Positions 1 to 57,520 of a DNA stretch of 57,520 bases are shown piece after piece. This DNA comes from an uncultured Eubacteriales bacterium (lineage in GTDB: Bacteria > Bacillota > Clostridia > Lachnospirales > Lachnospiraceae). The stretch's first letter is position 1. Each line of letters opens with the position of its first letter. The stretch is taken from positions 1 to 57,520 of the forward strand of contig ONPU01000013.1 in the NCBI GenBank assembly GCA_900319795.1, read 5' to 3'. A program made the position numbers and the translations under genes. The notes under the pieces were generated by a model. That model was not told where the DNA came from, did not search any database, and was given only the letters and a program-made list of their open reading frames with translations.

Positions 1-22
1 ATTATTCAGCGGCATAAGAATA

Positions 23-48
23 CCGCCAGCCGATTGCTCGACTGGCGG
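23..48. terminator. Inverted repeat at the left edge, possible terminator
   Basis: CCGCCAG at 23-29 pairs with CTGGCGG at 42-48, and CGA/TCG extends the stem inside, leaving a short loop. On the plus strand it is followed by CACAAAACTTTTT. It could end transcription arriving from the left of the window, or lie downstream of the minus-strand coding-like fragment that ends near position 70. Confidence 0.45.
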
Positions 49-197
49 CACAAAACTTTTTAATTATTCACTGTCCTCTTGACGGGTAGCACACCAAATT
101 CCGGAGGATTTGTTATTAAATTTCAGGTTTCTTCCTTCGTTTATTAGTCGAGTTCCCTCTAAGCTTTTACAATTAGGATCTATAAAAAGCCGATATG

Positions 198-252
198 ATG
201 ATAGTCAAAAAGCGAAGCCCTTTGCATAGAGACTTCGCTTTTTGACTATCAT
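198..252 (-). terminator. Long hairpin terminator of the prepilin gene
   Basis: A 20-bp perfect inverted repeat (198-217 against 233-252) ends in AAGCGAAG/CTTCGCTT with A/T tracts in the stem and a 15-base loop. It begins 10 bases past the stop codon of the minus-strand prepilin, where an intrinsic terminator is expected. The A-tract/T-tract stem would let it work in both directions. Confidence 0.7.
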
Positions 253-262
253 ATCTTCTCCA

Positions 263-781
263 TCAGCCTAAAGTATCAAGCTTGATAACGAACCCTGGCA
301 TGCCAGCGACAATAAGATTCTCTGAACTTCTGTCCCGCCATTGCAATTCCAAAATACCCTCATTTGGAGAATAATTACATGCAATTAATGCCTCGTCATA
401 CGGCATTTCTATTTCGTAATATCCTGCAAATTCTTCAGGTGTGCTGGTTCCATAACCTGGAACTGAAGTTCCTTTCCCATACGCAACGATAGAGCCTTTT
501 TTACTTGTATCTACGAATTTTCCACTTGCAGCATCATACCATAGTGTAACGTCTTGAATCATTCCAGTATTTTCATCCACTTTTAAAAATTCATCAGACA
601 AATAAGCCACAACAGCCTCTGCTTTTGCAGCACGGAAATTTGCAATATCTGTCGATTCTCGTGCTTTCTCTAACTGTCTTGTAAAAATAGGAATAGAAAC
701 CGCTACTAAAACAGCGATTATAGCGACAACAATAAGGAGTTCCGCGAGTGTGAAACCACTTTCACTATGTCTATTCTTCAT
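263..781 (-). CDS. Type IV prepilin-like protein
   Basis: A 172-residue protein with a classic class III signal: a nine-residue leader MKNRHSESG followed by FTLAELLIVVAII, with Glu at mature position +5. PilD-type peptidases cleave after such a Gly and N-methylate the Phe. The hydrophobic helix runs to about residue 30 and is followed by PIFTRQLEKARE, the usual amphipathic end of the pilin alpha-1 helix. The globular part is not recognisable beyond being a short pseudopilin-like domain. I chose the ATG at 781 rather than the GTG at 796 because GGAG lies 9 bases upstream of it and it gives a leader of normal length. It is probably a major or minor subunit of a Gram-positive type IV pilus or competence pseudopilus. 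No assembly gene (pilB, pilC, pilD) is in the window. Confidence 0.85.
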   Translation of the reverse strand: MKNRHSESGFTLAELLIVVAIIAVLVAVSIPIFTRQLEKARESTDIANFRAAKAEAVVAYLSDEFLKVDENTGMIQDVTLWYDAASGKFVDTSKKGSIVAYGKGTSVPGYGTSTPEEFAGYYEIEMPYDEALIACNYSPNEGILELQWRDRSSENLIVAGMPGFVIKLDTLG

Positions 782-828
782 TCTATTTTGCTCCACAAAA
801 AAATATGACTAGCCAAGAGATTAGTAAA

Positions 829-852
829 CTGCCACATATAGAAATGTGGCAG
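829..852 (-). terminator. Hairpin downstream of the truncated prepilin
   Basis: CTGCCACAT (829-837) pairs with ATGTGGCAG (844-852) around a 6-base loop, about 30 bases past the stop codon of the minus-strand prepilin fragment. In the direction of that gene it is followed by TTTAC, so it is a weak but plausible terminator. Confidence 0.5.
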
Positions 853-884
853 TCCATAGTCACTCAAAACAATCTTTATGATGC

Positions 885-1262
885 TCAAGCAAACGAGACG
901 GTTAATTTATCTGTATCAGTTTCATATTGTAATTGAATACTCTTGGTAGTAGTACTCGTTCCGTCATAACCATACTCCTTATACGGCTGATCTGTACCAT
1001 ATTTAACACTGCTTATTGTAAGCTCTGTTCCTTTTCCGCATGCAATAGCATTCTTCTGTAATAAGCCCGTAGCCGGATTATAATAAACAGTTTCCCCATT
1101 AAGCAGCATTTCTTCCACTGAATTTTTCTTTGGATTTCCATCCAAGATTGCCGTTACTGCAGCTGCCTTCGCCGCTCTCAGGTTAGCAAGATCCGTTGCC
1201 TCTCTACTCTTCTCCAACTGGCTTGTAAAAATCGGAATCGAAACCGCCACCAACACGGCCAT
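885..1262 (-). pseudogene. 5'-truncated prepilin copy
   Basis: The frame starts abruptly at AVLVAVSIPIFTSQLEKSRE, which corresponds to the second half of the hydrophobic N-terminal helix of the neighbouring intact prepilin (there AVLVAVSIPIFTRQLEKARE). The leader and the FTLAELLIVVAII part are missing. An in-frame TAG lies two codons before the first Met, so the reading frame cannot extend upstream, and no ribosome binding site precedes that Met. The rest (about 125 codons) remains open and has a pilin-like composition with Tyr/Gly-rich loops. Without the Gly|Phe cleavage site and Glu5 it cannot be processed or assembled as a normal pilin. It is either a decayed paralogue or a promoterless cassette. 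The similarity to the gene 3' of it suggests tandem duplication followed by deletion. Confidence 0.75.
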
Positions 1263-1333
1263 TTCCTAAGCAAAATTTTCCTCTTTTTCGAAATAATAGC
1301 TCCTTCCTAAGGTCTTTGTCTCAAGCTCTTGAA

Positions 1334-1441
1334 TCACCGTACTTCAAGTGATAACGTATCTTTTACAACTCTGGCAGAGCCGTCCGGCGATGTCATTTCC
1401 AGAATGAAATCATAAAATGAACAGCTTGACAGCCTTAAGCT
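1334..1441 (-). pseudogene. 3' remnant of a third prepilin-like gene
   Basis: Reading the minus strand from 1441 to the TGA at 1334-1336 gives about 35 open codons ending in FILEMTSPDGSARVV and KDTLSLEVR, a composition typical of the C-terminal beta strands of prepilin-like proteins. An in-frame TAG at 1442-1444 and the lack of a start show that it is only a tail. It sits directly upstream of the truncated prepilin on the same strand, so a cluster of at least three prepilin genes seems to have been eroded here. The family assignment rests on composition and position only. Confidence 0.4.
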
Positions 1442-1448
1442 CTATACC

Positions 1449-2336
1449 TTGTTAACGAAAAGCCATGACTATGGTAAACTTATAGAAAGAGAAAACACTG
1501 CTGTGACTAACGCCAACAGAAAACAGAAAGACAAACTATTCTATGCATTGTTTTCTGAGAAGGAGAACGCTCTTTCTCTATATAATGCCGTGAGCGGCAC
1601 TTCCTATACGGATGCAGAGAATCTCGAAATTGTCACTCTGGAGGATGTCCTGTACCTGACCATGCGGAATGACATGGCGCTGTGCTTTCATGATGATCTC
1701 GATCTTTTCGAGCATCAGAGTACTCCGAATCCAAACATGCCTTTGCGAGGATTATTGTACTTCGCCAGAGAATATGAAGGATGGCTGGCCTCTCATGAGA
1801 TCGACATCTACAGGTCCACGCTGGTGAAGATCCCTGCCCCGAAGTATTTCGTCATGTACAATGGGAAGGCAGCGAGGCCAGAGTATCAGGAACTGAAGCT
1901 ATCTGATGCCTTCGAAGAACCTTCGCTTGGATATGAGTGGACTGCCCATGTATATAATATCAATGCCGGCCACAATCTGGAACTGATGGAAAAGTGTGAA
2001 GTTCTGCATGGATATTCGGTACTGATCGAAAAGATCCGTTATAATCAGGACAGAGGCTTGAGCCTCGGAGAGGCAATTGCAAAAGCTTCAGATGACTGCA
2101 TCAAGGAAGGATATCTTAGAGAGTATCTTCTCAAACATAAAGGCGAGGTGAGAAACATGATTTTGACTGAGTACAATGAAGAACTCCGGGCGAAAACATT
2201 AAAAGAAGAAGGCGTAGATCTATTCGCCGAGTTGATGACCATTTTGTTTTCGTCGGGAAGATTGAAAGACGCAGAGAGAGCATCGTCCGACAAAGCTTTC
2301 CGTGAAGCACTATTCAAGAAATATAATCTGCTTTAA
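1449..2336 (+). CDS. Rpn / PD-(D/E)XK nuclease family protein
   Basis: A protein of up to 295 residues from a TTG at 1449. It resembles the Rpn/YhgA-like family of recombination-promoting nucleases, often annotated as PD-(D/E)XK family transposases, which act as DNA endonucleases and are not true transposases. Visible marks are an N-terminal NRKQKDKLF segment, then FHDDLDLFEHQST, which carries the acidic residue and ExQ-type element of the active site, and a conserved LLYFAREYEG stretch. The C-terminal 60 residues (from MILTEYNEEL at 2157) form a charged, helical, probably regulatory tail. There is no good ribosome binding site before the TTG, and a GTG at codon 19 is an alternative, so the 5' end may be damaged by the same rearrangement that truncated the prepilins. 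The next gene repeats its tail. Confidence 0.75.
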   Translation: MLTKSHDYGKLIERENTAVTNANRKQKDKLFYALFSEKENALSLYNAVSGTSYTDAENLEIVTLEDVLYLTMRNDMALCFHDDLDLFEHQSTPNPNMPLRGLLYFAREYEGWLASHEIDIYRSTLVKIPAPKYFVMYNGKAARPEYQELKLSDAFEEPSLGYEWTAHVYNINAGHNLELMEKCEVLHGYSVLIEKIRYNQDRGLSLGEAIAKASDDCIKEGYLREYLLKHKGEVRNMILTEYNEELRAKTLKEEGVDLFAELMTILFSSGRLKDAERASSDKAFREALFKKYNLL

Positions 2337-2347
2337 AGGGGAGAGAC

Positions 2348-2587
2348 ATGATTCTGACTGAATATAACGAAGAACTCCGGAAAAAAACATTGAGAGAAGA
2401 GGGTTTTGCAGAGGGCTTTGCAGAAGGCCTGGCAGAAGCCCGTGCGGAAGCCTATGAAGAAGGCGTGGAACTCTGCGCCAGCCTGATGAAGATCCTGCTT
2501 TCATCCGGCAGGCTGAAAGATGTAGAGAGAGCAGCGTCCGACAAAGCCTTCCGCGACGCACTGTTAAAAGAGTACAAACTACTCTAA
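2348..2587 (+). CDS. Free-standing duplicate of the Rpn C-terminal tail
   Basis: A 79-residue frame that begins MILTEYNEELRKKTLREEG and ends SSGRLKDVERAASDKAFRDALLKEYKLL-type, matching the last 60 residues of the Rpn-family protein just upstream. An extra insert of GFAEGFAEGLAEA-type repeats lies between the two conserved blocks. GGGGAGAGAC sits directly before the ATG, so it may be translated. In Rpn relatives such tails are variable in length and are made both within the full protein and from internal starts, where the short product can bind and modulate the nuclease. Here the tail exists as a separate copy. It could instead be the leftover of a second full Rpn gene after deletion of its nuclease part. 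Confidence 0.65.
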   Translation: MILTEYNEELRKKTLREEGFAEGFAEGLAEARAEAYEEGVELCASLMKILLSSGRLKDVERAASDKAFRDALLKEYKLL

Positions 2588-2605
2588 GCAAGGAGGAAAC
2601 CAGAA

Positions 2606-3616
2606 ATGGCAAAAACACGTTGGGGACTTCTGGGGGCAGGCATCATATTGGATCGTTGGATGAAGGGATTTCAGCAGGTAGAGGACGCCGAAGTGGCTGC
2701 GATTGCGTCGCGCACACCGGAGACGGCGCGGCGGATGGCCGACCGCTACGGGATCAAAGACGCTCTCACCTATGATGAGATTTTGAAAAGAGATGACATC
2801 GACGTGATGTATATCCCGGTGCCGCATATGGTTCACAAGGAGCTGGCAATCCGCGCGATGGAAGCCGGATACCATGTCCTTGTCGAGAAACCGGCCGCCG
2901 TATGCGCGGCGGATTGGGAAGAAATGGTCGCCTGCGCGAAAGAACACAACGTGTTCCTGATGGAAGCGGTGTGGACCCGCTGTTTTCCTGTCATTCAGCA
3001 GGTTCTGGATGAGATCAAAGCGGGGACGATTGGCGAAGTGCGGGCTGTACAGGCGTCATTTGCGTTCCGGGTCGGCGATGATTATGAAGGAAGACTGACG
3101 GATCCTGCTCAGGCGGGAGGCGCGCTTCTGGATGTGGGCGTTTACGGGCTGCATTTTGCGGGATTTATATATGGGAAAATGCCCGAGAAGGTCGTTTCCC
3201 TGGCATCCATTAATACGGATCATCTCCATCTTCAGGTAGATGAGCAAAATGTCATCGCCGGCATCTACGACAACGGCGCGCTCTTTACAGTCGCGAGCGC
3301 GGTCCGGACGGACATGCCGGATACGGCCTGGATCTACGGCACTGAAGGCTCCATCCGGGTGCCGGCTTTCTGGAAACCGCAAACTGCGGAGATCATAAAG
3401 AATGGGGAAGTGAGGAAGCTCTCGGCGCCTGTGCCTCAGCCGCTCCCCGGTGAGAAAGACGAAGGATATCAGTACGAAATCCGGCACGTTCAGGAATGCT
3501 TAAGCCGTGGGCTGAAGGAATCACCGCTCGTGACTTATGAAATGACGGCCAATGTTCTGAAAATGTGTGATGAGGCCAGGGCACAGTGGGGTCTGGTGTA
3601 TCCATTTGAGAGATAA
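2606..3616 (+). CDS. Gfo/Idh/MocA family oxidoreductase
   Basis: A 336-residue NAD(P)-dependent oxidoreductase. The N-terminal Rossmann fold shows WGLLGAGII at residues 5-13 for dinucleotide binding, and the family signature EKPAA near residue 96 carries the conserved Lys that helps bind substrate and cofactor. The C-terminal half is the alpha/beta domain that forms the active site and dimer interface, including GGALLDVGVYGLHF with the conserved Asp and His positions. It is closest in style to the trans-1,2-dihydrobenzenediol / D-xylose dehydrogenase-like branch. Its substrate is probably a sugar or cyclitol but cannot be read from sequence. AAGGAGG lies 9 bases before the ATG. It is the last plus-strand gene before a convergent membrane-protein gene. 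Confidence 0.9.
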   Translation: MAKTRWGLLGAGIILDRWMKGFQQVEDAEVAAIASRTPETARRMADRYGIKDALTYDEILKRDDIDVMYIPVPHMVHKELAIRAMEAGYHVLVEKPAAVCAADWEEMVACAKEHNVFLMEAVWTRCFPVIQQVLDEIKAGTIGEVRAVQASFAFRVGDDYEGRLTDPAQAGGALLDVGVYGLHFAGFIYGKMPEKVVSLASINTDHLHLQVDEQNVIAGIYDNGALFTVASAVRTDMPDTAWIYGTEGSIRVPAFWKPQTAEIIKNGEVRKLSAPVPQPLPGEKDEGYQYEIRHVQECLSRGLKESPLVTYEMTANVLKMCDEARAQWGLVYPFER

Positions 3617-3659
3617 CCATGATAAAGAAGTAATCTCCATACCTGAGCACGCGGCTTCA

Positions 3660-4013
3660 CTATTTTGACTGTTTTAGTTTTAAACGGAGGTCGTCTGTCA
3701 TTTTGTACCACCGCTGTACGGTATTTTCCAGAAAGAAGTAGTGACAGAAATAAAACCCCAGCAGAATGGCCAGACCGATGAGGATGGCTGCGGCAAAAAC
3801 ATTTTGCGAAATAAGAACCACAGCGAGCACAAACAGCTCAACCACTACCACCATCACGGTGACAATGAGATGGATAAGGCGCTCGTGCTGAAGCCAGGCG
3901 ATCTTTTCCTTATGCTCCTGAAGGAGTTCTTCGGTAGGAGGCTCTGTACGGAGCTTTTCCTCGTGTTTGGCACACCATGCTTTCATATTGATGCCGAAGG
4001 TATCTTTTTTCAT
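3660..4013 (-). CDS. Small two-helix membrane protein, unknown
   Basis: From the ATG at 4013 the product is 117 residues. It has a charged N-terminal half (MKKDTFGINMKAWCAKHEEK onward), two hydrophobic helices separated by a short turn (LIVTVMVVVVELFVLAVVLI and AAILIGLAILLGFYFCHYFF), and a basic C-terminal tail. The frame stays open upstream to a TTG at 4118, which would add 35 residues; an AAGGAGG lies within that extension near 4070. The start is therefore uncertain. I do not recognise a family. The terminal basic tail after two membrane helices suggests a simple hairpin protein with both ends in the cytoplasm. Confidence 0.6.
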   Translation of the reverse strand: MKKDTFGINMKAWCAKHEEKLRTEPPTEELLQEHKEKIAWLQHERLIHLIVTVMVVVVELFVLAVVLISQNVFAAAILIGLAILLGFYFCHYFFLENTVQRWYKMTDDLRLKLKQSK

Positions 4014-4185
4014 ATTATTATGGCGCCGAGTGCTCAGAGTGAAGTCAGGGGCAGGAGACGCCGCCTCCTTTCTTGAGGTCTGGTTTTCTGATATAATTTT
4101 CTGACGCGTTTTTTTCAAATAATGGTGCAGCGTTTCTTTCTTTTAAGGAAATTATAATGATTGCGATTCGTAAAGGAAAGCTGGA

Positions 4186-4207
4186 GATAATTGTTTATAC
4201 AATTATC
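4186..4207. promoter_or_regulatory. Perfect 9-bp palindrome between divergent genes
   Basis: GATAATTGT (4186-4194) and ACAATTATC (4199-4207) form a perfect inverted repeat with a 4-base centre, in the A/T-rich gap between the minus-strand membrane protein and trmL. The size and symmetry fit an operator for a dimeric helix-turn-helix regulator. No T-run follows, so a terminator is unlikely. Confidence 0.35.
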
Positions 4208-4327
4208 GCAGATTTCACTTTTAGCGAGCAAATTATTATAATAATTAAAATGGAAAACTGCCACTCAAAGACTTATTGTTTCACAATTTGACAGGCAGAA
4301 AACATTTCTATAGAAGAGGTGAGCAAC

Positions 4328-4825
4328 ATGAGTATCGGCATCATTCTGCATGAACCGGAACAGCCCGGCAACGCAGGGGCCATCGGGAGGACCTGCCTTT
4401 GCATGGGCGCGTCCCTTCATCTGATCCGGCCGCTCGGATTTATGACAAGCGACCGCTTTTTGAAGAGGGCCGGGCTCGACTACTGGCCGAGGCTGAATCC
4501 GACGGAATATGACAACTACGAGGAATTTCTGACGGCTCATCCCGGAGCCAGGGTCTGGTTCCTGACGACGAAGGCCCATCAGACGATCAGCGACGTGGAA
4601 TACCGGGACGGAGATTTCCTCATGTTCGGGAAAGAGAGCGCGGGGATTCCGGAGGAGCTTCTGGCGCCGCATCCCGAGATGTGTGTCCGTATTCCGATGG
4701 CGGAAGGGGAACGCTCTTTGAATCTTGCCGCGTCCTGTGCCATTGCGCTCTATGAAGCGGAGCGGCAGCTCGGATATAAGGACCTGGTTCGTACAGGTGA
4801 GCTGCACAGACTGCATTTTTCATAA
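4328..4825 (+). CDS. trmL: tRNA (cytidine(34)-2'-O)-methyltransferase TrmL
   Basis: A 165-residue SPOUT-class methyltransferase. It begins MSIGIILHEPEQPGNAGAIG, the first motif of the TrmL/CspR branch; the Asn of PGNAGAIGRTC is conserved. The C-terminal trefoil knot is visible as FGKESAGIPEELL and IPMAEGERSLNLAASCAIAL, which bind S-adenosylmethionine. TrmL methylates the 2'-hydroxyl of wobble base 34 in leucine tRNAs, a role known from the family. I took the ATG at 4328, which is preceded by AGAGGTG at good spacing, rather than the in-frame GTG at 4319. The length matches the family (150-165). It is followed by a terminator shared with the convergent MATE gene. Confidence 0.93.
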   Translation: MSIGIILHEPEQPGNAGAIGRTCLCMGASLHLIRPLGFMTSDRFLKRAGLDYWPRLNPTEYDNYEEFLTAHPGARVWFLTTKAHQTISDVEYRDGDFLMFGKESAGIPEELLAPHPEMCVRIPMAEGERSLNLAASCAIALYEAERQLGYKDLVRTGELHRLHFS

Positions 4826-4854
4826 GGGATAGTCTGCGCAGACTGCATAATAAA

Positions 4855-4881
4855 AGCAGGTGATTGTTCACCTGCTGTTTT
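4855..4881. terminator. Bidirectional terminator between trmL and the MATE gene
   Basis: AGCAGGTGA (4855-4863) pairs with TCACCTGCT (4868-4876) around TTGT, preceded by TAAAA and followed by GTTTTTA. It lies between two convergent stop codons, so it serves both genes. Confidence 0.8.
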
Positions 4882-6263
4882 TAGTGAATGGTAAGGTCCT
4901 GAACCCATATGCATTTTCGAAAATGAATGAGCACCCACGGAATTTTTCCCACCTCGTCCACGCAGGTGCATGCGTAAACCGCTACGACCGGCCAATGGAA
5001 GAAAAATGCTCCGGCCAGAGCCAGCGGAATCGCGAGGCCCCACATGGAAACCGCGAGGGAATACATATCGAACAGCGTGTCGCCGCCGGAATCCATGACG
5101 CCGTTGATCATGATCGTGTTGACTACGCGGCCGATCATATAAAAGGCCATGACGATCATCATGCCCGTCAGGTAGGAATGGGCCTTGGGAGTCAGTTTCA
5201 CCATACGGACAACGAGCGGCGTGATGGCCAGGATGAAAGCTGTGGAAGCGAACCCCAGGACGAATGAGAAGTTTCTCAGTTTATAGCCGTAGGCCTTTCC
5301 TTCGGCCAGGTTGCCCGCGCCGAGCTCATTTCCAACCATGATGGCGGCAGCGGTTGCGATACCGTTGCATACGCAGCAGGCAAGGTCGCGGATGACTGCG
5401 GCGATGGAATTGGAAGCTGCCGCGTCCGCGCCCAGATGGCCAATGATCGCGGTATAGGACGTAAAGCCGACACCCCAGAGCAGCGAGCCGCCCATGAGCG
5501 GGAGGCATTGCCGGATAAATGAAAGAAGAAGCTCTTTCCGGTCTTTGAAAAAATGAGCGAAGTCCGGAGTGAGATAGTCGTCCCGCGTTGACAGGATCAG
5601 GCAAAACAGAAGCTCCAGAGCACGGGCGATAGTGGTCGCGAGAGCGGCACCCCTGGCTTCCATCCGGAGCAGACCCAGAAGGCCGAAGATCAGAAGAGCG
5701 TTAAAAATGATATTCATCACAACAGCGGACGAACCAATTACCGCGCTTTCACGGACGTGGTCGGTGACTTTCATCATGCTCAGATAACACTGGGAAACTC
5801 CGGTCAGAAGATACGACCATCCGGCGATCCGCAGGTACGGCATGCCGATTTCGATCAGCACCGGGTCATGGGTGAATATACGCATAAGAAGACCGGGCGT
5901 CAGTTCACAGCCGAGGAAGAAGATCAATGAGACGGCGACGCTGAAGCGGATCATCATATTGAAGAGTTCGCGCATCGTCTTTTTGTCGCCTTTGCCCCAG
6001 TACTGAGCACCCAGAATGGAACCGGCACTCGTAATGCCCAGTACGAAAATGTTCTGGACGAACTGAACCTGGGTGGCGAGGGAGACGGCGGCCATTTCGT
6101 TCTGCGCGATGCGGCCGAGCATCAGGGCATCGGCGGCCGCGACGGAGGCCAGCATGAAGGATTGCAGCGCGATCGGGAGGGTCAGCTGCCACAGTCTGCT
6201 GTAAAACGTACGGTTGTCGATTTTCGCGGGCTTGAGTTCCCTTACGTTGATGGTGTTAGTCAT
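4881..6263 (-). CDS. MATE family efflux transporter
   Basis: A 460-residue membrane protein with about twelve hydrophobic helices in two homologous halves. It starts with a polar N-terminus and then LWQLTLPIALQSFMLASVAAADALMLG; this LPI...AD.lm.G pattern with the conserved Asp is typical of the DinF/NorM-like MATE family. The second half shows the matching SFIRQCLPLMGGSLLWGVGF. MATE proteins export cationic drugs or metabolites using H+ or Na+ gradients; the substrate is not predictable here. The stop codon abuts the terminator shared with trmL, and upstream lies a gene-free stretch leading to fumC, so it is a single-gene unit. Confidence 0.9.
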   Translation of the reverse strand: MTNTINVRELKPAKIDNRTFYSRLWQLTLPIALQSFMLASVAAADALMLGRIAQNEMAAVSLATQVQFVQNIFVLGITSAGSILGAQYWGKGDKKTMRELFNMMIRFSVAVSLIFFLGCELTPGLLMRIFTHDPVLIEIGMPYLRIAGWSYLLTGVSQCYLSMMKVTDHVRESAVIGSSAVVMNIIFNALLIFGLLGLLRMEARGAALATTIARALELLFCLILSTRDDYLTPDFAHFFKDRKELLLSFIRQCLPLMGGSLLWGVGFTSYTAIIGHLGADAAASNSIAAVIRDLACCVCNGIATAAAIMVGNELGAGNLAEGKAYGYKLRNFSFVLGFASTAFILAITPLVVRMVKLTPKAHSYLTGMMIVMAFYMIGRVVNTIMINGVMDSGGDTLFDMYSLAVSMWGLAIPLALAGAFFFHWPVVAVYACTCVDEVGKIPWVLIHFRKCIWVQDLTIH

Positions 6264-6725
6264 GGGTGATTATTCCTGTTTTTTCTGTAATCCCAGTGAT
6301 TGGTGTCTGCCCTGTATGTCTGCATGTTTCTGTCCTCACGCGGGCTTCTAAGCGGCTATCGTATCATGGATTAGAGCTGTCTTCAATGTGCAATTCTCAG
6401 CAAAAGCATATTGATTTTTGTCGGAACTGTTTTATGATGATGTATAACTTTTATATTTACTGTGTTAAGAGGGTTGCTGAAGATCATTGTATAAACAATT
6501 CAGACATCTGCACAAGTGATTAGTACTTCTTAGCTCGTCAGAAATTGTGTTGTTCGAAAAAATCACATTGTCTGAGCGCAGCGAGTTTGGGATTTTTTCG
6601 AACGGTTTTAGCAATTTCTGAGGAGCTTAGTAGTACTTCGCGCGGAAGCCGTCTGAATTGTTTATATAATGATCTCAGACTACGCTCTCGGCAGGTGTTT
6701 CAATAAAGTAAAGAGGATAAATGTT
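6264..6725. other. Gene-free region upstream of fumC
   Basis: This 460-base stretch separates the divergent MATE and fumC genes. The first 200 bases are A/T-rich with no coding signal I trust; a short plus-strand open frame at 6266-6523 lacks a ribosome binding site and runs into the inverted repeat. The second half is dominated by the long inverted repeat described separately. AAAGAGGA just before 6726 is the fumC ribosome binding site. Confidence 0.7.
6482..6674. repeat. Long imperfect inverted repeat (about 190 bp), MITE-like
   Basis: Three paired blocks are colinear. GATCATTGTATAAACAATTC at 6482 and the following AGAC pair with 6651-6674 at 23 of 24 positions. The region from 6519 (AGTACTTCTTAGCTC, then TCAGAAATTG) pairs with CAATTTCTGA and GAGCTTAGTAGTACT at about 6612-6638. 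TTCGAAAAAATC (6553-6564) pairs with GATTTTTTCGAA (6591-6602). The centre, 6565-6590, contains CTGAGCGCAGCGAG. The whole would fold into one long hairpin as RNA or cruciform. It codes for nothing, which fits a miniature inverted-repeat element or a dispersed intergenic repeat. No target-site duplication is obvious. Confidence 0.75.
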
Positions 6726-8111
6726 ATGGAATACAGAATAGAGCATGATTCAATGGGAGAAGTCCGAGTCCCGGCAGACCGCTACTGGGGCGCTCAGACC
6801 GAGCGCAGCCACGAAAACTTTCTGATCGGCGTAGGTATCGAAACGATGCCCGCCGAAATCATCCACGCATTCGGCATTCTGAAAAAAGCGGCCGCCAGGG
6901 CCAATGCCGCTTTGAAGCCCGAGAAGATGACCCAGAAGAAGCTGGAAGCAATCGAAAAGGCCTGCGATGAGGTGATCAGCGGAGAACTGGACGACCACTT
7001 CCCCCTTGTTGTGTGGCAGACCGGATCGGGCACGCAGTCCAATATGAACGCCAACGAAGTAATCGCGCACCGCGCGAATATGCTCGCAGCAAATGAATCT
7101 AAACCCCTTTGTCATCCGAACGACGACATCAATATGAGCCAGTCGTCAAATGATACATTTCCCACCGCGATGCACATTTCCGCCGTCCTTCAGATGGAGG
7201 ACTCTCTGATGCCGGCGGTGGAGCGCCTGATCGGAACATTTTCCGAATTGGAGAAGGCAAACGAGGGAATCGTGAAGTCCGGCAGGACGCATCTGCAGGA
7301 CGCGGTGCCGATTTCATTTTCCCAGGAAATATCGGGCTGGAGGAGTTCTCTCGAAAAAGACCTTGCCCTGATGAAGCTGGCTGTCGGTCCGCTCCGCGAA
7401 CTGGCGCTCGGTGGGACGGCCGTCGGCACGGGACTCAATGCGCCGGAAGGGTTTGACGTGCTTGTCGCGGAGGAAGTGTCGAAGCTGACCGGCAAGGAAT
7501 TCCGCACCGCTCCGAACAAGTTCCATGCACTGACATCAAAGGATGAGCTGGTTTTCGCGCACGGGGCAGTGAAAGCGCTTGCCGCGGACATGATGAAGAT
7601 CGCGAATGACATCCGCTGGCTGGCTTCCGGACCGAGACTTGGTCTTGGCGAAATCACAATTCCGGCAAATGAACCCGGCAGCTCGATCATGCCCGGAAAG
7701 GTCAATCCCACACAGTGCGAGCAGGTGACGATGGTTGCCGTTCAGGTGATGGGAAATGACGCCGCCGTCGGATTTGCCGCGTCCCAGGGGAATTTTGAGC
7801 TGAATGTGTTCATGCCGGTGATGGCGTACAATTTCCTGCAGTCCGTAAGGCTGCTTGCCGAGTCGATCGAATCGTTCCGCGTCAACTGCGCGGTCGGAAT
7901 TCGCGCCGATCAGGAAAAGATGCGCGGAAACCTGCACAATTCCCTGATGCTGGTGACGGCGCTCAATCCGTATATCGGTTATGAAAATGCCGCGAAAACG
8001 GCTCACCTTGCCTATGAAAACGGAATTTCACTGAAGGAGGCGTGCGTGCAGCTCGGATTCCTTACGGCGGAGCGCTTCGACGAGGTGTTCCATCCCGAGG
8101 AGATGATTTGA
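6726..8111 (+). CDS. fumC: Fumarate hydratase class II
   Basis: A 461-residue member of the fumarase/aspartase superfamily, the usual length. It interconverts fumarate and L-malate. Conserved regions are TGSGTQSNMNANEV, the SSNDTFPTAMH block, SGRTHLQDAVP with the catalytic-region His, and the flexible SS-loop GSSIMPGKVNPTQCEQ, where the second Ser is the general base. The TQCE after KVNP favours fumarase over aspartase (which has VNPV) or argininosuccinate lyase. I chose the ATG at 6726, preceded by AAAGAGGA; the frame is open to 6669 but that would run into the inverted repeat and lacks a start signal. The iron-independent class II enzyme is less usual in strict anaerobes, which mostly use the Fe-S type. 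Confidence 0.93.
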   Translation: MEYRIEHDSMGEVRVPADRYWGAQTERSHENFLIGVGIETMPAEIIHAFGILKKAAARANAALKPEKMTQKKLEAIEKACDEVISGELDDHFPLVVWQTGSGTQSNMNANEVIAHRANMLAANESKPLCHPNDDINMSQSSNDTFPTAMHISAVLQMEDSLMPAVERLIGTFSELEKANEGIVKSGRTHLQDAVPISFSQEISGWRSSLEKDLALMKLAVGPLRELALGGTAVGTGLNAPEGFDVLVAEEVSKLTGKEFRTAPNKFHALTSKDELVFAHGAVKALAADMMKIANDIRWLASGPRLGLGEITIPANEPGSSIMPGKVNPTQCEQVTMVAVQVMGNDAAVGFAASQGNFELNVFMPVMAYNFLQSVRLLAESIESFRVNCAVGIRADQEKMRGNLHNSLMLVTALNPYIGYENAAKTAHLAYENGISLKEACVQLGFLTAERFDEVFHPEEMI

Positions 8112-8154
8112 CGGACTTTTGACAGATGTGAAATTGACAGACGGAGGAATGTTG

Positions 8155-9417
8155 ATGAGCAAAAAGAGGGAACTTGTGAGAATCTGCCTGATTACGGGCT
8201 ATCTCGGAGCCGGAAAGACCACACTTCTGAACCGGATTCTGGCAAATCAGGAAGGAATCCGCGCCGCGGTGATCGTCAATGATATCGGCGAAGTGAATAT
8301 TGACGCGGAGCTGATTGAAAAGAACGGAGCGGTGTCCGTCGAGCAGAAGAGCCTCGTGCCGCTGACAAACGGCTGTATCTGCTGTACGTTGGCGGACGAT
8401 CTCGCGAAGCAGCTGAGCGACCTGGCTGTAACGGGCCTCTATAATTACATTATTATAGAAGCTTCCGGTGTCTGCGAACCGACTCCGATTGCCCAGACGA
8501 TCTCGGTGCTTTGCGAGGAGAACACGCTTGACGGCTATCCCATGAAGCTGGACAACATCGTCGCGGTTGTGGACTGCGCCCGTATGCTTGAGGAATTTGA
8601 CAATGGCCGGAAGCTCCTGAGAGACGCCATTGAAGAGGATGATATTGAGAATCTGCTTATTCAGCAGATTGAGTTCTGCAATACCATTTTGCTGAATAAA
8701 ACGGACCTGGTGGATCCGGGACGCATGGATGAGCTCAAATCCATCATCCGTGTGCTGCAGAAGGATGCCGTGATCTTCGAGACGAATCATGCGGAAATCG
8801 GCTTAAGCGAAATTCTGTTCACGGATCGGTTCGATATCAATAAATCCCTCGCAGCAGCGGGCTGGGTCGACGCGATCCAGAGCATGAAGGCGGGGAAAGA
8901 GGAGCCGGAACCGGCGTATGCGCATGAACTTCATGATGAACACGAACATGAGGATCATCACGAGCATCACCACGAACATCACCACGAACATCACCACGAA
9001 CATCATCACGACCACCATCATGACCATGAGGATGGAAACGGGCATTTGGAGGAATACGGAATCAGTACATTTGTCTATTACCGCCGGAGGCCATTTGTCC
9101 ATGATAAGCTGGCCGAGCTCTGTGCGTACTGGCCGCATTCGATCATAAGGGCAAAGGGCATGGTCTGGTACAAGGAGGAACCGTCTATTTCGTTCATGTT
9201 CGAACAGGCGGGCAGGCAGATCACGGAATCGCCTTCGGGCAAGTTTCTCGCGTCCGCGCCGAAGGAAGCGCAGGAGAGAATGCTGAAAACCTATCCCCAG
9301 ATCCTCGAAATGTGGGACGAAAAGTACGGGGACCGGATGATCAAGCTGGTTTTTATCGGAAAGAACATGGACCGGGAGGCGCTGGAGCTGCGCCTGGACG
9401 CCTGCCTCGGGGAATAA
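8155..9417 (+). CDS. CobW/COG0523 GTPase with a His-rich metal-binding loop
   Basis: A 420-residue G3E-family GTPase. The P-loop GYLGAGKTT lies at about residues 15-23, the family metal-binding motif CxCC is C74-I-C76-C77, and NKTD is the guanine-specificity motif. A loop at residues 257-297 contains 23 His in 41 residues, mostly as repeated HHHE units. A CobW C-terminal domain follows (FVYYRRRPFVHDKLAELC onward). Such proteins deliver Zn, Co, Ni or other metals to client enzymes with GTP hydrolysis; the CxCC and His loop favour zinc or nickel handling, which is inference. The start at 8155 follows GGAGG with 7-base spacing; the upstream TTG at 8119 and ATG at 8149 are poorer. It lies 43 bases after fumC and may share its transcript. 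Confidence 0.88.
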   Translation: MSKKRELVRICLITGYLGAGKTTLLNRILANQEGIRAAVIVNDIGEVNIDAELIEKNGAVSVEQKSLVPLTNGCICCTLADDLAKQLSDLAVTGLYNYIIIEASGVCEPTPIAQTISVLCEENTLDGYPMKLDNIVAVVDCARMLEEFDNGRKLLRDAIEEDDIENLLIQQIEFCNTILLNKTDLVDPGRMDELKSIIRVLQKDAVIFETNHAEIGLSEILFTDRFDINKSLAAAGWVDAIQSMKAGKEEPEPAYAHELHDEHEHEDHHEHHHEHHHEHHHEHHHDHHHDHEDGNGHLEEYGISTFVYYRRRPFVHDKLAELCAYWPHSIIRAKGMVWYKEEPSISFMFEQAGRQITESPSGKFLASAPKEAQERMLKTYPQILEMWDEKYGDRMIKLVFIGKNMDREALELRLDACLGE

Positions 9418-9419
9418 AG

Positions 9420-9484
9420 TGCACCACAGGTGCCAGACCCCTGTGGTGCAATCTGCACCACAAGTGCCAGGCACCTTTGGTACA
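9420..9484 (+). repeat. Two tandem 31-bp palindromic units, possible terminator
   Basis: Unit one (9420-9450) has TGCACCACAGG pairing perfectly with CCTGTGGTGCA. Unit two (9454-9484) has the same layout, TGCACCACAAGTGCC against GGCACCTTTGGTACA, with some mismatches. The two units are three bases apart and clearly related (shared TGCACCAC and GTGCCAG). They begin three bases after the CobW stop codon. There is no T-run after them, so a terminator role is uncertain; they may be a dispersed palindromic repeat family. Confidence 0.65.
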
Positions 9485-9490
9485 CTGTGC

Positions 9491-9519
9491 TTGACTCGGT
9501 TTTCATGGGGGTTTAAAAT
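9491..9519 (+). promoter_or_regulatory. Sigma-A type promoter for the Thr-Pro lipoprotein
   Basis: TTGACT (9491-9496) and TAAAAT (9514-9519) are separated by 17 bases, a near-consensus vegetative promoter placed about 70 bases before the lipoprotein start. Confidence 0.7.
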
Positions 9520-9591
9520 TAGGAACAGTATGAGTGGAACACTCATAAAGGGGCAAAGGCCGTTTATTTGGGACGGCAGAAACGGAGTTTA

Positions 9592-10632
9592 ATGATGAAG
9601 AAACGGAATCTGACTGGTGGGATCTGTGCGGCGGTTCTTGCAGCAGTGCTTCTTTGCGGCTGTGCCAATAATCAACAGGACGATTACACGTCGGAACTGG
9701 TGGACGCGACCGATGAGCAGGCGGCTGCGATTCTGACGGAGACGCCGACACCGACGCCTACGGACACACCGACACCGACAGCGACGGCAACACCGACGCC
9801 TACGGATACACCGACACCGACGCCGACACAGGCAGTCACTATTGAGCCTCTTGAAATTACGCCGAATCCGGATCCGGACGAAGGCCTGAAGCTGATCGGC
9901 GAAAAGGTCGAGGGCAAGAATGTCATCCGGAAAAAGATTACAAACGCAACCGGCGTGGATATCACGGGCGTCTTCTTCCGCGATCAGTGGATGGAAGACT
10001 GGCCGGACAATATGCTTTCCGGCGATGATGTATGGAAAGACATGGAGACCCGCTATCTGTACTATGATCCTACGGAGACTCTGGAAAGGGCCAAGGATTA
10101 CGGCGAAGCGGCCAAACTCCGCATGCTGGTGCTCTTCGGAGAAGACGGAGACGGCATCCTGCGTCACCTTCCGCTTGAGGATATGAGCGATATCCAGCTG
10201 ATGCGCGACGACGATGTGTTCTATCTGAAATATGTTTCGATCAAGGACATGAGCGAGAAATCCACGGAGAGACTCGAAAAGGGACTTGAAGAAGAGGAGG
10301 ATCAGCCGTCCGTAACGGAGGCGTCCGCATCCGCGAATGATTCTTCCGCGGCCAACAGTAACGCAAGCCAGAGCAGCACAGGCAATAACAGCGAAAGCAA
10401 TAATACCGAAAGCAATAATACCGAAAGCAACAATAACAATAACGACAACTACACCGAAGAAAATCATGAGGAGCAGAACGCCAATCAGGAAGAAGAGCAT
10501 CATGACGATGACGATGACAACGACGATGATGATGACGATGACGGGAATTATGATGACGGCGGCGACGACGGTGATTATGTAGACGAAGAGGCGCAGAGCC
10601 TGACGGTCTATGACGAGGAAGCGGTCGGCTGA
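9592..10632 (+). CDS. Lipoprotein with Thr-Pro repeats and an Asp-rich tail
   Basis: A 346-residue secreted lipoprotein. A basic start (MMKKRNLTGG) and a hydrophobic run end in the lipobox LLCGC, so Cys becomes the lipidated first residue. Next comes a Thr-Pro/Thr-Asp repeat spacer (about residues 45-75) that resembles cell-wall-spanning linkers. A domain of some 140 residues follows (from about IEPLEITPNPDPDEG to KDMSEKSTERLEKG) that I do not recognise. The C-terminus is low-complexity: Ser/Asn-rich repeats of SNNTE, then a stretch rich in His and Asp, possibly Ca2+-binding. GGAG lies just before the ATG at 9592, and the ATG at 9595 is equally possible. It is monocistronic with its own promoter. 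Confidence 0.8.
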   Translation: MMKKRNLTGGICAAVLAAVLLCGCANNQQDDYTSELVDATDEQAAAILTETPTPTPTDTPTPTATATPTPTDTPTPTPTQAVTIEPLEITPNPDPDEGLKLIGEKVEGKNVIRKKITNATGVDITGVFFRDQWMEDWPDNMLSGDDVWKDMETRYLYYDPTETLERAKDYGEAAKLRMLVLFGEDGDGILRHLPLEDMSDIQLMRDDDVFYLKYVSIKDMSEKSTERLEKGLEEEEDQPSVTEASASANDSSAANSNASQSSTGNNSESNNTESNNTESNNNNNDNYTEENHEEQNANQEEEHHDDDDDNDDDDDDDGNYDDGGDDGDYVDEEAQSLTVYDEEAVG

Positions 10633-10684
10633 AACATTTAAAAACAATGGAAACAGGACATTTCCGATTTATGAAATATTCTGA

Positions 10685-10713
10685 TTGACGAGCGAAAGAA
10701 GCTGTGCTATAGT
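10685..10713 (+). promoter_or_regulatory. Promoter of rpmG-secE-nusG
   Basis: TTGACG (10685-10690), a 17-base spacer and TATAGT (10708-10713) form a near-consensus promoter. The start site would fall near 10720, inside the right half of an overlapping hairpin/T-run structure. Confidence 0.8.
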
Positions 10714-10746
10714 TGAAAAGCTACCAGTAACAGCTTCTTTTTTTTT
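10695..10746 (+). terminator. Terminator overlapping the rpmG promoter
   Basis: AAAGAAGCTGT (10695-10705) pairs with ACAGCTTCTTT (10730-10740) and is followed by T's to 10746. The left arm lies in the promoter spacer. Read-through RNA from the lipoprotein gene would form it and terminate, while transcripts starting near 10720 lack the left arm and carry only the small AAGCT/AGCTT hairpin before the T-run. The arrangement insulates the two units. Confidence 0.65.
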
Positions 10747-10798
10747 GCTTAAAAATAAAAGAAGACGCAAGCTAACGAATCATTGGAGGTGAACAGCC

Positions 10799-10948
10799 GT
10801 GCGTACAAGGATCACATTAGCGTGTACAGAATGCAAGCAGCGCAATTACAATACCATGAAGGATAAGAAAGAACATCCTGAAAGAATGGAGACTAAGAAA
10901 TACTGCAAGTTCTGCCGCAAACATACGCTTCACAAAGAAACAAAGTAA
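10799..10948 (+). CDS. rpmG: Large ribosomal subunit protein bL33 (zinc-binding form)
   Basis: A 49-residue protein translated from GTG, with GGAGGTGA nine bases upstream. It begins (V/M)[11 protein letters not shown] and carries two CxxC pairs (C9/C12 and C36/C39), so it is the zinc-containing C+ type of L33. [13 protein letters not shown] is typical of the C-terminal half. In Firmicutes a copy of rpmG next to secE-nusG is standard. Genomes often keep a zinc-free paralogue elsewhere that is induced when zinc is short; none is visible in this window. Confidence 0.95.
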
Positions 10949-10972
10949 TCGGAAGATAATCGGGTAGTTACG

Positions 10973-11185
10973 ATGGCAGAGAATAACACAAAGACAAAAG
11001 AACAGAAGAAGACCAGCTTTATGCAGGGCGTAAAGCGTGAGTGGAAGAAGATCAACTGGGTATCCCGTGAGGATCTTGTCAAGGAAACCGGTATCGTCGT
11101 GGTGCTGTCCCTCATTCTGGGCGTGATCATCACAGCGGTAGACAGCGGTGCTCTTAGACTGATCGACTGGATACTGAACCTTTAA
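10973..11185 (+). CDS. secE: Preprotein translocase subunit SecE
   Basis: A 70-residue protein with a basic amphipathic segment FMQGVKREWKKINWVSREDL, the conserved SecE motif, then one membrane helix (GIVVVLSLILGVIITAVDSG). It clamps the two halves of SecY in the SecYEG channel. Single-helix SecE of 60-75 residues is normal for Gram-positive bacteria. It lies 24 bases after rpmG and 32 bases before nusG, as in most Firmicutes. Confidence 0.95.
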   Translation: MAENNTKTKEQKKTSFMQGVKREWKKINWVSREDLVKETGIVVVLSLILGVIITAVDSGALRLIDWILNL

Positions 11186-11217
11186 AGATTCTTGAATCAC
11201 GACAGGAGAGACATCAT

Positions 11218-11760
11218 ATGTCACAAGCGAACTGGTATGTTATTCATACTTATTCGGGCTATGAGAATAAGGTGAAAGCCAATATCGAAAAAACTGTCGG
11301 CAACCGCCATCTGGAGGATCAGATTCTGGATGTCCGTGTCCCGCTCGAAGATGTGCAGGAGACCAAGAACGGCGTCACGAAGATGGTTCAGAGAAAAATG
11401 TTCCCCGGCTATGTCCTGGTCAACATGGTCATGAATGACGAGACCTGGTATGTCGTGCGGAACACAAGGGGTGTCACGGGATTCGTCGGACCGGGAAGCA
11501 AGCCGGTGCCGCTTTCGCCGGATGAAATGTGGCCGCTCGGAATCGGAGCGAAGAACGATACGCCTTCGCAGCCGAAGCCGAAGATCGTGGTCGATTACGA
11601 ACCGGGAGATATGGTCGTGGTCATCGCCGGTGCCTGGGAAGGCACGGAAGGTGCTGTCCAGGCCGTCAATGCCCAGAAGCAGACTGTGACGATTTCCGTA
11701 GAGCTTTTCGGAAGAGCGACACCTGTGGAGATCGGATTCGCGGAAGTAAAGAAGAGATAA
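11218..11760 (+). CDS. nusG: Transcription termination/antitermination factor NusG
   Basis: A 180-residue protein with the NGN domain at the N-terminus (WYVIHTYSGYENKVKANIEK and KMFPGYVLVNMVM, which contact the RNA polymerase clamp) and the KOW domain at the C-terminus (YEPGDMVVVIAGAWEGTEGAV). In Gram-positive bacteria NusG promotes sequence-specific pausing as well as elongation. ACAGGAGAG lies ahead of the ATG. It ends the rpmG-secE-nusG unit, 98 bases before rplK. Confidence 0.96.
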   Translation: MSQANWYVIHTYSGYENKVKANIEKTVGNRHLEDQILDVRVPLEDVQETKNGVTKMVQRKMFPGYVLVNMVMNDETWYVVRNTRGVTGFVGPGSKPVPLSPDEMWPLGIGAKNDTPSQPKPKIVVDYEPGDMVVVIAGAWEGTEGAVQAVNAQKQTVTISVELFGRATPVEIGFAEVKKR

Positions 11761-11761
11761 G

Positions 11762-11796
11762 CCCCGCCGGAGAAACAATAATGAGCCACTCCGGGG
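11762..11796 (+). promoter_or_regulatory. Hairpin in the nusG-rplK gap, possible r-protein operator
   Basis: CCGGAG (11767-11772) pairs with CTCCGG (11789-11794), and flanking C's and G's can extend it. It has no T-run. The L11-L1 mRNA leader is where ribosomal protein L1 binds to repress its own operon in other bacteria. The match to that site is not established here. Confidence 0.3.
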
Positions 11797-11858
11797 AGAA
11801 AGGGTTTTCTTAAAGTGGAAGGGTTTCATACTCGCCATACCACAAAGGAGGATACATC

Positions 11859-12284
11859 ATGGCAAAGAAAGTAACGGGTTACATCAAATTGCAGATTCCG
11901 GCCGGCAAGGCAACACCTGCTCCGCCGGTAGGTCCGGCTCTGGGCCAGCACGGTGTCAACATTGTTCAGTTTACAAAGGCATTTAACGCCAAGACCGCTC
12001 AGATGGGCGACACCATCATCCCGGTCGTCATCACTGTCTATGCTGACCGCAGTTTTACATTTGTCACAAAGACCCCGCCTGCAGCAGTGCTGATCAAGAA
12101 AGCGCTGAATCTGCCGAAGGCATCGGGCGAACCGAACAAGAAGAAAGTCGGCAATATCACCAAGGCTCAGATCCGCGAGATCGCTGAGACCAAGATGCCG
12201 GACCTGAACGCGGGCAGCATTGAAGCCGCGATGAGCATCATCGAAGGCACTGCACGCAGCATGGGCGTTGTTGTCGTTGACTGA
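11859..12284 (+). CDS. rplK: Large ribosomal subunit protein uL11
   Basis: A 141-residue protein. [20 protein letters not shown] and [19 protein letters not shown] form the N-terminal domain, whose Pro-rich face binds thiopeptide antibiotics and translation GTPases; the C-terminal domain binds the 23S rRNA GTPase centre. Length and sequence are standard. AAAGGAGG lies 9 bases upstream. It is followed 69 bases later by rplA in the same unit. Confidence 0.97.
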
Positions 12285-12353
12285 TCACAAGTGGAAGGAA
12301 CCACGCACTAACAGATCGAGCGGTTCCGCAAGGACCACAGGGAGGTTATAAAA

Positions 12354-13046
12354 ATGAAGCACGGAAAGAAATATGTGGAAGCAGCAAAGGCCATTGACCG
12401 CGCTGCTCTGTATGATCCGGAAGAGGCGATCGCGCTTGTCAAGAAGACCGCGACAGCCAAATTCGATGAAACTGTTGAAGTACATGTCCGCACGGGCTGC
12501 GACGGCCGTCATGCCGATCAGCAGGTTCGTGGTGCCGTCGTTCTTCCGAACGGCACAGGCAAGACCGTTCGCGTTCTCGTTTTCGCGAAGGGTGCAAAGG
12601 CTGAAGAAGCCCAGGCTGCCGGAGCTGACTATGTCGGCGAGATGGATCTCGTACCGAGAATCCAGAATGAAGGCTGGCTTGATTTCGACGTCGTCGTCGC
12701 TACACCGGATATGATGGGTGTTGTCGGACGTCTCGGCCGTATCCTCGGCCCGAAGGGCTTAATGCCGAACCCGAAAGCCGGAACCGTTACCATGGACGTC
12801 ACAAAGGCGATCCAGGATATCAAAGCCGGTAAGATCGAGTACCGTCTCGACAAGAGCAACATCATCCATGTTCCGATCGGCAAGGCTTCCTTCTCCGAAG
12901 AACAGCTGAAGGAAAACTTCGACGCTCTGATGGAAGCTCTGAACAAGGCTCGTCCGTCGGCAGTGAAGGGTGCTTATCTCCGCACTGTCACGATGGCTTC
13001 CACGATGGGCCCGGGCGTCAAGGTGAACCCGCTTAAAGTTCAGTAA
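12354..13046 (+). CDS. rplA: Large ribosomal subunit protein uL1
   Basis: A 230-residue protein: [40 protein letters not shown] and the signature [15 protein letters not shown] are all present. L1 forms the mobile stalk next to the E site and in many bacteria represses the L11-L1 operon by binding its mRNA. GGGAGG precedes the ATG. The L10 promoter and leader follow within 20 bases of its stop codon. Confidence 0.97.
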
Positions 13047-13059
13047 ATAAAAAAGAAAC

Positions 13060-13088
13060 TTGACACTGCTTTCATGCGGTGTTAGAGT
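13060..13088 (+). promoter_or_regulatory. Promoter of rplJ-rplL
   Basis: TTGACA (13060-13065), 17 bases, TAGAGT (13083-13088). It sits directly ahead of the L10 leader and would start transcription near 13095. Confidence 0.75.
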
Positions 13089-13099
13089 GATAAAGCATC

Positions 13100-13186
13100 A
13101 AGCCGAAGACAGCAGGTGTCCGGACGGATCATTTTCAAAATGAATGACCAAAGGGACGTAAGCTTAAAAACGCCTGCCGAGGATTT
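13100..13186 (+). ncRNA. L10 leader, r-protein autoregulatory RNA
   Basis: The segment from AAGCCGAAGACAGCAGGTG (from 13100) to CGCCTGCCGAGGA (13171-13183) matches the known Firmicute L10 leader. GCAGGTG pairs with the distal GCCTGC and the conserved AAGACAGCAGG and CCTGCCGAGG strands frame a kink-turn-like site bound by the L10-(L7/L12)4 complex. Between them lies a variable hairpin with CATTTTCAAAATG. It is followed by an intrinsic attenuator, so excess L10 complex would lower rplJL expression. Confidence 0.85.
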
Positions 13187-13233
13187 GATTTTTCGTGGAA
13201 TGCGTATGCATTTTCAAAATGAGAGATCATCAG

Positions 13234-13261
13234 GTCCTGCGTCTTACGGCGCAGGACTTTT
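13234..13261 (+). terminator. Attenuator downstream of the L10 leader
   Basis: GTCCTGCG (13234-13241) pairs with CGCAGGAC (13250-13257) around TCTTACGG and is followed by TTTTGT. It stands about 50 bases after the leader and 60 before rplJ, the usual position for the regulated terminator of this leader class. Confidence 0.8.
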
Positions 13262-13323
13262 GTAATGATCCGGATTGTCTCAACCGGAGAGTTACGATAA
13301 ATAATAAAGGAGGAAATGAGTTC

Positions 13324-13830
13324 ATGGCAAAGGTAGAACTGAAACAGCCGATTGTACAGGAAATCGCCGGTACGGTCGAAGGTGCTCAGTCCGCAGTGCT
13401 TGTGAAGTATCTCGGCCTTACGGTAGAGCAGGATACTGCAATGCGTAAGGAACTCCGTGAAGCCGGCGTTGTCTATAAGGTTTATAAGAATACCCTTATG
13501 AAGCGCGCTTTCGAGGGAACCGAATTCGAAGCACTTTCCGAGCATCTCGACGGCCCGAACGCTCTCGCTGTTTCGAAAGACGATCCGATTGCACCGGAGA
13601 AGATTCTTTCCAAGTATGTGAAGAACTACAAACCGTTCGAGTTTGTAGCGGGCGTAATCGAAGGCAAATACGCGGATAGCAATAAGCTGGTCGAGATGGC
13701 GAACATCCCGTCGAGAGAAGTTCTTCTCGGAAGACTGTTCGGAAGCATGCAGTCCCCGATCGCGAACTTCGCGCGTGTGGTTAAGCAGATTGCCGAAAAA
13801 GACGGCGAAGCTGCTCCGGCTGAAGAATGA
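13324..13830 (+). CDS. rplJ: Large ribosomal subunit protein uL10
   Basis: A 168-residue protein starting MAKVELKQPIVQEIAGTVEG at the ATG after AAAGGAGGAAATGAGTTC. The frame is open further upstream through the leader RNA, but that part is not coding. L10 anchors L7/L12 dimers through its C-terminal helix and contacts 23S rRNA near L11, forming the stalk base. With L7/L12 it acts as the repressor that reads the upstream leader. It is followed by rplL in 82 bases. Confidence 0.97.
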   Translation: MAKVELKQPIVQEIAGTVEGAQSAVLVKYLGLTVEQDTAMRKELREAGVVYKVYKNTLMKRAFEGTEFEALSEHLDGPNALAVSKDDPIAPEKILSKYVKNYKPFEFVAGVIEGKYADSNKLVEMANIPSREVLLGRLFGSMQSPIANFARVVKQIAEKDGEAAPAEE

Positions 13831-13912
13831 TTTTGAAACAGGATTGAATATTTTACAGATTCTCATTGGAAACAGATATTGTGAAATGGAATTGTCATAG
13901 GAGGAAATCATC

Positions 13913-14290
13913 ATGGCAAAGTTAACTACTGAAGAATTTATCGCAGCGATCAAAGAGCTGACAGTTACTGAACTCAATGACCTCGTCAAGGCTTGTGAAG
14001 AGGAATTCGGCGTTTCCGCAGCAGCAGGTGTTGTGGTAGCGGCTGGCCCGGCTGCTGAAGGCCCGGCTGAAGAAGAGAAGACTGAATTCGATGTCGAGCT
14101 GACAGAAGTTGGCGCATCCAAGGTTAAGGTCATCAAGGTTGTCCGTGAAGCTACAGGACTTGGCCTGAAGGAAGCTAAGGAAGTCGTTGACTCCGCTCCG
14201 AAGGTAGTCAAGGAAGCTCTCGACAAGGAAGCTGCTGAAGACCTGAAGAAGAAGCTTGAAGAAGTTGGCGCGAAGGTTACTCTTAAGTAA
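13913..14290 (+). CDS. rplL: Large ribosomal subunit protein bL7/L12
   Basis: A 125-residue acidic stalk protein. The N-terminal dimerisation domain ([20 protein letters not shown]) is followed by an Ala/Gly/Pro-rich hinge and the C-terminal domain [20 protein letters not shown]...[15 protein letters not shown], which recruits translation GTPases. ATAGGAGG precedes the ATG. A strong terminator follows, separating it from rpoB, which has its own promoter. Confidence 0.97.
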
Positions 14291-14320
14291 TTAAGCCTCT
14301 ATTATATTCAAGAACAATCA

Positions 14321-14356
14321 CGGGACGACTTGCTTAAAAGTCGTCCCGTATTTTTT
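14321..14356 (+). terminator. Terminator after rplL
   Basis: CGGGACGACTT (14321-14331) pairs with AAGTCGTCCCG (14339-14349), GC-rich, and is followed by TATTTTTT. It is likely leaky or partial, as in other bacteria where rplJL transcripts continue into rpoBC. Confidence 0.9.
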
Positions 14357-14366
14357 AAAAAAAGCT

Positions 14367-14396
14367 TTGACAAGTGACAGGCTCTTGTGTTAGTAT
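14367..14396 (+). promoter_or_regulatory. Promoter of rpoB-rpoC
   Basis: TTGACA (14367-14372), 18 bases, TAGTAT (14391-14396), directly after the rplL terminator. The start site would be near 14403, giving a leader of about 180 bases. Confidence 0.75.
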
Positions 14397-14580
14397 GGAC
14401 GATGCACTATTATGGAGCGCTGTCATTTTGTGCGCATTTTTATGAGTTTGGAAGGTTCAGGCGGCATTTTGTGCCCTCCTGGTCTTTTTAGAGGCCTGAA
14501 TTTTTTGAATTGTCTGAGAAATGCATCAAAAACAGCGTTGTTCACAATAAATATAGATGAAAAGCGGGGTAAAACGACGA
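14397..14580 (+). promoter_or_regulatory. rpoB leader with an attenuator-like hairpin
   Basis: TTCAGGC (14456-14462) pairs with GCCTGAA (14494-14500), followed by TTTTTT (14501-14506), a full intrinsic-terminator layout inside the 5' leader. A smaller GGCA/TGCC hairpin sits within its loop. A first hairpin GCGC/GCGC with the CATTTTGTGC word lies near 14417-14438, and the same CATTTTGTGC word recurs at 14465. The repeated word and the terminator suggest conditional read-through controlling rpoBC. The ligand or protein is unknown. Confidence 0.55.
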
Positions 14581-18459
<3,879 letters not shown>

Positions 18460-18475
18460 GGGTACGGAGGAAAAT

Positions 18476-22219
<3,744 letters not shown>

Positions 22220-22251
22220 AGAAGCATTCAGTCAGGATTCAAAAAATATAC

Positions 22252-22281
22252 TTGACTTTCGCTGCTTCGGAAACGTATAAT
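22252..22281 (+). promoter_or_regulatory. Promoter of rpsL-rpsG-fusA
   Basis: TTGACT (22252-22257), 18 bases, TATAAT (22276-22281). Excellent match to consensus. It begins about 30 bases after the rpoC stop codon. Confidence 0.85.
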
Positions 22282-22285
22282 ATTC

Positions 22286-22315
22286 GAGCGTGTCAATGAC
22301 ACGCTCGTTATTTTA
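22286..22315 (+). promoter_or_regulatory. Hairpin at the 5' end of the rpsL transcript
   Basis: GAGCGTGT (22286-22293) pairs perfectly with ACACGCTC (22299-22306) around five bases, then GTTATTTTA. It starts four bases after the -10 box, so the likely start site near 22288 falls in the left arm. It may be the rpoC terminator, a start-proximal attenuator, or a 5'-end stabilising stem. Confidence 0.55.
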
Positions 22316-22380
22316 TGCTTGTTTACAGCCGGAACGCCGCGCGAAAGCGCGGACTAAGAAAAGGAGGAACACAAAAAGGA

Positions 22381-22794
22381 ATGCCTACATTTAACCAGTT
22401 AGTCAGAAAAGGAAGACAGACTTCTGTGAAAAAGTCCAAGGCACCGGCTCTTCAGAGCAGCTTCAACTCTCTGAAAAACCGTCAGGTCAGCGCAAGCTCT
22501 CCGCAGAAGCGTGGTGTTTGCACAGCAGTCAAAACGGCTACACCGAAGAAGCCGAATTCAGCTCTTCGTAAGATCGCGAGAGTCCGTCTCTCCAATGGTG
22601 TTGAAGTGACGTCCTATATCCCGGGCGAAGGCCACAACCTTCAGGAGCACAGCGTCGTGATGATCCGCGGCGGCCGTGTCAAGGACCTTCCGGGTACAAG
22701 ATATCACATCATCCGTGGTACTCTGGATACAGCAGGTGTTGCGAACCGCCGCCAGGCTCGTTCGAAATACGGCGCCAAGAGACCGAAGAAGTAA
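22381..22794 (+). CDS. rpsL: Small ribosomal subunit protein uS12
   Basis: A 137-residue protein beginning [20 protein letters not shown] after [35 protein letters not shown] and [18 protein letters not shown] are the decoding-centre loops; the Lys residues that mutate in streptomycin resistance are unchanged. The frame continues open upstream to 22315, but the ribosome binding site and homology fix the start at 22381. It is the first gene of the str operon. Confidence 0.97.
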
Positions 22795-22981
22795 TTATTT
22801 TTTGTAACTGCATTACAGAGAATTTCATGCGGTATTTCCGTATCCTCGTTTCCGGCTGTGGAAGGAATACGGGATCTGACCGCGCGAACACATGAAACGC
22901 GGAGGAATTCATTTTTAAAAAATGAAACCCGCATCGGTGAGTACCTGTGATGAAATCTTAATGATTTAGGAGGGAAGTAAC
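22795..22981 (+). promoter_or_regulatory. Structured gap between rpsL and rpsG
   Basis: This 187-base gap is unusually long for the str operon. CCGTAT and ATACGG, with inner TTCC/GGAA, form a hairpin at about 22839-22872, and TTCATTTT/AAAATGAA flank TAA at about 22908-22927. S7 represses its own operon by binding the rpsL-rpsG gap in Escherichia coli, so an S7 site is plausible, but I see no specific match. Confidence 0.35.
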
Positions 22982-23452
22982 GTGCCACGTAAAGGACATA
23001 CTCAGAAAAGAGAAGTCTTAGCAGATCCCATGTACAACAGCAAGCTCGTCACGAAGCTGATCAACCAGATCATGCTCGATGGCAAGAAGGGTGTTGCTCA
23101 GAAGATTGTATATGGCGCATTTGCGACAGTAGAAGAAAAGACCGGGAAACCGGCAGTGGATGCTTTCGAGGAAGCTATGAACAATATCATGCCGGTCCTC
23201 GAAGTCAAGGCAAGACGTATCGGCGGCGCTACCTATCAGGTACCGGTTGAAGTCCGTCCGGAAAGAAGACAGGCTCTGGCGCTTCGCTGGCTGACCAACT
23301 TCTCGAGAAACCGTTCCGAGAAGAAGATGCAGGACCGTCTGGCCAACGAAATCATCGACGCTGTGAACAACACAGGCGCTTCGGTGAAGAGAAAAGAAGA
23401 AATGCACAGAATGGCCGAGGCCAATAAGGCTTTCAGTCACTATAGATTTTAA
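22982..23452 (+). CDS. rpsG: Small ribosomal subunit protein uS7
   Basis: A 156-residue protein starting at GTG after [28 protein letters not shown], the basic hairpin [20 protein letters not shown] and the C-terminal [14 protein letters not shown] are standard. S7 nucleates assembly of the 30S head and contacts the E site. It lies 22 bases before fusA. Confidence 0.97.
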
Positions 23453-23474
23453 TTGAAGGGAAAGAGAGACATTA

Positions 23475-25595
23475 ATGGCTGCCAACGGAAGAGAATATCC
23501 TCTTGAGAGGACCAGAAATATCGGCATTATGGCTCATATTGATGCCGGTAAGACGACATTGACAGAGCGTATTCTTTACTATACAGGAGTCAATTACAAA
23601 ATCGGCGATACTCATGACGGTACGGCGACGATGGACTGGATGGCTCAGGAACAGGAACGCGGTATTACGATCACATCGGCTGCGACGACCTGCCACTGGA
23701 CGCTTGAAGAAGAGACAAAGCCAAAGGCCGGAGCTCTTGAACATCGTATCAACATCATTGATACACCGGGCCATGTCGACTTTACTGTTGAAGTGGAACG
23801 CTCGCTCCGCGTCCTTGACGGTGCGGTAGGCGTTTTTGCCGCGAAGGGCGGTGTGGAACCGCAGTCTGAAAATGTTTGGCGTCAGGCGGACAAGTACAAT
23901 GTTCCGCGTATGGCATTTGTCAATAAGATGGATGTGATGGGCGCTGATTTCTACGGCTGTGTCCAGCAGATTATCGACCGCCTCGGCAAGAACCCCGTAT
24001 GCGTCCAGATCCCGATCGGGAAAGAGGACGAATTCAAGGGAATCATCGACCTGTTCGAGATGAAGTCCTACATCTATAACGATGACAAGGGCGAAGATAT
24101 CACGGTCGGTGATGTTCCTGAGGATATGAAGGAGCTGGCTGAAGAATGGCGTACCAAACTCGTGGAGCAGATCTGCGACCTGGATGAAGAGCTGATGCTG
24201 ATGTATCTGGAAGGTGAAGAACCCTCCGTGGAAGATATGAAGGCGGTTCTCAGAAAGGCATGCTGTGAAGGCACCGCGATTCCGGTTACCTGCGGTACCG
24301 CGTACCGCAATAAGGGAATCCAGAAGATGCTGGATGCCGTAATCGAGTATATGCCGAGCCCGTTGGACGTTCCGGCGATCCAGGGCACGACTTTGGATGG
24401 TGAAGAAGATCACAGAAATTCTTCAGACGAGGAACCGTTCTCCGCACTTGCGTTCAAGATTATGACGGATCCGTTCGTCGGGAAACTGGCTTACTTCCGT
24501 GTCTACTCCGGAACTCTTAATTCCGGTTCCTATGTATTCAATTCTTCGAAGCAGAAGAAAGAGCGCGTCGCGCGTATACTGCAGATGCATGCGAACAAGA
24601 GGATGGAGCTGGATAAGGTGTACTCGGGTGATATCGCAGCCGCGATCGGCCTGAAGTTTACGGGTACGGGTGATACACTCTGCGATGAGACACATCCGAT
24701 TATCCTGGAATCCATGGAGTTCCCGGAACCGGTTATCGAGCTCGCGATTGAGCCGAAGACCAAAGCCGGACAGGAAAAACTGGGTGTTGCCCTTTCGAAG
24801 CTTGCGGAAGAGGACCCGACATTCAGACAGCATACGAATGCTGAAACAGGCCAGACGATCATTGCCGGCATGGGCGAGCTGCATCTTGAGATTATCGTCG
24901 ACAGACTGCTGCGTGAGTTCCATGTTGAGGCAAATGTAGGCGCCCCGCAGGTTGCCTATAAGGAAACATTCGGAAGAGAAGTGACGGAAGAGTACAAATA
25001 CGCGAAGCAGTCCGGCGGTCACGGCCAGTACGGACACTGCAAAATCATCTTCTCCCCGCAGGATCCGAACGGCGACAACCTCTATTCGTTCGAAAGCACG
25101 GTTGTCGGCGGATCGATTCCGAAGGAATATATCCCGGCTATCGATGACGGTATCCAGGAAGCTATGAAGGCCGGTACGCTTGGCGGATATCCGGTTGTCG
25201 GCATTCACGCGAATGTCTACGACGGTTCCTACCATGAAGTCGACTCGTCTGAAATGGCTTTCCATGTAGCAGGATCCATGTGCTTCAAGGAAGCGATGAG
25301 AAAGGCTGATCCGATTCTTCTTGAGCCGATCATGAAGGTCGAGATCACGACTCCGGAAGAATACATGGGCGACGTCATCGGCGATGTCAACTCCAGACGC
25401 GGCAGAATCGAAGGAATGGAAGATATCGGCGGCGGAAAGCAGATCAACGGTTTCGTACCGCTTTCCGAAATGTTCGGTTACGCGACAGACCTTCGTTCAC
25501 GTACGCAGGGACGCGGCAACTACTCGATGTTCTTCGAGAGATATGAGCCGGTACCGAAAAATGTGGCTTCTAAGATCCTGAATTTCAAGGATTGA
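23475..25595 (+). CDS. fusA: Elongation factor G
   Basis: A 706-residue translational GTPase. G1 [10 protein letters not shown]2 with [11 protein letters not shown]3 DTPGHVDF and G4 NKMD are intact, followed by domains II to V (for example [18 protein letters not shown] in domain IV and [20 protein letters not shown] in domain V). It drives translocation and, with the recycling factor, ribosome recycling. The length is slightly over the usual 690-700 because of short acidic inserts such as SDEEPFSA. It belongs to the str operon. Confidence 0.98.
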
Positions 25596-25636
25596 GGCAT
25601 TTAAAGGCGAAAAAGCCGCAGCAGAAGCAAAAAGCC

Positions 25637-25665
25637 TTGCAAAAGCAGGAGCTTGTTAGTATAAT
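25637..25665 (+). promoter_or_regulatory. Own promoter of tuf
   Basis: TTGCAA (25637-25642), 17 bases, TATAAT (25660-25665), within the 146-base fusA-tuf gap. It allows tuf to be transcribed apart from the str operon. Confidence 0.75.
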
Positions 25666-25741
25666 TACGATTAGCGTTTTTTAAACTATCTAAGGAATCA
25701 ATTATGCCATAAGGCGATTTATTCAAGGAGGATTTACTACA

Positions 25742-26938
25742 ATGGGTAAGCAGAAGTTCGAGAGAACCAAACCGCATGTAAACATCGGAACAATCGGCCA
25801 CGTCGATCACGGCAAGACCACTCTGACAGCTGCGATCACACTCGTCCTTGCAAAGAGAGTTCCGTGCCCGGGCAACCAGCTCGTTGAGTTCGGCAACATC
25901 GACAAGGCTCCGGAAGAAAGAGAACGTGGTATCACGATCAATACAGCCCACGTTGAATATGAAACTGAAAAAAGACATTACGCTCACGTTGACTGCCCAG
26001 GCCATGCTGACTACGTCAAGAACATGATCACCGGTGCTGCTCAGATGGACGGCGCGATCCTCGTTGTTGCTGCTACAGACGGCGTTATGGCTCAGACAAA
26101 AGAGCACGTTCTTCTTGCTCGCCAGGTTGGTGTTCCGGCTATGGTCGTGTTCCTCAACAAGTGCGATATGGTTGACGATGATGAGCTTCTTGAGCTCGTT
26201 GAAATGGAAGTTTCCGAACTTCTTACAGAGTATGAATTCAGCGAGGACACACCGATCGTTCGTGGTTCCGCTCTTCAGGCTCTGAATGATCCGGACGGCA
26301 AGTGGGGCGATGCTGTTATGGAACTGCTCGCTGCTGTTGACGAATGGATTCCGGAACCGGTCCGTGATACGGATAAGCCGTTCCTGATGCCGGTCGAAGA
26401 CGTCTTCACGATCTCCGGACGTGGTACTGTTGCTACAGGCCGTGTTGAAAGAGGTACTCTGAAGGTTATGGATCCGGTCGAAATCCTCGGCGTTAAGGAA
26501 AAGGTCGATACATCTGTTGCTACAGGTATCGAAATGTTCCACAAGCTGCTGGATCAGGCGGAAGCCGGCGACAACATCGGCGTTCTGCTTCGTGGTATTG
26601 ACCGTACCGGTATCGTCCGTGGACAGGTTGTTGCTAAGCCGGGTTCTGTTACCTGCCACCACAAGTTCACCGCTCAGGTTTACGTTCTGACCAAGGATGA
26701 AGGCGGCCGTCATACACCGTTCTTCAACAACTACAGACCGCAGTTCTATTTCAGAACAACTGACGTCACTGGCGTTATCACTCTTCCGGAAGGCACAGAA
26801 ATGTGCATGCCCGGCGACAACGTCGAGATGACTATCGAACTGATTCATCCGATCGCTATGGAACAGGGTCTTACCTTCGCTATCCGTGAAGGCGGACGTA
26901 CAGTCGGTTCCGGCCGTGTTGCCAGCATCATCGAATAA
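25742..26938 (+). CDS. tuf: Elongation factor Tu
   Basis: A 398-residue GTPase delivering aminoacyl-tRNA to the ribosome. [42 protein letters not shown] and NKCDMVDD are the G motifs; domain II and III follow with the conserved ends [15 protein letters not shown] and [22 protein letters not shown] precedes the ATG. Its codons are strongly biased toward a small set (GCT, GTT, CGT), unlike the GC-ending usage of neighbours, as expected for very high expression. Confidence 0.98.
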
Positions 26939-26960
26939 TCACAATAGAGAAATAATACTT

Positions 26961-26996
26961 CAGAACCCCGCATAATAAGCGGGGTTCTGTTTATTT
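26961..26996 (+). terminator. Terminator after tuf
   Basis: CAGAACCCCGC (26961-26971) pairs with GCGGGGTTCTG (26979-26989) around ATAATAA, followed by TTTATTT. It ends the str operon. Confidence 0.92.
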
Positions 26997-27022
26997 CCGA
27001 AGTTTTGCGAAAAACGGAACGG

Positions 27023-27051
27023 TTGACGCATCATGGGGTTAGTGGTAAAAT
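27023..27051 (+). promoter_or_regulatory. Promoter of the SH3-domain lipoprotein
   Basis: TTGACG (27023-27028), 17 bases, TAAAAT (27046-27051). The resulting leader is about 110 bases with no structure I recognise. Confidence 0.7.
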
Positions 27052-27168
27052 ATCGTTTTGACCGGGGGCCGGTTTTTCGGGATTCGGTTGGATGAGAATG
27101 AGAGGGGTTTGAAGACAAAGAATCCATTTTACAGATTCTTTTAGTATGATTTGAAAGGGGATCAGATT

Positions 27169-27915
27169 ATGAAGACAAAACAGATGAGAACAGTTCTTCT
27201 CGCGGCGGCTGTTGCCTGTTCAATTGGTATCGTTGGCTGTGGGAGCACGGGCTCGATCTCTTCTCTGACGGACAATGACTCTACCGCGGCATTGACAGAG
27301 GATACAGCAGCAGTCGAGCAGACAGCTACAGCTGCCGGAACTGTCACTACGGCCGGCAATGAGAGCACTGAAAATCAGGGTCAGGCTGTTCTTCCGGAGA
27401 TTCAGGCCCAGACGATTGAGACGGAACCGGCAGCGGACAATGCAGGTGCCGCGGAAGCAGAAACTGCCACGGAGCAGGCGGACGATACGGCTGCAGCTGA
27501 TACGGCTGCAACTGATACAGCTGAACCGCAGGCAGAAGCTGCGAACTCTGAAAACGCAGCTCAGGATGATGAGGCGGCTACCCTTCCCGCAGCTTCAGCT
27601 GACGCAGCGGGCGCTGAGGAAGACAATGAACCGGTTTATGAGAACGATGAGGATGCGGAAGCTGTCGCTGCCGCTGACGCGATCGATGTAGCTGAGACAG
27701 ACGAAGGCGGAGCTCATGGTGAAGGCAACACGGCTACTGTAATCGCCGATGATGTCAATGTCCGTTCTTATCCTGAAGTTGACGAAGATGACGACAACGT
27801 CCTCGGAACTCTGTCTTATGGCGATGTGGTTACGGTTCTCGGCAATGAGGAAGGCTGGTACAAGATTGAGTTCGAGGGCCAGACCGGTTACGCGAACGCC
27901 AACTTCTTCGAATAA
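27169..27915 (+). CDS. Lipoprotein with C-terminal bacterial SH3 domain
   Basis: A 248-residue secreted lipoprotein. A short basic start and hydrophobic run end in the lipobox GIVGC, so it should be anchored to the outer membrane face of the cell membrane. Residues about 30-185 are low-complexity, Ala/Glu/Thr/Asp-rich and probably disordered, spanning the wall. The last 63 residues form an SH3b domain (VIADDVNVRSYPEV, GTLSYGDVVTVLGNEEGWYKIEFEGQ), a fold that binds peptidoglycan cross-bridges. I chose the ATG at 27169 because AAAGGGGATC lies just upstream and the signal peptide starts there. It stands alone between its promoter and a bidirectional terminator. Confidence 0.85.
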   Translation: MKTKQMRTVLLAAAVACSIGIVGCGSTGSISSLTDNDSTAALTEDTAAVEQTATAAGTVTTAGNESTENQGQAVLPEIQAQTIETEPAADNAGAAEAETATEQADDTAAADTAATDTAEPQAEAANSENAAQDDEAATLPAASADAAGAEEDNEPVYENDEDAEAVAAADAIDVAETDEGGAHGEGNTATVIADDVNVRSYPEVDEDDDNVLGTLSYGDVVTVLGNEEGWYKIEFEGQTGYANANFFE

Positions 27916-27940
27916 TTCGATATCTATATGCACACTTGAA

Positions 27941-27973
27941 GAGGAACATCCCTGCACGGGATGTTCCTCTTTT
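27941..27973. terminator. Bidirectional terminator, lipoprotein / methyltransferase
   Basis: GAGGAACATCCC (27941-27952) pairs with GGGATGTTCCTC (27958-27969) around TGCAC, with TTTT on the plus-strand side and A's before the left arm. It separates two convergent genes. Confidence 0.9.
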
Positions 27974-27975
27974 CG

Positions 27976-28863
27976 TTAAGTCCAGGTGACGCGTGCCGAA
28001 CAGCCGCACGGCAGCACGAGGCCGCTCGCGCGGACCGGCAGGCCGATTTCTTCCGCTTCCACGGATGACGGTGCCGGACGGCCGCCGGAAGCTTTAAGGG
28101 CGGAAGAGAGCATGTAAGTGAGAACACCGGGCTGGAGGCCTGTGGTGTAAGAGTTCAAAAGGAAAAACAGCGGTTCCTCGCTTAGGAGAGCGGCGCAGTC
28201 CTTTAGAAGCGGGTAGATCGTCTCTTCGAGTTTCCAGATTTCGCCCTTCGGTCCCCTTCCGTAGGAGGGAGGATCCATGATGATCGCGTCATAGCGGTTT
28301 CCGCGTCTCAATTCACGTTGGACAAATTTACTGCAGTCATCGACAAGCCAGCGTACAGGCTTTTTTCCGAGGCCTGAGAGTTCCGCGTTTTCATGAGCCC
28401 AGGTGACCATACCCTTGGAAGCGTCGACATGGGTGACGGAAGCGCCGGCAGCAAGGGCTGCGCAGGTCGCGCCTCCGGTATAGGCAAACAGATTGAGAAC
28501 CCTTATGGGGCGGCCGCTTTTCGTGATGAGGCTGTAGAACCAGTCCCAGTTGACGGCCTGCTCCGGAAAGAGGCCCGTATGCTTAAAGGCAAAGGGCTTC
28601 AGACGGAAGTTCAGTTCGGCTTCCGGAAGAGCGTAGTGTATATCCCAGCTTTCGGGAAGGTCGAAGAATTCCCAGCTTCCGCCGCCTTTGGAGCTTCTGT
28701 GATAATGACCGTTCGGTTTCTTCCAGCCACTTTGAGTCTTTTCGGTCTGCCAGATCACCTGCGGGTCCGGTCTTACAAGGCAATAGCTGCCCCAGCGTTC
28801 CAGTTTTTCTCCGCCAGAAGCGTCGAGTACTTCAAAGTCTTCCCAGTTTTCAGCGATCCACAT
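27976..28863 (-). CDS. RlmI/RlmK-like class I methyltransferase
   Basis: A 295-residue S-adenosylmethionine-dependent methyltransferase of the COG1092 type. RVLNLFAYTGGATCAALAAGA is motif I, VTHVDASKGMVTWAHENAEL follows with the acidic residue that binds the ribose, and DAIIMDPPSYGRGPKGEIW is the catalytic motif of the N-methyl/cytosine-5 methylating branch. It lacks the N-terminal PUA domain of E. coli RlmI, so it is a short form. The likely substrate is 23S rRNA, though a role on another RNA cannot be excluded. Its start lies about 210 bases from the divergent aspartate aminotransferase gene. Confidence 0.8.
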   Translation of the reverse strand: MWIAENWEDFEVLDASGGEKLERWGSYCLVRPDPQVIWQTEKTQSGWKKPNGHYHRSSKGGGSWEFFDLPESWDIHYALPEAELNFRLKPFAFKHTGLFPEQAVNWDWFYSLITKSGRPIRVLNLFAYTGGATCAALAAGASVTHVDASKGMVTWAHENAELSGLGKKPVRWLVDDCSKFVQRELRRGNRYDAIIMDPPSYGRGPKGEIWKLEETIYPLLKDCAALLSEEPLFFLLNSYTTGLQPGVLTYMLSSALKASGGRPAPSSVEAEEIGLPVRASGLVLPCGCSARVTWT

Positions 28864-28994
28864 AATGCCTCCGTCTTATTTGGAAATAGAATGTACTCTT
28901 TATGTTACCCGAAGAGGGATGAAGAATGCAAGTATTCCTGCTGAACTCATTGTAGAGACAGGTGTTGCAGGAACATCAGGAGAAACGAAGTGAG

Positions 28995-29023
28995 TTGACA
29001 GTAAAATGCATTTCACCTAAAAT
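28995..29023 (+). promoter_or_regulatory. Promoter of the aspartate aminotransferase gene
   Basis: TTGACA (28995-29000), 17 bases, TAAAAT (29018-29023), about 50 bases before the ATG at 29076. Confidence 0.75.
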
Positions 29024-29075
29024 TAATTTTGTATGCGATGAAGAAGGTAACACAGACCGCGCAAGGAGACAGATT

Positions 29076-30371
29076 ATGAAAAAATACAGTGAGATGACAA
29101 GGGAAGAACTGCTTCTTGAAAAGGAAGCTCTCGAAAAGGAATTCGAAGAGTATAAAAAGAAGAGACTGAATCTGGATATGTCCCGAGGAAAACCCAGCAA
29201 GGCACAGCTGGATCTTTCAAATGAGATGATGGATGTTCTGGACTCTGACAGCTATTTCCTGGATGAGACAGGCACGGACTGCAGAAATTACGGTATTCTG
29301 GAAGGCATCCCGGAAGCGAAAAAGCTGATGGGCGCAATGTCGGAAGTGGGTCCGGACGATATGATCATCTACGGGAATTCTTCCCTGAACGTGATGTTTG
29401 ATACTCTGGCACGTTCCTGGGCTCATGGCGTATGCGGTGAAACACCCTGGTGCAAGCTGGATCAGAAAGTAAAATGGCTCTGCCCGGTGCCGGGATATGA
29501 CCGGCATTTCCGTATCACGGAATATTTCGGACTGGAAATGATCAACATCCCGATGACCGAAACCGGGCCGGATATGGACCTCGTGGAACAGTATGTCAAC
29601 AATGATCCGATGGTGAAGGGAATCTGGTGCTGCCCGAAGTATTCGAATCCTCAGGGCTATACCTATTCCGAAGAAACCGTTCACCGTTTCGCTGCCCTTA
29701 CTCCCGCGGCGAAGGATTTCAGAATTTACTGGGACAACGCCTATTCGATTCATCATCTCTATGAGGATGAGGACGAACAGGATTACCTGCTTGAGATCCT
29801 GGAGGAGTGCCGCAAAGCCGGTCATCCGGATATCGTATTTAAGTTTATCTCCACGTCCAAGGTAACATTTCCCGGATCGGGAATCGCGGCGGTTGCCGCG
29901 TCGAAGAAGAATCTTGAGGACATCAAGAAGCAGCTGACCGTCCAGACGATCGGTCACGACAAGTTGAATCAGTTAAGGCATGTACGCTTCTTTGGAAATA
30001 TCGCGAATATGCGCGCCCATATGATGCGCCACGCGGAGATTCTTCGTCCGAAATTTGAACTGGTGCAAAAGGCTCTTCAGGATGAACTGGGCGAGCTTGG
30101 TATTGCGAACTGGACCAATCCGAGGGGCGGATATTTCATCTCATTTGACTCCATGGACGGCTGCGCGAAGGCAATTGTCGCGAAGTGCGCGGACGCAGGT
30201 GTGAAAATGACTCCCGCCGGCGCCACCTATCCGTACGGAAAGGATCCGCATGACAGCAATATCCGTATCGCGCCTTCGTTCCCGAAGGAAAGGGAACTGA
30301 AGAAGGCCTGCAGTATCTTTACACTGGCAGTCCGGATCGTCAGCATTGAAAAACTTCTGGGTGAGATCTAA
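29076..30371 (+). CDS. Aspartate aminotransferase-type PLP enzyme
   Basis: A 431-residue fold-type I aminotransferase of the Asp_aminotransf branch found in Firmicutes and actinobacteria, related to MocR-like aminotransferase domains and distinct from classical AspC. Key features are LNLDMSRGKPSKAQLDLSNE at the N-terminus, the CPKYSNPQGYTYSEE cofactor region, IYWDNAYSIHHL and K262 in FISTSKVTFPGSG, the Schiff-base lysine. It likely transfers the amino group between aspartate and 2-oxoglutarate. The ATG at 29076 is preceded by AAGGAGA. The frame is open upstream to 28962 across the promoter, so that part is not coding. Confidence 0.85.
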   Translation: MKKYSEMTREELLLEKEALEKEFEEYKKKRLNLDMSRGKPSKAQLDLSNEMMDVLDSDSYFLDETGTDCRNYGILEGIPEAKKLMGAMSEVGPDDMIIYGNSSLNVMFDTLARSWAHGVCGETPWCKLDQKVKWLCPVPGYDRHFRITEYFGLEMINIPMTETGPDMDLVEQYVNNDPMVKGIWCCPKYSNPQGYTYSEETVHRFAALTPAAKDFRIYWDNAYSIHHLYEDEDEQDYLLEILEECRKAGHPDIVFKFISTSKVTFPGSGIAAVAASKKNLEDIKKQLTVQTIGHDKLNQLRHVRFFGNIANMRAHMMRHAEILRPKFELVQKALQDELGELGIANWTNPRGGYFISFDSMDGCAKAIVAKCADAGVKMTPAGATYPYGKDPHDSNIRIAPSFPKERELKKACSIFTLAVRIVSIEKLLGEI

Positions 30372-30402
30372 AGAGTAATAAAGAAGCAATAAGGGGAGCA
30401 GT

Positions 30403-32067
30403 ATGGGGAATACGGATTTGTTTGAGAAAAACGAAATTCCCGGGGAACTGCCTGAAGAGGATTCCGAAAAGGTGCTGATGAGTGGGGAGGAAGCACCGGA
30501 GGAACTTTCGGAAGAGGCAGAGCCCATAGAACAAGCAGAACAGGCAGAGTCTGCAGAACAGGCAGAAGAAGCTGAACCTGCAGAAGAAACTCCTGAGGAG
30601 GAGCTTCTGAGGCTGGAGGCGGAAGAGGCGGCCGCGGAGGCGGCTGCCGCCGAAAAAGCCAGAAGGAAAAAGCGCCTCGGAACGATCGGACTTCTTACGA
30701 CTTTCGTAGTGATTCTTTTGGCTGTCGGCGGTGCTCTGTTCGGCGTCTATTATCATTATGTGGATTATTACAGGACCCATTTTTATGAGGGGACGAGCAT
30801 TAACGGAAAGGATGTTTCATTTAAAACCGTTGATGAAGTGAAGCAGATGATTGTAGACGGCATAGCGGAATATGAACTGCGGATCGATGAAAAGGACGGC
30901 AAGGACGAAAAGCTGACCGCTGAAGAACTGGGCTGGCACTATGTGGATGATCACAAGGTGGATACCCTCATGGAAGATCAGGATACCTGGCACTGGTTCA
31001 GCCACAGAATTGATCCGCTCGAGTACAATCTTGCCGCCGGGACGGATTATGACCGTGAGATGGCAAAGGAAGCCATTTCAAAACTCAAATGTTTTACATC
31101 GAAGGATATCAAGGCTCCCAAGGATGCCTGTCTCGGAGAGCAGAAAGACGGATTCTATGCCGTAGTTCCTGAGGAGGAAGGCAATGAGCTGGATCCGAAA
31201 AAGGCGGAAGAGACGATTCTGAAAGCCCTGGACGAGGCGGCGGAAAGTGTCAGTCTGGAAGAGCCCGACTGCTACCTGCATCCGAAGATCTTCTCGGACA
31301 ATGAGAACCTGTGCAGACGCAGAGATGAGTGGAACAGGCTTCTCAATATCTATCTCGCCTATGATTTCGGTGAGAACGGCGAGCTGATCAACGGAGAGTT
31401 CCTGAAGCCCTATATCACGGATGACGGCGAACATGTCACGCTTTCCATGGACTGGGTCGAAGATGAAGTGAGAAGCTGGGCCGGAAAATACGATACCTTC
31501 GGACTCGAAACGAGCTTTACCACGCATGACGGCAGTGTCGTGACGGTTCCCGAAGGCGGAGACTACGGTTGGTGCCTGGACAGGGAAGAGACAGCGAAGG
31601 AGCTTAGGGAGCATCTTGAAAATGCCGAACGCGGCGATTTCGTGCCTGTATGGCTGTACAAAGGCATGGGATGGAGCAATAATGGCCTGACCGGAACGTA
31701 TGTGGAGGTCAGTATTTCCGAGCAGCATCTGTGGTGCTATAAGGACGGAGAACTGGTACAGGACGCGGATGTCGTAACCGGCGCGCCGACGCCTGAAAGA
31801 GAGACCATCCGGGGAATTTTCGCCATTGACGCGAAAAAATCTCCCGCCGTTCTGGGAAGGATGGACGTTCAGGGATATTCCTCACCTGTCAGCTACTGGT
31901 GCCCGTTCAACGGAGGCCAGGGACTTCATGACGCGCCATGGAGGGGAGCGTTTGGAGGAAGCATTTACACTTCCAACGGTTCGCACGGATGCGTCAATGT
32001 TCCTCCCGATAAGATGCAGGTGATCTATGACACCGTGGAAATCGGCACGGCAGTGGTCGTGTACTGA
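30403..32067 (+). CDS. Membrane-anchored L,D-transpeptidase (YkuD family)
   Basis: A 554-residue wall enzyme. The first 80 residues are cytoplasmic and very acidic with EQAE-type repeats; one membrane helix follows (LGTIGLLTTFVVILLAVGGALF). The outside part has a region resembling the peptidoglycan-binding domain common in clostridial L,D-transpeptidases, and the C-terminal YkuD domain holds the catalytic motif SHGCVNVP, with Cys at residue 530 and His at 528. It would form 3-3 cross-links or attach proteins to peptidoglycan. AAGGGGAG precedes the ATG. The sortase B gene starts 27 bases after it, so the two are probably co-expressed. Confidence 0.88.
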   Translation: MGNTDLFEKNEIPGELPEEDSEKVLMSGEEAPEELSEEAEPIEQAEQAESAEQAEEAEPAEETPEEELLRLEAEEAAAEAAAAEKARRKKRLGTIGLLTTFVVILLAVGGALFGVYYHYVDYYRTHFYEGTSINGKDVSFKTVDEVKQMIVDGIAEYELRIDEKDGKDEKLTAEELGWHYVDDHKVDTLMEDQDTWHWFSHRIDPLEYNLAAGTDYDREMAKEAISKLKCFTSKDIKAPKDACLGEQKDGFYAVVPEEEGNELDPKKAEETILKALDEAAESVSLEEPDCYLHPKIFSDNENLCRRRDEWNRLLNIYLAYDFGENGELINGEFLKPYITDDGEHVTLSMDWVEDEVRSWAGKYDTFGLETSFTTHDGSVVTVPEGGDYGWCLDREETAKELREHLENAERGDFVPVWLYKGMGWSNNGLTGTYVEVSISEQHLWCYKDGELVQDADVVTGAPTPERETIRGIFAIDAKKSPAVLGRMDVQGYSSPVSYWCPFNGGQGLHDAPWRGAFGGSIYTSNGSHGCVNVPPDKMQVIYDTVEIGTAVVVY

Positions 32068-32094
32068 CGCTCGGGATGAAGTAAAGGAGTGCTT

Positions 32095-33222
32095 ATGGCA
32101 GATCAAAAGGAAGGTAAGAGGGAATCCTTCGGAGTTGTAAGGACGATCATTCTTATAGTCGCGATCGGCGTATTCTGTTTTTCCGCTTATCAGCTGTATA
32201 AAATATATGGCGGATATAAAGCGGCAAATGACGAATATGACGCGATCGAGCAATCATTTACAAAGGAATATGATGCGAACGAGCCGACGCCGACTCCGTC
32301 CGCGGATGCCGAAGTGGATGACACGGTGATCGAAGAGGAGCCGGAGGAAGATACTCCTGCCAAAGAAGGCGATAAAGAGGGGAAAGACGACAAAGCGGAT
32401 CAAGAAGAAGAGGAGATGCTGGTTGAAGACGCCGAGCCTCCGATGAACGTGGACTGGGCGGAACTGAAAAAAGTCAATCCCGATATCACCGGATGGGTGT
32501 ATGTGGAAGGAATGGACAATATCAGCTATCCCATTTGCCTCGGTGAAGACAACGATTACTATCTGCACCATACGTTCCGCAAAGAATCGGTATTTGCCGG
32601 AGCAATCTTTGAAGATTATCACAACAGCAGTGATTTCGCGGATCCGAATACCATCGTCTACGGACACAATATGCGGAACGGAAGCATGTTCGGCAAGCTG
32701 AAGTTCATGAGGGATCAGGCGAAATACGATGAAAATCCGTTCTTCTGGATCCTGACTCCGGACGGAAATTACCGCTATCATATTTTCGCGATTTTCCTGA
32801 CGCCCGTGGATTCGGAAGTCTACACCCTGTTCAGCCAGAACAGCAATGAATTCCTCAGATGGGAGAGGAGAATCCAGGCACAGTCCGAAGTGAAGAACAG
32901 CGTACCTCTTTCGAGAAATGACAAGACCGTGGTTCTTTCAACCTGTACGTCGGATTCGTCAAAGCGCTGTGTCGTCATCGGAAAATGTGTCTCTTCAAAG
33001 AGGCCTGTGAGAAAGGCCAACGCGAGAAGATATCAGCCGGCGCCTCTCGTCACGAAGGCTCCCGGCAATCCCGCGATTCCGGACATTCTCGAACGGGATC
33101 AGCAGCCGGCCACATCCGGACTTCGTGAAGGCGACGAGATCCCGGAAGGAGAGGAGATGGCTGAGGGAGTTGTCCTGCCGGACGGAACGGTAAGGGAATA
33201 CGGCGAGGAAATTCAGGACTGA
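32095..33222 (+). CDS. srtB: Class B sortase
   Basis: A 375-residue transpeptidase anchored by one N-terminal helix (VRTIILIVAIGVFCFSAYQLYKIY). A Pro/Glu/Asp-rich linker leads to the sortase domain. Catalytic residues are visible: H191 in TIVYGHNM, C284 in VVLSTCTSD, and the Arg of SSKRCVVIG. The VYVEGMDNISYPICLGEDNDYY block is typical of class B. Residues after about 300 form a Pro-rich tail not needed for catalysis. It links secreted proteins bearing an NPxTN-like signal to the wall. No substrate gene with such a signal is next to it. AAAGGAGTG precedes the ATG. Confidence 0.9.
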   Translation: MADQKEGKRESFGVVRTIILIVAIGVFCFSAYQLYKIYGGYKAANDEYDAIEQSFTKEYDANEPTPTPSADAEVDDTVIEEEPEEDTPAKEGDKEGKDDKADQEEEEMLVEDAEPPMNVDWAELKKVNPDITGWVYVEGMDNISYPICLGEDNDYYLHHTFRKESVFAGAIFEDYHNSSDFADPNTIVYGHNMRNGSMFGKLKFMRDQAKYDENPFFWILTPDGNYRYHIFAIFLTPVDSEVYTLFSQNSNEFLRWERRIQAQSEVKNSVPLSRNDKTVVLSTCTSDSSKRCVVIGKCVSSKRPVRKANARRYQPAPLVTKAPGNPAIPDILERDQQPATSGLREGDEIPEGEEMAEGVVLPDGTVREYGEEIQD

Positions 33223-33272
33223 GGATGGTTATAAAAACGGTGTGATCATTTCCAAAGAGGAAAGGAGTGCGT

Positions 33273-34025
33273 ATGAACGAGCAGATTCGTGAGCTTCAGG
33301 AGATCATCGACAACCATAAAAAGATTGTGTTTTTCGGGGGAGCGGGGGTTTCTACAGAGAGCGGCATTCCCGATTTCCGCTCGCAGGACGGCCTGTATTC
33401 GATGCAGTACAAGTACCCGCCCGAAACGATCATCAGCCATAGTTTCTTTATGAGAAATCCGGAGGAATTCTACCGTTTTTATACGGATAAGATGCTGATC
33501 CTCAATGTGGAACCGAACGCCGCCCATAAGAAGCTTGCCCAGATGGAGAAAGCGGGAAAGCTGATCGCCGTCGTTACGCAGAATATCGACGGTCTGCATC
33601 AGAAGGCCGGAAGTGAAAAGGTCTTTGAGCTTCACGGCTCGATCCACAGAAATTACTGCACAAAATGCGGCAAATTTTTCGGCCCCGAATATATCGCGGA
33701 TGCCGGGAAGAAAGGAAAGGAACCGGGAGGAAGCTATGTTCCTCACTGTGACAGCTGCGGCGGCACGATCAAGCCGGATGTCGTTCTTTACGAGGAAGGG
33801 CTTGACAACGGCATTATCCGGGGAGCGGTAAAGGCCATCTCCGAAGCGGACTGCCTGATCATCGGCGGAACTTCGCTGATTGTCTATCCGGCTGCCGGAC
33901 TCGTGGACTATTTCCAGGGAGACAAGCTGGTATTGATCAACAAATCTCCGACTTCGCGGGACCGCTACGCGGATCTTGTAATCGCGGCCCCGATCGGGGA
34001 GGTATTTTCACAGATCCGTATATGA
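33273..34025 (+). CDS. cobB: NAD-dependent protein deacylase, sirtuin
   Basis: A 250-residue sirtuin. GAGVSTESGIPDFRS binds NAD+, TQNIDGLHQKAG and ELHGS carry the catalytic His, and the structural zinc site is CTKC...CDSC. GTSLIVYPAAGL closes the Rossmann part. It removes acetyl or longer acyl groups from lysines with NAD+ and so ties protein acylation to redox state. The ATG at 33273 follows AAAGGAG; an in-frame GTG at 33267 lies inside that site and is rejected. It appears to stand alone, with the rpsF promoter starting just after its stop codon. Confidence 0.93.
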   Translation: MNEQIRELQEIIDNHKKIVFFGGAGVSTESGIPDFRSQDGLYSMQYKYPPETIISHSFFMRNPEEFYRFYTDKMLILNVEPNAAHKKLAQMEKAGKLIAVVTQNIDGLHQKAGSEKVFELHGSIHRNYCTKCGKFFGPEYIADAGKKGKEPGGSYVPHCDSCGGTIKPDVVLYEEGLDNGIIRGAVKAISEADCLIIGGTSLIVYPAAGLVDYFQGDKLVLINKSPTSRDRYADLVIAAPIGEVFSQIRI

Positions 34026-34034
34026 AAATGAGTC

Positions 34035-34063
34035 TTGCAAGAGGCTGAAAGCTGTGTTAAGAT
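34035..34063 (+). promoter_or_regulatory. Promoter of rpsF-ssb-rpsR
   Basis: TTGCAA (34035-34040), 17 bases, TAAGAT (34058-34063). It gives a leader of about 80 bases before rpsF. Confidence 0.65.
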
Positions 34064-34092
34064 AGAGGCTCGTGAGAGTTTTTGTTCCTTGT

Positions 34093-34118
34093 CTTTCGCC
34101 CAAAACGAGGGGTGAAAG
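34093..34118 (+). promoter_or_regulatory. Leader hairpin of rpsF, candidate S6:S18 site
   Basis: CTTTCGCCC (34093-34101) pairs with GGGTGAAAG (34110-34118), nine pairs with one G-U, around an 8-base loop. It lies about 18 bases before the ribosome binding site AAGGAGG. Known S6:S18 leader RNAs sit in this place and regulate rpsF operons in many bacteria. A match to the family's conserved bulge is not verified. Confidence 0.4.
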
Positions 34119-34148
34119 GCCAAATGACCAGAAGGAGGTTGGGTAGTT

Positions 34149-34589
34149 ATGAACAAATATGAACTTGCACTTGTCATCAGCGCGAAGCTGGATGATGAAG
34201 CGCGTACGGCGGTTCTTGACCGTGCGAAGGAGTATATCTCCCGTCATGGCGGTGTCGTCGGTGAAACAGAAGAGTGGGGAAAGCGCAAGCTTGCCTACGA
34301 AATTCAGAAGCAGACTGAAGCTTATTATTACTTCGTTCAGTTTGAAGCTGAAGGCGAAACACCGAACGAACTCGAAGGCCGCATGAGAATCATGGACAAT
34401 GTCCTCAGATATCTTGTCGTCCGCAAGGGTGAAAACGATGTCTTCTCCGTAGTACCGGAAAAGACGGAAGAAGCTCCGGCTGAAGAAGAAGCTGAAGAAG
34501 CTCCGGCTGAAGAAGTCGAAGAAGCTCCGGCTGAGGAAGAAGCTGAAGAAGCTCCGGCGGAAGAAGCGGCAGAGGCAGCTGAAGAATAA
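34149..34589 (+). CDS. rpsF: Small ribosomal subunit protein bS6 with an acidic tail
   Basis: A 146-residue S6. The ferredoxin-like core (MNKYELALVISAKLDDEAR, GKRKLAYEIQKQTEAYYYFVQF, MDNVLRYLVVRK) fills about residues 1-103 and forms the S6:S18 heterodimer on the 30S platform. Residues 104-146 are a repeated EEAPAEE/EAEEAPAEE tail; E. coli S6 also has a variable polyglutamate end, but here the tail is encoded and built of repeats. The DNA repeats of GAAGCTCCGGCTGAAGAA make the tail prone to length change. AAGGAGGTTGGGTAGTT precedes the ATG. Confidence 0.95.
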   Translation: MNKYELALVISAKLDDEARTAVLDRAKEYISRHGGVVGETEEWGKRKLAYEIQKQTEAYYYFVQFEAEGETPNELEGRMRIMDNVLRYLVVRKGENDVFSVVPEKTEEAPAEEEAEEAPAEEVEEAPAEEEAEEAPAEEAAEAAEE

Positions 34590-34710
34590 GTTCTCAGAAA
34601 TTCCCTGTTCACGGTATCTGCTTTAAGGATGATCCCGGACGGAGAAATCCTTGGTTCCTCAAAATGATGGAATGGCATAGATCAACATTTAGATAGAAAA
34701 GAGGCAGAAT

Positions 34711-35193
34711 ATGAATACAGTGATATTAATGGGACGTCTGACAAGAGACCCGGAGATTCGTTACTCACAAGGAGACAGCCAGAACGCGGTAGCGCGTTTT
34801 TCGATTGCCGTTGACCGCCGGTTCAGAAGAGACGGCGGACAGGAAGCAGACTTCTTTGACTGCAGCGCATTCGGACGCAGCGCCGAGTTTGTGGAAAAGT
34901 ACCTGAAAAAGGGCGTGAAAATCGTTCTCCAGGGAAGAATTGAGAATAACAATTATACAAACCGCGAAGGACAGAAAGTTTACGGCACCAGGATTGTGGC
35001 CGAAAACATCGAATTCGCGGAGAGCAAGGCAGCCAGCCAGTCTTCGGCGGCTCAGTATCAGGCACCGCAGGGTGCGCCGGCATTTGGCCGCGACGATGCT
35101 CCGGCATCTCAGGCGAAGTCAGCGCCAGAACCGGTTGCGGAAGGCTTCATGAACATACCGGACGGTATCGACGAGGAGCTTCCGTTCGCCTGA
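34711..35193 (+). CDS. ssb: Single-stranded DNA-binding protein
   Basis: A 160-residue SSB with an N-terminal OB fold (MNTVILMGRLTRDPEIRYSQ, FSIAVDRRFRRDGGQEADFF, KIVLQGRIENNNYTN) and a Gln/Ala/Pro-rich linker ending in DEELPFA. The acidic tip recruits replication and repair partners; here an extra Ala follows the usual final Phe. It lies between rpsF and rpsR as in most Firmicutes, though the gaps on both sides (about 120 bases) are longer than usual. AGAGGCAG precedes the ATG. Confidence 0.95.
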   Translation: MNTVILMGRLTRDPEIRYSQGDSQNAVARFSIAVDRRFRRDGGQEADFFDCSAFGRSAEFVEKYLKKGVKIVLQGRIENNNYTNREGQKVYGTRIVAENIEFAESKAASQSSAAQYQAPQGAPAFGRDDAPASQAKSAPEPVAEGFMNIPDGIDEELPFA

Positions 35194-35255
35194 TCAACGT
35201 GAGCCAGGCGCCTCAGACACATTGGCTGCAGGCTATGATTTCCATGCGATGAAAG

Positions 35256-35285
35256 GGCACGCGGAGATGATCATAAAAGCGTGCC
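35256..35285 (+). promoter_or_regulatory. Hairpin in the ssb-rpsR gap
   Basis: GGCACGC (35256-35262) pairs with GCGTGCC (35279-35285) around 16 bases. There is no T-run, and rpsR starts 30 bases later behind ATGAGGAGATAAG. It may be an mRNA processing or translation-control stem. Confidence 0.3.
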
Positions 35286-35315
35286 GTACCTAAGATATGA
35301 GGAGATAAGAGAACT

Positions 35316-35576
35316 ATGGCTTTTCAAAGATCAACAAGTGAAGGCGGTTTCAGAAGAAAAGGCGGTTTCCACAGAAGAAAGAAAGTCTGTGTATTCTGCG
35401 GCAAAGACAATGTCATCAGCTACAAGGATGTCAACAAGCTGAAGAGATTCATCTCTGAGAGAGGCAAGATCCTTCCGAGAAGAATCACAGGAAACTGCGC
35501 AAAACATCAGCGTGAAATCACCACAGCTGTCAAGCGTGCCCGTCATATGGCTATTCTTCCGTACGTACAGGATTAA
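35316..35576 (+). CDS. rpsR: Small ribosomal subunit protein bS18 (zinc-binding form)
   Basis: An 86-residue S18. It has the zinc-ligand pattern C25-x2-C28 and C61-x2-H64 ([10 protein letters not shown] and GNCAKHQRE), the C+ form known from some bacteria; the rest ([23 protein letters not shown]) is standard. It pairs with S6 on the 30S platform. With zinc-form L33 and RpoC zinc sites also encoded here, this genome's translation machinery needs zinc. A terminator follows. Confidence 0.95.
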
Positions 35577-35643
35577 TTCCCGCGTACGAAGGCAGCAAGT
35601 GTGTACGATTAGGAATCACAATCTTAAGGAATGTGCTATAATG

Positions 35644-35683
35644 AAACCGTTACCGCTTTCTTGCGGCAGCGGTTTTATTTTTC
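35644..35683 (+). terminator. Hairpin with T-run between rpsR and the sugar kinase gene
   Basis: AAACCG (35644-35649) and CCGC (35653-35656) pair with GCGG (35663-35666) and CGGTTT (35670-35675), followed by TATTTTTCTC. It most likely ends the rpsF operon. A perfect -10 box TATAAT (35637-35642) stands just before its left arm, so it may also lie at the 5' end of the next transcript; no clear -35 is seen. Confidence 0.7.
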
Positions 35684-35707
35684 TCATTTTGAAAAGGAGT
35701 ACAAATT

Positions 35708-36649
35708 ATGGATGCGATTGCGTTGGGCGAGATCCTCATTGACTTTATTCCCGGCACAGAAGAAGCCAGCTATGTAAGGAATCCCGGCGGCGGACCTGCA
35801 AACGCGGCAGTTGCCATGGCCAGAAACGGACTTGATGTCGGTATGTATACCAGAATGGGAAATGACGACTTCGGACGTTTCCTTTCAAAAACGATGGCGG
35901 AGTACGGAGTTAAGATCCTTACTCCGGAACTCACGGATGAAGCCGTGACAACGATGGCATTCGTAACACTCTATCCGGGCGGGGAAAGAAGCTTTACATT
36001 TGCGAGAAAACCCGGAGCGGATATGCTTCTTAGGAAGGAAGACCTGAAGGACGAGGAGATCGCGTCGACGAAACTCGTGCACGCGTCTTCATTTTCCATG
36101 TCTGAAGAGCCCGAGGCGGAAGCAACGGTGACGTTCATGAGGAAGGCTCATGAGATGGGGAAGCTGGTCGCGTTCGACATCAACTACAGAAATGTTGTGT
36201 GGAATGACGACAAGGAAAAATGCGCCGAAGAAGTGAAGAAGATCCTCAAGTATGTCGATTTTCTGAAAATATCCGACGAAGAAGTGGATATGATCGGCGG
36301 CGAGGACAATGTCTTCGCGACAATGAAGGAATACGATATTGCCGCGGTTGTGGAAACTCTGGGAAGCAAAGGCGCGCAGTGCTTCTTCAACGGAGAAAAG
36401 ATCTTCGTGGAAGGACGCAAGGCGAAGGCCGTGGATGCCACGGGATGCGGTGATGCCTTCTGGGGCGGCTTCCTTGCGAGCGTGCTCAACGCTCATGTGA
36501 CAAAACCGGAGGATCTGACTACGGACATTTTGAAAAAGGCGATCATTTACGGCAATGTCGGAGGCTGGTGCTGCGTACAGGTGAAAGGCGGCATGTCCGC
36601 GCTTCCGACCAGGGAACAGATTGAAAAGGTCCTTCAGGAAGAAGCATGA
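35708..36649 (+). CDS. PfkB family sugar kinase, probable fructokinase
   Basis: A 313-residue ribokinase-type kinase. NPGGGPANAAVAMARNGL at the N-terminus is the first PfkB signature; DATGCGDAFWGGF at about residue 247 is the second, where the usual GAGD anion hole reads GCGD, with the catalytic Asp kept. The short lid region and overall pattern resemble bacterial fructokinases (ScrK-like), which phosphorylate fructose at C6. The substrate is inference. AAAAGGAG precedes the ATG. Its stop codon overlaps the start of gdpP by 4 bases (ATGA), so the two are translationally coupled. Confidence 0.85.
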   Translation: MDAIALGEILIDFIPGTEEASYVRNPGGGPANAAVAMARNGLDVGMYTRMGNDDFGRFLSKTMAEYGVKILTPELTDEAVTTMAFVTLYPGGERSFTFARKPGADMLLRKEDLKDEEIASTKLVHASSFSMSEEPEAEATVTFMRKAHEMGKLVAFDINYRNVVWNDDKEKCAEEVKKILKYVDFLKISDEEVDMIGGEDNVFATMKEYDIAAVVETLGSKGAQCFFNGEKIFVEGRKAKAVDATGCGDAFWGGFLASVLNAHVTKPEDLTTDILKKAIIYGNVGGWCCVQVKGGMSALPTREQIEKVLQEEA

Positions 36650-38694
36650 ATAATTCTCTGAAATTAACGGGAAAAATAAAATACTATCTCCAGTGGCCTC
36701 TCTATATGATTGTGCTGTGGACGGTCATGGCTGTGGTTCTGACCATTCGTTTCGGTACGGAAGCGGGCATCGTAAGCGGCGCTTTCATACTCGTATACAC
36801 TCTGATCATACTGATCCTGTATTTCAGAGCCACGCCGGGCCTTATGACGGAGATGATCGCGTTCGCGACGCATTACGGACAGGTCCAGAAGAAAATCCTG
36901 AAGGAATTCGCCATGCCTTACGCGCTTCTCGACGAGAAGGGTGATGTCCTTTGGATGAATGACGCGTTCAGTGAGCTCATCGGCAAACAGCGGAAGTATT
37001 CCAAAAATGTGACGGAGCTGTTTGAAGAAGTGGAAGACGAGCATCTGCCGGCTTCCGAGAAGGCCTCGATGATCAGGGTCGAGAAAGAAGGGAAAGTCTT
37101 CAGCGCCGAGATGAAACGCGTGTACGCGGATGAGCTTCTGGATAACGCCAGTCCTCTGGCGTCTCCGGGAGGAGCGGATTATCTGATTGCGCTCTGCCTG
37201 TACGACGAGACGAAGCTTGTCCGGGCCTTCAGGGAACTGGAAGCCAATACGGTGGTTTTCGGGCAGGTCTTTGTCGACAACTACGAGGAAGTCCTCGAAG
37301 GGGTGGAGGATGTCCGCCGTTCCCTGCTCATGGCGCTTGTTGAGCGGAAGATCATGAATTATTTCCGCAACAAAGACGGCATCCTGAGAAAGCTGGGACA
37401 CGACAAGTATTTCTTCGTCATCAAGAGAAAGTCACTGGAAGAATGCGCGGAGGGACATTTTTCAATCCTCGATGAGGTGAAAACCGTCAATATCGGAAAT
37501 GATATGTCCCTGACGCTTTCAATTGGAATCGGATACGGTTTTGATACTTATCTGCAAAATGCCGACGCTTCCAGCAAGGCTCTGGAACTTGCCCTCGGAC
37601 GCGGCGGCGACCAGGCGGTCGTTCAGGACGGAGTCCGGACGCGTTTTTACGGCGGCAAGTCCGAGTCGACCGAAAAGATGACCCGCGTAAAGGCCAGGGT
37701 GAAAGCCCATGCGCTGCACGAAATCATAGACGGAAAAGCCCGTCTGGTGGTCATGGGACACCGTATGTCCGACATCGACGCGATCGGTGCCGCGATCGGC
37801 ATTTACCGCATCGCGAAAACTGCGGGCAAGATGGCGCATATCGTAGCGGACGATGTGGATCCGCAGGTTCAGGAAGTCATCGCCGGATTCCGGAAGGATC
37901 CGGAGTATGAGAAAGAGCTGTTTATCGACCGAGAGCGCGCGATCGAACTGACCGGGCCGGATACGGCGCTTGTCATCGTGGATACCAACAGAAGCGGATA
38001 TACGGCCTGTGAAGAACTGCTGGCCCTTACGAATACGGTTGTGGTGCTGGATCATCACAGGCAGGGCGATGAACGGATCCGGGAGGCTGTTCTGAGCTAT
38101 ATTGAACCCTATGCATCCAGCGCCTGTGAAATGGTCGCGGAGATTGTCCAGTACTTCAGTGAGGATATGAAACTCCGTCCGATCGAAGCGGACGCGATGT
38201 ATGCCGGTATTGTAGTGGATACGGGGAATTTCACCTCGAGGACCGGCGTCAGAACTTTCGAGGCAGCGGCTTACCTGCGCCGCAACGGTGCGGATATCAC
38301 ACGCGTAAGAAAAATGTTCCGCGAAGACGCGGACGATCTTATGGCGAAGGCGACGGTTGTCTCTCATGCTGAGATCTTCGATAACAGCTACGCGCTTTCG
38401 GTATGCGATCCCAAAGGGCTTCATTCGCCGACCGTCGTTGCCGCGCAGGCCGCAAATGAGCTCCTCAACATGAGTGGAGTCAAAGCTTCGTTTGTATTAA
38501 CGAATTATAACGGACAGATTTACATCAGCGCACGCGCAATTGATGAAGTCAATGTGCAGCTGATTATGGAACGGCTCGGCGGGGGCGGCCATCTCAATAT
38601 GGCGGGAGCCCAGATTCCGGACCTTACAATCAGTGAGGCAAAAGAACTGCTGATCCGTACAATCAGGGAAATGAAAGAGGAAGGAGATATCTGA
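36646..38694 (+). CDS. gdpP: Cyclic-di-AMP phosphodiesterase GdpP
   Basis: A 682-residue membrane enzyme. Two helices near residues 15-60 are followed by a PAS-like domain (about 75-175), a degenerate GGDEF domain without the GGDEF motif (about 176-335), and the DHH-DHHA1 catalytic part. Metal-binding motifs are MGHRMSDIDAIG at about 371, DTNR at about 446, VVLDHHRQ at about 467 and GGGGHLNMAGAQ near the end. It hydrolyses c-di-AMP to pApA, controlling potassium and osmolyte uptake and wall stress. The order gdpP-rplI-dnaB is conserved in Firmicutes; the coupled kinase gene upstream is less usual. rplI starts 3 bases after it. Confidence 0.95.
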   Translation: MNNSLKLTGKIKYYLQWPLYMIVLWTVMAVVLTIRFGTEAGIVSGAFILVYTLIILILYFRATPGLMTEMIAFATHYGQVQKKILKEFAMPYALLDEKGDVLWMNDAFSELIGKQRKYSKNVTELFEEVEDEHLPASEKASMIRVEKEGKVFSAEMKRVYADELLDNASPLASPGGADYLIALCLYDETKLVRAFRELEANTVVFGQVFVDNYEEVLEGVEDVRRSLLMALVERKIMNYFRNKDGILRKLGHDKYFFVIKRKSLEECAEGHFSILDEVKTVNIGNDMSLTLSIGIGYGFDTYLQNADASSKALELALGRGGDQAVVQDGVRTRFYGGKSESTEKMTRVKARVKAHALHEIIDGKARLVVMGHRMSDIDAIGAAIGIYRIAKTAGKMAHIVADDVDPQVQEVIAGFRKDPEYEKELFIDRERAIELTGPDTALVIVDTNRSGYTACEELLALTNTVVVLDHHRQGDERIREAVLSYIEPYASSACEMVAEIVQYFSEDMKLRPIEADAMYAGIVVDTGNFTSRTGVRTFEAAAYLRRNGADITRVRKMFREDADDLMAKATVVSHAEIFDNSYALSVCDPKGLHSPTVVAAQAANELLNMSGVKASFVLTNYNGQIYISARAIDEVNVQLIMERLGGGGHLNMAGAQIPDLTISEAKELLIRTIREMKEEGDI

Positions 38695-38697
38695 ACC

Positions 38698-39144
38698 ATG
38701 AAAGTGATTCTGCTTCAGGATGTAAAATCTCTCGGAAAAAAGGGAGATGTTGTCAACGCCAGCGACGGTTACGCGAGAAATATGCTGTTTCCGAAAAAGC
38801 TCGCGGTCGAGGCTACGGATTCCAACCTGAAAGATCTTGCCGCAAAGAAGCGCGGTGAAGAGAAAATGAAGGCGGAAGCCCTGGCGGCGGCTGAAAAACT
38901 GAAAGAGGAGATCGAGGCCCGCGAGGTGAAGATCGCCATTAAGGTCGGAAGCGCAGGCAGGACATTCGGTTCCGTTTCCGCGAAGGAAATCGCCGAAGCC
39001 GTGAAAGACCAGCTCGGACTTGATATTGATAAGAAGAAACTGCAGCTTGCGGCTCCGTTAAAGGAAGTCGGAACGACCACCGTGGATCTGAAACTCCACC
39101 CGAAGGTCACCGCGGGACTGAAGGTTCATATCGAAGGAGCCTGA
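38698..39144 (+). CDS. rplI: Large ribosomal subunit protein bL9
   Basis: A 148-residue L9. The N-terminal rRNA-binding domain [30 protein letters not shown] is followed by a long helix (about residues 40-75, [20 protein letters not shown]) and the C-terminal domain ([20 protein letters not shown]). L9 restrains frameshifting by spacing ribosomes. GAAGGAGATATCTGAACC precedes the ATG, overlapping the gdpP stop. Confidence 0.97.
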
Positions 39145-39149
39145 TACTG

Positions 39150-40496
39150 ATGGAAGAAGCGCTGATCAGAAGGATCCCGCCTCACAACAATGAGGCGGAG
39201 AAGTCGGTCATCGGATCGATGCTGATGAACGCGGACGCGGCGATGAAGGCGATCGGGATTCTGCATGCGGAGGATTTCTATGACCGCTCGAACGCCCTGA
39301 TCTTTGAGACGATGAAAGAGCTCAACGATGAGGGGAAGGCGATCGACCTGATTACCCTGCAGAACGCGCTGACCCGGAAGGATCTTCCGGAAGAATTCCG
39401 GAATATGAGCTTTGTGCGGGATCTGCTTTCTTCGGTACCGACTTCGGCAAATGTCGTGGAATATGCGAATATTGTCAGAGAAAAGGCGACACTTCGGCGC
39501 CTTATTTCTGTTGCGGCCGGGATTGAGGAAAACTGCTATAAAGAGCAGGACGAAACGGAGCAGATTCTCGACAGGGCGGAAAAAGACATTTTCGGTGTTT
39601 TGCAGCAGCGTTCCGCCTCGCGCTCCGTTCCGATCGGAGACATTGTATTTGAAGCGCTTGACGCCATTTCTTCGGCAGCCAAGTCAGACAGTTCCGTTAC
39701 GGGACTCGAAAGCGGGTTCCGGGATCTGGACGCGAAAACCTCCGGGTTCCACGGATCGGAGCTGATCCTTGTGGCAGCCCGTCCGGCTATGGGAAAGACG
39801 TCATTTGTCCTCAATATCGCGGAATATATGGCATTTAAGAAAAATATTCCCTGCGCGATCTTCTCATTGGAAATGTCCGCGGGCCAGCTGATGAACCGTC
39901 TGCTCTCACTGGTTTCGCATGTCGATTCCCAGAAAATAAGGACCGGGCAGTTAAATGACAGCGAATGGGACAAGCTGGTCGAAGCCTCGGGGATTATATC
40001 GGGATCCGGTCTTGTAATCGACGACACTCCGGGTATCACGATTCAGGAATTCCGTTCGCGCGCGAGAAAGTACAAGCTGGATTCGGATATCCAGGCGATC
40101 TTTGTCGACTACCTTCAGCTGATGGCCGGCAGCGGCCGGGGCGGAGATAACCGTCAGCAGGAAATTTCCGATATTTCCCGCGCACTGAAGTCTCTGGCCC
40201 GTGAGCTCGATATTCCCATTATCGCCCTGTCACAGCTGAACCGCGGCGTCGAGACGAGAGAGGACCACAGACCGATGCTCTCCGACTTGAGAGAATCGGG
40301 CGCGATTGAACAGGATGCCGACGTTGTCATGTTCATCTATCGTGACGAATACTACCATAAGGATGTTGAAGAGAATAAGAATATTGCGGAAATCATCATT
40401 GCCAAGCAGAGAAACGGCCCGATCGGGACCATTAAACTGGTATGGATTCCGGAACTGACGAAGTTCGCGAACAGAGAGCGCTCCCCGCGAAGCTGA
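39150..40496 (+). CDS. dnaB: Replicative DNA helicase DnaB
   Basis: A 448-residue hexameric helicase (called DnaC in Bacillus). The N-terminal domain (IPPHNNEAEKSVIGSMLMN) mediates ring formation and primase binding. The C-terminal RecA-like domain has Walker A AARPAMGKTSF, Walker B IQAIFVDYLQLM and SALSQLNRGVE-like motif with Arg finger region LRESGAIEQDADVVMFIYR. It unwinds DNA at the fork. It lies 5 bases after rplI, in the conserved gdpP-rplI-dnaB set. Confidence 0.97.
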   Translation: MEEALIRRIPPHNNEAEKSVIGSMLMNADAAMKAIGILHAEDFYDRSNALIFETMKELNDEGKAIDLITLQNALTRKDLPEEFRNMSFVRDLLSSVPTSANVVEYANIVREKATLRRLISVAAGIEENCYKEQDETEQILDRAEKDIFGVLQQRSASRSVPIGDIVFEALDAISSAAKSDSSVTGLESGFRDLDAKTSGFHGSELILVAARPAMGKTSFVLNIAEYMAFKKNIPCAIFSLEMSAGQLMNRLLSLVSHVDSQKIRTGQLNDSEWDKLVEASGIISGSGLVIDDTPGITIQEFRSRARKYKLDSDIQAIFVDYLQLMAGSGRGGDNRQQEISDISRALKSLARELDIPIIALSQLNRGVETREDHRPMLSDLRESGAIEQDADVVMFIYRDEYYHKDVEENKNIAEIIIAKQRNGPIGTIKLVWIPELTKFANRERSPRS

Positions 40497-40527
40497 AGAT
40501 TGACAGATAGGCGCTTCGATGTTTTAA

Positions 40528-40589
40528 TTGTGTTGTTTGCGAATTGTGAATCCGAAACCGTGAGGAGAAAGGGATTCGGATCAACACAA
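40528..40589 (+). promoter_or_regulatory. Two-part RNA stem upstream of glyA
   Basis: TTGTGTTG (40528-40535) pairs with CAACACAA (40582-40589), and ATCCGAA (40550-40556) pairs with TTCGGAT (40575-40581). On the 3' side both strands are contiguous, while on the 5' side 14 bases bulge out; the apical loop has 18 bases. It stands 43 bases before glyA. There is no T-run. It resembles a small aptamer or protein-binding leader, but I could not match it to the glycine, tetrahydrofolate or ZTP riboswitches. Confidence 0.45.
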
Positions 40590-40632
40590 CGGAGGATGTG
40601 AGACCTTCGGCTTTAGAAGAGGAGAGATTATT

Positions 40633-41868
40633 ATGTACACATTTGACGACATCTTAAAGACAGATCCGGAAATCGCCGGCCTGATCCAAAAGGAGTTTGA
40701 ACGCCAGAATTCACATATTGAGCTGATCGCTTCCGAAAACTGGGCAAGCAAGGCCGTCACCAGCGCTCTTGGTACAATCCTTACGAACAAATACGCGGAA
40801 GGCTATCCCGGACATCGTTATTACGGCGGGTGCGAATTCGTCGACGAGATCGAGAACCTTGCGATTCTGCGCGCAAAGAAGCTTTTCGGCTGCACTTACG
40901 CGAATGTTCAGCCGCATTCCGGCGCGCAGGCGAACATGGCAGTCTTTTACGCGCTGCTTCAGCCGGGCGACACCTACATGGGCATGTCCCTCGATGAAGG
41001 CGGACATCTGTCTCATGGTTCGCCGGCCAATATTTCCGGCAATTATTTCAATGCGGTACCGTACGGAGTAGACGAGAACGGCTTTATTGACTACGATCGC
41101 TGCCTTGAGATCGCGAAGGAATGCCGTCCGAAGATGATCATCGCCGGTGCCAGCGCATATTGCAGAACAATTGATTTCAAGAAGATGCGCGAAATCGCTG
41201 ACGAAGTCGGCGCGTATCTTATGGTGGATATGGCCCATATCGCGGGCCTGGTCGCGACTGGTTACCATCCGAGCCCGATTCCGTATGCGCACGTGGTAAC
41301 AACGACGACACATAAAACTCTGCGCGGTCCCCGCGGCGGCATGATCCTTTCTTCCGAGGAGTTCGCGAAAGAGCATAAGCTCAACAAGAGCATCTTCCCG
41401 GGAACCCAGGGCGGCCCGCTGATGCACTGCATCGCGGCAAAAGCGGTGATGCTGCTTGAAGACCTTCAGCCTTCTTACGTGGACTATGCAAGAAGGGTCG
41501 TTGAAAATGCCAAGGCTCTTTCCGAGGGTCTTATGAACCGCGGCGTGAACATCGTGACCGGCGGCACGGACAACCATCTGATGCTGGTCGATCTCAGAGG
41601 ACTGGAGCTTACGGGCAAGGAACTGGAAGCAAGGCTTGACGAAGCATTTATCACAGCCAATAAGAACACGGTTCCGAGGGATCCGAGATCCCCGTTCGTG
41701 ACATCCGGCTTAAGACTCGGTACACCCAGCGTGACAACCAGAGGCATGAATACGGAAGATATGGATCGGATTGCCGAGGCGATTGTCATGGTGAAGGAAT
41801 CCGCGGACAATATTCCGGCAGCAAAGGCCATTGTGGCTGAGCTGACAGCGAAGTATCCGCTGGAATAA
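40633..41868 (+). CDS. glyA: Serine hydroxymethyltransferase
   Basis: A 411-residue PLP enzyme converting serine and tetrahydrofolate to glycine and 5,10-methylene-THF, the main source of one-carbon units. [38 protein letters not shown], and [16 protein letters not shown] with the Schiff-base K228 are characteristic. The length matches bacterial GlyA. AAGAGGAGAG precedes the ATG. A structured leader lies upstream, and nth follows after 30 bases. Confidence 0.97.
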
Positions 41869-41898
41869 GTTTTTATAAGAATCTTAAAGGGCAGTAAT

Positions 41899-42546
41899 AT
41901 GGCGAGTAAACGGACATCCGAAATACTGGCAATTTTTGATGAGATGTATGGCACGGACTGGAGGTGCTACCTGAAGCATGAAAATGCGGGCCAGCTCCTC
42001 ATTGCCACAATTCTGAGCGCCCAGTGTACGGATGCCCGCGTCAATCTGGTAACCGAAGACCTGTTCCGGAAATATCCGGATATGCAGGCCTTTGCCAACG
42101 CGGATCTGAAGGAACTGGAACAGGATATCCATCCCTGCGGGTTTTATCACAACAAGGCGAAAAATATCATCGCCTGCGCAAAAATGCTCGTAGAACAATA
42201 CGGCGGGGAAGTGCCTTCCGATATTGACGCGCTGACTGCATTGCCGGGCGTAGGCAGAAAGACTGCCAACGTGATCAGAGGGAATATTTTCGACATTCCC
42301 AGTATCGTTGTCGATACGCATGTGGGACGGATTTCCAGACGTCTCATGATGACGGAAGAGACGGATCCGGTAAAAGTGGAATACGATCTCATGAAGAAAC
42401 TTCCAAAGGATCATTGGATTCTGTGGAATCTTCACCTGATCACCTTCGGACGGGAACGATGCACGTCCCGTTCTCCGAAATGCGAAGGCTGCCCCTTCAT
42501 GAAGTATTGCAAAGAACACAAAGGAAAAGCGAAGGATTCGAAGTAA
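41899..42546 (+). CDS. nth: Endonuclease III
   Basis: A 215-residue base-excision-repair glycosylase/AP lyase for oxidised pyrimidines. The helix-hairpin-helix LPGVGRKTANVI, the catalytic Lys within it, the catalytic Asp in VDTHVGRIS and the [4Fe-4S] cluster ligands C-x6-C-x2-C-x5-C (CTSRSPKCEGCPFMKYC) are all present. AAAGGGCAG precedes the ATG. The next frame, a 32-residue hydrophobic peptide, starts 15 bases after it. Confidence 0.95.
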   Translation: MASKRTSEILAIFDEMYGTDWRCYLKHENAGQLLIATILSAQCTDARVNLVTEDLFRKYPDMQAFANADLKELEQDIHPCGFYHNKAKNIIACAKMLVEQYGGEVPSDIDALTALPGVGRKTANVIRGNIFDIPSIVVDTHVGRISRRLMMTEETDPVKVEYDLMKKLPKDHWILWNLHLITFGRERCTSRSPKCEGCPFMKYCKEHKGKAKDSK

Positions 42547-42561
42547 AGAGGTACATGAATT

Positions 42562-42660
42562 ATGATGAACAGAAAAACACAGAAAATCGTAGTTGCGGTC
42601 ATCGCTGTCGTCATCGCTCTGACGATGATCCTTTCGATGTTCGCGCCGGCTTTCGCTTAA
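42562..42660 (+). CDS. 32-residue hydrophobic peptide
   Basis: A short frame starting MMNRKTQKIVVAVIAVVIAL and ending LSMFAPAFA, preceded by AAAGAGG at 11-base spacing. It has a basic N-terminus, one membrane helix and a C-terminal APAFA that looks like a signal-peptidase I site with nothing after it. It lies 15 bases after nth on the same strand and stops 11 bases before the convergent kinase gene. I do not recognise the family; small proteins of this type are common in Clostridia. It is probably a single-pass membrane peptide. Confidence 0.6.
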   Translation: MMNRKTQKIVVAVIAVVIALTMILSMFAPAFA

Positions 42661-42671
42661 TTTGATGGCTT

Positions 42672-44078
42672 TCAGGCGGGGTCGAGAGTAAAGACGAATT
42701 CGGTGCCCACTCCGACCGTGCTGATCACGTTGATCCGCTGGCCGTGGGCCTGAATGATTTCTCTGACGATTGCCAGACCGAGGCCGGTGCCTTTGCGGTC
42801 CTTGCCGCGGGAGCTGTCGCCTTTGTAGAAGCGTTCCCAGATCGATGTGATCTCCGAGGAGGGGATGCCGATTCCTTCGTCTTTGACGGAGACATAACAT
42901 TTTCCGAACTTTTCGGTGGTTTCCAGAGTGATCGTGGAATTTTTGCCGCTGAATTTGATTGCATTGTCGAGCAGGTTGTAGATAACCTGCTCGATTTTTT
43001 CACGGTCCGCATGTACGAGAAAGGTCTCGCCGCTCAGCACGAGATCAATTGAGATTTTCTTTTTACGGCAGGAGCCTTCAAAAACCGCCGCTGTTTTCTT
43101 CAGTTCCTCATTGATGTCAAAATCGCTGAGTGTCAGAATGACCTTGTTCTGATCCATGTCATTGAGCCGCAGAATATCCTGAGTCATCTTCACAAGGCGG
43201 TCTGTCTCTCCGGAAATGATCTTCAGATATTTCTCATGCATTTCAGGAGGAATGGTGCCGTCAGTCATGGCTTCGGTGAAGCCCTTGATCGAAGTGAGGG
43301 GGGAGCGGAAATCGTGACTGACATTGGAAATGAATTTCTTCTGATAATCCGCGTTTTTCTTCAGCTCGTCCGCCATGTAGTTCATGGTGTGGGCCAGGTC
43401 TCCCAGTTCATCTCCGGAATTGACGATGATCCGGTGAGCCAGATTCCCGGATGAAAATTCCTGCACGCCCTTCGTAATGCTCTTCAGCGGAAAATGAACC
43501 GAATAGACAAAGAAGACCAGGATGAGAAGTGACAGAACGAACAGTACGGCGAACAGAATGAGCAGTTTGTTCAGGATCCGGTCCCTTAAACGGACAACTT
43601 CATTCATAGGGGAACTGATCGCGATATAGCCGGAATTTCTCAAGGAACCGTTTAAGGGCAGCATGACATTCAGCATATCCTCAGCATATTCCCCGTAAAA
43701 ATCGCTTACTTCATAATAGCCGGGACCGAAGACGGTATAGTCAAAACCGGCAATCTCGTGAGGGGATTCCGTATTCAGAGGTTTGGAAGTACACAGAAGC
43801 TCACGTCCCCGGCGGTCAAGGACGCGGATATCCGAATGGTTTGCTTTTGCCACCGCCTTCAGCTCATCGTAAAGCTGATCGATGGATTTTTCCCTGGAGG
43901 AGAGCGTTTCGGCGCAGATGGTGTTGATGGAATTGGCTTCTCTGTAAAAGGAAGCCGCCTGCTCCTTTGTCAGAACGGAATCAAGCAGCTGGGTGCCTAA
44001 AAGGAGCACCACGAAGACACTGACAAATGCCAGAATCACAAAACTCAATATGAATTTGAGGAGAAGCGTACGTTTCAT
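42672..44078 (-). CDS. Sensor histidine kinase
   Basis: A 468-residue membrane kinase. The first helix is at about residues 9-30, the extracellular sensor region runs to about 165, and the second helix is ILFAVLFVLSLLILVFFVYS. HAMP follows (PLKSITKGVQEFSSGNLAHR), then the phosphoacceptor box FISNVSHDFRSPLTSIKGF, an N box YNLLDNAIKFS, and G boxes DEGIGIPSSE and GTGLGLAIV. It autophosphorylates on His and passes the phosphate to the response regulator gene 14 bases upstream in the same unit. The stimulus is unknown. Confidence 0.92.
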   Translation of the reverse strand: MKRTLLLKFILSFVILAFVSVFVVLLLGTQLLDSVLTKEQAASFYREANSINTICAETLSSREKSIDQLYDELKAVAKANHSDIRVLDRRGRELLCTSKPLNTESPHEIAGFDYTVFGPGYYEVSDFYGEYAEDMLNVMLPLNGSLRNSGYIAISSPMNEVVRLRDRILNKLLILFAVLFVLSLLILVFFVYSVHFPLKSITKGVQEFSSGNLAHRIIVNSGDELGDLAHTMNYMADELKKNADYQKKFISNVSHDFRSPLTSIKGFTEAMTDGTIPPEMHEKYLKIISGETDRLVKMTQDILRLNDMDQNKVILTLSDFDINEELKKTAAVFEGSCRKKKISIDLVLSGETFLVHADREKIEQVIYNLLDNAIKFSGKNSTITLETTEKFGKCYVSVKDEGIGIPSSEITSIWERFYKGDSSRGKDRKGTGLGLAIVREIIQAHGQRINVISTVGVGTEFVFTLDPA

Positions 44079-44092
44079 TTTTTAAAATGCGG

Positions 44093-44797
44093 TCATTTCT
44101 TCTCGAATTTATAGCCGATGCCCCATACGGTGCCGATATTCCACCCATTTTCACCCTTGATCTTTTCGCGAAGGCGTTTGATATGGACGTCCACGGTTCG
44201 TGTATCTCCGACGTATTCATATCCCCAGATATGATCCAGCAGCTGTTCGCGCGTAAATACCTGGTTTGGCTGTGAGGCCAGAAAATAGAGCAGTTCAAGT
44301 TCCTTCGGCGGCATTTCAACCGGTTCCCCGTTATAGATGACAGCGTAGTTGGAGAGGTTGACAGTAAGGCCCGGATATTCGACGGAACGGATATGCTCCT
44401 GATCCTTCTTCCTGGAATCTTCCTTATTGCGGCTTCTTCGAAGGACCGCTTTAACGCGGGCGACCAGTTCTTTTGAGTCAAATGGTTTGACCATATAGTC
44501 GTCGGCGCCAAGCTCAAGTCCCAGCACCTTGTCAAATGTTTCGCCTTTCGCGGAGAGCATGATGATCGGCGTCTGGCGGATCTGCCGGATTTCCCGGCAG
44601 ACTTCGTAACCGTCTTTTCCGGGCAGCATCAGATCCAGAATAACCAGATCCGGACTGAAGCTTCTGAATAGCTCAAGAGCCTGATAGCCGTCGCCGGCTG
44701 TACGGGTGTCGAACATCTCCTTTGTCAGGTAAAGCGAGATCAGTTCGGCAATATTGCTGTCATCATCTACAATCAGTATTCTCGGAATAGAAGCCAT
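44093..44797 (-). CDS. OmpR/PhoB-type response regulator
   Basis: A 234-residue regulator. The receiver domain has the acidic pair DDD at residues 11-13, phosphoacceptor D55 in LVILDLMLPGKDG, and the conserved Lys in MVKPF. The C-terminal winged helix ends with TREQLLDHIWGYEYVGDTRTVDVHIKRLREKI, which reads DNA direct repeats. It is paired with the kinase directly downstream. mutS2 lies 45 bases upstream on the same strand, so the system may be partly co-transcribed with it. Confidence 0.93.
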   Translation of the reverse strand: MASIPRILIVDDDSNIAELISLYLTKEMFDTRTAGDGYQALELFRSFSPDLVILDLMLPGKDGYEVCREIRQIRQTPIIMLSAKGETFDKVLGLELGADDYMVKPFDSKELVARVKAVLRRSRNKEDSRKKDQEHIRSVEYPGLTVNLSNYAVIYNGEPVEMPPKELELLYFLASQPNQVFTREQLLDHIWGYEYVGDTRTVDVHIKRLREKIKGENGWNIGTVWGIGYKFEKK

Positions 44798-44842
44798 ATG
44801 ATTTCTCCGTTTTCAAAACCGGGCAACAATCGTATCAGAGCG

Positions 44843-47212
44843 TTACTTCAGCTTTGCTATAGTGACGCCTGCGTCTCCTTCGCCGAATTCACCGAGCCTG
44901 AAGGACGCGACATGGCGGTTTTTCTTCAGATACTTATGAACGCCGTTCCTCAGCGCGCCTGTTCCCTTGCCGTGTACAATCCGCACCTGCTCAAGGTGGG
45001 CCAGGGCGGCGTCGTCCAGATACTTGTCGAGTTCCGCGCAGGCTTCATCTACGGTTTTTCCCAACAGATTGATCTCCGGCGAGACGGAGAGGGATTTGCT
45101 GATCCTCACTTTCCCGGAGGAGGTACGATTCAGCTTGTCGGAACGGATTTCGTCCTCGTCCAGGAGGATCAGGTCATCGAGACGGACTTTTGTCCTCATG
45201 ATTCCGAGGGTCACAAAGAGCCATCCCTTGGCATCCGGAAGTGTACTGACGGTTCCGTTGAGACCGAGGGACATGACCCGTACGGCGTCGCCGATCTTCA
45301 GATCCCCCGCTTTCAAGCTGCTTTTTTGCTGTTCATTCGAAGAAACAGTCCGGATATTGCTTTCCAGCTGCTCCATCCTGCCGCGAAGTTCCGTGCGGCG
45401 CTTTTCCATCTCCCGGGAATTGCCCCCGTGTTTGGAGTACCAGCTGATGGTTTTGTCGGCGTAGTCTTTTGCTTCCTGCAGAATCCTTCGTGCCTCTTCC
45501 GAGGATTCGGAGAGGGCGTGCTGTTTCTTCTCGGTAAACTCGCGCTCCTTTTTTGCGAGAGCAGCCTCTCTTTTTTCAAGTTCTCTCAGCTTGTTTTCAA
45601 CCTCAGCCTCATCTGCCTCCAGCTTTTTGCGTTCCTCTTCCAGACCGCTGATGACATCTTCAAAGCTCTCATCTTCGCGGCTTATATATGCTTTCGCTTC
45701 TTCGATCAGATCTTCCGTGAGGCCGAGCTTTCCGGAAATGGCGAACGCGTTGCTCTTTCCGGGAATTCCGATGAGCAGCCTGTAAGTCGGAGAGAGTGTT
45801 TCCACGCTGAACTCGCAGCTGGCATTTTCCACAAGCGGAGTACGAAGAGCGTAGATCTTCAATTCGCTGTAATGAGTGGTCGCGATCGTACGAATACCTC
45901 GCCTGTGCAGGTGGTCGAGAATCGCGATGGCAAGAGCCGCTCCTTCGGTCGGGTCGGTTCCCGCTCCGAGTTCGTCAAAGAGGACGAGGCTCTTTTCGTC
46001 CGCGAGTTTCAAAAACTCGACGACATTGGTCATATGGGACGAGAAGGTTGAAAGCGATTGTTCGATGCTCTGCTCGTCACCGATATCCGCATAGACCTCT
46101 TCGAACATACAGATCCGGCTTCCGGCTCCCGCCGGAATATGCAGCCCCGAAAGTCCCATGAGAACCAGAAGTCCGCTGGTTTTTAAGGAAACGGTTTTTC
46201 CGCCTGTGTTCGGTCCCGTGATGACGAGAAGATCGAAATCCTCACCCAGGCGGATGTCGATCGGAACAGCTTTCTTTTTCGGAATCAGCGGATGTCTCGC
46301 CCTGCGGATATCGATAATTCCGTCATCGGCGATCTGCGGGCGCATGGCGTCCATTTCCAGAGCAAGATGCGCGCGGGCAAAGATAAAATCCAGATCCCGC
46401 ATCAATTCGTAATTACTGCGGATGAAGCCGCTGTTCTCTCCAAGGAGCGCGGAAAGATTCGAAAGAATGATCTCGATTTCCTTCTGCTCCTGAATCTGAA
46501 GCTCACGTATCTCATTGTTCAGTCTGACGACGGAAGCCGGCTCGATATAGACGGTGGAGCCGGTTTTGCTCTGATCGTGGACAATGCCGGCAACCTGGCC
46601 GCGGTACTCGTTGCGGACCGGAATGCAGTATCGTCCGTCTCTGGTTGTGATCAGCGAATCCTGGAGATAGTTTTTGGCTTCCGAAGACACGATGCGCGTC
46701 AGCTCTGTCCGGATGCGTTCCGATGCAAGCCGGATCGAGCGCCGTACCTGCCGAAGCCCGGGAGAGGCATTGTCGGAAATTTCCTCTTCGGAAATAATGG
46801 CGCGGCGGATTTCCGCTGACACATTTGTGAGAGGTTCCAGCGCGCGGAACATCGGATCCAGCAGGTCCGGCTGTTCATCATCCCTTTCCCTTCTGGCATA
46901 GGCCTTCACGAGGGAGGTATTTTCAAGAAGCTTTGCCATTTCCAGTATTTCATGAATACCGAGCGTGCTTCCTATTTCGAGTCTCTTTAAGGAGGCGCGG
47001 ATATCCGTGACGCTTCCGAATGAGATCGTGCCCTTTTTCAGGAGACGGCCAAGAGCGGCTTCCGTCTCGTCCTGCAGACGGATCACTTCCGGCAGGGAGG
47101 CGGACGGCTTCAAAGCCGCGCAAAGTTCTTTGCCCGGGAAGGAACCGGCGTATGAGACCAGAGAGCCGATGATTTTATCATATTCTAGTGTGTGAAGTAC
47201 TTTCTCGTTCAT
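44843..47212 (-). CDS. mutS2: MutS2 family protein with Smr domain
   Basis: A 789-residue protein. The ATPase core shows ITGPNTGGKTVSLKTSGLLVLM (Walker A), LVLFDELGAGTDPTEGAAL (Walker B) and ATTHYSELK. A long coiled coil follows (about residues 510-600, ERKKLEADEAEVENKLREL), then a KOW-like segment and the C-terminal Smr domain with LDKYLDDA and VRIVHGKGTGALR. MutS2 in Firmicutes acts as a ribosome-collision rescue factor and anti-recombinase, not in mismatch repair. It heads the minus-strand group. Confidence 0.95.
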   Translation of the reverse strand: MNEKVLHTLEYDKIIGSLVSYAGSFPGKELCAALKPSASLPEVIRLQDETEAALGRLLKKGTISFGSVTDIRASLKRLEIGSTLGIHEILEMAKLLENTSLVKAYARRERDDEQPDLLDPMFRALEPLTNVSAEIRRAIISEEEISDNASPGLRQVRRSIRLASERIRTELTRIVSSEAKNYLQDSLITTRDGRYCIPVRNEYRGQVAGIVHDQSKTGSTVYIEPASVVRLNNEIRELQIQEQKEIEIILSNLSALLGENSGFIRSNYELMRDLDFIFARAHLALEMDAMRPQIADDGIIDIRRARHPLIPKKKAVPIDIRLGEDFDLLVITGPNTGGKTVSLKTSGLLVLMGLSGLHIPAGAGSRICMFEEVYADIGDEQSIEQSLSTFSSHMTNVVEFLKLADEKSLVLFDELGAGTDPTEGAALAIAILDHLHRRGIRTIATTHYSELKIYALRTPLVENASCEFSVETLSPTYRLLIGIPGKSNAFAISGKLGLTEDLIEEAKAYISREDESFEDVISGLEEERKKLEADEAEVENKLRELEKREAALAKKEREFTEKKQHALSESSEEARRILQEAKDYADKTISWYSKHGGNSREMEKRRTELRGRMEQLESNIRTVSSNEQQKSSLKAGDLKIGDAVRVMSLGLNGTVSTLPDAKGWLFVTLGIMRTKVRLDDLILLDEDEIRSDKLNRTSSGKVRISKSLSVSPEINLLGKTVDEACAELDKYLDDAALAHLEQVRIVHGKGTGALRNGVHKYLKKNRHVASFRLGEFGEGDAGVTIAKLK

Positions 47213-47391
47213 GATCCCTATTTTACTCCAAGCGAAGCTCCAAGAAAAGGAGAAATGCCCGGGCGGGAGCGGACTACATTTTACACGTATGTAACAAATT
47301 GTTCATAATCGGATGCTATACTCTTTTTACTGTGACTGTAAACTCTTCGGGAATACTGTTATTTCAACAGAAATGTCTTTGGCTTAAAATC

Positions 47392-48921
47392 ATGGACGAA
47401 GAAAACCGTTTCAACGAATCGGATAGTGAAGAGGAAGAGTCTTATTCCTTTATGCGGGAGACTGTTAAGAAACGGCCTCTCCGTTTTTCACGCATTCTTT
47501 TGAAAGCCCTGATGTTCCTTGGTGCAGGCGCCCTGTTTGGTGCGGCAGCGGCTTTTGTCTTTTTGCATGCCATCAAAGTGAACGCAGTTCCCTCAAATAT
47601 TTCTGAAGAAGCGACCGTACAGAGCGAATCGGCGGAACAGACAGAAGTGATCGAACAGGCAGAGCCGACGGAACAGGCAGAGGCGACGGATCAGGCGGAG
47701 CCGACGGAAGCGACAGAGCCGACGGAAGTGATAGAGCCAACGGACCAGGCAGAGCCAACGGACCAGGCAGAACCGACCGCCCAGGTGGATCAGGCAGAGC
47801 AGCTCGAAACAGAAGTGACAGACATGAAACCGACGGAAGAGCCGGTTGAGGAAGAGGCCCGCGAAGAACAGGTTGAAGGAACGACCGGAATTCCGGGTGA
47901 AGAGGGCCCCGGGGAAAACAGCGCCGAGGCTGAAGAGAAACTCAACGCGGAGGCTCTCAACGAATACAAAAGACTCAATGAGGCAATAAGAGGAGTCGCG
48001 GAAGAAGCGGGGAAATCCCTTGTACAGGTTACCGGTATTACGGATTCGGTGGACTGGTTCAGCAATATCAACAGCGCGTCCCAGACCGGTTCGGGAGTGA
48101 TCATCAGGGAAGAGAATGACCGTCTGATGATTCTGACATACAGGAATCTGGTCGCGGATGCCGGCCGTGTCGTTGTCACGATGAAAGACCAGTCGGTCCG
48201 CGCGGCTCTGGTTGTCGGGTCGGATCCGGTCACCAATCTGGCGGTAGTGTCCGTGCCATTTGACAGGGAATCGGATCGCGAGGAAATGGAATGGGCAGCG
48301 GTGAACATAGCGGATTCCGCGGAGGTCCGTACGGGAGATTCGGTGATTGCAATCGGGAATCCGTTGGGGTATAGTAATTCTGTTGTTTACGGAGAAGTGA
48401 CATCTACCTCCGGGCATGTTTCGCTTACAGACAGTGAATACGGTTTGATTACGACCAATTGTGTGGGAAGCAGCCGGGGAAGCGGCATTCTCGTCGATCT
48501 CAACGGACAGATCGTGGGATGCATCATGCAGCAGTATTCAGATGAAAAATGGCCTCTCATCACAGCCGTTCCTTCCTCTTTACTGAAAGATATTGCTGAC
48601 AGACTTTCGGACGGAAAAGTACCCGGATATGTCGGCCTGAAAGGGGAGAGCGTTACGGTACAGGTTGCGGAAGGAATCGATGTGCCGGCAGGCGTCTACA
48701 TCACTGAAGTGGAGCCGGACTCGCCGGCGCTTGCAGCCGGTATCATGCCGGGAGATGTGCTGACGAAGATCGGAGATCTGGAAATCGCTGACATGCAAAC
48801 GGTTTCCGAATGTGTGTTGGAAGCGGGACCGAATCAGGAACTGGAATTCACGGTTCTTCGGCGCGGCGCGGAAAAGGATGTCGAATTTTCATTTACAGTG
48901 ACGGTTGGAGAACTTACGTGA
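47392..48921 (+). CDS. HtrA-like PDZ membrane protein without intact catalytic triad
   Basis: A 509-residue membrane protein with the layout of HtrA: cytoplasmic start, one helix (ILLKALMFLGAGALFGAAAAFVF), a 110-residue spacer made of PTEQAE/PTDQAE repeats, a trypsin-like beta-barrel (about 195-395) and a C-terminal PDZ domain (AGVYITEVEPDSPALAAGIMPGDVLTKIGDLEI). Where HtrA has TNxHVV it has TYRNLVADA (His to Asn, N252); where HtrA has TDLAV it has TNLAVV (Asp to Asn, N282); the GNSGGP region reads GSSRGSGILVD, which puts Gly363 at the Ser position unless a two-residue insertion is assumed. It is therefore probably a pseudoprotease that binds proteins. The ATG at 47392 has no strong ribosome binding site and starts further up are possible. 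Confidence 0.8.
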   Translation: MDEENRFNESDSEEEESYSFMRETVKKRPLRFSRILLKALMFLGAGALFGAAAAFVFLHAIKVNAVPSNISEEATVQSESAEQTEVIEQAEPTEQAEATDQAEPTEATEPTEVIEPTDQAEPTDQAEPTAQVDQAEQLETEVTDMKPTEEPVEEEAREEQVEGTTGIPGEEGPGENSAEAEEKLNAEALNEYKRLNEAIRGVAEEAGKSLVQVTGITDSVDWFSNINSASQTGSGVIIREENDRLMILTYRNLVADAGRVVVTMKDQSVRAALVVGSDPVTNLAVVSVPFDRESDREEMEWAAVNIADSAEVRTGDSVIAIGNPLGYSNSVVYGEVTSTSGHVSLTDSEYGLITTNCVGSSRGSGILVDLNGQIVGCIMQQYSDEKWPLITAVPSSLLKDIADRLSDGKVPGYVGLKGESVTVQVAEGIDVPAGVYITEVEPDSPALAAGIMPGDVLTKIGDLEIADMQTVSECVLEAGPNQELEFTVLRRGAEKDVEFSFTVTVGELT

Positions 48922-49859
48922 GATTTATCAGTGAATTAAAAGACGGTGCCCGCATTCAGGACATTTATCTGTGCAAACACAAACAGTCGGCAGTGACGAA
49001 AAACGGAAAGAACTATGAATCTTTGATTCTGCAGGACAGAACGGGACAGATCGATGCGAAGATCTGGGATCCCAACTCGGACGCGATCGGAGAGTTTGAA
49101 GCTCTTGACTATATTTATGTGGCGGGGACAGTGAGCAATTTTAACGGATCCCTGCAGGCCTCGTTAAAGCAGGTGAGGAAGGCGGATGAGGGAGAGTATT
49201 TTCCCGCGGATTATCTGCCGATGACCAAGCAGAATACGAAGGCCATGTATCAGGAACTGATGAGTTTTGCTGCAAGCGTGAAGAACCCTTATCTCTCCGA
49301 GCTTCTGAAAAGCTTTTTCGTGACGGATAAGGCATTCGCATCTTCGTTCGCGAAGCATTCCGCGGCCAAAACCGTACATCACAGCTTTGTCGGCGGACTT
49401 CTGGAACATACGCTTTCCGTAACGAGGCTCGCGTCTTATATCGCGGACCATTATCCGGCCGTCAACCGGGACCTTTTGATTACAGCGGCTATTCTGCATG
49501 ATATCGGAAAGACAAAGGAGCTGTCCTATTTTCCGACAAATGATTACACGGACAGCGGCCAGATGCTCGGTCATATCATGATCGGAGCGGAAATGATCCA
49601 CGACCATGCGTCGAAGATTGAAGGTTTTCCGGAACTTCTGGAGACAGAGCTGAAGCACTGTATTCTGGCACACCACGGTGAATTTGAGTTCGGCTCACCG
49701 AAGAAGCCTGCCATTATCGAGGCTATGGCGCTGAATCTGGCGGATAATCTGGACGCGAAGCTGGAGACCATGACCGAGATTCTGGAAAACGGACAGTCAT
49801 TGAGCGAGGACTGGCTCGGCTTTAACCGTTTCTTTGATTCCAACCTGAGGAGAACCTGA
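48918..49859 (+). CDS. yhaM: 3'-5' exoribonuclease, YhaM family
   Basis: A 313-residue protein from a GTG that overlaps the previous stop codon (GTGA), with GGAG upstream. The N-terminal OB fold (ESLILQDRTGQIDAKIWDPN) is followed by an HD metal-phosphohydrolase domain: HHSFVGGLLEHTLSVTRLAS, AILHDIGKTKE and CILAHHGEFEFGSP carry the His/Asp ligands. In Bacillus and Streptococcus YhaM trims short 3' tails of RNA and also degrades DNA. It is translationally coupled to the HtrA-like gene, and rlmD starts 6 bases after it. Confidence 0.92.
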   Translation: MRFISELKDGARIQDIYLCKHKQSAVTKNGKNYESLILQDRTGQIDAKIWDPNSDAIGEFEALDYIYVAGTVSNFNGSLQASLKQVRKADEGEYFPADYLPMTKQNTKAMYQELMSFAASVKNPYLSELLKSFFVTDKAFASSFAKHSAAKTVHHSFVGGLLEHTLSVTRLASYIADHYPAVNRDLLITAAILHDIGKTKELSYFPTNDYTDSGQMLGHIMIGAEMIHDHASKIEGFPELLETELKHCILAHHGEFEFGSPKKPAIIEAMALNLADNLDAKLETMTEILENGQSLSEDWLGFNRFFDSNLRRT

Positions 49860-49865
49860 TTTTCC

Positions 49866-51335
49866 ATGACTGAACTTAAGAAAAATGACAGCGTCAGGCT
49901 GTTCATAGAAGATTTTACGAAAGAAGGAGAGGGTATAGGCCATGTTGACGGCTATACCCTTTTTGTAAAGGATGCAGTGATCGGTGATGAGGTCATGGCC
50001 CTTGTTACCAAGGCGAAAAAGAATTATGCGTTCGCGAAAATGACGGAGATTCTTGTCCCCTCACCGGACCGGGTAAAGCCTCGCTGCGCAAATGCGCGAC
50101 GCTGCGGAGGATGCCGTTTCCAGGAATACTCTTATGAAAAACAGCTGGAATGGAAGCGTGCCCATGTCAAAGATGTGATGGTCAGAATCGGAGGCTTTCC
50201 GGACCTGGAAGTGCGTCCGGTGATCGGCATGGAGGATCCCTGGCGGTATCGCAATAAAGCCCAGTATCCGGTAGGGGTCGTGAAAAAACCTGACGGGAGC
50301 TATGAGACAGCAGCGGGCTTTTACGCGGGAAGAACGCATTTTCTGATTGAGACGGACGACTGCGTGCTGACACACGAAATCAATGGGCAGATTGTGAGAC
50401 GATTTGTCGACTTCTTGAAGCGATATGATATTTCCCCATATGATGAACAGAATCATACAGGCCTCGTCCGGCATCTGCTGATCAGGGAGGGGTTCGCGAC
50501 CGGGGAAATTCTTGTTTGCCCCGTTATCAACGGAGACAGGCTGCCGCATGCTGATGAACTGATTTCATTGCTTCGTGAAGTGCCGGGGGTCAAGAGCATT
50601 TGCCTCAATGTCAACAAGGAAAAAGGCAACGTGATTCTGGGAGAACAGATCCTTCCTTTATATGGCAATCCATGGATTGAGGATGTCCTTCTCGGAAACC
50701 GTTTCCGGATTTCTCCGCGCAGCTTTTATCAGGTAAATCCCGTTCAGACGGAAAAGCTCTATACGGAGGCACTTCGTGCTGCTGATTTGAAGGGTACAGA
50801 AGTCGTCTATGATCTCTACTGCGGAATCGGCACTATTTCACTGTGCATGGCATCCCGGGCCAGAGAGGTTTACGGGGTGGAGATCGTTCCGGACGCGGTA
50901 CGGGACGCAAAGGAGAACGCGCTTCGTAACGGCATCGGGAATGTACATTTCTATACAGGCGCCGCGGAGGATCTCGTAGTCCGCGGAGAATTCGAGCCGG
51001 GTGTTCCCTGCCCGAAAGCAGATGTTGTGGTATTGGATCCGCCGAGAAAAGGGTGTGACGCATCGCTTATCGATGCCGTTCTGAAGATGGCGCCGGACCG
51101 GATCGTGTATGTGAGCTGTGACCCGGCAACTTTGGCCAGGGATCTGAAGCTTTTTGCTGAGGGCAGAGATGGGGTCGCTTTTAAGCCGGTATATGCGCAG
51201 CCGACGGATCTGTTTGGGCACACTGTGCACGTTGAGACGGTATGTTTATTGTCCAAACTTTCTGAAGTCAAGAATCATATCAGTGTGAAGGTCGATATGA
51301 ATGAAATGGATCTGACGGCGGCGGAGAGTAAGTGA
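49866..51335 (+). CDS. rlmD: 23S rRNA (uracil-5-)-methyltransferase, truncated at the C-terminus
   Basis: A 489-residue RlmD/RumA-type enzyme. An N-terminal TRAM domain (VRLFIEDFTKEGEGIGHVDG), Cys residues of a [4Fe-4S] cluster (CANARRCGGC, plus DDC further on), the SAM motif VVYDLYCGIGTISL and the catalytic Cys in VYVSCDPATLARDL are intact. It makes 5-methyluridine in 23S rRNA. The core ends normally with HTVHVETVCLLSKL. Its last codons lie in the first copy of a perfect 20-bp tandem duplication that introduces a TGA; without one copy the frame would continue into the next 76-codon frame, an extension found fused to relatives in this group. Confidence 0.93.
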   Translation: MTELKKNDSVRLFIEDFTKEGEGIGHVDGYTLFVKDAVIGDEVMALVTKAKKNYAFAKMTEILVPSPDRVKPRCANARRCGGCRFQEYSYEKQLEWKRAHVKDVMVRIGGFPDLEVRPVIGMEDPWRYRNKAQYPVGVVKKPDGSYETAAGFYAGRTHFLIETDDCVLTHEINGQIVRRFVDFLKRYDISPYDEQNHTGLVRHLLIREGFATGEILVCPVINGDRLPHADELISLLREVPGVKSICLNVNKEKGNVILGEQILPLYGNPWIEDVLLGNRFRISPRSFYQVNPVQTEKLYTEALRAADLKGTEVVYDLYCGIGTISLCMASRAREVYGVEIVPDAVRDAKENALRNGIGNVHFYTGAAEDLVVRGEFEPGVPCPKADVVVLDPPRKGCDASLIDAVLKMAPDRIVYVSCDPATLARDLKLFAEGRDGVAFKPVYAQPTDLFGHTVHVETVCLLSKLSEVKNHISVKVDMNEMDLTAAESK

Positions 51336-51352
51336 CGGCGGCGGAGAGTAAG
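51313..51352 (+). repeat. Perfect 20-bp tandem duplication in rlmD
   Basis: Copy one is 51313-51332 and copy two is 51333-51352; both read TGACGGCGGCGGAGAGTAAG. Twenty is not a multiple of three, so the insertion shifts the frame and creates TGA at 51333-51335. The same change creates a GTG at 51332 whose frame is the original one. The lack of any mismatch suggests a recent event or slippage. Confidence 0.97.
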
Positions 51353-51562
51353 GCGACCTATCAGGAGATTAAGGAGTGGGTGAAGGAGAAGTATGGATTC
51401 CAAGTGTCGCATTTGAATATCGCAAAGACGAAGCGGAAATGTGGGATCATCGAACGGCAGAATTACAATCTGCCGAAAAGTGAGGATAGCCGGTCGCCGG
51501 AGACACCGAAGGAAAAGGAAGAGGCGATCATTGCGGCGTTTAAGGCGTTTCGGATGATCTGA
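51332..51562 (+). CDS. Split-off C-terminal extension of RlmD
   Basis: A 76-codon frame from a GTG that overlaps the rlmD stop as GTGA. It reads MTAAESKATYQEIKEWVKEK, then YGFQVSHLNIAKTKRKCGIIERQNYN and a charged end EKEEAIIAAFKAF. Similar extensions, ATYQEIKxYV...KCGIIERENYNxPKSED, are fused to the C-terminus of RlmD-like proteins in Lachnospiraceae and to other proteins. The helix-rich form suggests a small nucleic-acid or protein-binding module. It may be made by re-initiation at the GTG or be lost altogether. No ribosome binding site of its own is seen. Confidence 0.65.
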   Translation: MTAAESKATYQEIKEWVKEKYGFQVSHLNIAKTKRKCGIIERQNYNLPKSEDSRSPETPKEKEEAIIAAFKAFRMI

Positions 51563-51615
51563 AGGATCATTGAAGACGAAAACATATGAATTCCACATCA
51601 ATCATAAAACATCAG

Positions 51616-51655
51616 ACAAAACCGGACTGCTTATCCTACGGCAATCCGGTTTTGT
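51616..51655 (+). terminator. Hairpin after the rlmD group
   Basis: ACAAAACCGGA (51616-51626) pairs perfectly with TCCGGTTTTGT (51645-51655) around 18 bases. The T's lie inside the stem and only GACTTT follows, so the strength is uncertain. It stands 54 bases after the fragment's stop. Confidence 0.6.
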
Positions 51656-51670
51656 GACTTTACTGAGATT

Positions 51671-51699
51671 TTACAGTTCACCGATTACAGGGCTTACAT
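51671..51699 (+). promoter_or_regulatory. TTACA repeats ahead of phoB, candidate Pho box
   Basis: TTACAG (51671-51676), TTACAG (51685-51690) and TTACAT (51694-51699) are direct repeats 40-70 bases before the response regulator. PhoP boxes of Bacillus consist of TTAACA-like repeats. The 14- and 9-base spacing is irregular, so confidence is limited. Confidence 0.4.
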
Positions 51700-51740
51700 T
51701 CTTCATTTATATTGAGAGTGTCAAAGGAGGAGGTTTCCAC

Positions 51741-52418
51741 ATGATCTATTGTGTTGAAGATGACAGCGCTATCCGGGATCTCATGGTTTATACACTGAGA
51801 GCTTCCGGTTTTGAAGCAATGGGTTTTGAGAATGATACCGGTTTTTGGGCTGCCATGAAAGAACAAAGGCCGGAAATGATTATATTGGACGTTATGCTGC
51901 CCGGGGAAGACGGCCTGACTATCCTTCAAAAATTACGGTCGTCCCCTGTTACATCGGATATTCCTGTAATTATGGCAACTGCAAAAGACAGCGAGTATGA
52001 CAAAGTGATTGGTCTGGATTCCGGTGCAGACGATTATCTTGCGAAGCCGTTTGGAATGATGGAGATGGTTTCGCGCATAAAGGCGGTTCTTCGTCGTGCA
52101 GGCAATCATCAGGATTTGATTTTATCCTGCGGTATGATTTCGATGGATGAAAGCAAGCATACTGTAACCGTGGACGGGAAGCCTGTCCTGCTGACATTGA
52201 AAGAATATGAGCTTCTGAAACTTCTGCTGGAGAGTCCGGGGAGGGTCTTTACAAGAGACAATATCCTTCAGAGCGTATGGGGCATTGACTTTTCCGGTGA
52301 GACCAGAACGGTGGATGTTCATATCGGTACGCTTAGAACCAAGCTCGAAAATGCAGGGGATCATATCCAGACTATTCGGGGTGTTGGATATAAGATGGAG
52401 GCGGAAAATGAGCAGTAA
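51741..52418 (+). CDS. PhoB/PhoP-like response regulator
   Basis: A 225-residue OmpR-family regulator. The receiver has EDD at residues 6-8, phosphoacceptor D50 in MIILDVMLPGEDG and Lys in DDYLAKPFG. The winged helix ends TRDNILQSVWGIDFSGETRTVDVHIGTLRTKL. AAAGGAGGAGG before the ATG at 51741 fixes the start; the frame is open upstream but across a terminator and promoter region. The kinase gene overlaps it by 11 bases, and a Na/Pi cotransporter follows, so phosphate response is the likely job, which is inference from neighbourhood. Confidence 0.9.
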   Translation: MIYCVEDDSAIRDLMVYTLRASGFEAMGFENDTGFWAAMKEQRPEMIILDVMLPGEDGLTILQKLRSSPVTSDIPVIMATAKDSEYDKVIGLDSGADDYLAKPFGMMEMVSRIKAVLRRAGNHQDLILSCGMISMDESKHTVTVDGKPVLLTLKEYELLKLLLESPGRVFTRDNILQSVWGIDFSGETRTVDVHIGTLRTKLENAGDHIQTIRGVGYKMEAENEQ

Positions 52419-53766
52419 GATTTTTAAGGCAATCTGGACTGTTGCCCTCCTGGTTTTTCTGGCTTCTTTGCTGTTGATCATGGGATCGTTGTATGCATAC
52501 TTTTCCTCCATACAGAAGAACCAGCTTCGCGTGGAGACCGAACTGGCAGCACAGGGAGTCGCACTTTCCGGGGCGGAATACTTTGAAGGATTAAATGACG
52601 GGAGCTACAGGATCACCTGGGTCAGCCCGGAGGGAGATGTTTTATTTGATGATGAGGCGGACACCTCGACCATGCAGAATCATATGGAGCGGCCGGAGAT
52701 TAGGCAGGCACTGGAGGAAGGATACGGAGAAGCGACCAGACACTCCTATACTCTGGCAGACCAGCAGTACTATGCGGCTAAACGGCTTCCGGACGGATCT
52801 GTACTCCGTATGTCTGTTGCACAGCTCTCTGTATGGAGTCTTCTTTTCGGTTTTGGCCAGCCGATCTGCTTTGTGATCCTTGCCGCGTTGATACTTTCCT
52901 ATGTGCTGGCTTCACGGATCGCTGCGAAGATCGTAAAGCCGATCAATGAGCTCGACCTTACTCATCCGAACCAGTACTATGGAAAAGAAAATTATGAGGA
53001 GATAGAGCCTCTGCTGCGTCATATTGCTGCACAACAGGCTCAGTTAAAGAACGATCAGGAGGAAATTGAAAAGGCAGCATTGATCAGACAGGAATTCAGC
53101 GCAAACGTCTCCCATGAATTGAAAACGCCGCTTCATGCGATCTCCGGATATGCGGAGCTTCTTGAAAACGGTATGGTCAAAGAAGAGGACATAAAGACTT
53201 TTGCGGAAAAGATTCATGCCGTATCCTTACGTATGACAAGACTGATCGAGGATATTATCGATCTGACGAAGCTGGATAACGGTGGGACAGAAATGAAATG
53301 GGAGAATTGCGATTTTTATAGTATTGTGGAAACTGCGGTTGATACACTGGAAGCCGCAGCCTCTGCCAGGGATATCAGTTTTACCCTAAGCGGTGAACCA
53401 GCCCCTGTAACAGCGATCCCACAGCTGCTGTACAGCATAGCATATAACCTGTGTGACAATGCGATTAAGTACAATCACCGAGGAGGCAGCGTCAGTATAT
53501 CTGTATCGCAAGACCAAAGACATACAGTGCTTACCGTGAGGGACACGGGTATTGGTATTCCGGAGGAGGAAAAGGAACGCATTTTTGAACGTTTTTATCG
53601 TGTGGACAAAAGCAGGAGTAAAGAGGCTGGTGGTACAGGCCTTGGACTTTCCATTGTGAAACATGCAGTCCTGATTCATAATGGAACAATCAGACTGGAC
53701 AGCAGGCCCGGCGAAGGCTCGGAGTTTATTGTATCGATATCGAATAAGCCGGAGGACGGAATGTGA
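52408..53766 (+). CDS. PhoR-like sensor histidine kinase
   Basis: A 452-residue kinase with a helix at residues 8-32, a short extracellular domain to about 145, and a second helix (GQPICFVILAALILSYVLA). A coiled linker leads to FSANVSHELKTPLHAISGY with the phosphoacceptor His, and the ATPase boxes YNLCDNAIKYN, DTGIGIPEEEKERIFERFYRVD and GGTGLGLSIV. Its gene overlaps the regulator by 11 bases, with GATGGAGGCGG as ribosome binding site inside that gene. No PAS domain is evident, unlike many PhoR proteins. Confidence 0.92.
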   Translation: MSSKIFKAIWTVALLVFLASLLLIMGSLYAYFSSIQKNQLRVETELAAQGVALSGAEYFEGLNDGSYRITWVSPEGDVLFDDEADTSTMQNHMERPEIRQALEEGYGEATRHSYTLADQQYYAAKRLPDGSVLRMSVAQLSVWSLLFGFGQPICFVILAALILSYVLASRIAAKIVKPINELDLTHPNQYYGKENYEEIEPLLRHIAAQQAQLKNDQEEIEKAALIRQEFSANVSHELKTPLHAISGYAELLENGMVKEEDIKTFAEKIHAVSLRMTRLIEDIIDLTKLDNGGTEMKWENCDFYSIVETAVDTLEAAASARDISFTLSGEPAPVTAIPQLLYSIAYNLCDNAIKYNHRGGSVSISVSQDQRHTVLTVRDTGIGIPEEEKERIFERFYRVDKSRSKEAGGTGLGLSIVKHAVLIHNGTIRLDSRPGEGSEFIVSISNKPEDGM

Positions 53767-53787
53767 TATAAGAGAACCGGTTTTTTT

Positions 53788-53815
53788 GCAGGGGCCGTGG
53801 CGGCTCCTGCTTTTT
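53788..53815 (+). terminator. Terminator after the two-component genes
   Basis: GCAGGGGCCG pairs with CGGCTCCTGC (53788-53797 with 53801-53810, one G-U pair) around a 3-base loop, followed by TTTTT (53811-53815). Confidence 0.85.
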
Positions 53816-53824
53816 GTGAGTGCA

Positions 53825-53841
53825 TTACATCCTTTTTACAG
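53825..53841 (+). promoter_or_regulatory. Candidate Pho box before the Na/Pi cotransporter gene
   Basis: TTACAT (53825-53830) and TTACAG (53836-53841) are direct repeats exactly 11 bases apart, the spacing of PhoP/PhoB half-sites on one face of the helix. They lie about 70 bases before the start codon, right after the terminator of the two-component genes. Confidence 0.5.
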
Positions 53842-53909
53842 AAGCGCGGTAACGGATTTGATGTTGACTCTCTATTCTGTAACTGAGAAAAGAGAATGGA
53901 GAGTATATT

Positions 53910-55652
53910 ATGGATTTGTTTGATGTATTGAATCTGATCGGCGGCTTAAGCCTGTTTTTGTTCGGTATGACACTGATGGGGCAGGCGTTGGAACGCAGCG
54001 CAGGCAACAAATTAAAAGCACTCCTGGGGCGAATGACGACCAACCGATTTACCGGTCTTTTGACAGGGCTAGGGGTTACGGCTATCATACAAAGCTCGTC
54101 GGCAACCACAGTCATGGTGGTAGGCTTTGTTAACTCGGGGTTGATGACCCTGAAGCAGTCTATCAATGTCATTATGGGAGCAAATATCGGTACCACTGTA
54201 ACGGCATGGATTTTAAGTCTTGCCGGGATCGAGAGCAGCAATGTTTTCGTTAAACTGTTAAAGCCGTCGTCATTTACACCGATTCTTGCGCTGTTGGGAA
54301 TCATTTTCTTTATGGTATCCAAAAACAGTAAGCGAAAGGATACAGGTCTGGTACTGCTCGGTTTTGCAACGCTTATGTACGGAATGGACACCATGACAGG
54401 AGCTGTTTCGGCACTCAGAAATGATCCATCCTTCCAACAGATGTTTCTTACCTTTACGAATCCTGTTCTTGGAGTCATCGCCGGTGCGGTCCTGACGGCC
54501 ATTATACAGTCCAGCTCTGCATCAGTAGGTATTTTACAGGCGCTTGCTTCAACAGGTGCAGTTTCTTACGGTGCAGCTATACCGATTATTATGGGACAGA
54601 ATATTGGTACCTGCATAACGGCGATACTTTCTTCGATCGGTACAACCAGAAATGCAAAAAGAGCCGCGCTTGTTCATTTTGCCTTCAACCTCATAGGAGC
54701 TGCCGTATGGCTGACGGTTTTCTGGGTGGTAAAAACAATTTTTGCCCCAGTATTTCTTGCACAGGCTGCCAGTCTGATGGGAATCGCGGCTTTCCATTCG
54801 GTATTTAACATTCTTTGTACCATACTGATGCTTCCGTTCAGCCAGGCCCTTGAACATATGGTTTGCAGGATTCTTCCTGATGCAAAAGCACCGGAAAGGG
54901 AAAAGGAACTTGACGAGCGCTTACTCGCAAGCCCGGCACTTGCACTGGGCAGGTGCAAACAGGTGCTTGACTTCATGGCAGAGACAGCCGTAGCGGCCTT
55001 AAAAGACAGTCTCGAAAATGTAATTCACTATGAAGAAGACAGGGCGGAAAAAATACGTAAAGCAGAAGATGAAACCGATCATCTGGAAGATGTCATAGGT
55101 ACATATCTTTTAAAACTGACGTCCCGACATCTGAGTGAGGAGGAAAGTGCCAGGGCGACTGAGTATATGAAGCTAATCGGGGACTATGAACGGATTGCCG
55201 ACCACGCGGTGAACATTCTGGAATCCGCGGAAGAAATGAGAAATAAGAATGTAACTTTTTCGGAAAATGCGGCTTATGAATACAGCGTGATCTGCGAGGC
55301 AGTAATAGAGATACTGGACCTGTCTTATCAGGCATTTCTAAAAGACGACCTTCATTCGGCCCAGATGACAGAATCCCTTGAACAGGTGATCGATAAATTG
55401 AAGGAAGAGCTGCGGACCCGCCATTTTATCCGCCTTCAAAACAGAGAATGTTCTGTGGCTGCAGGATTTATCTGGTCAGATCTGCTGACAAATCTGGAGC
55501 GCGTGTCAGACCACTGTTCAAATATTTCAGGATGTGTTCTTGACACAGCAGACAGGAATATGAACATGCATGAAAACCAACGTATCATCAGAGATTCGAA
55601 GGAAGACTATGAGCAGCAGTATAATATGTATTTGGCGAAGTATTGTAGTTAA
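53910..55652 (+). CDS. Na+/phosphate cotransporter family protein with PhoU-like domain
   Basis: A 580-residue protein. The membrane half (about residues 1-325) contains two inverted repeats marked by QSSSATTVMVVGFVNSG and QSSSASVGILQALASTG, the conserved QSSS substrate motifs of the NptA/SLC34 family. The C-terminal 240 residues form helical PhoU-like repeats (for example ATEYMKLIGDYERIADHAVNI, and TNLERVSDHCSNI), which regulate uptake. It takes up phosphate with sodium. GAGTATATT precedes the ATG, and the ribosome binding site AATGGAGAG lies 10 bases away. A phosphate-type two-component system and candidate Pho box stand directly upstream. Confidence 0.92.
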   Translation: MDLFDVLNLIGGLSLFLFGMTLMGQALERSAGNKLKALLGRMTTNRFTGLLTGLGVTAIIQSSSATTVMVVGFVNSGLMTLKQSINVIMGANIGTTVTAWILSLAGIESSNVFVKLLKPSSFTPILALLGIIFFMVSKNSKRKDTGLVLLGFATLMYGMDTMTGAVSALRNDPSFQQMFLTFTNPVLGVIAGAVLTAIIQSSSASVGILQALASTGAVSYGAAIPIIMGQNIGTCITAILSSIGTTRNAKRAALVHFAFNLIGAAVWLTVFWVVKTIFAPVFLAQAASLMGIAAFHSVFNILCTILMLPFSQALEHMVCRILPDAKAPEREKELDERLLASPALALGRCKQVLDFMAETAVAALKDSLENVIHYEEDRAEKIRKAEDETDHLEDVIGTYLLKLTSRHLSEEESARATEYMKLIGDYERIADHAVNILESAEEMRNKNVTFSENAAYEYSVICEAVIEILDLSYQAFLKDDLHSAQMTESLEQVIDKLKEELRTRHFIRLQNRECSVAAGFIWSDLLTNLERVSDHCSNISGCVLDTADRNMNMHENQRIIRDSKEDYEQQYNMYLAKYCS

Positions 55653-55989
55653 ATGGTAAAGAGAACGAATGATGCAGCGCAGGAAGAATCCAAAGAAACC
55701 GTAGGTTTCGTGGCAGAGGATTCCAAAGGGGACAGCGTTCCTTTTGGCACACGACTTTCCGTGGAAAGTCTAGTGTGTTATACCTTTATGAAGCAGACCG
55801 AATACGGAAATGATGAGTGCCCGGTTGAAGCACGATCCATTTCCGTGTTTTTTCTGTGCGAAAGGCTGATCCCGCAGAGGGAAAAGCTTGAGCAAAGAAA
55901 AGGTACAGGCGAAGTGACGTATGTCACGGAACCTGTACCAGCACGGTCTGCGGAATAGAGGTATATCAAAAAAACGAGAGGAATAATTA
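55653..55989. other. Intergenic region with two hairpins at the edge of a mobile-like block
   Basis: This 337-base stretch separates the phosphate transporter from a minus-strand sigma gene. GACTTTCC (55754-55761) pairs with GGAAAGTC (55763-55770 or near). GGTACAGG (55902-55909) pairs with CCTGTACC (55932-55939), with an inner GTGAC (55914-55918)/GTCAC (55923-55927). An open plus-strand frame covers 55653-55958 (101 codons, starting at the base after the transporter stop), but it has no ribosome binding site and I cannot assign it. It could hold the transcription end of the element or a recombination site. Confidence 0.5.
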
Positions 55990-56607
55990 CTACCCGGGGA
56001 GCGCGCGGCGGACATTATTTAATGCGGCTTTTTCCGTATGCCTTGCCCGGCTCAGGCTGAGATGAAAATGCGCTGCGGTTTCGCTTTGATCATGAAGAAC
56101 ATAATCGAGAAAACCAAAGCGGTAATGGAGATAGGCCCGTTCACGATCAGAGATTTCTCCAAGGGCATTTCTTACTTCTGTGATCGTCTCTTTTCTGATA
56201 AAGAGCTGCTCGGGATTTTTATTGTAATCGTCCGGGAGGATATCTGCGTAAGTGACATTTGCTTCGGAATCAAATCCCGGCAGAGGTGCATCAATACTGA
56301 GAATGCTGCCTGATGCCGGGATCGCAGATGCACATTTCCGCACATAATCCAGCATGGCATTTTCTGCGGTTGTCTGCGCATAGGTCAGCAACAGATTTCC
56401 GGTTTCCTGGTCATAGGTCTTAATAGCCCGGAGCACTCCAATGAAGGCTTCCTGCACCAGGTCATCCGTTTCGAGCAGGATGCCCGAATAACGCTTTTGG
56501 ATATTTGCGGCGGAGATCCGGATGGACGGCAGAACATTTTCAATCACGGCTGCTTCGGCCGTTTTATCTCCTTCCCGGGCGAGAAAACAAAGCTGCTCAT
56601 TCGTCAT
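55990..56607 (-). CDS. Sigma-70 family RNA polymerase sigma factor
   Basis: A 205-residue protein with region 2 signatures, GILLETDDLVQEAFIGVLRAI and KTYDQETGNLLLTYAQTTAENAMLDYVRK (2.1-2.4, with the helix that melts the -10), and a C-terminal region 4-like helix-turn-helix (RNALGEISDRERAYLHYRFG, then HDQSETAAHFHLSLSRARHTEKAAL). It is shorter than a housekeeping sigma, lacks region 3, and is like the sigma factors of integrative and conjugative elements in Clostridia. Its start overlaps the upstream HTH gene by 11 bases, so they are translationally coupled. It likely transcribes element genes. Confidence 0.85.
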   Translation of the reverse strand: MTNEQLCFLAREGDKTAEAAVIENVLPSIRISAANIQKRYSGILLETDDLVQEAFIGVLRAIKTYDQETGNLLLTYAQTTAENAMLDYVRKCASAIPASGSILSIDAPLPGFDSEANVTYADILPDDYNKNPEQLFIRKETITEVRNALGEISDRERAYLHYRFGFLDYVLHDQSETAAHFHLSLSRARHTEKAALNNVRRALPG

Positions 56608-57430
56608 GGATGGAGTCCCTCATTTCATCCAGCACTGTTTTGAATGCAGATCCCAAGCCCTGTAGAGCATCTTCGGAAATGTCCGCGATCGAAACTGCCC
56701 GCATGACTGCTCCGGTCAGATCTTCAGCGGTTATTTTTCTGAGGTCAAGAGAGTCCTGCCCCTTGGATAGTTCTTCACGTAAGCGCTGCAATACCTGCGC
56801 TGTGACAGCATTACTATCTGCAGCAATTGTTTCACCCTGCTCCTTGATATCCCTGACAATCAACATGAAAAGATTCTGAATAGCAGTTGTATCTGCGTTG
56901 ATTACCGGCATACGGACATCTTTGAGGTCAGCTGCAAGCTGAGTGGCAGCACCAGCACTGTCCGGGACAGATTCAGCCTGTGCCAGAAGAAGGGAATTGA
57001 TGAAAGTGAGCTGTTGGTTCATGGCAGCGATACCGGATCTCACGATTTCATTTTGATAGCGGGCCAGCAAAGCAAGGAGCTGCGGGAAATGAGGATTTTC
57101 CAGAAGCAGGTTCAGAACACGGGAATCCAGCCTGTCGGTATAAAGAAGCTTTGCGGCTTCCGCGGATATTCCCAGTTCTTCGATATCATAATTCTTCCGA
57201 TCCGGGATGTCCGTCTCTCCCAGAAGGAAGTCCGTGGATACCTTAAAGTGCTTTGCAATCTTTATGATATACCCGTCACCGAGCATCTCGGTCTGGCCTT
57301 TCAGGTAGCGGCTGAACGCACTTTCAGAAAGGCCGATAATGCCTGCCAGCTCGGCCTGGGTGATGCTGCTGTCTTTGATTAAGTCCTGGATGCGTTGCCG
57401 CGTATCGCCGGGAAGATATGTTCCTGACAT
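56597..57430 (-). CDS. XRE-type helix-turn-helix regulator with a long C-terminal domain
   Basis: A 277-residue protein. Residues 10-75 form an XRE/Cro helix-turn-helix (SITQAELAGIIGLSESAFSRYLKGQTEMLGDGYIIKIAKHFKVSTDFLLG). The remaining 200 residues are helical and do not match a family I know, apart from being typical of mobile-element regulators. AAGGAGACACT precedes the ATG. It overlaps the sigma gene, so the regulator and sigma are made together. One reading is that it represses its own unit and the element's early genes until a signal comes. Confidence 0.8.
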   Translation of the reverse strand: MSGTYLPGDTRQRIQDLIKDSSITQAELAGIIGLSESAFSRYLKGQTEMLGDGYIIKIAKHFKVSTDFLLGETDIPDRKNYDIEELGISAEAAKLLYTDRLDSRVLNLLLENPHFPQLLALLARYQNEIVRSGIAAMNQQLTFINSLLLAQAESVPDSAGAATQLAADLKDVRMPVINADTTAIQNLFMLIVRDIKEQGETIAADSNAVTAQVLQRLREELSKGQDSLDLRKITAEDLTGAVMRAVSIADISEDALQGLGSAFKTVLDEMRDSIHDE

Positions 57431-57439
57431 AGTGTCTCC

Positions 57440-57520
57440 TTATAGTTCATTCATGAAAACAAAATCTTTAAATTGAATATGCCTGACGGTGCTCGTACTG
57501 TAGTCGATATCGTCGTTGGT
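57440..57520 (-). CDS. 3' end of a further gene (partial, off the right edge)
   Basis: Twenty-six open codons on the minus strand end at the TAA of 57440-57442, reading NDDIDYSTSTVRHIQFKDFV and FMNEL at the end. The stop overlaps the ribosome binding site of the HTH gene, which fits an operon transcribed leftward from outside the window. The protein cannot be identified from this tail. Confidence 0.5.
   Translation of the reverse strand, partial: TNDDIDYSTSTVRHIQFKDFVFMNEL

Follow-up and report, generated by a model that had tools for sequence, protein, structure and literature searches.

The rlmD gene in the 57,520-nucleotide stretch of DNA analyzed here (the window) is interrupted by a perfect 20-bp tandem duplication that changes its reading frame. 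The duplication lies in an optional tail of rlmD that is exchanged with integrase genes, and this split is likely a case of ordinary decay more than a built switch. Large serine recombinases (LSRs) of integrative elements would cross over at the codons ETV-CLLSK (51234-51260), and at each integration rlmD and the LSR gene would trade 3′ ends. By this route, the window rlmD would have come to hold an LSR-type tail of approximately 100 residues with a small helical domain at its end. A later 20-bp duplication in the tail would have shifted the frame and introduced a TGA, with RlmD again ending soon after its catalytic domain and the module left behind as a detached ORF.

The duplication and the split gene

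rlmD (rumA; 49866-51335, forward strand) encodes a 23S rRNA (uracil-1939-C5)-methyltransferase of 489 residues that ends at the duplication-made TGA. The protein matches TIGR00479 with 425.1 bits (cut-off 183.55) over residues 18-457, corresponding to positions 2-432 of the 432 in the profile, and harbors the Pfam domains tRNA_U5-meth_tr and TRAM. The gene upstream, which we take to be an HD-domain gene, is also found next to rlmD at 10 of the 15 relative loci. The other five (L178, L179, L183, L189, and L190) lack it within the 0.5-1.1 kb of upstream sequence covered; L183 has a response-regulator match in its place. An ORF at 47299-48921 of the window contains a long E/P/T/Q/A-rich repeat stretch (Tandem Repeats Finder arrays at 47607-47785), followed by a presumably protease-like region.

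The 20-bp unit TGACGGCGGCGGAGAGTAAG is present twice, head to tail, on the forward strand: copy 1 occupies 51313-51332 and copy 2, with the TGA stop of rlmD at its start, 51333-51352. The identity of the two copies, described in the first-pass annotation, is confirmed by the sequence and by Tandem Repeats Finder (period 20, 2.0 copies, 100% matches). With up to three mismatches allowed, the 20-mer matches the window only twice, both within the array itself, and two matches occurred in 0 of 100 shuffles. Read from the sequence, the bases flanking 51313-51352 do not extend the repeat. The unit is not a multiple of three, and the array is thereby a perfect frame-changing tandem repeat of the kind expected at a phase-variable locus.

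The same annotation had placed the stop of rlmD at 51333-51335 and a GTG at 51332 opening a 76-residue ORF in the original frame (51332-51562, forward strand), and both are as described. Stop and possible start overlap as GTGA (51332-51335, forward strand), an overlap that is automatic because the last base of the repeat unit is G and its first three are TGA. In the module frame, TAA (51329-51331) immediately precedes the GTG, which thus opens that frame. Five bases upstream lies GGAG (51323-51326, forward strand), which may act as a Shine-Dalgarno sequence and which the first-pass annotation does not mention.

Though shortened, the window RlmD is inside the natural length range of its genus. 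It extends 30 residues past ETV, and tails after ETV in the genus comprise 6 to 102 residues (9 of the 32 loci yielded no RlmD body, and contig ends truncate the tails of L037 and L054).

An LSR-type module behind a common putative crossover core

The 76-residue module scores below the cut-off of every Pfam and NCBIfam family, and a search for a relative of solved structure returned none. AlphaFold2 predicts three helices, at residues 9-20, 26-36, and 59-71, with moderate confidence (mean pLDDT 72.5). In relatives, the module recurs as the C-terminal part of three kinds of protein: RlmD, RlmD paralogues, and LSRs, the last recognized by their Resolvase, Recombinase, and zinc-ribbon domains. 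Across the order, 100 of 392 genomes contain it. Among 197 distinct intact modules (the window's excluded), 108 share a frame with an RlmD-type protein and 35 with an LSR, leaving 54 without either partner; the linker was excluded from the reference for these counts to avoid in-frame LSR calls via the linker alone. The in-frame LSR assignment of L027, L076, L088, and L140 is probably such a linker-only artefact, and L005 is a separated RlmD paralogue, not an LSR-module fusion. Viral contigs L156-L160, L163, L166, L168, L170, and L172-L175 harbor tandem LSR gene pairs, the first of which carries the module behind its own, different linker.

The module is not specific to RlmD, being an unnamed C-terminal domain that LSRs also have. 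The first-pass annotation had missed its nature as a tail of LSR type that genes exchange and that is attached at a putative integrase crossover site; its loss is therefore unremarkable for RlmD.

The putative crossover region is a 27-base core, GAGACGGTATGTTTATTGTCCAAACTT (51234-51260, forward strand; codons ETVCLLSKL), at the start of the exchanged linker that connects the RlmD body to the module (51234-51312, forward strand). Thirty of 174 other loci, at 29 distinct places, contain exactly this core behind differing upstream sequence; among them are rlmD-type genes, an LSR gene (L157), and orphan tails. The junction of the tail lies at these codons, and RlmD and LSR genes draw on a common pool of tails. 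E-T-(V/I/C) codons occur within 40 residues before the module in 45 of 46 in-frame RlmD rows, the exception being L265, which has none.

Tail and body of rlmD are discordant in their nucleotide identity to relatives. The linker stretch 51224-51332 is 84-92% identical to its 14 best matches listed, which are rlmD-type genes and orphan tails of other genomes, and the module is 80-85% identical to its own 14 best matches listed. For the rlmD body, the corresponding value is 65-71% (14 best matches listed, aligned stretches of at least 600 bases). Two near-identical rlmD genes part at the core: the one in G022 has the module tail and the one in G020 a tail of 6 residues. Up to the core, 27-30 of 30 bases are alike in six blocks; past the first ten bases of the core, only 6-12 of 30 are. 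From these patterns, recombination itself probably took place at 51234-51260.

Two trees bear on the same question. In a tree of 198 modules, built on few columns and with 106 of 195 inner branches open, the 15 LSR modules with an ETV junction need 14 label changes against a shuffled mean of 14.6 and are therefore mixed almost at random among the others. The 20 LSR modules with an internal linker, among which L196 is counted despite its ETV-like junction, need 3 changes against a shuffled mean of 19.3 and form nearly one group. In the genus RlmD tree (21 rows), the presence of the module is scattered (5 changes, shuffled mean 5.4), a pattern that fits exchange but gives no direction.

In G022, rlmD with the module and an LSR gene with the module lie on one contig and the same strand, approximately 11 kb apart. 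In L061 (G022:C19:71000-90000), positions 1796-14997 look like an element, approximately 11 kb in size, that lies within the 3′ end of rlmD and is bounded by rlmD with the module on one side and an LSR gene with the module on the other. L062 and L063 (G052:C2) contain, on one strand, an RlmD paralogue with the module (4373-6106 of L063), an LSR with the module (8437-10464 of L062), and an orphan module (5103-5483 of L062), a series that looks like successive insertions at one site. L064 (G057:C1:129000-136000) has an RlmD paralogue followed by three successive ORFs (2058, 3647, and 5490), each containing an ETV-type motif or terminating in one, which may be the remains of nested elements.

The window's own genome, an 82% complete assembly of 23 contigs, has one module, that in the window, and one LSR gene, at the end of contig C16. 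No LSR gene, other crossover end, or element was found beside the window rlmD in this 82% complete genome, nor was an element with an LSR gene at its other end. The tail is therefore a relic or was acquired by exchange, and is not part of an integrated element. The second RlmD paralogue of this genome (L193, G000:C16:114500-120250) has a different tail, ending in DYYRIKDAKKN, with the LSR gene about 2 kb behind it and cut by the contig end.

Integrative elements of streptococci provide a precedent, and the G022 layout corresponds to the one described for them. According to the portions of the reports available to us, streptococcal ICEs and IMEs with serine integrases insert in rumA (PMC4701971, PMC5357655) with, as in the window, the crossover inside the gene, and the 3′ ends of rumA and of the serine-integrase gene are reciprocally exchanged on integration (PMC4701971). 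In contrast to the streptococcal exchange, which reportedly alters the frame, the window tail of about 100 residues is in frame as a unit and includes a conserved domain; it is broken by a duplication, and no element was found beside the gene. At the left end of Streptococcus phage YS162 (OP662530), an RlmD-like gene (1-1638, annotated as a SAM-dependent methyltransferase) carries the same module, with 60.6% identity over 91% of the query. Unlike in the window, the YS162 module is still within the annotated gene.

Fused and separated forms and the meaning of the split

The expectation that relatives encode a fused RlmD with this C-terminal module is borne out. In the same-genus genome G062, rlmD has a single 20-mer at this place and reads through into the module, where the contig ends; the fused form therefore exists. 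This gene is also the best nucleotide match to the linker among the matches listed (92% over 106 bases). The exact 20-mer is present in 7 of 195 loci, of which two are the window's own gene and two pairs are the same place twice. Beyond the window, it occurs at three other places with one copy each, against two in the window (exact 20-mers only), which amounts to a single change with no recurrent variation seen; at one of the three, L110, a stop lies inside the module. The module was presumably once fused to RlmD in the lineage of the window as well.

An order-wide survey was restricted to rows with E ≤ 1e-20, leaving out weaker and unlisted rows and G399:C1. Its 91 rows comprise 48 with RlmD in frame, 9 with RlmD separated, 8 with an LSR in frame, 9 with an LSR near but unjoined, and 17 that are orphan or undecided, in-frame status resting on the length of the open frame. 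Thus 48 of 57 RlmD-module rows are in frame (46 without and 2 with a stop inside the module), and 9, the window included, are separated. The separation is due to an in-frame stop in L201, L209, L211, and L216 and to a frame change in L214, L220, L222, and L223; of the nine, L201, L209, L216, L220, and the window retain an intact module. Further separated pairs are found in the genus, in G004 (L005) and G021 (L018/L069), and in L121. A one-base stop-start overlap in the module frame was present in 0 of the 11 other separated pairs (10 scored, L209 by eye).

LSRs often lose or break the module end too. Among the 17 rows that include an LSR, the module is joined to it in 8, or in 9 if L196 is counted, whose LSR is broken further up. 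LSR-type sequence stands closely before the module, with no single long open frame, in L196, L198, L199, L204, L208, L215, L217, L218, and L221; in L196, the module is in frame and the stop lies further up in the LSR. RlmD keeps its tail more often than LSRs do (48 of 57 vs 8 of 17), which speaks against pure junk.

The split could also be maintained and functional, with ribosomes restarting at the overlapping GTG to produce RlmD and a free 76-residue LSR-type domain from one message. Coupling of translation through overlapping stop and start codons is a known phenomenon (PMC6728339), and the window resembles the termination-reinitiation gene pairs described in the available part of that source in having an overlapping stop and start (GTGA, 51332-51335) with a Shine-Dalgarno-like motif before the start (GGAG, 51323-51326). 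In contrast to those pairs, the window GTGA occurs in one genome only among those examined and is a candidate for coupling. The module is undamaged, with a dN/dS of 0.065 to the nearest relative among the matches listed at a dS of approximately 1. Other separated relatives, too, have possible starts for the module frame close to the end of RlmD: L121 (around 9970-10000) has an ATG 14 bases upstream of the stop, L220 an ATG 8 bases upstream, and L005, L069, L201, and L211 have weaker candidates. The possibility of re-initiation is therefore not peculiar to the window. However, its one-base overlap is shared with none of the 11 other separated pairs and follows automatically from the repeat unit. 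Moreover, one genome shows neither age nor selection, because dS to the nearest relative listed is already about 1; selection on the module may persist, yet the low dN/dS does not distinguish this from a recent split. Re-initiation at GTG 51332 as such is plausible on the sequence, whereas a split maintained for this purpose is unlikely.

Slippage between one and two copies, toggling RlmD between fused and split forms, was the switch proposed in the first-pass annotation. A perfect tandem repeat whose 20-bp unit is not divisible by three would suit it, and tandem duplications in pneumococcal capsule genes have been linked to phase variation (work cited in the part of PMC4022640 available). Those duplications likewise lie inside an ORF; in contrast to them, as far as that part describes them, the window locus is without a known alternative allele or phenotype. 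No one-copy/two-copy pair was seen, the three other places with the exact 20-mer having one copy each, and the other separated pairs are due to other lesions at other positions. RlmD function should also differ little between the two forms because tails in the genus already vary from 6 to 102 residues. Beyond the repeat itself, nothing argues for the switch, and we regard it as very unlikely. The earlier interpretation therefore holds for the fused relatives and for the stop-start overlap, which is preceded by GGAG, and is not supported for the switch.

It is just as improbable that the duplication arose from a mistake in assembly or sequencing, the gene being fused in the cell. The assembly is a single draft, 82% complete, the closest relative of the tail among the matches listed (that in G062) reads through, and the module is without decay. 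However, the neighboring genes at 48.8-55.6 kb are long open frames, and neither assemblers nor homopolymer errors usually produce a perfect 20-bp duplication without a flanking repeat. Least probable is a separately translated integrase C-terminal domain that is coupled to RlmD, could act in trans on rlmD-site integrases, and could cease to be made when one 20-bp copy is lost.

The reading we prefer is a duplication that shifted the frame of an optional tail exchanged with integrases. The split in the window would be recent and nearly neutral, with little or no module protein presumably made, although re-initiation at the GTG may still occur.

The split itself is minor. More useful is its context, in which a conserved but unnamed C-terminal domain of LSRs travels between integrases and an rRNA methyltransferase with a housekeeping role. 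The annotated length and C-terminus of an RlmD can accordingly record past element traffic and not the evolution of RlmD. This context also lends itself to testing which of the two, the integrase or RlmD, depends on the LSR tail, if either does.
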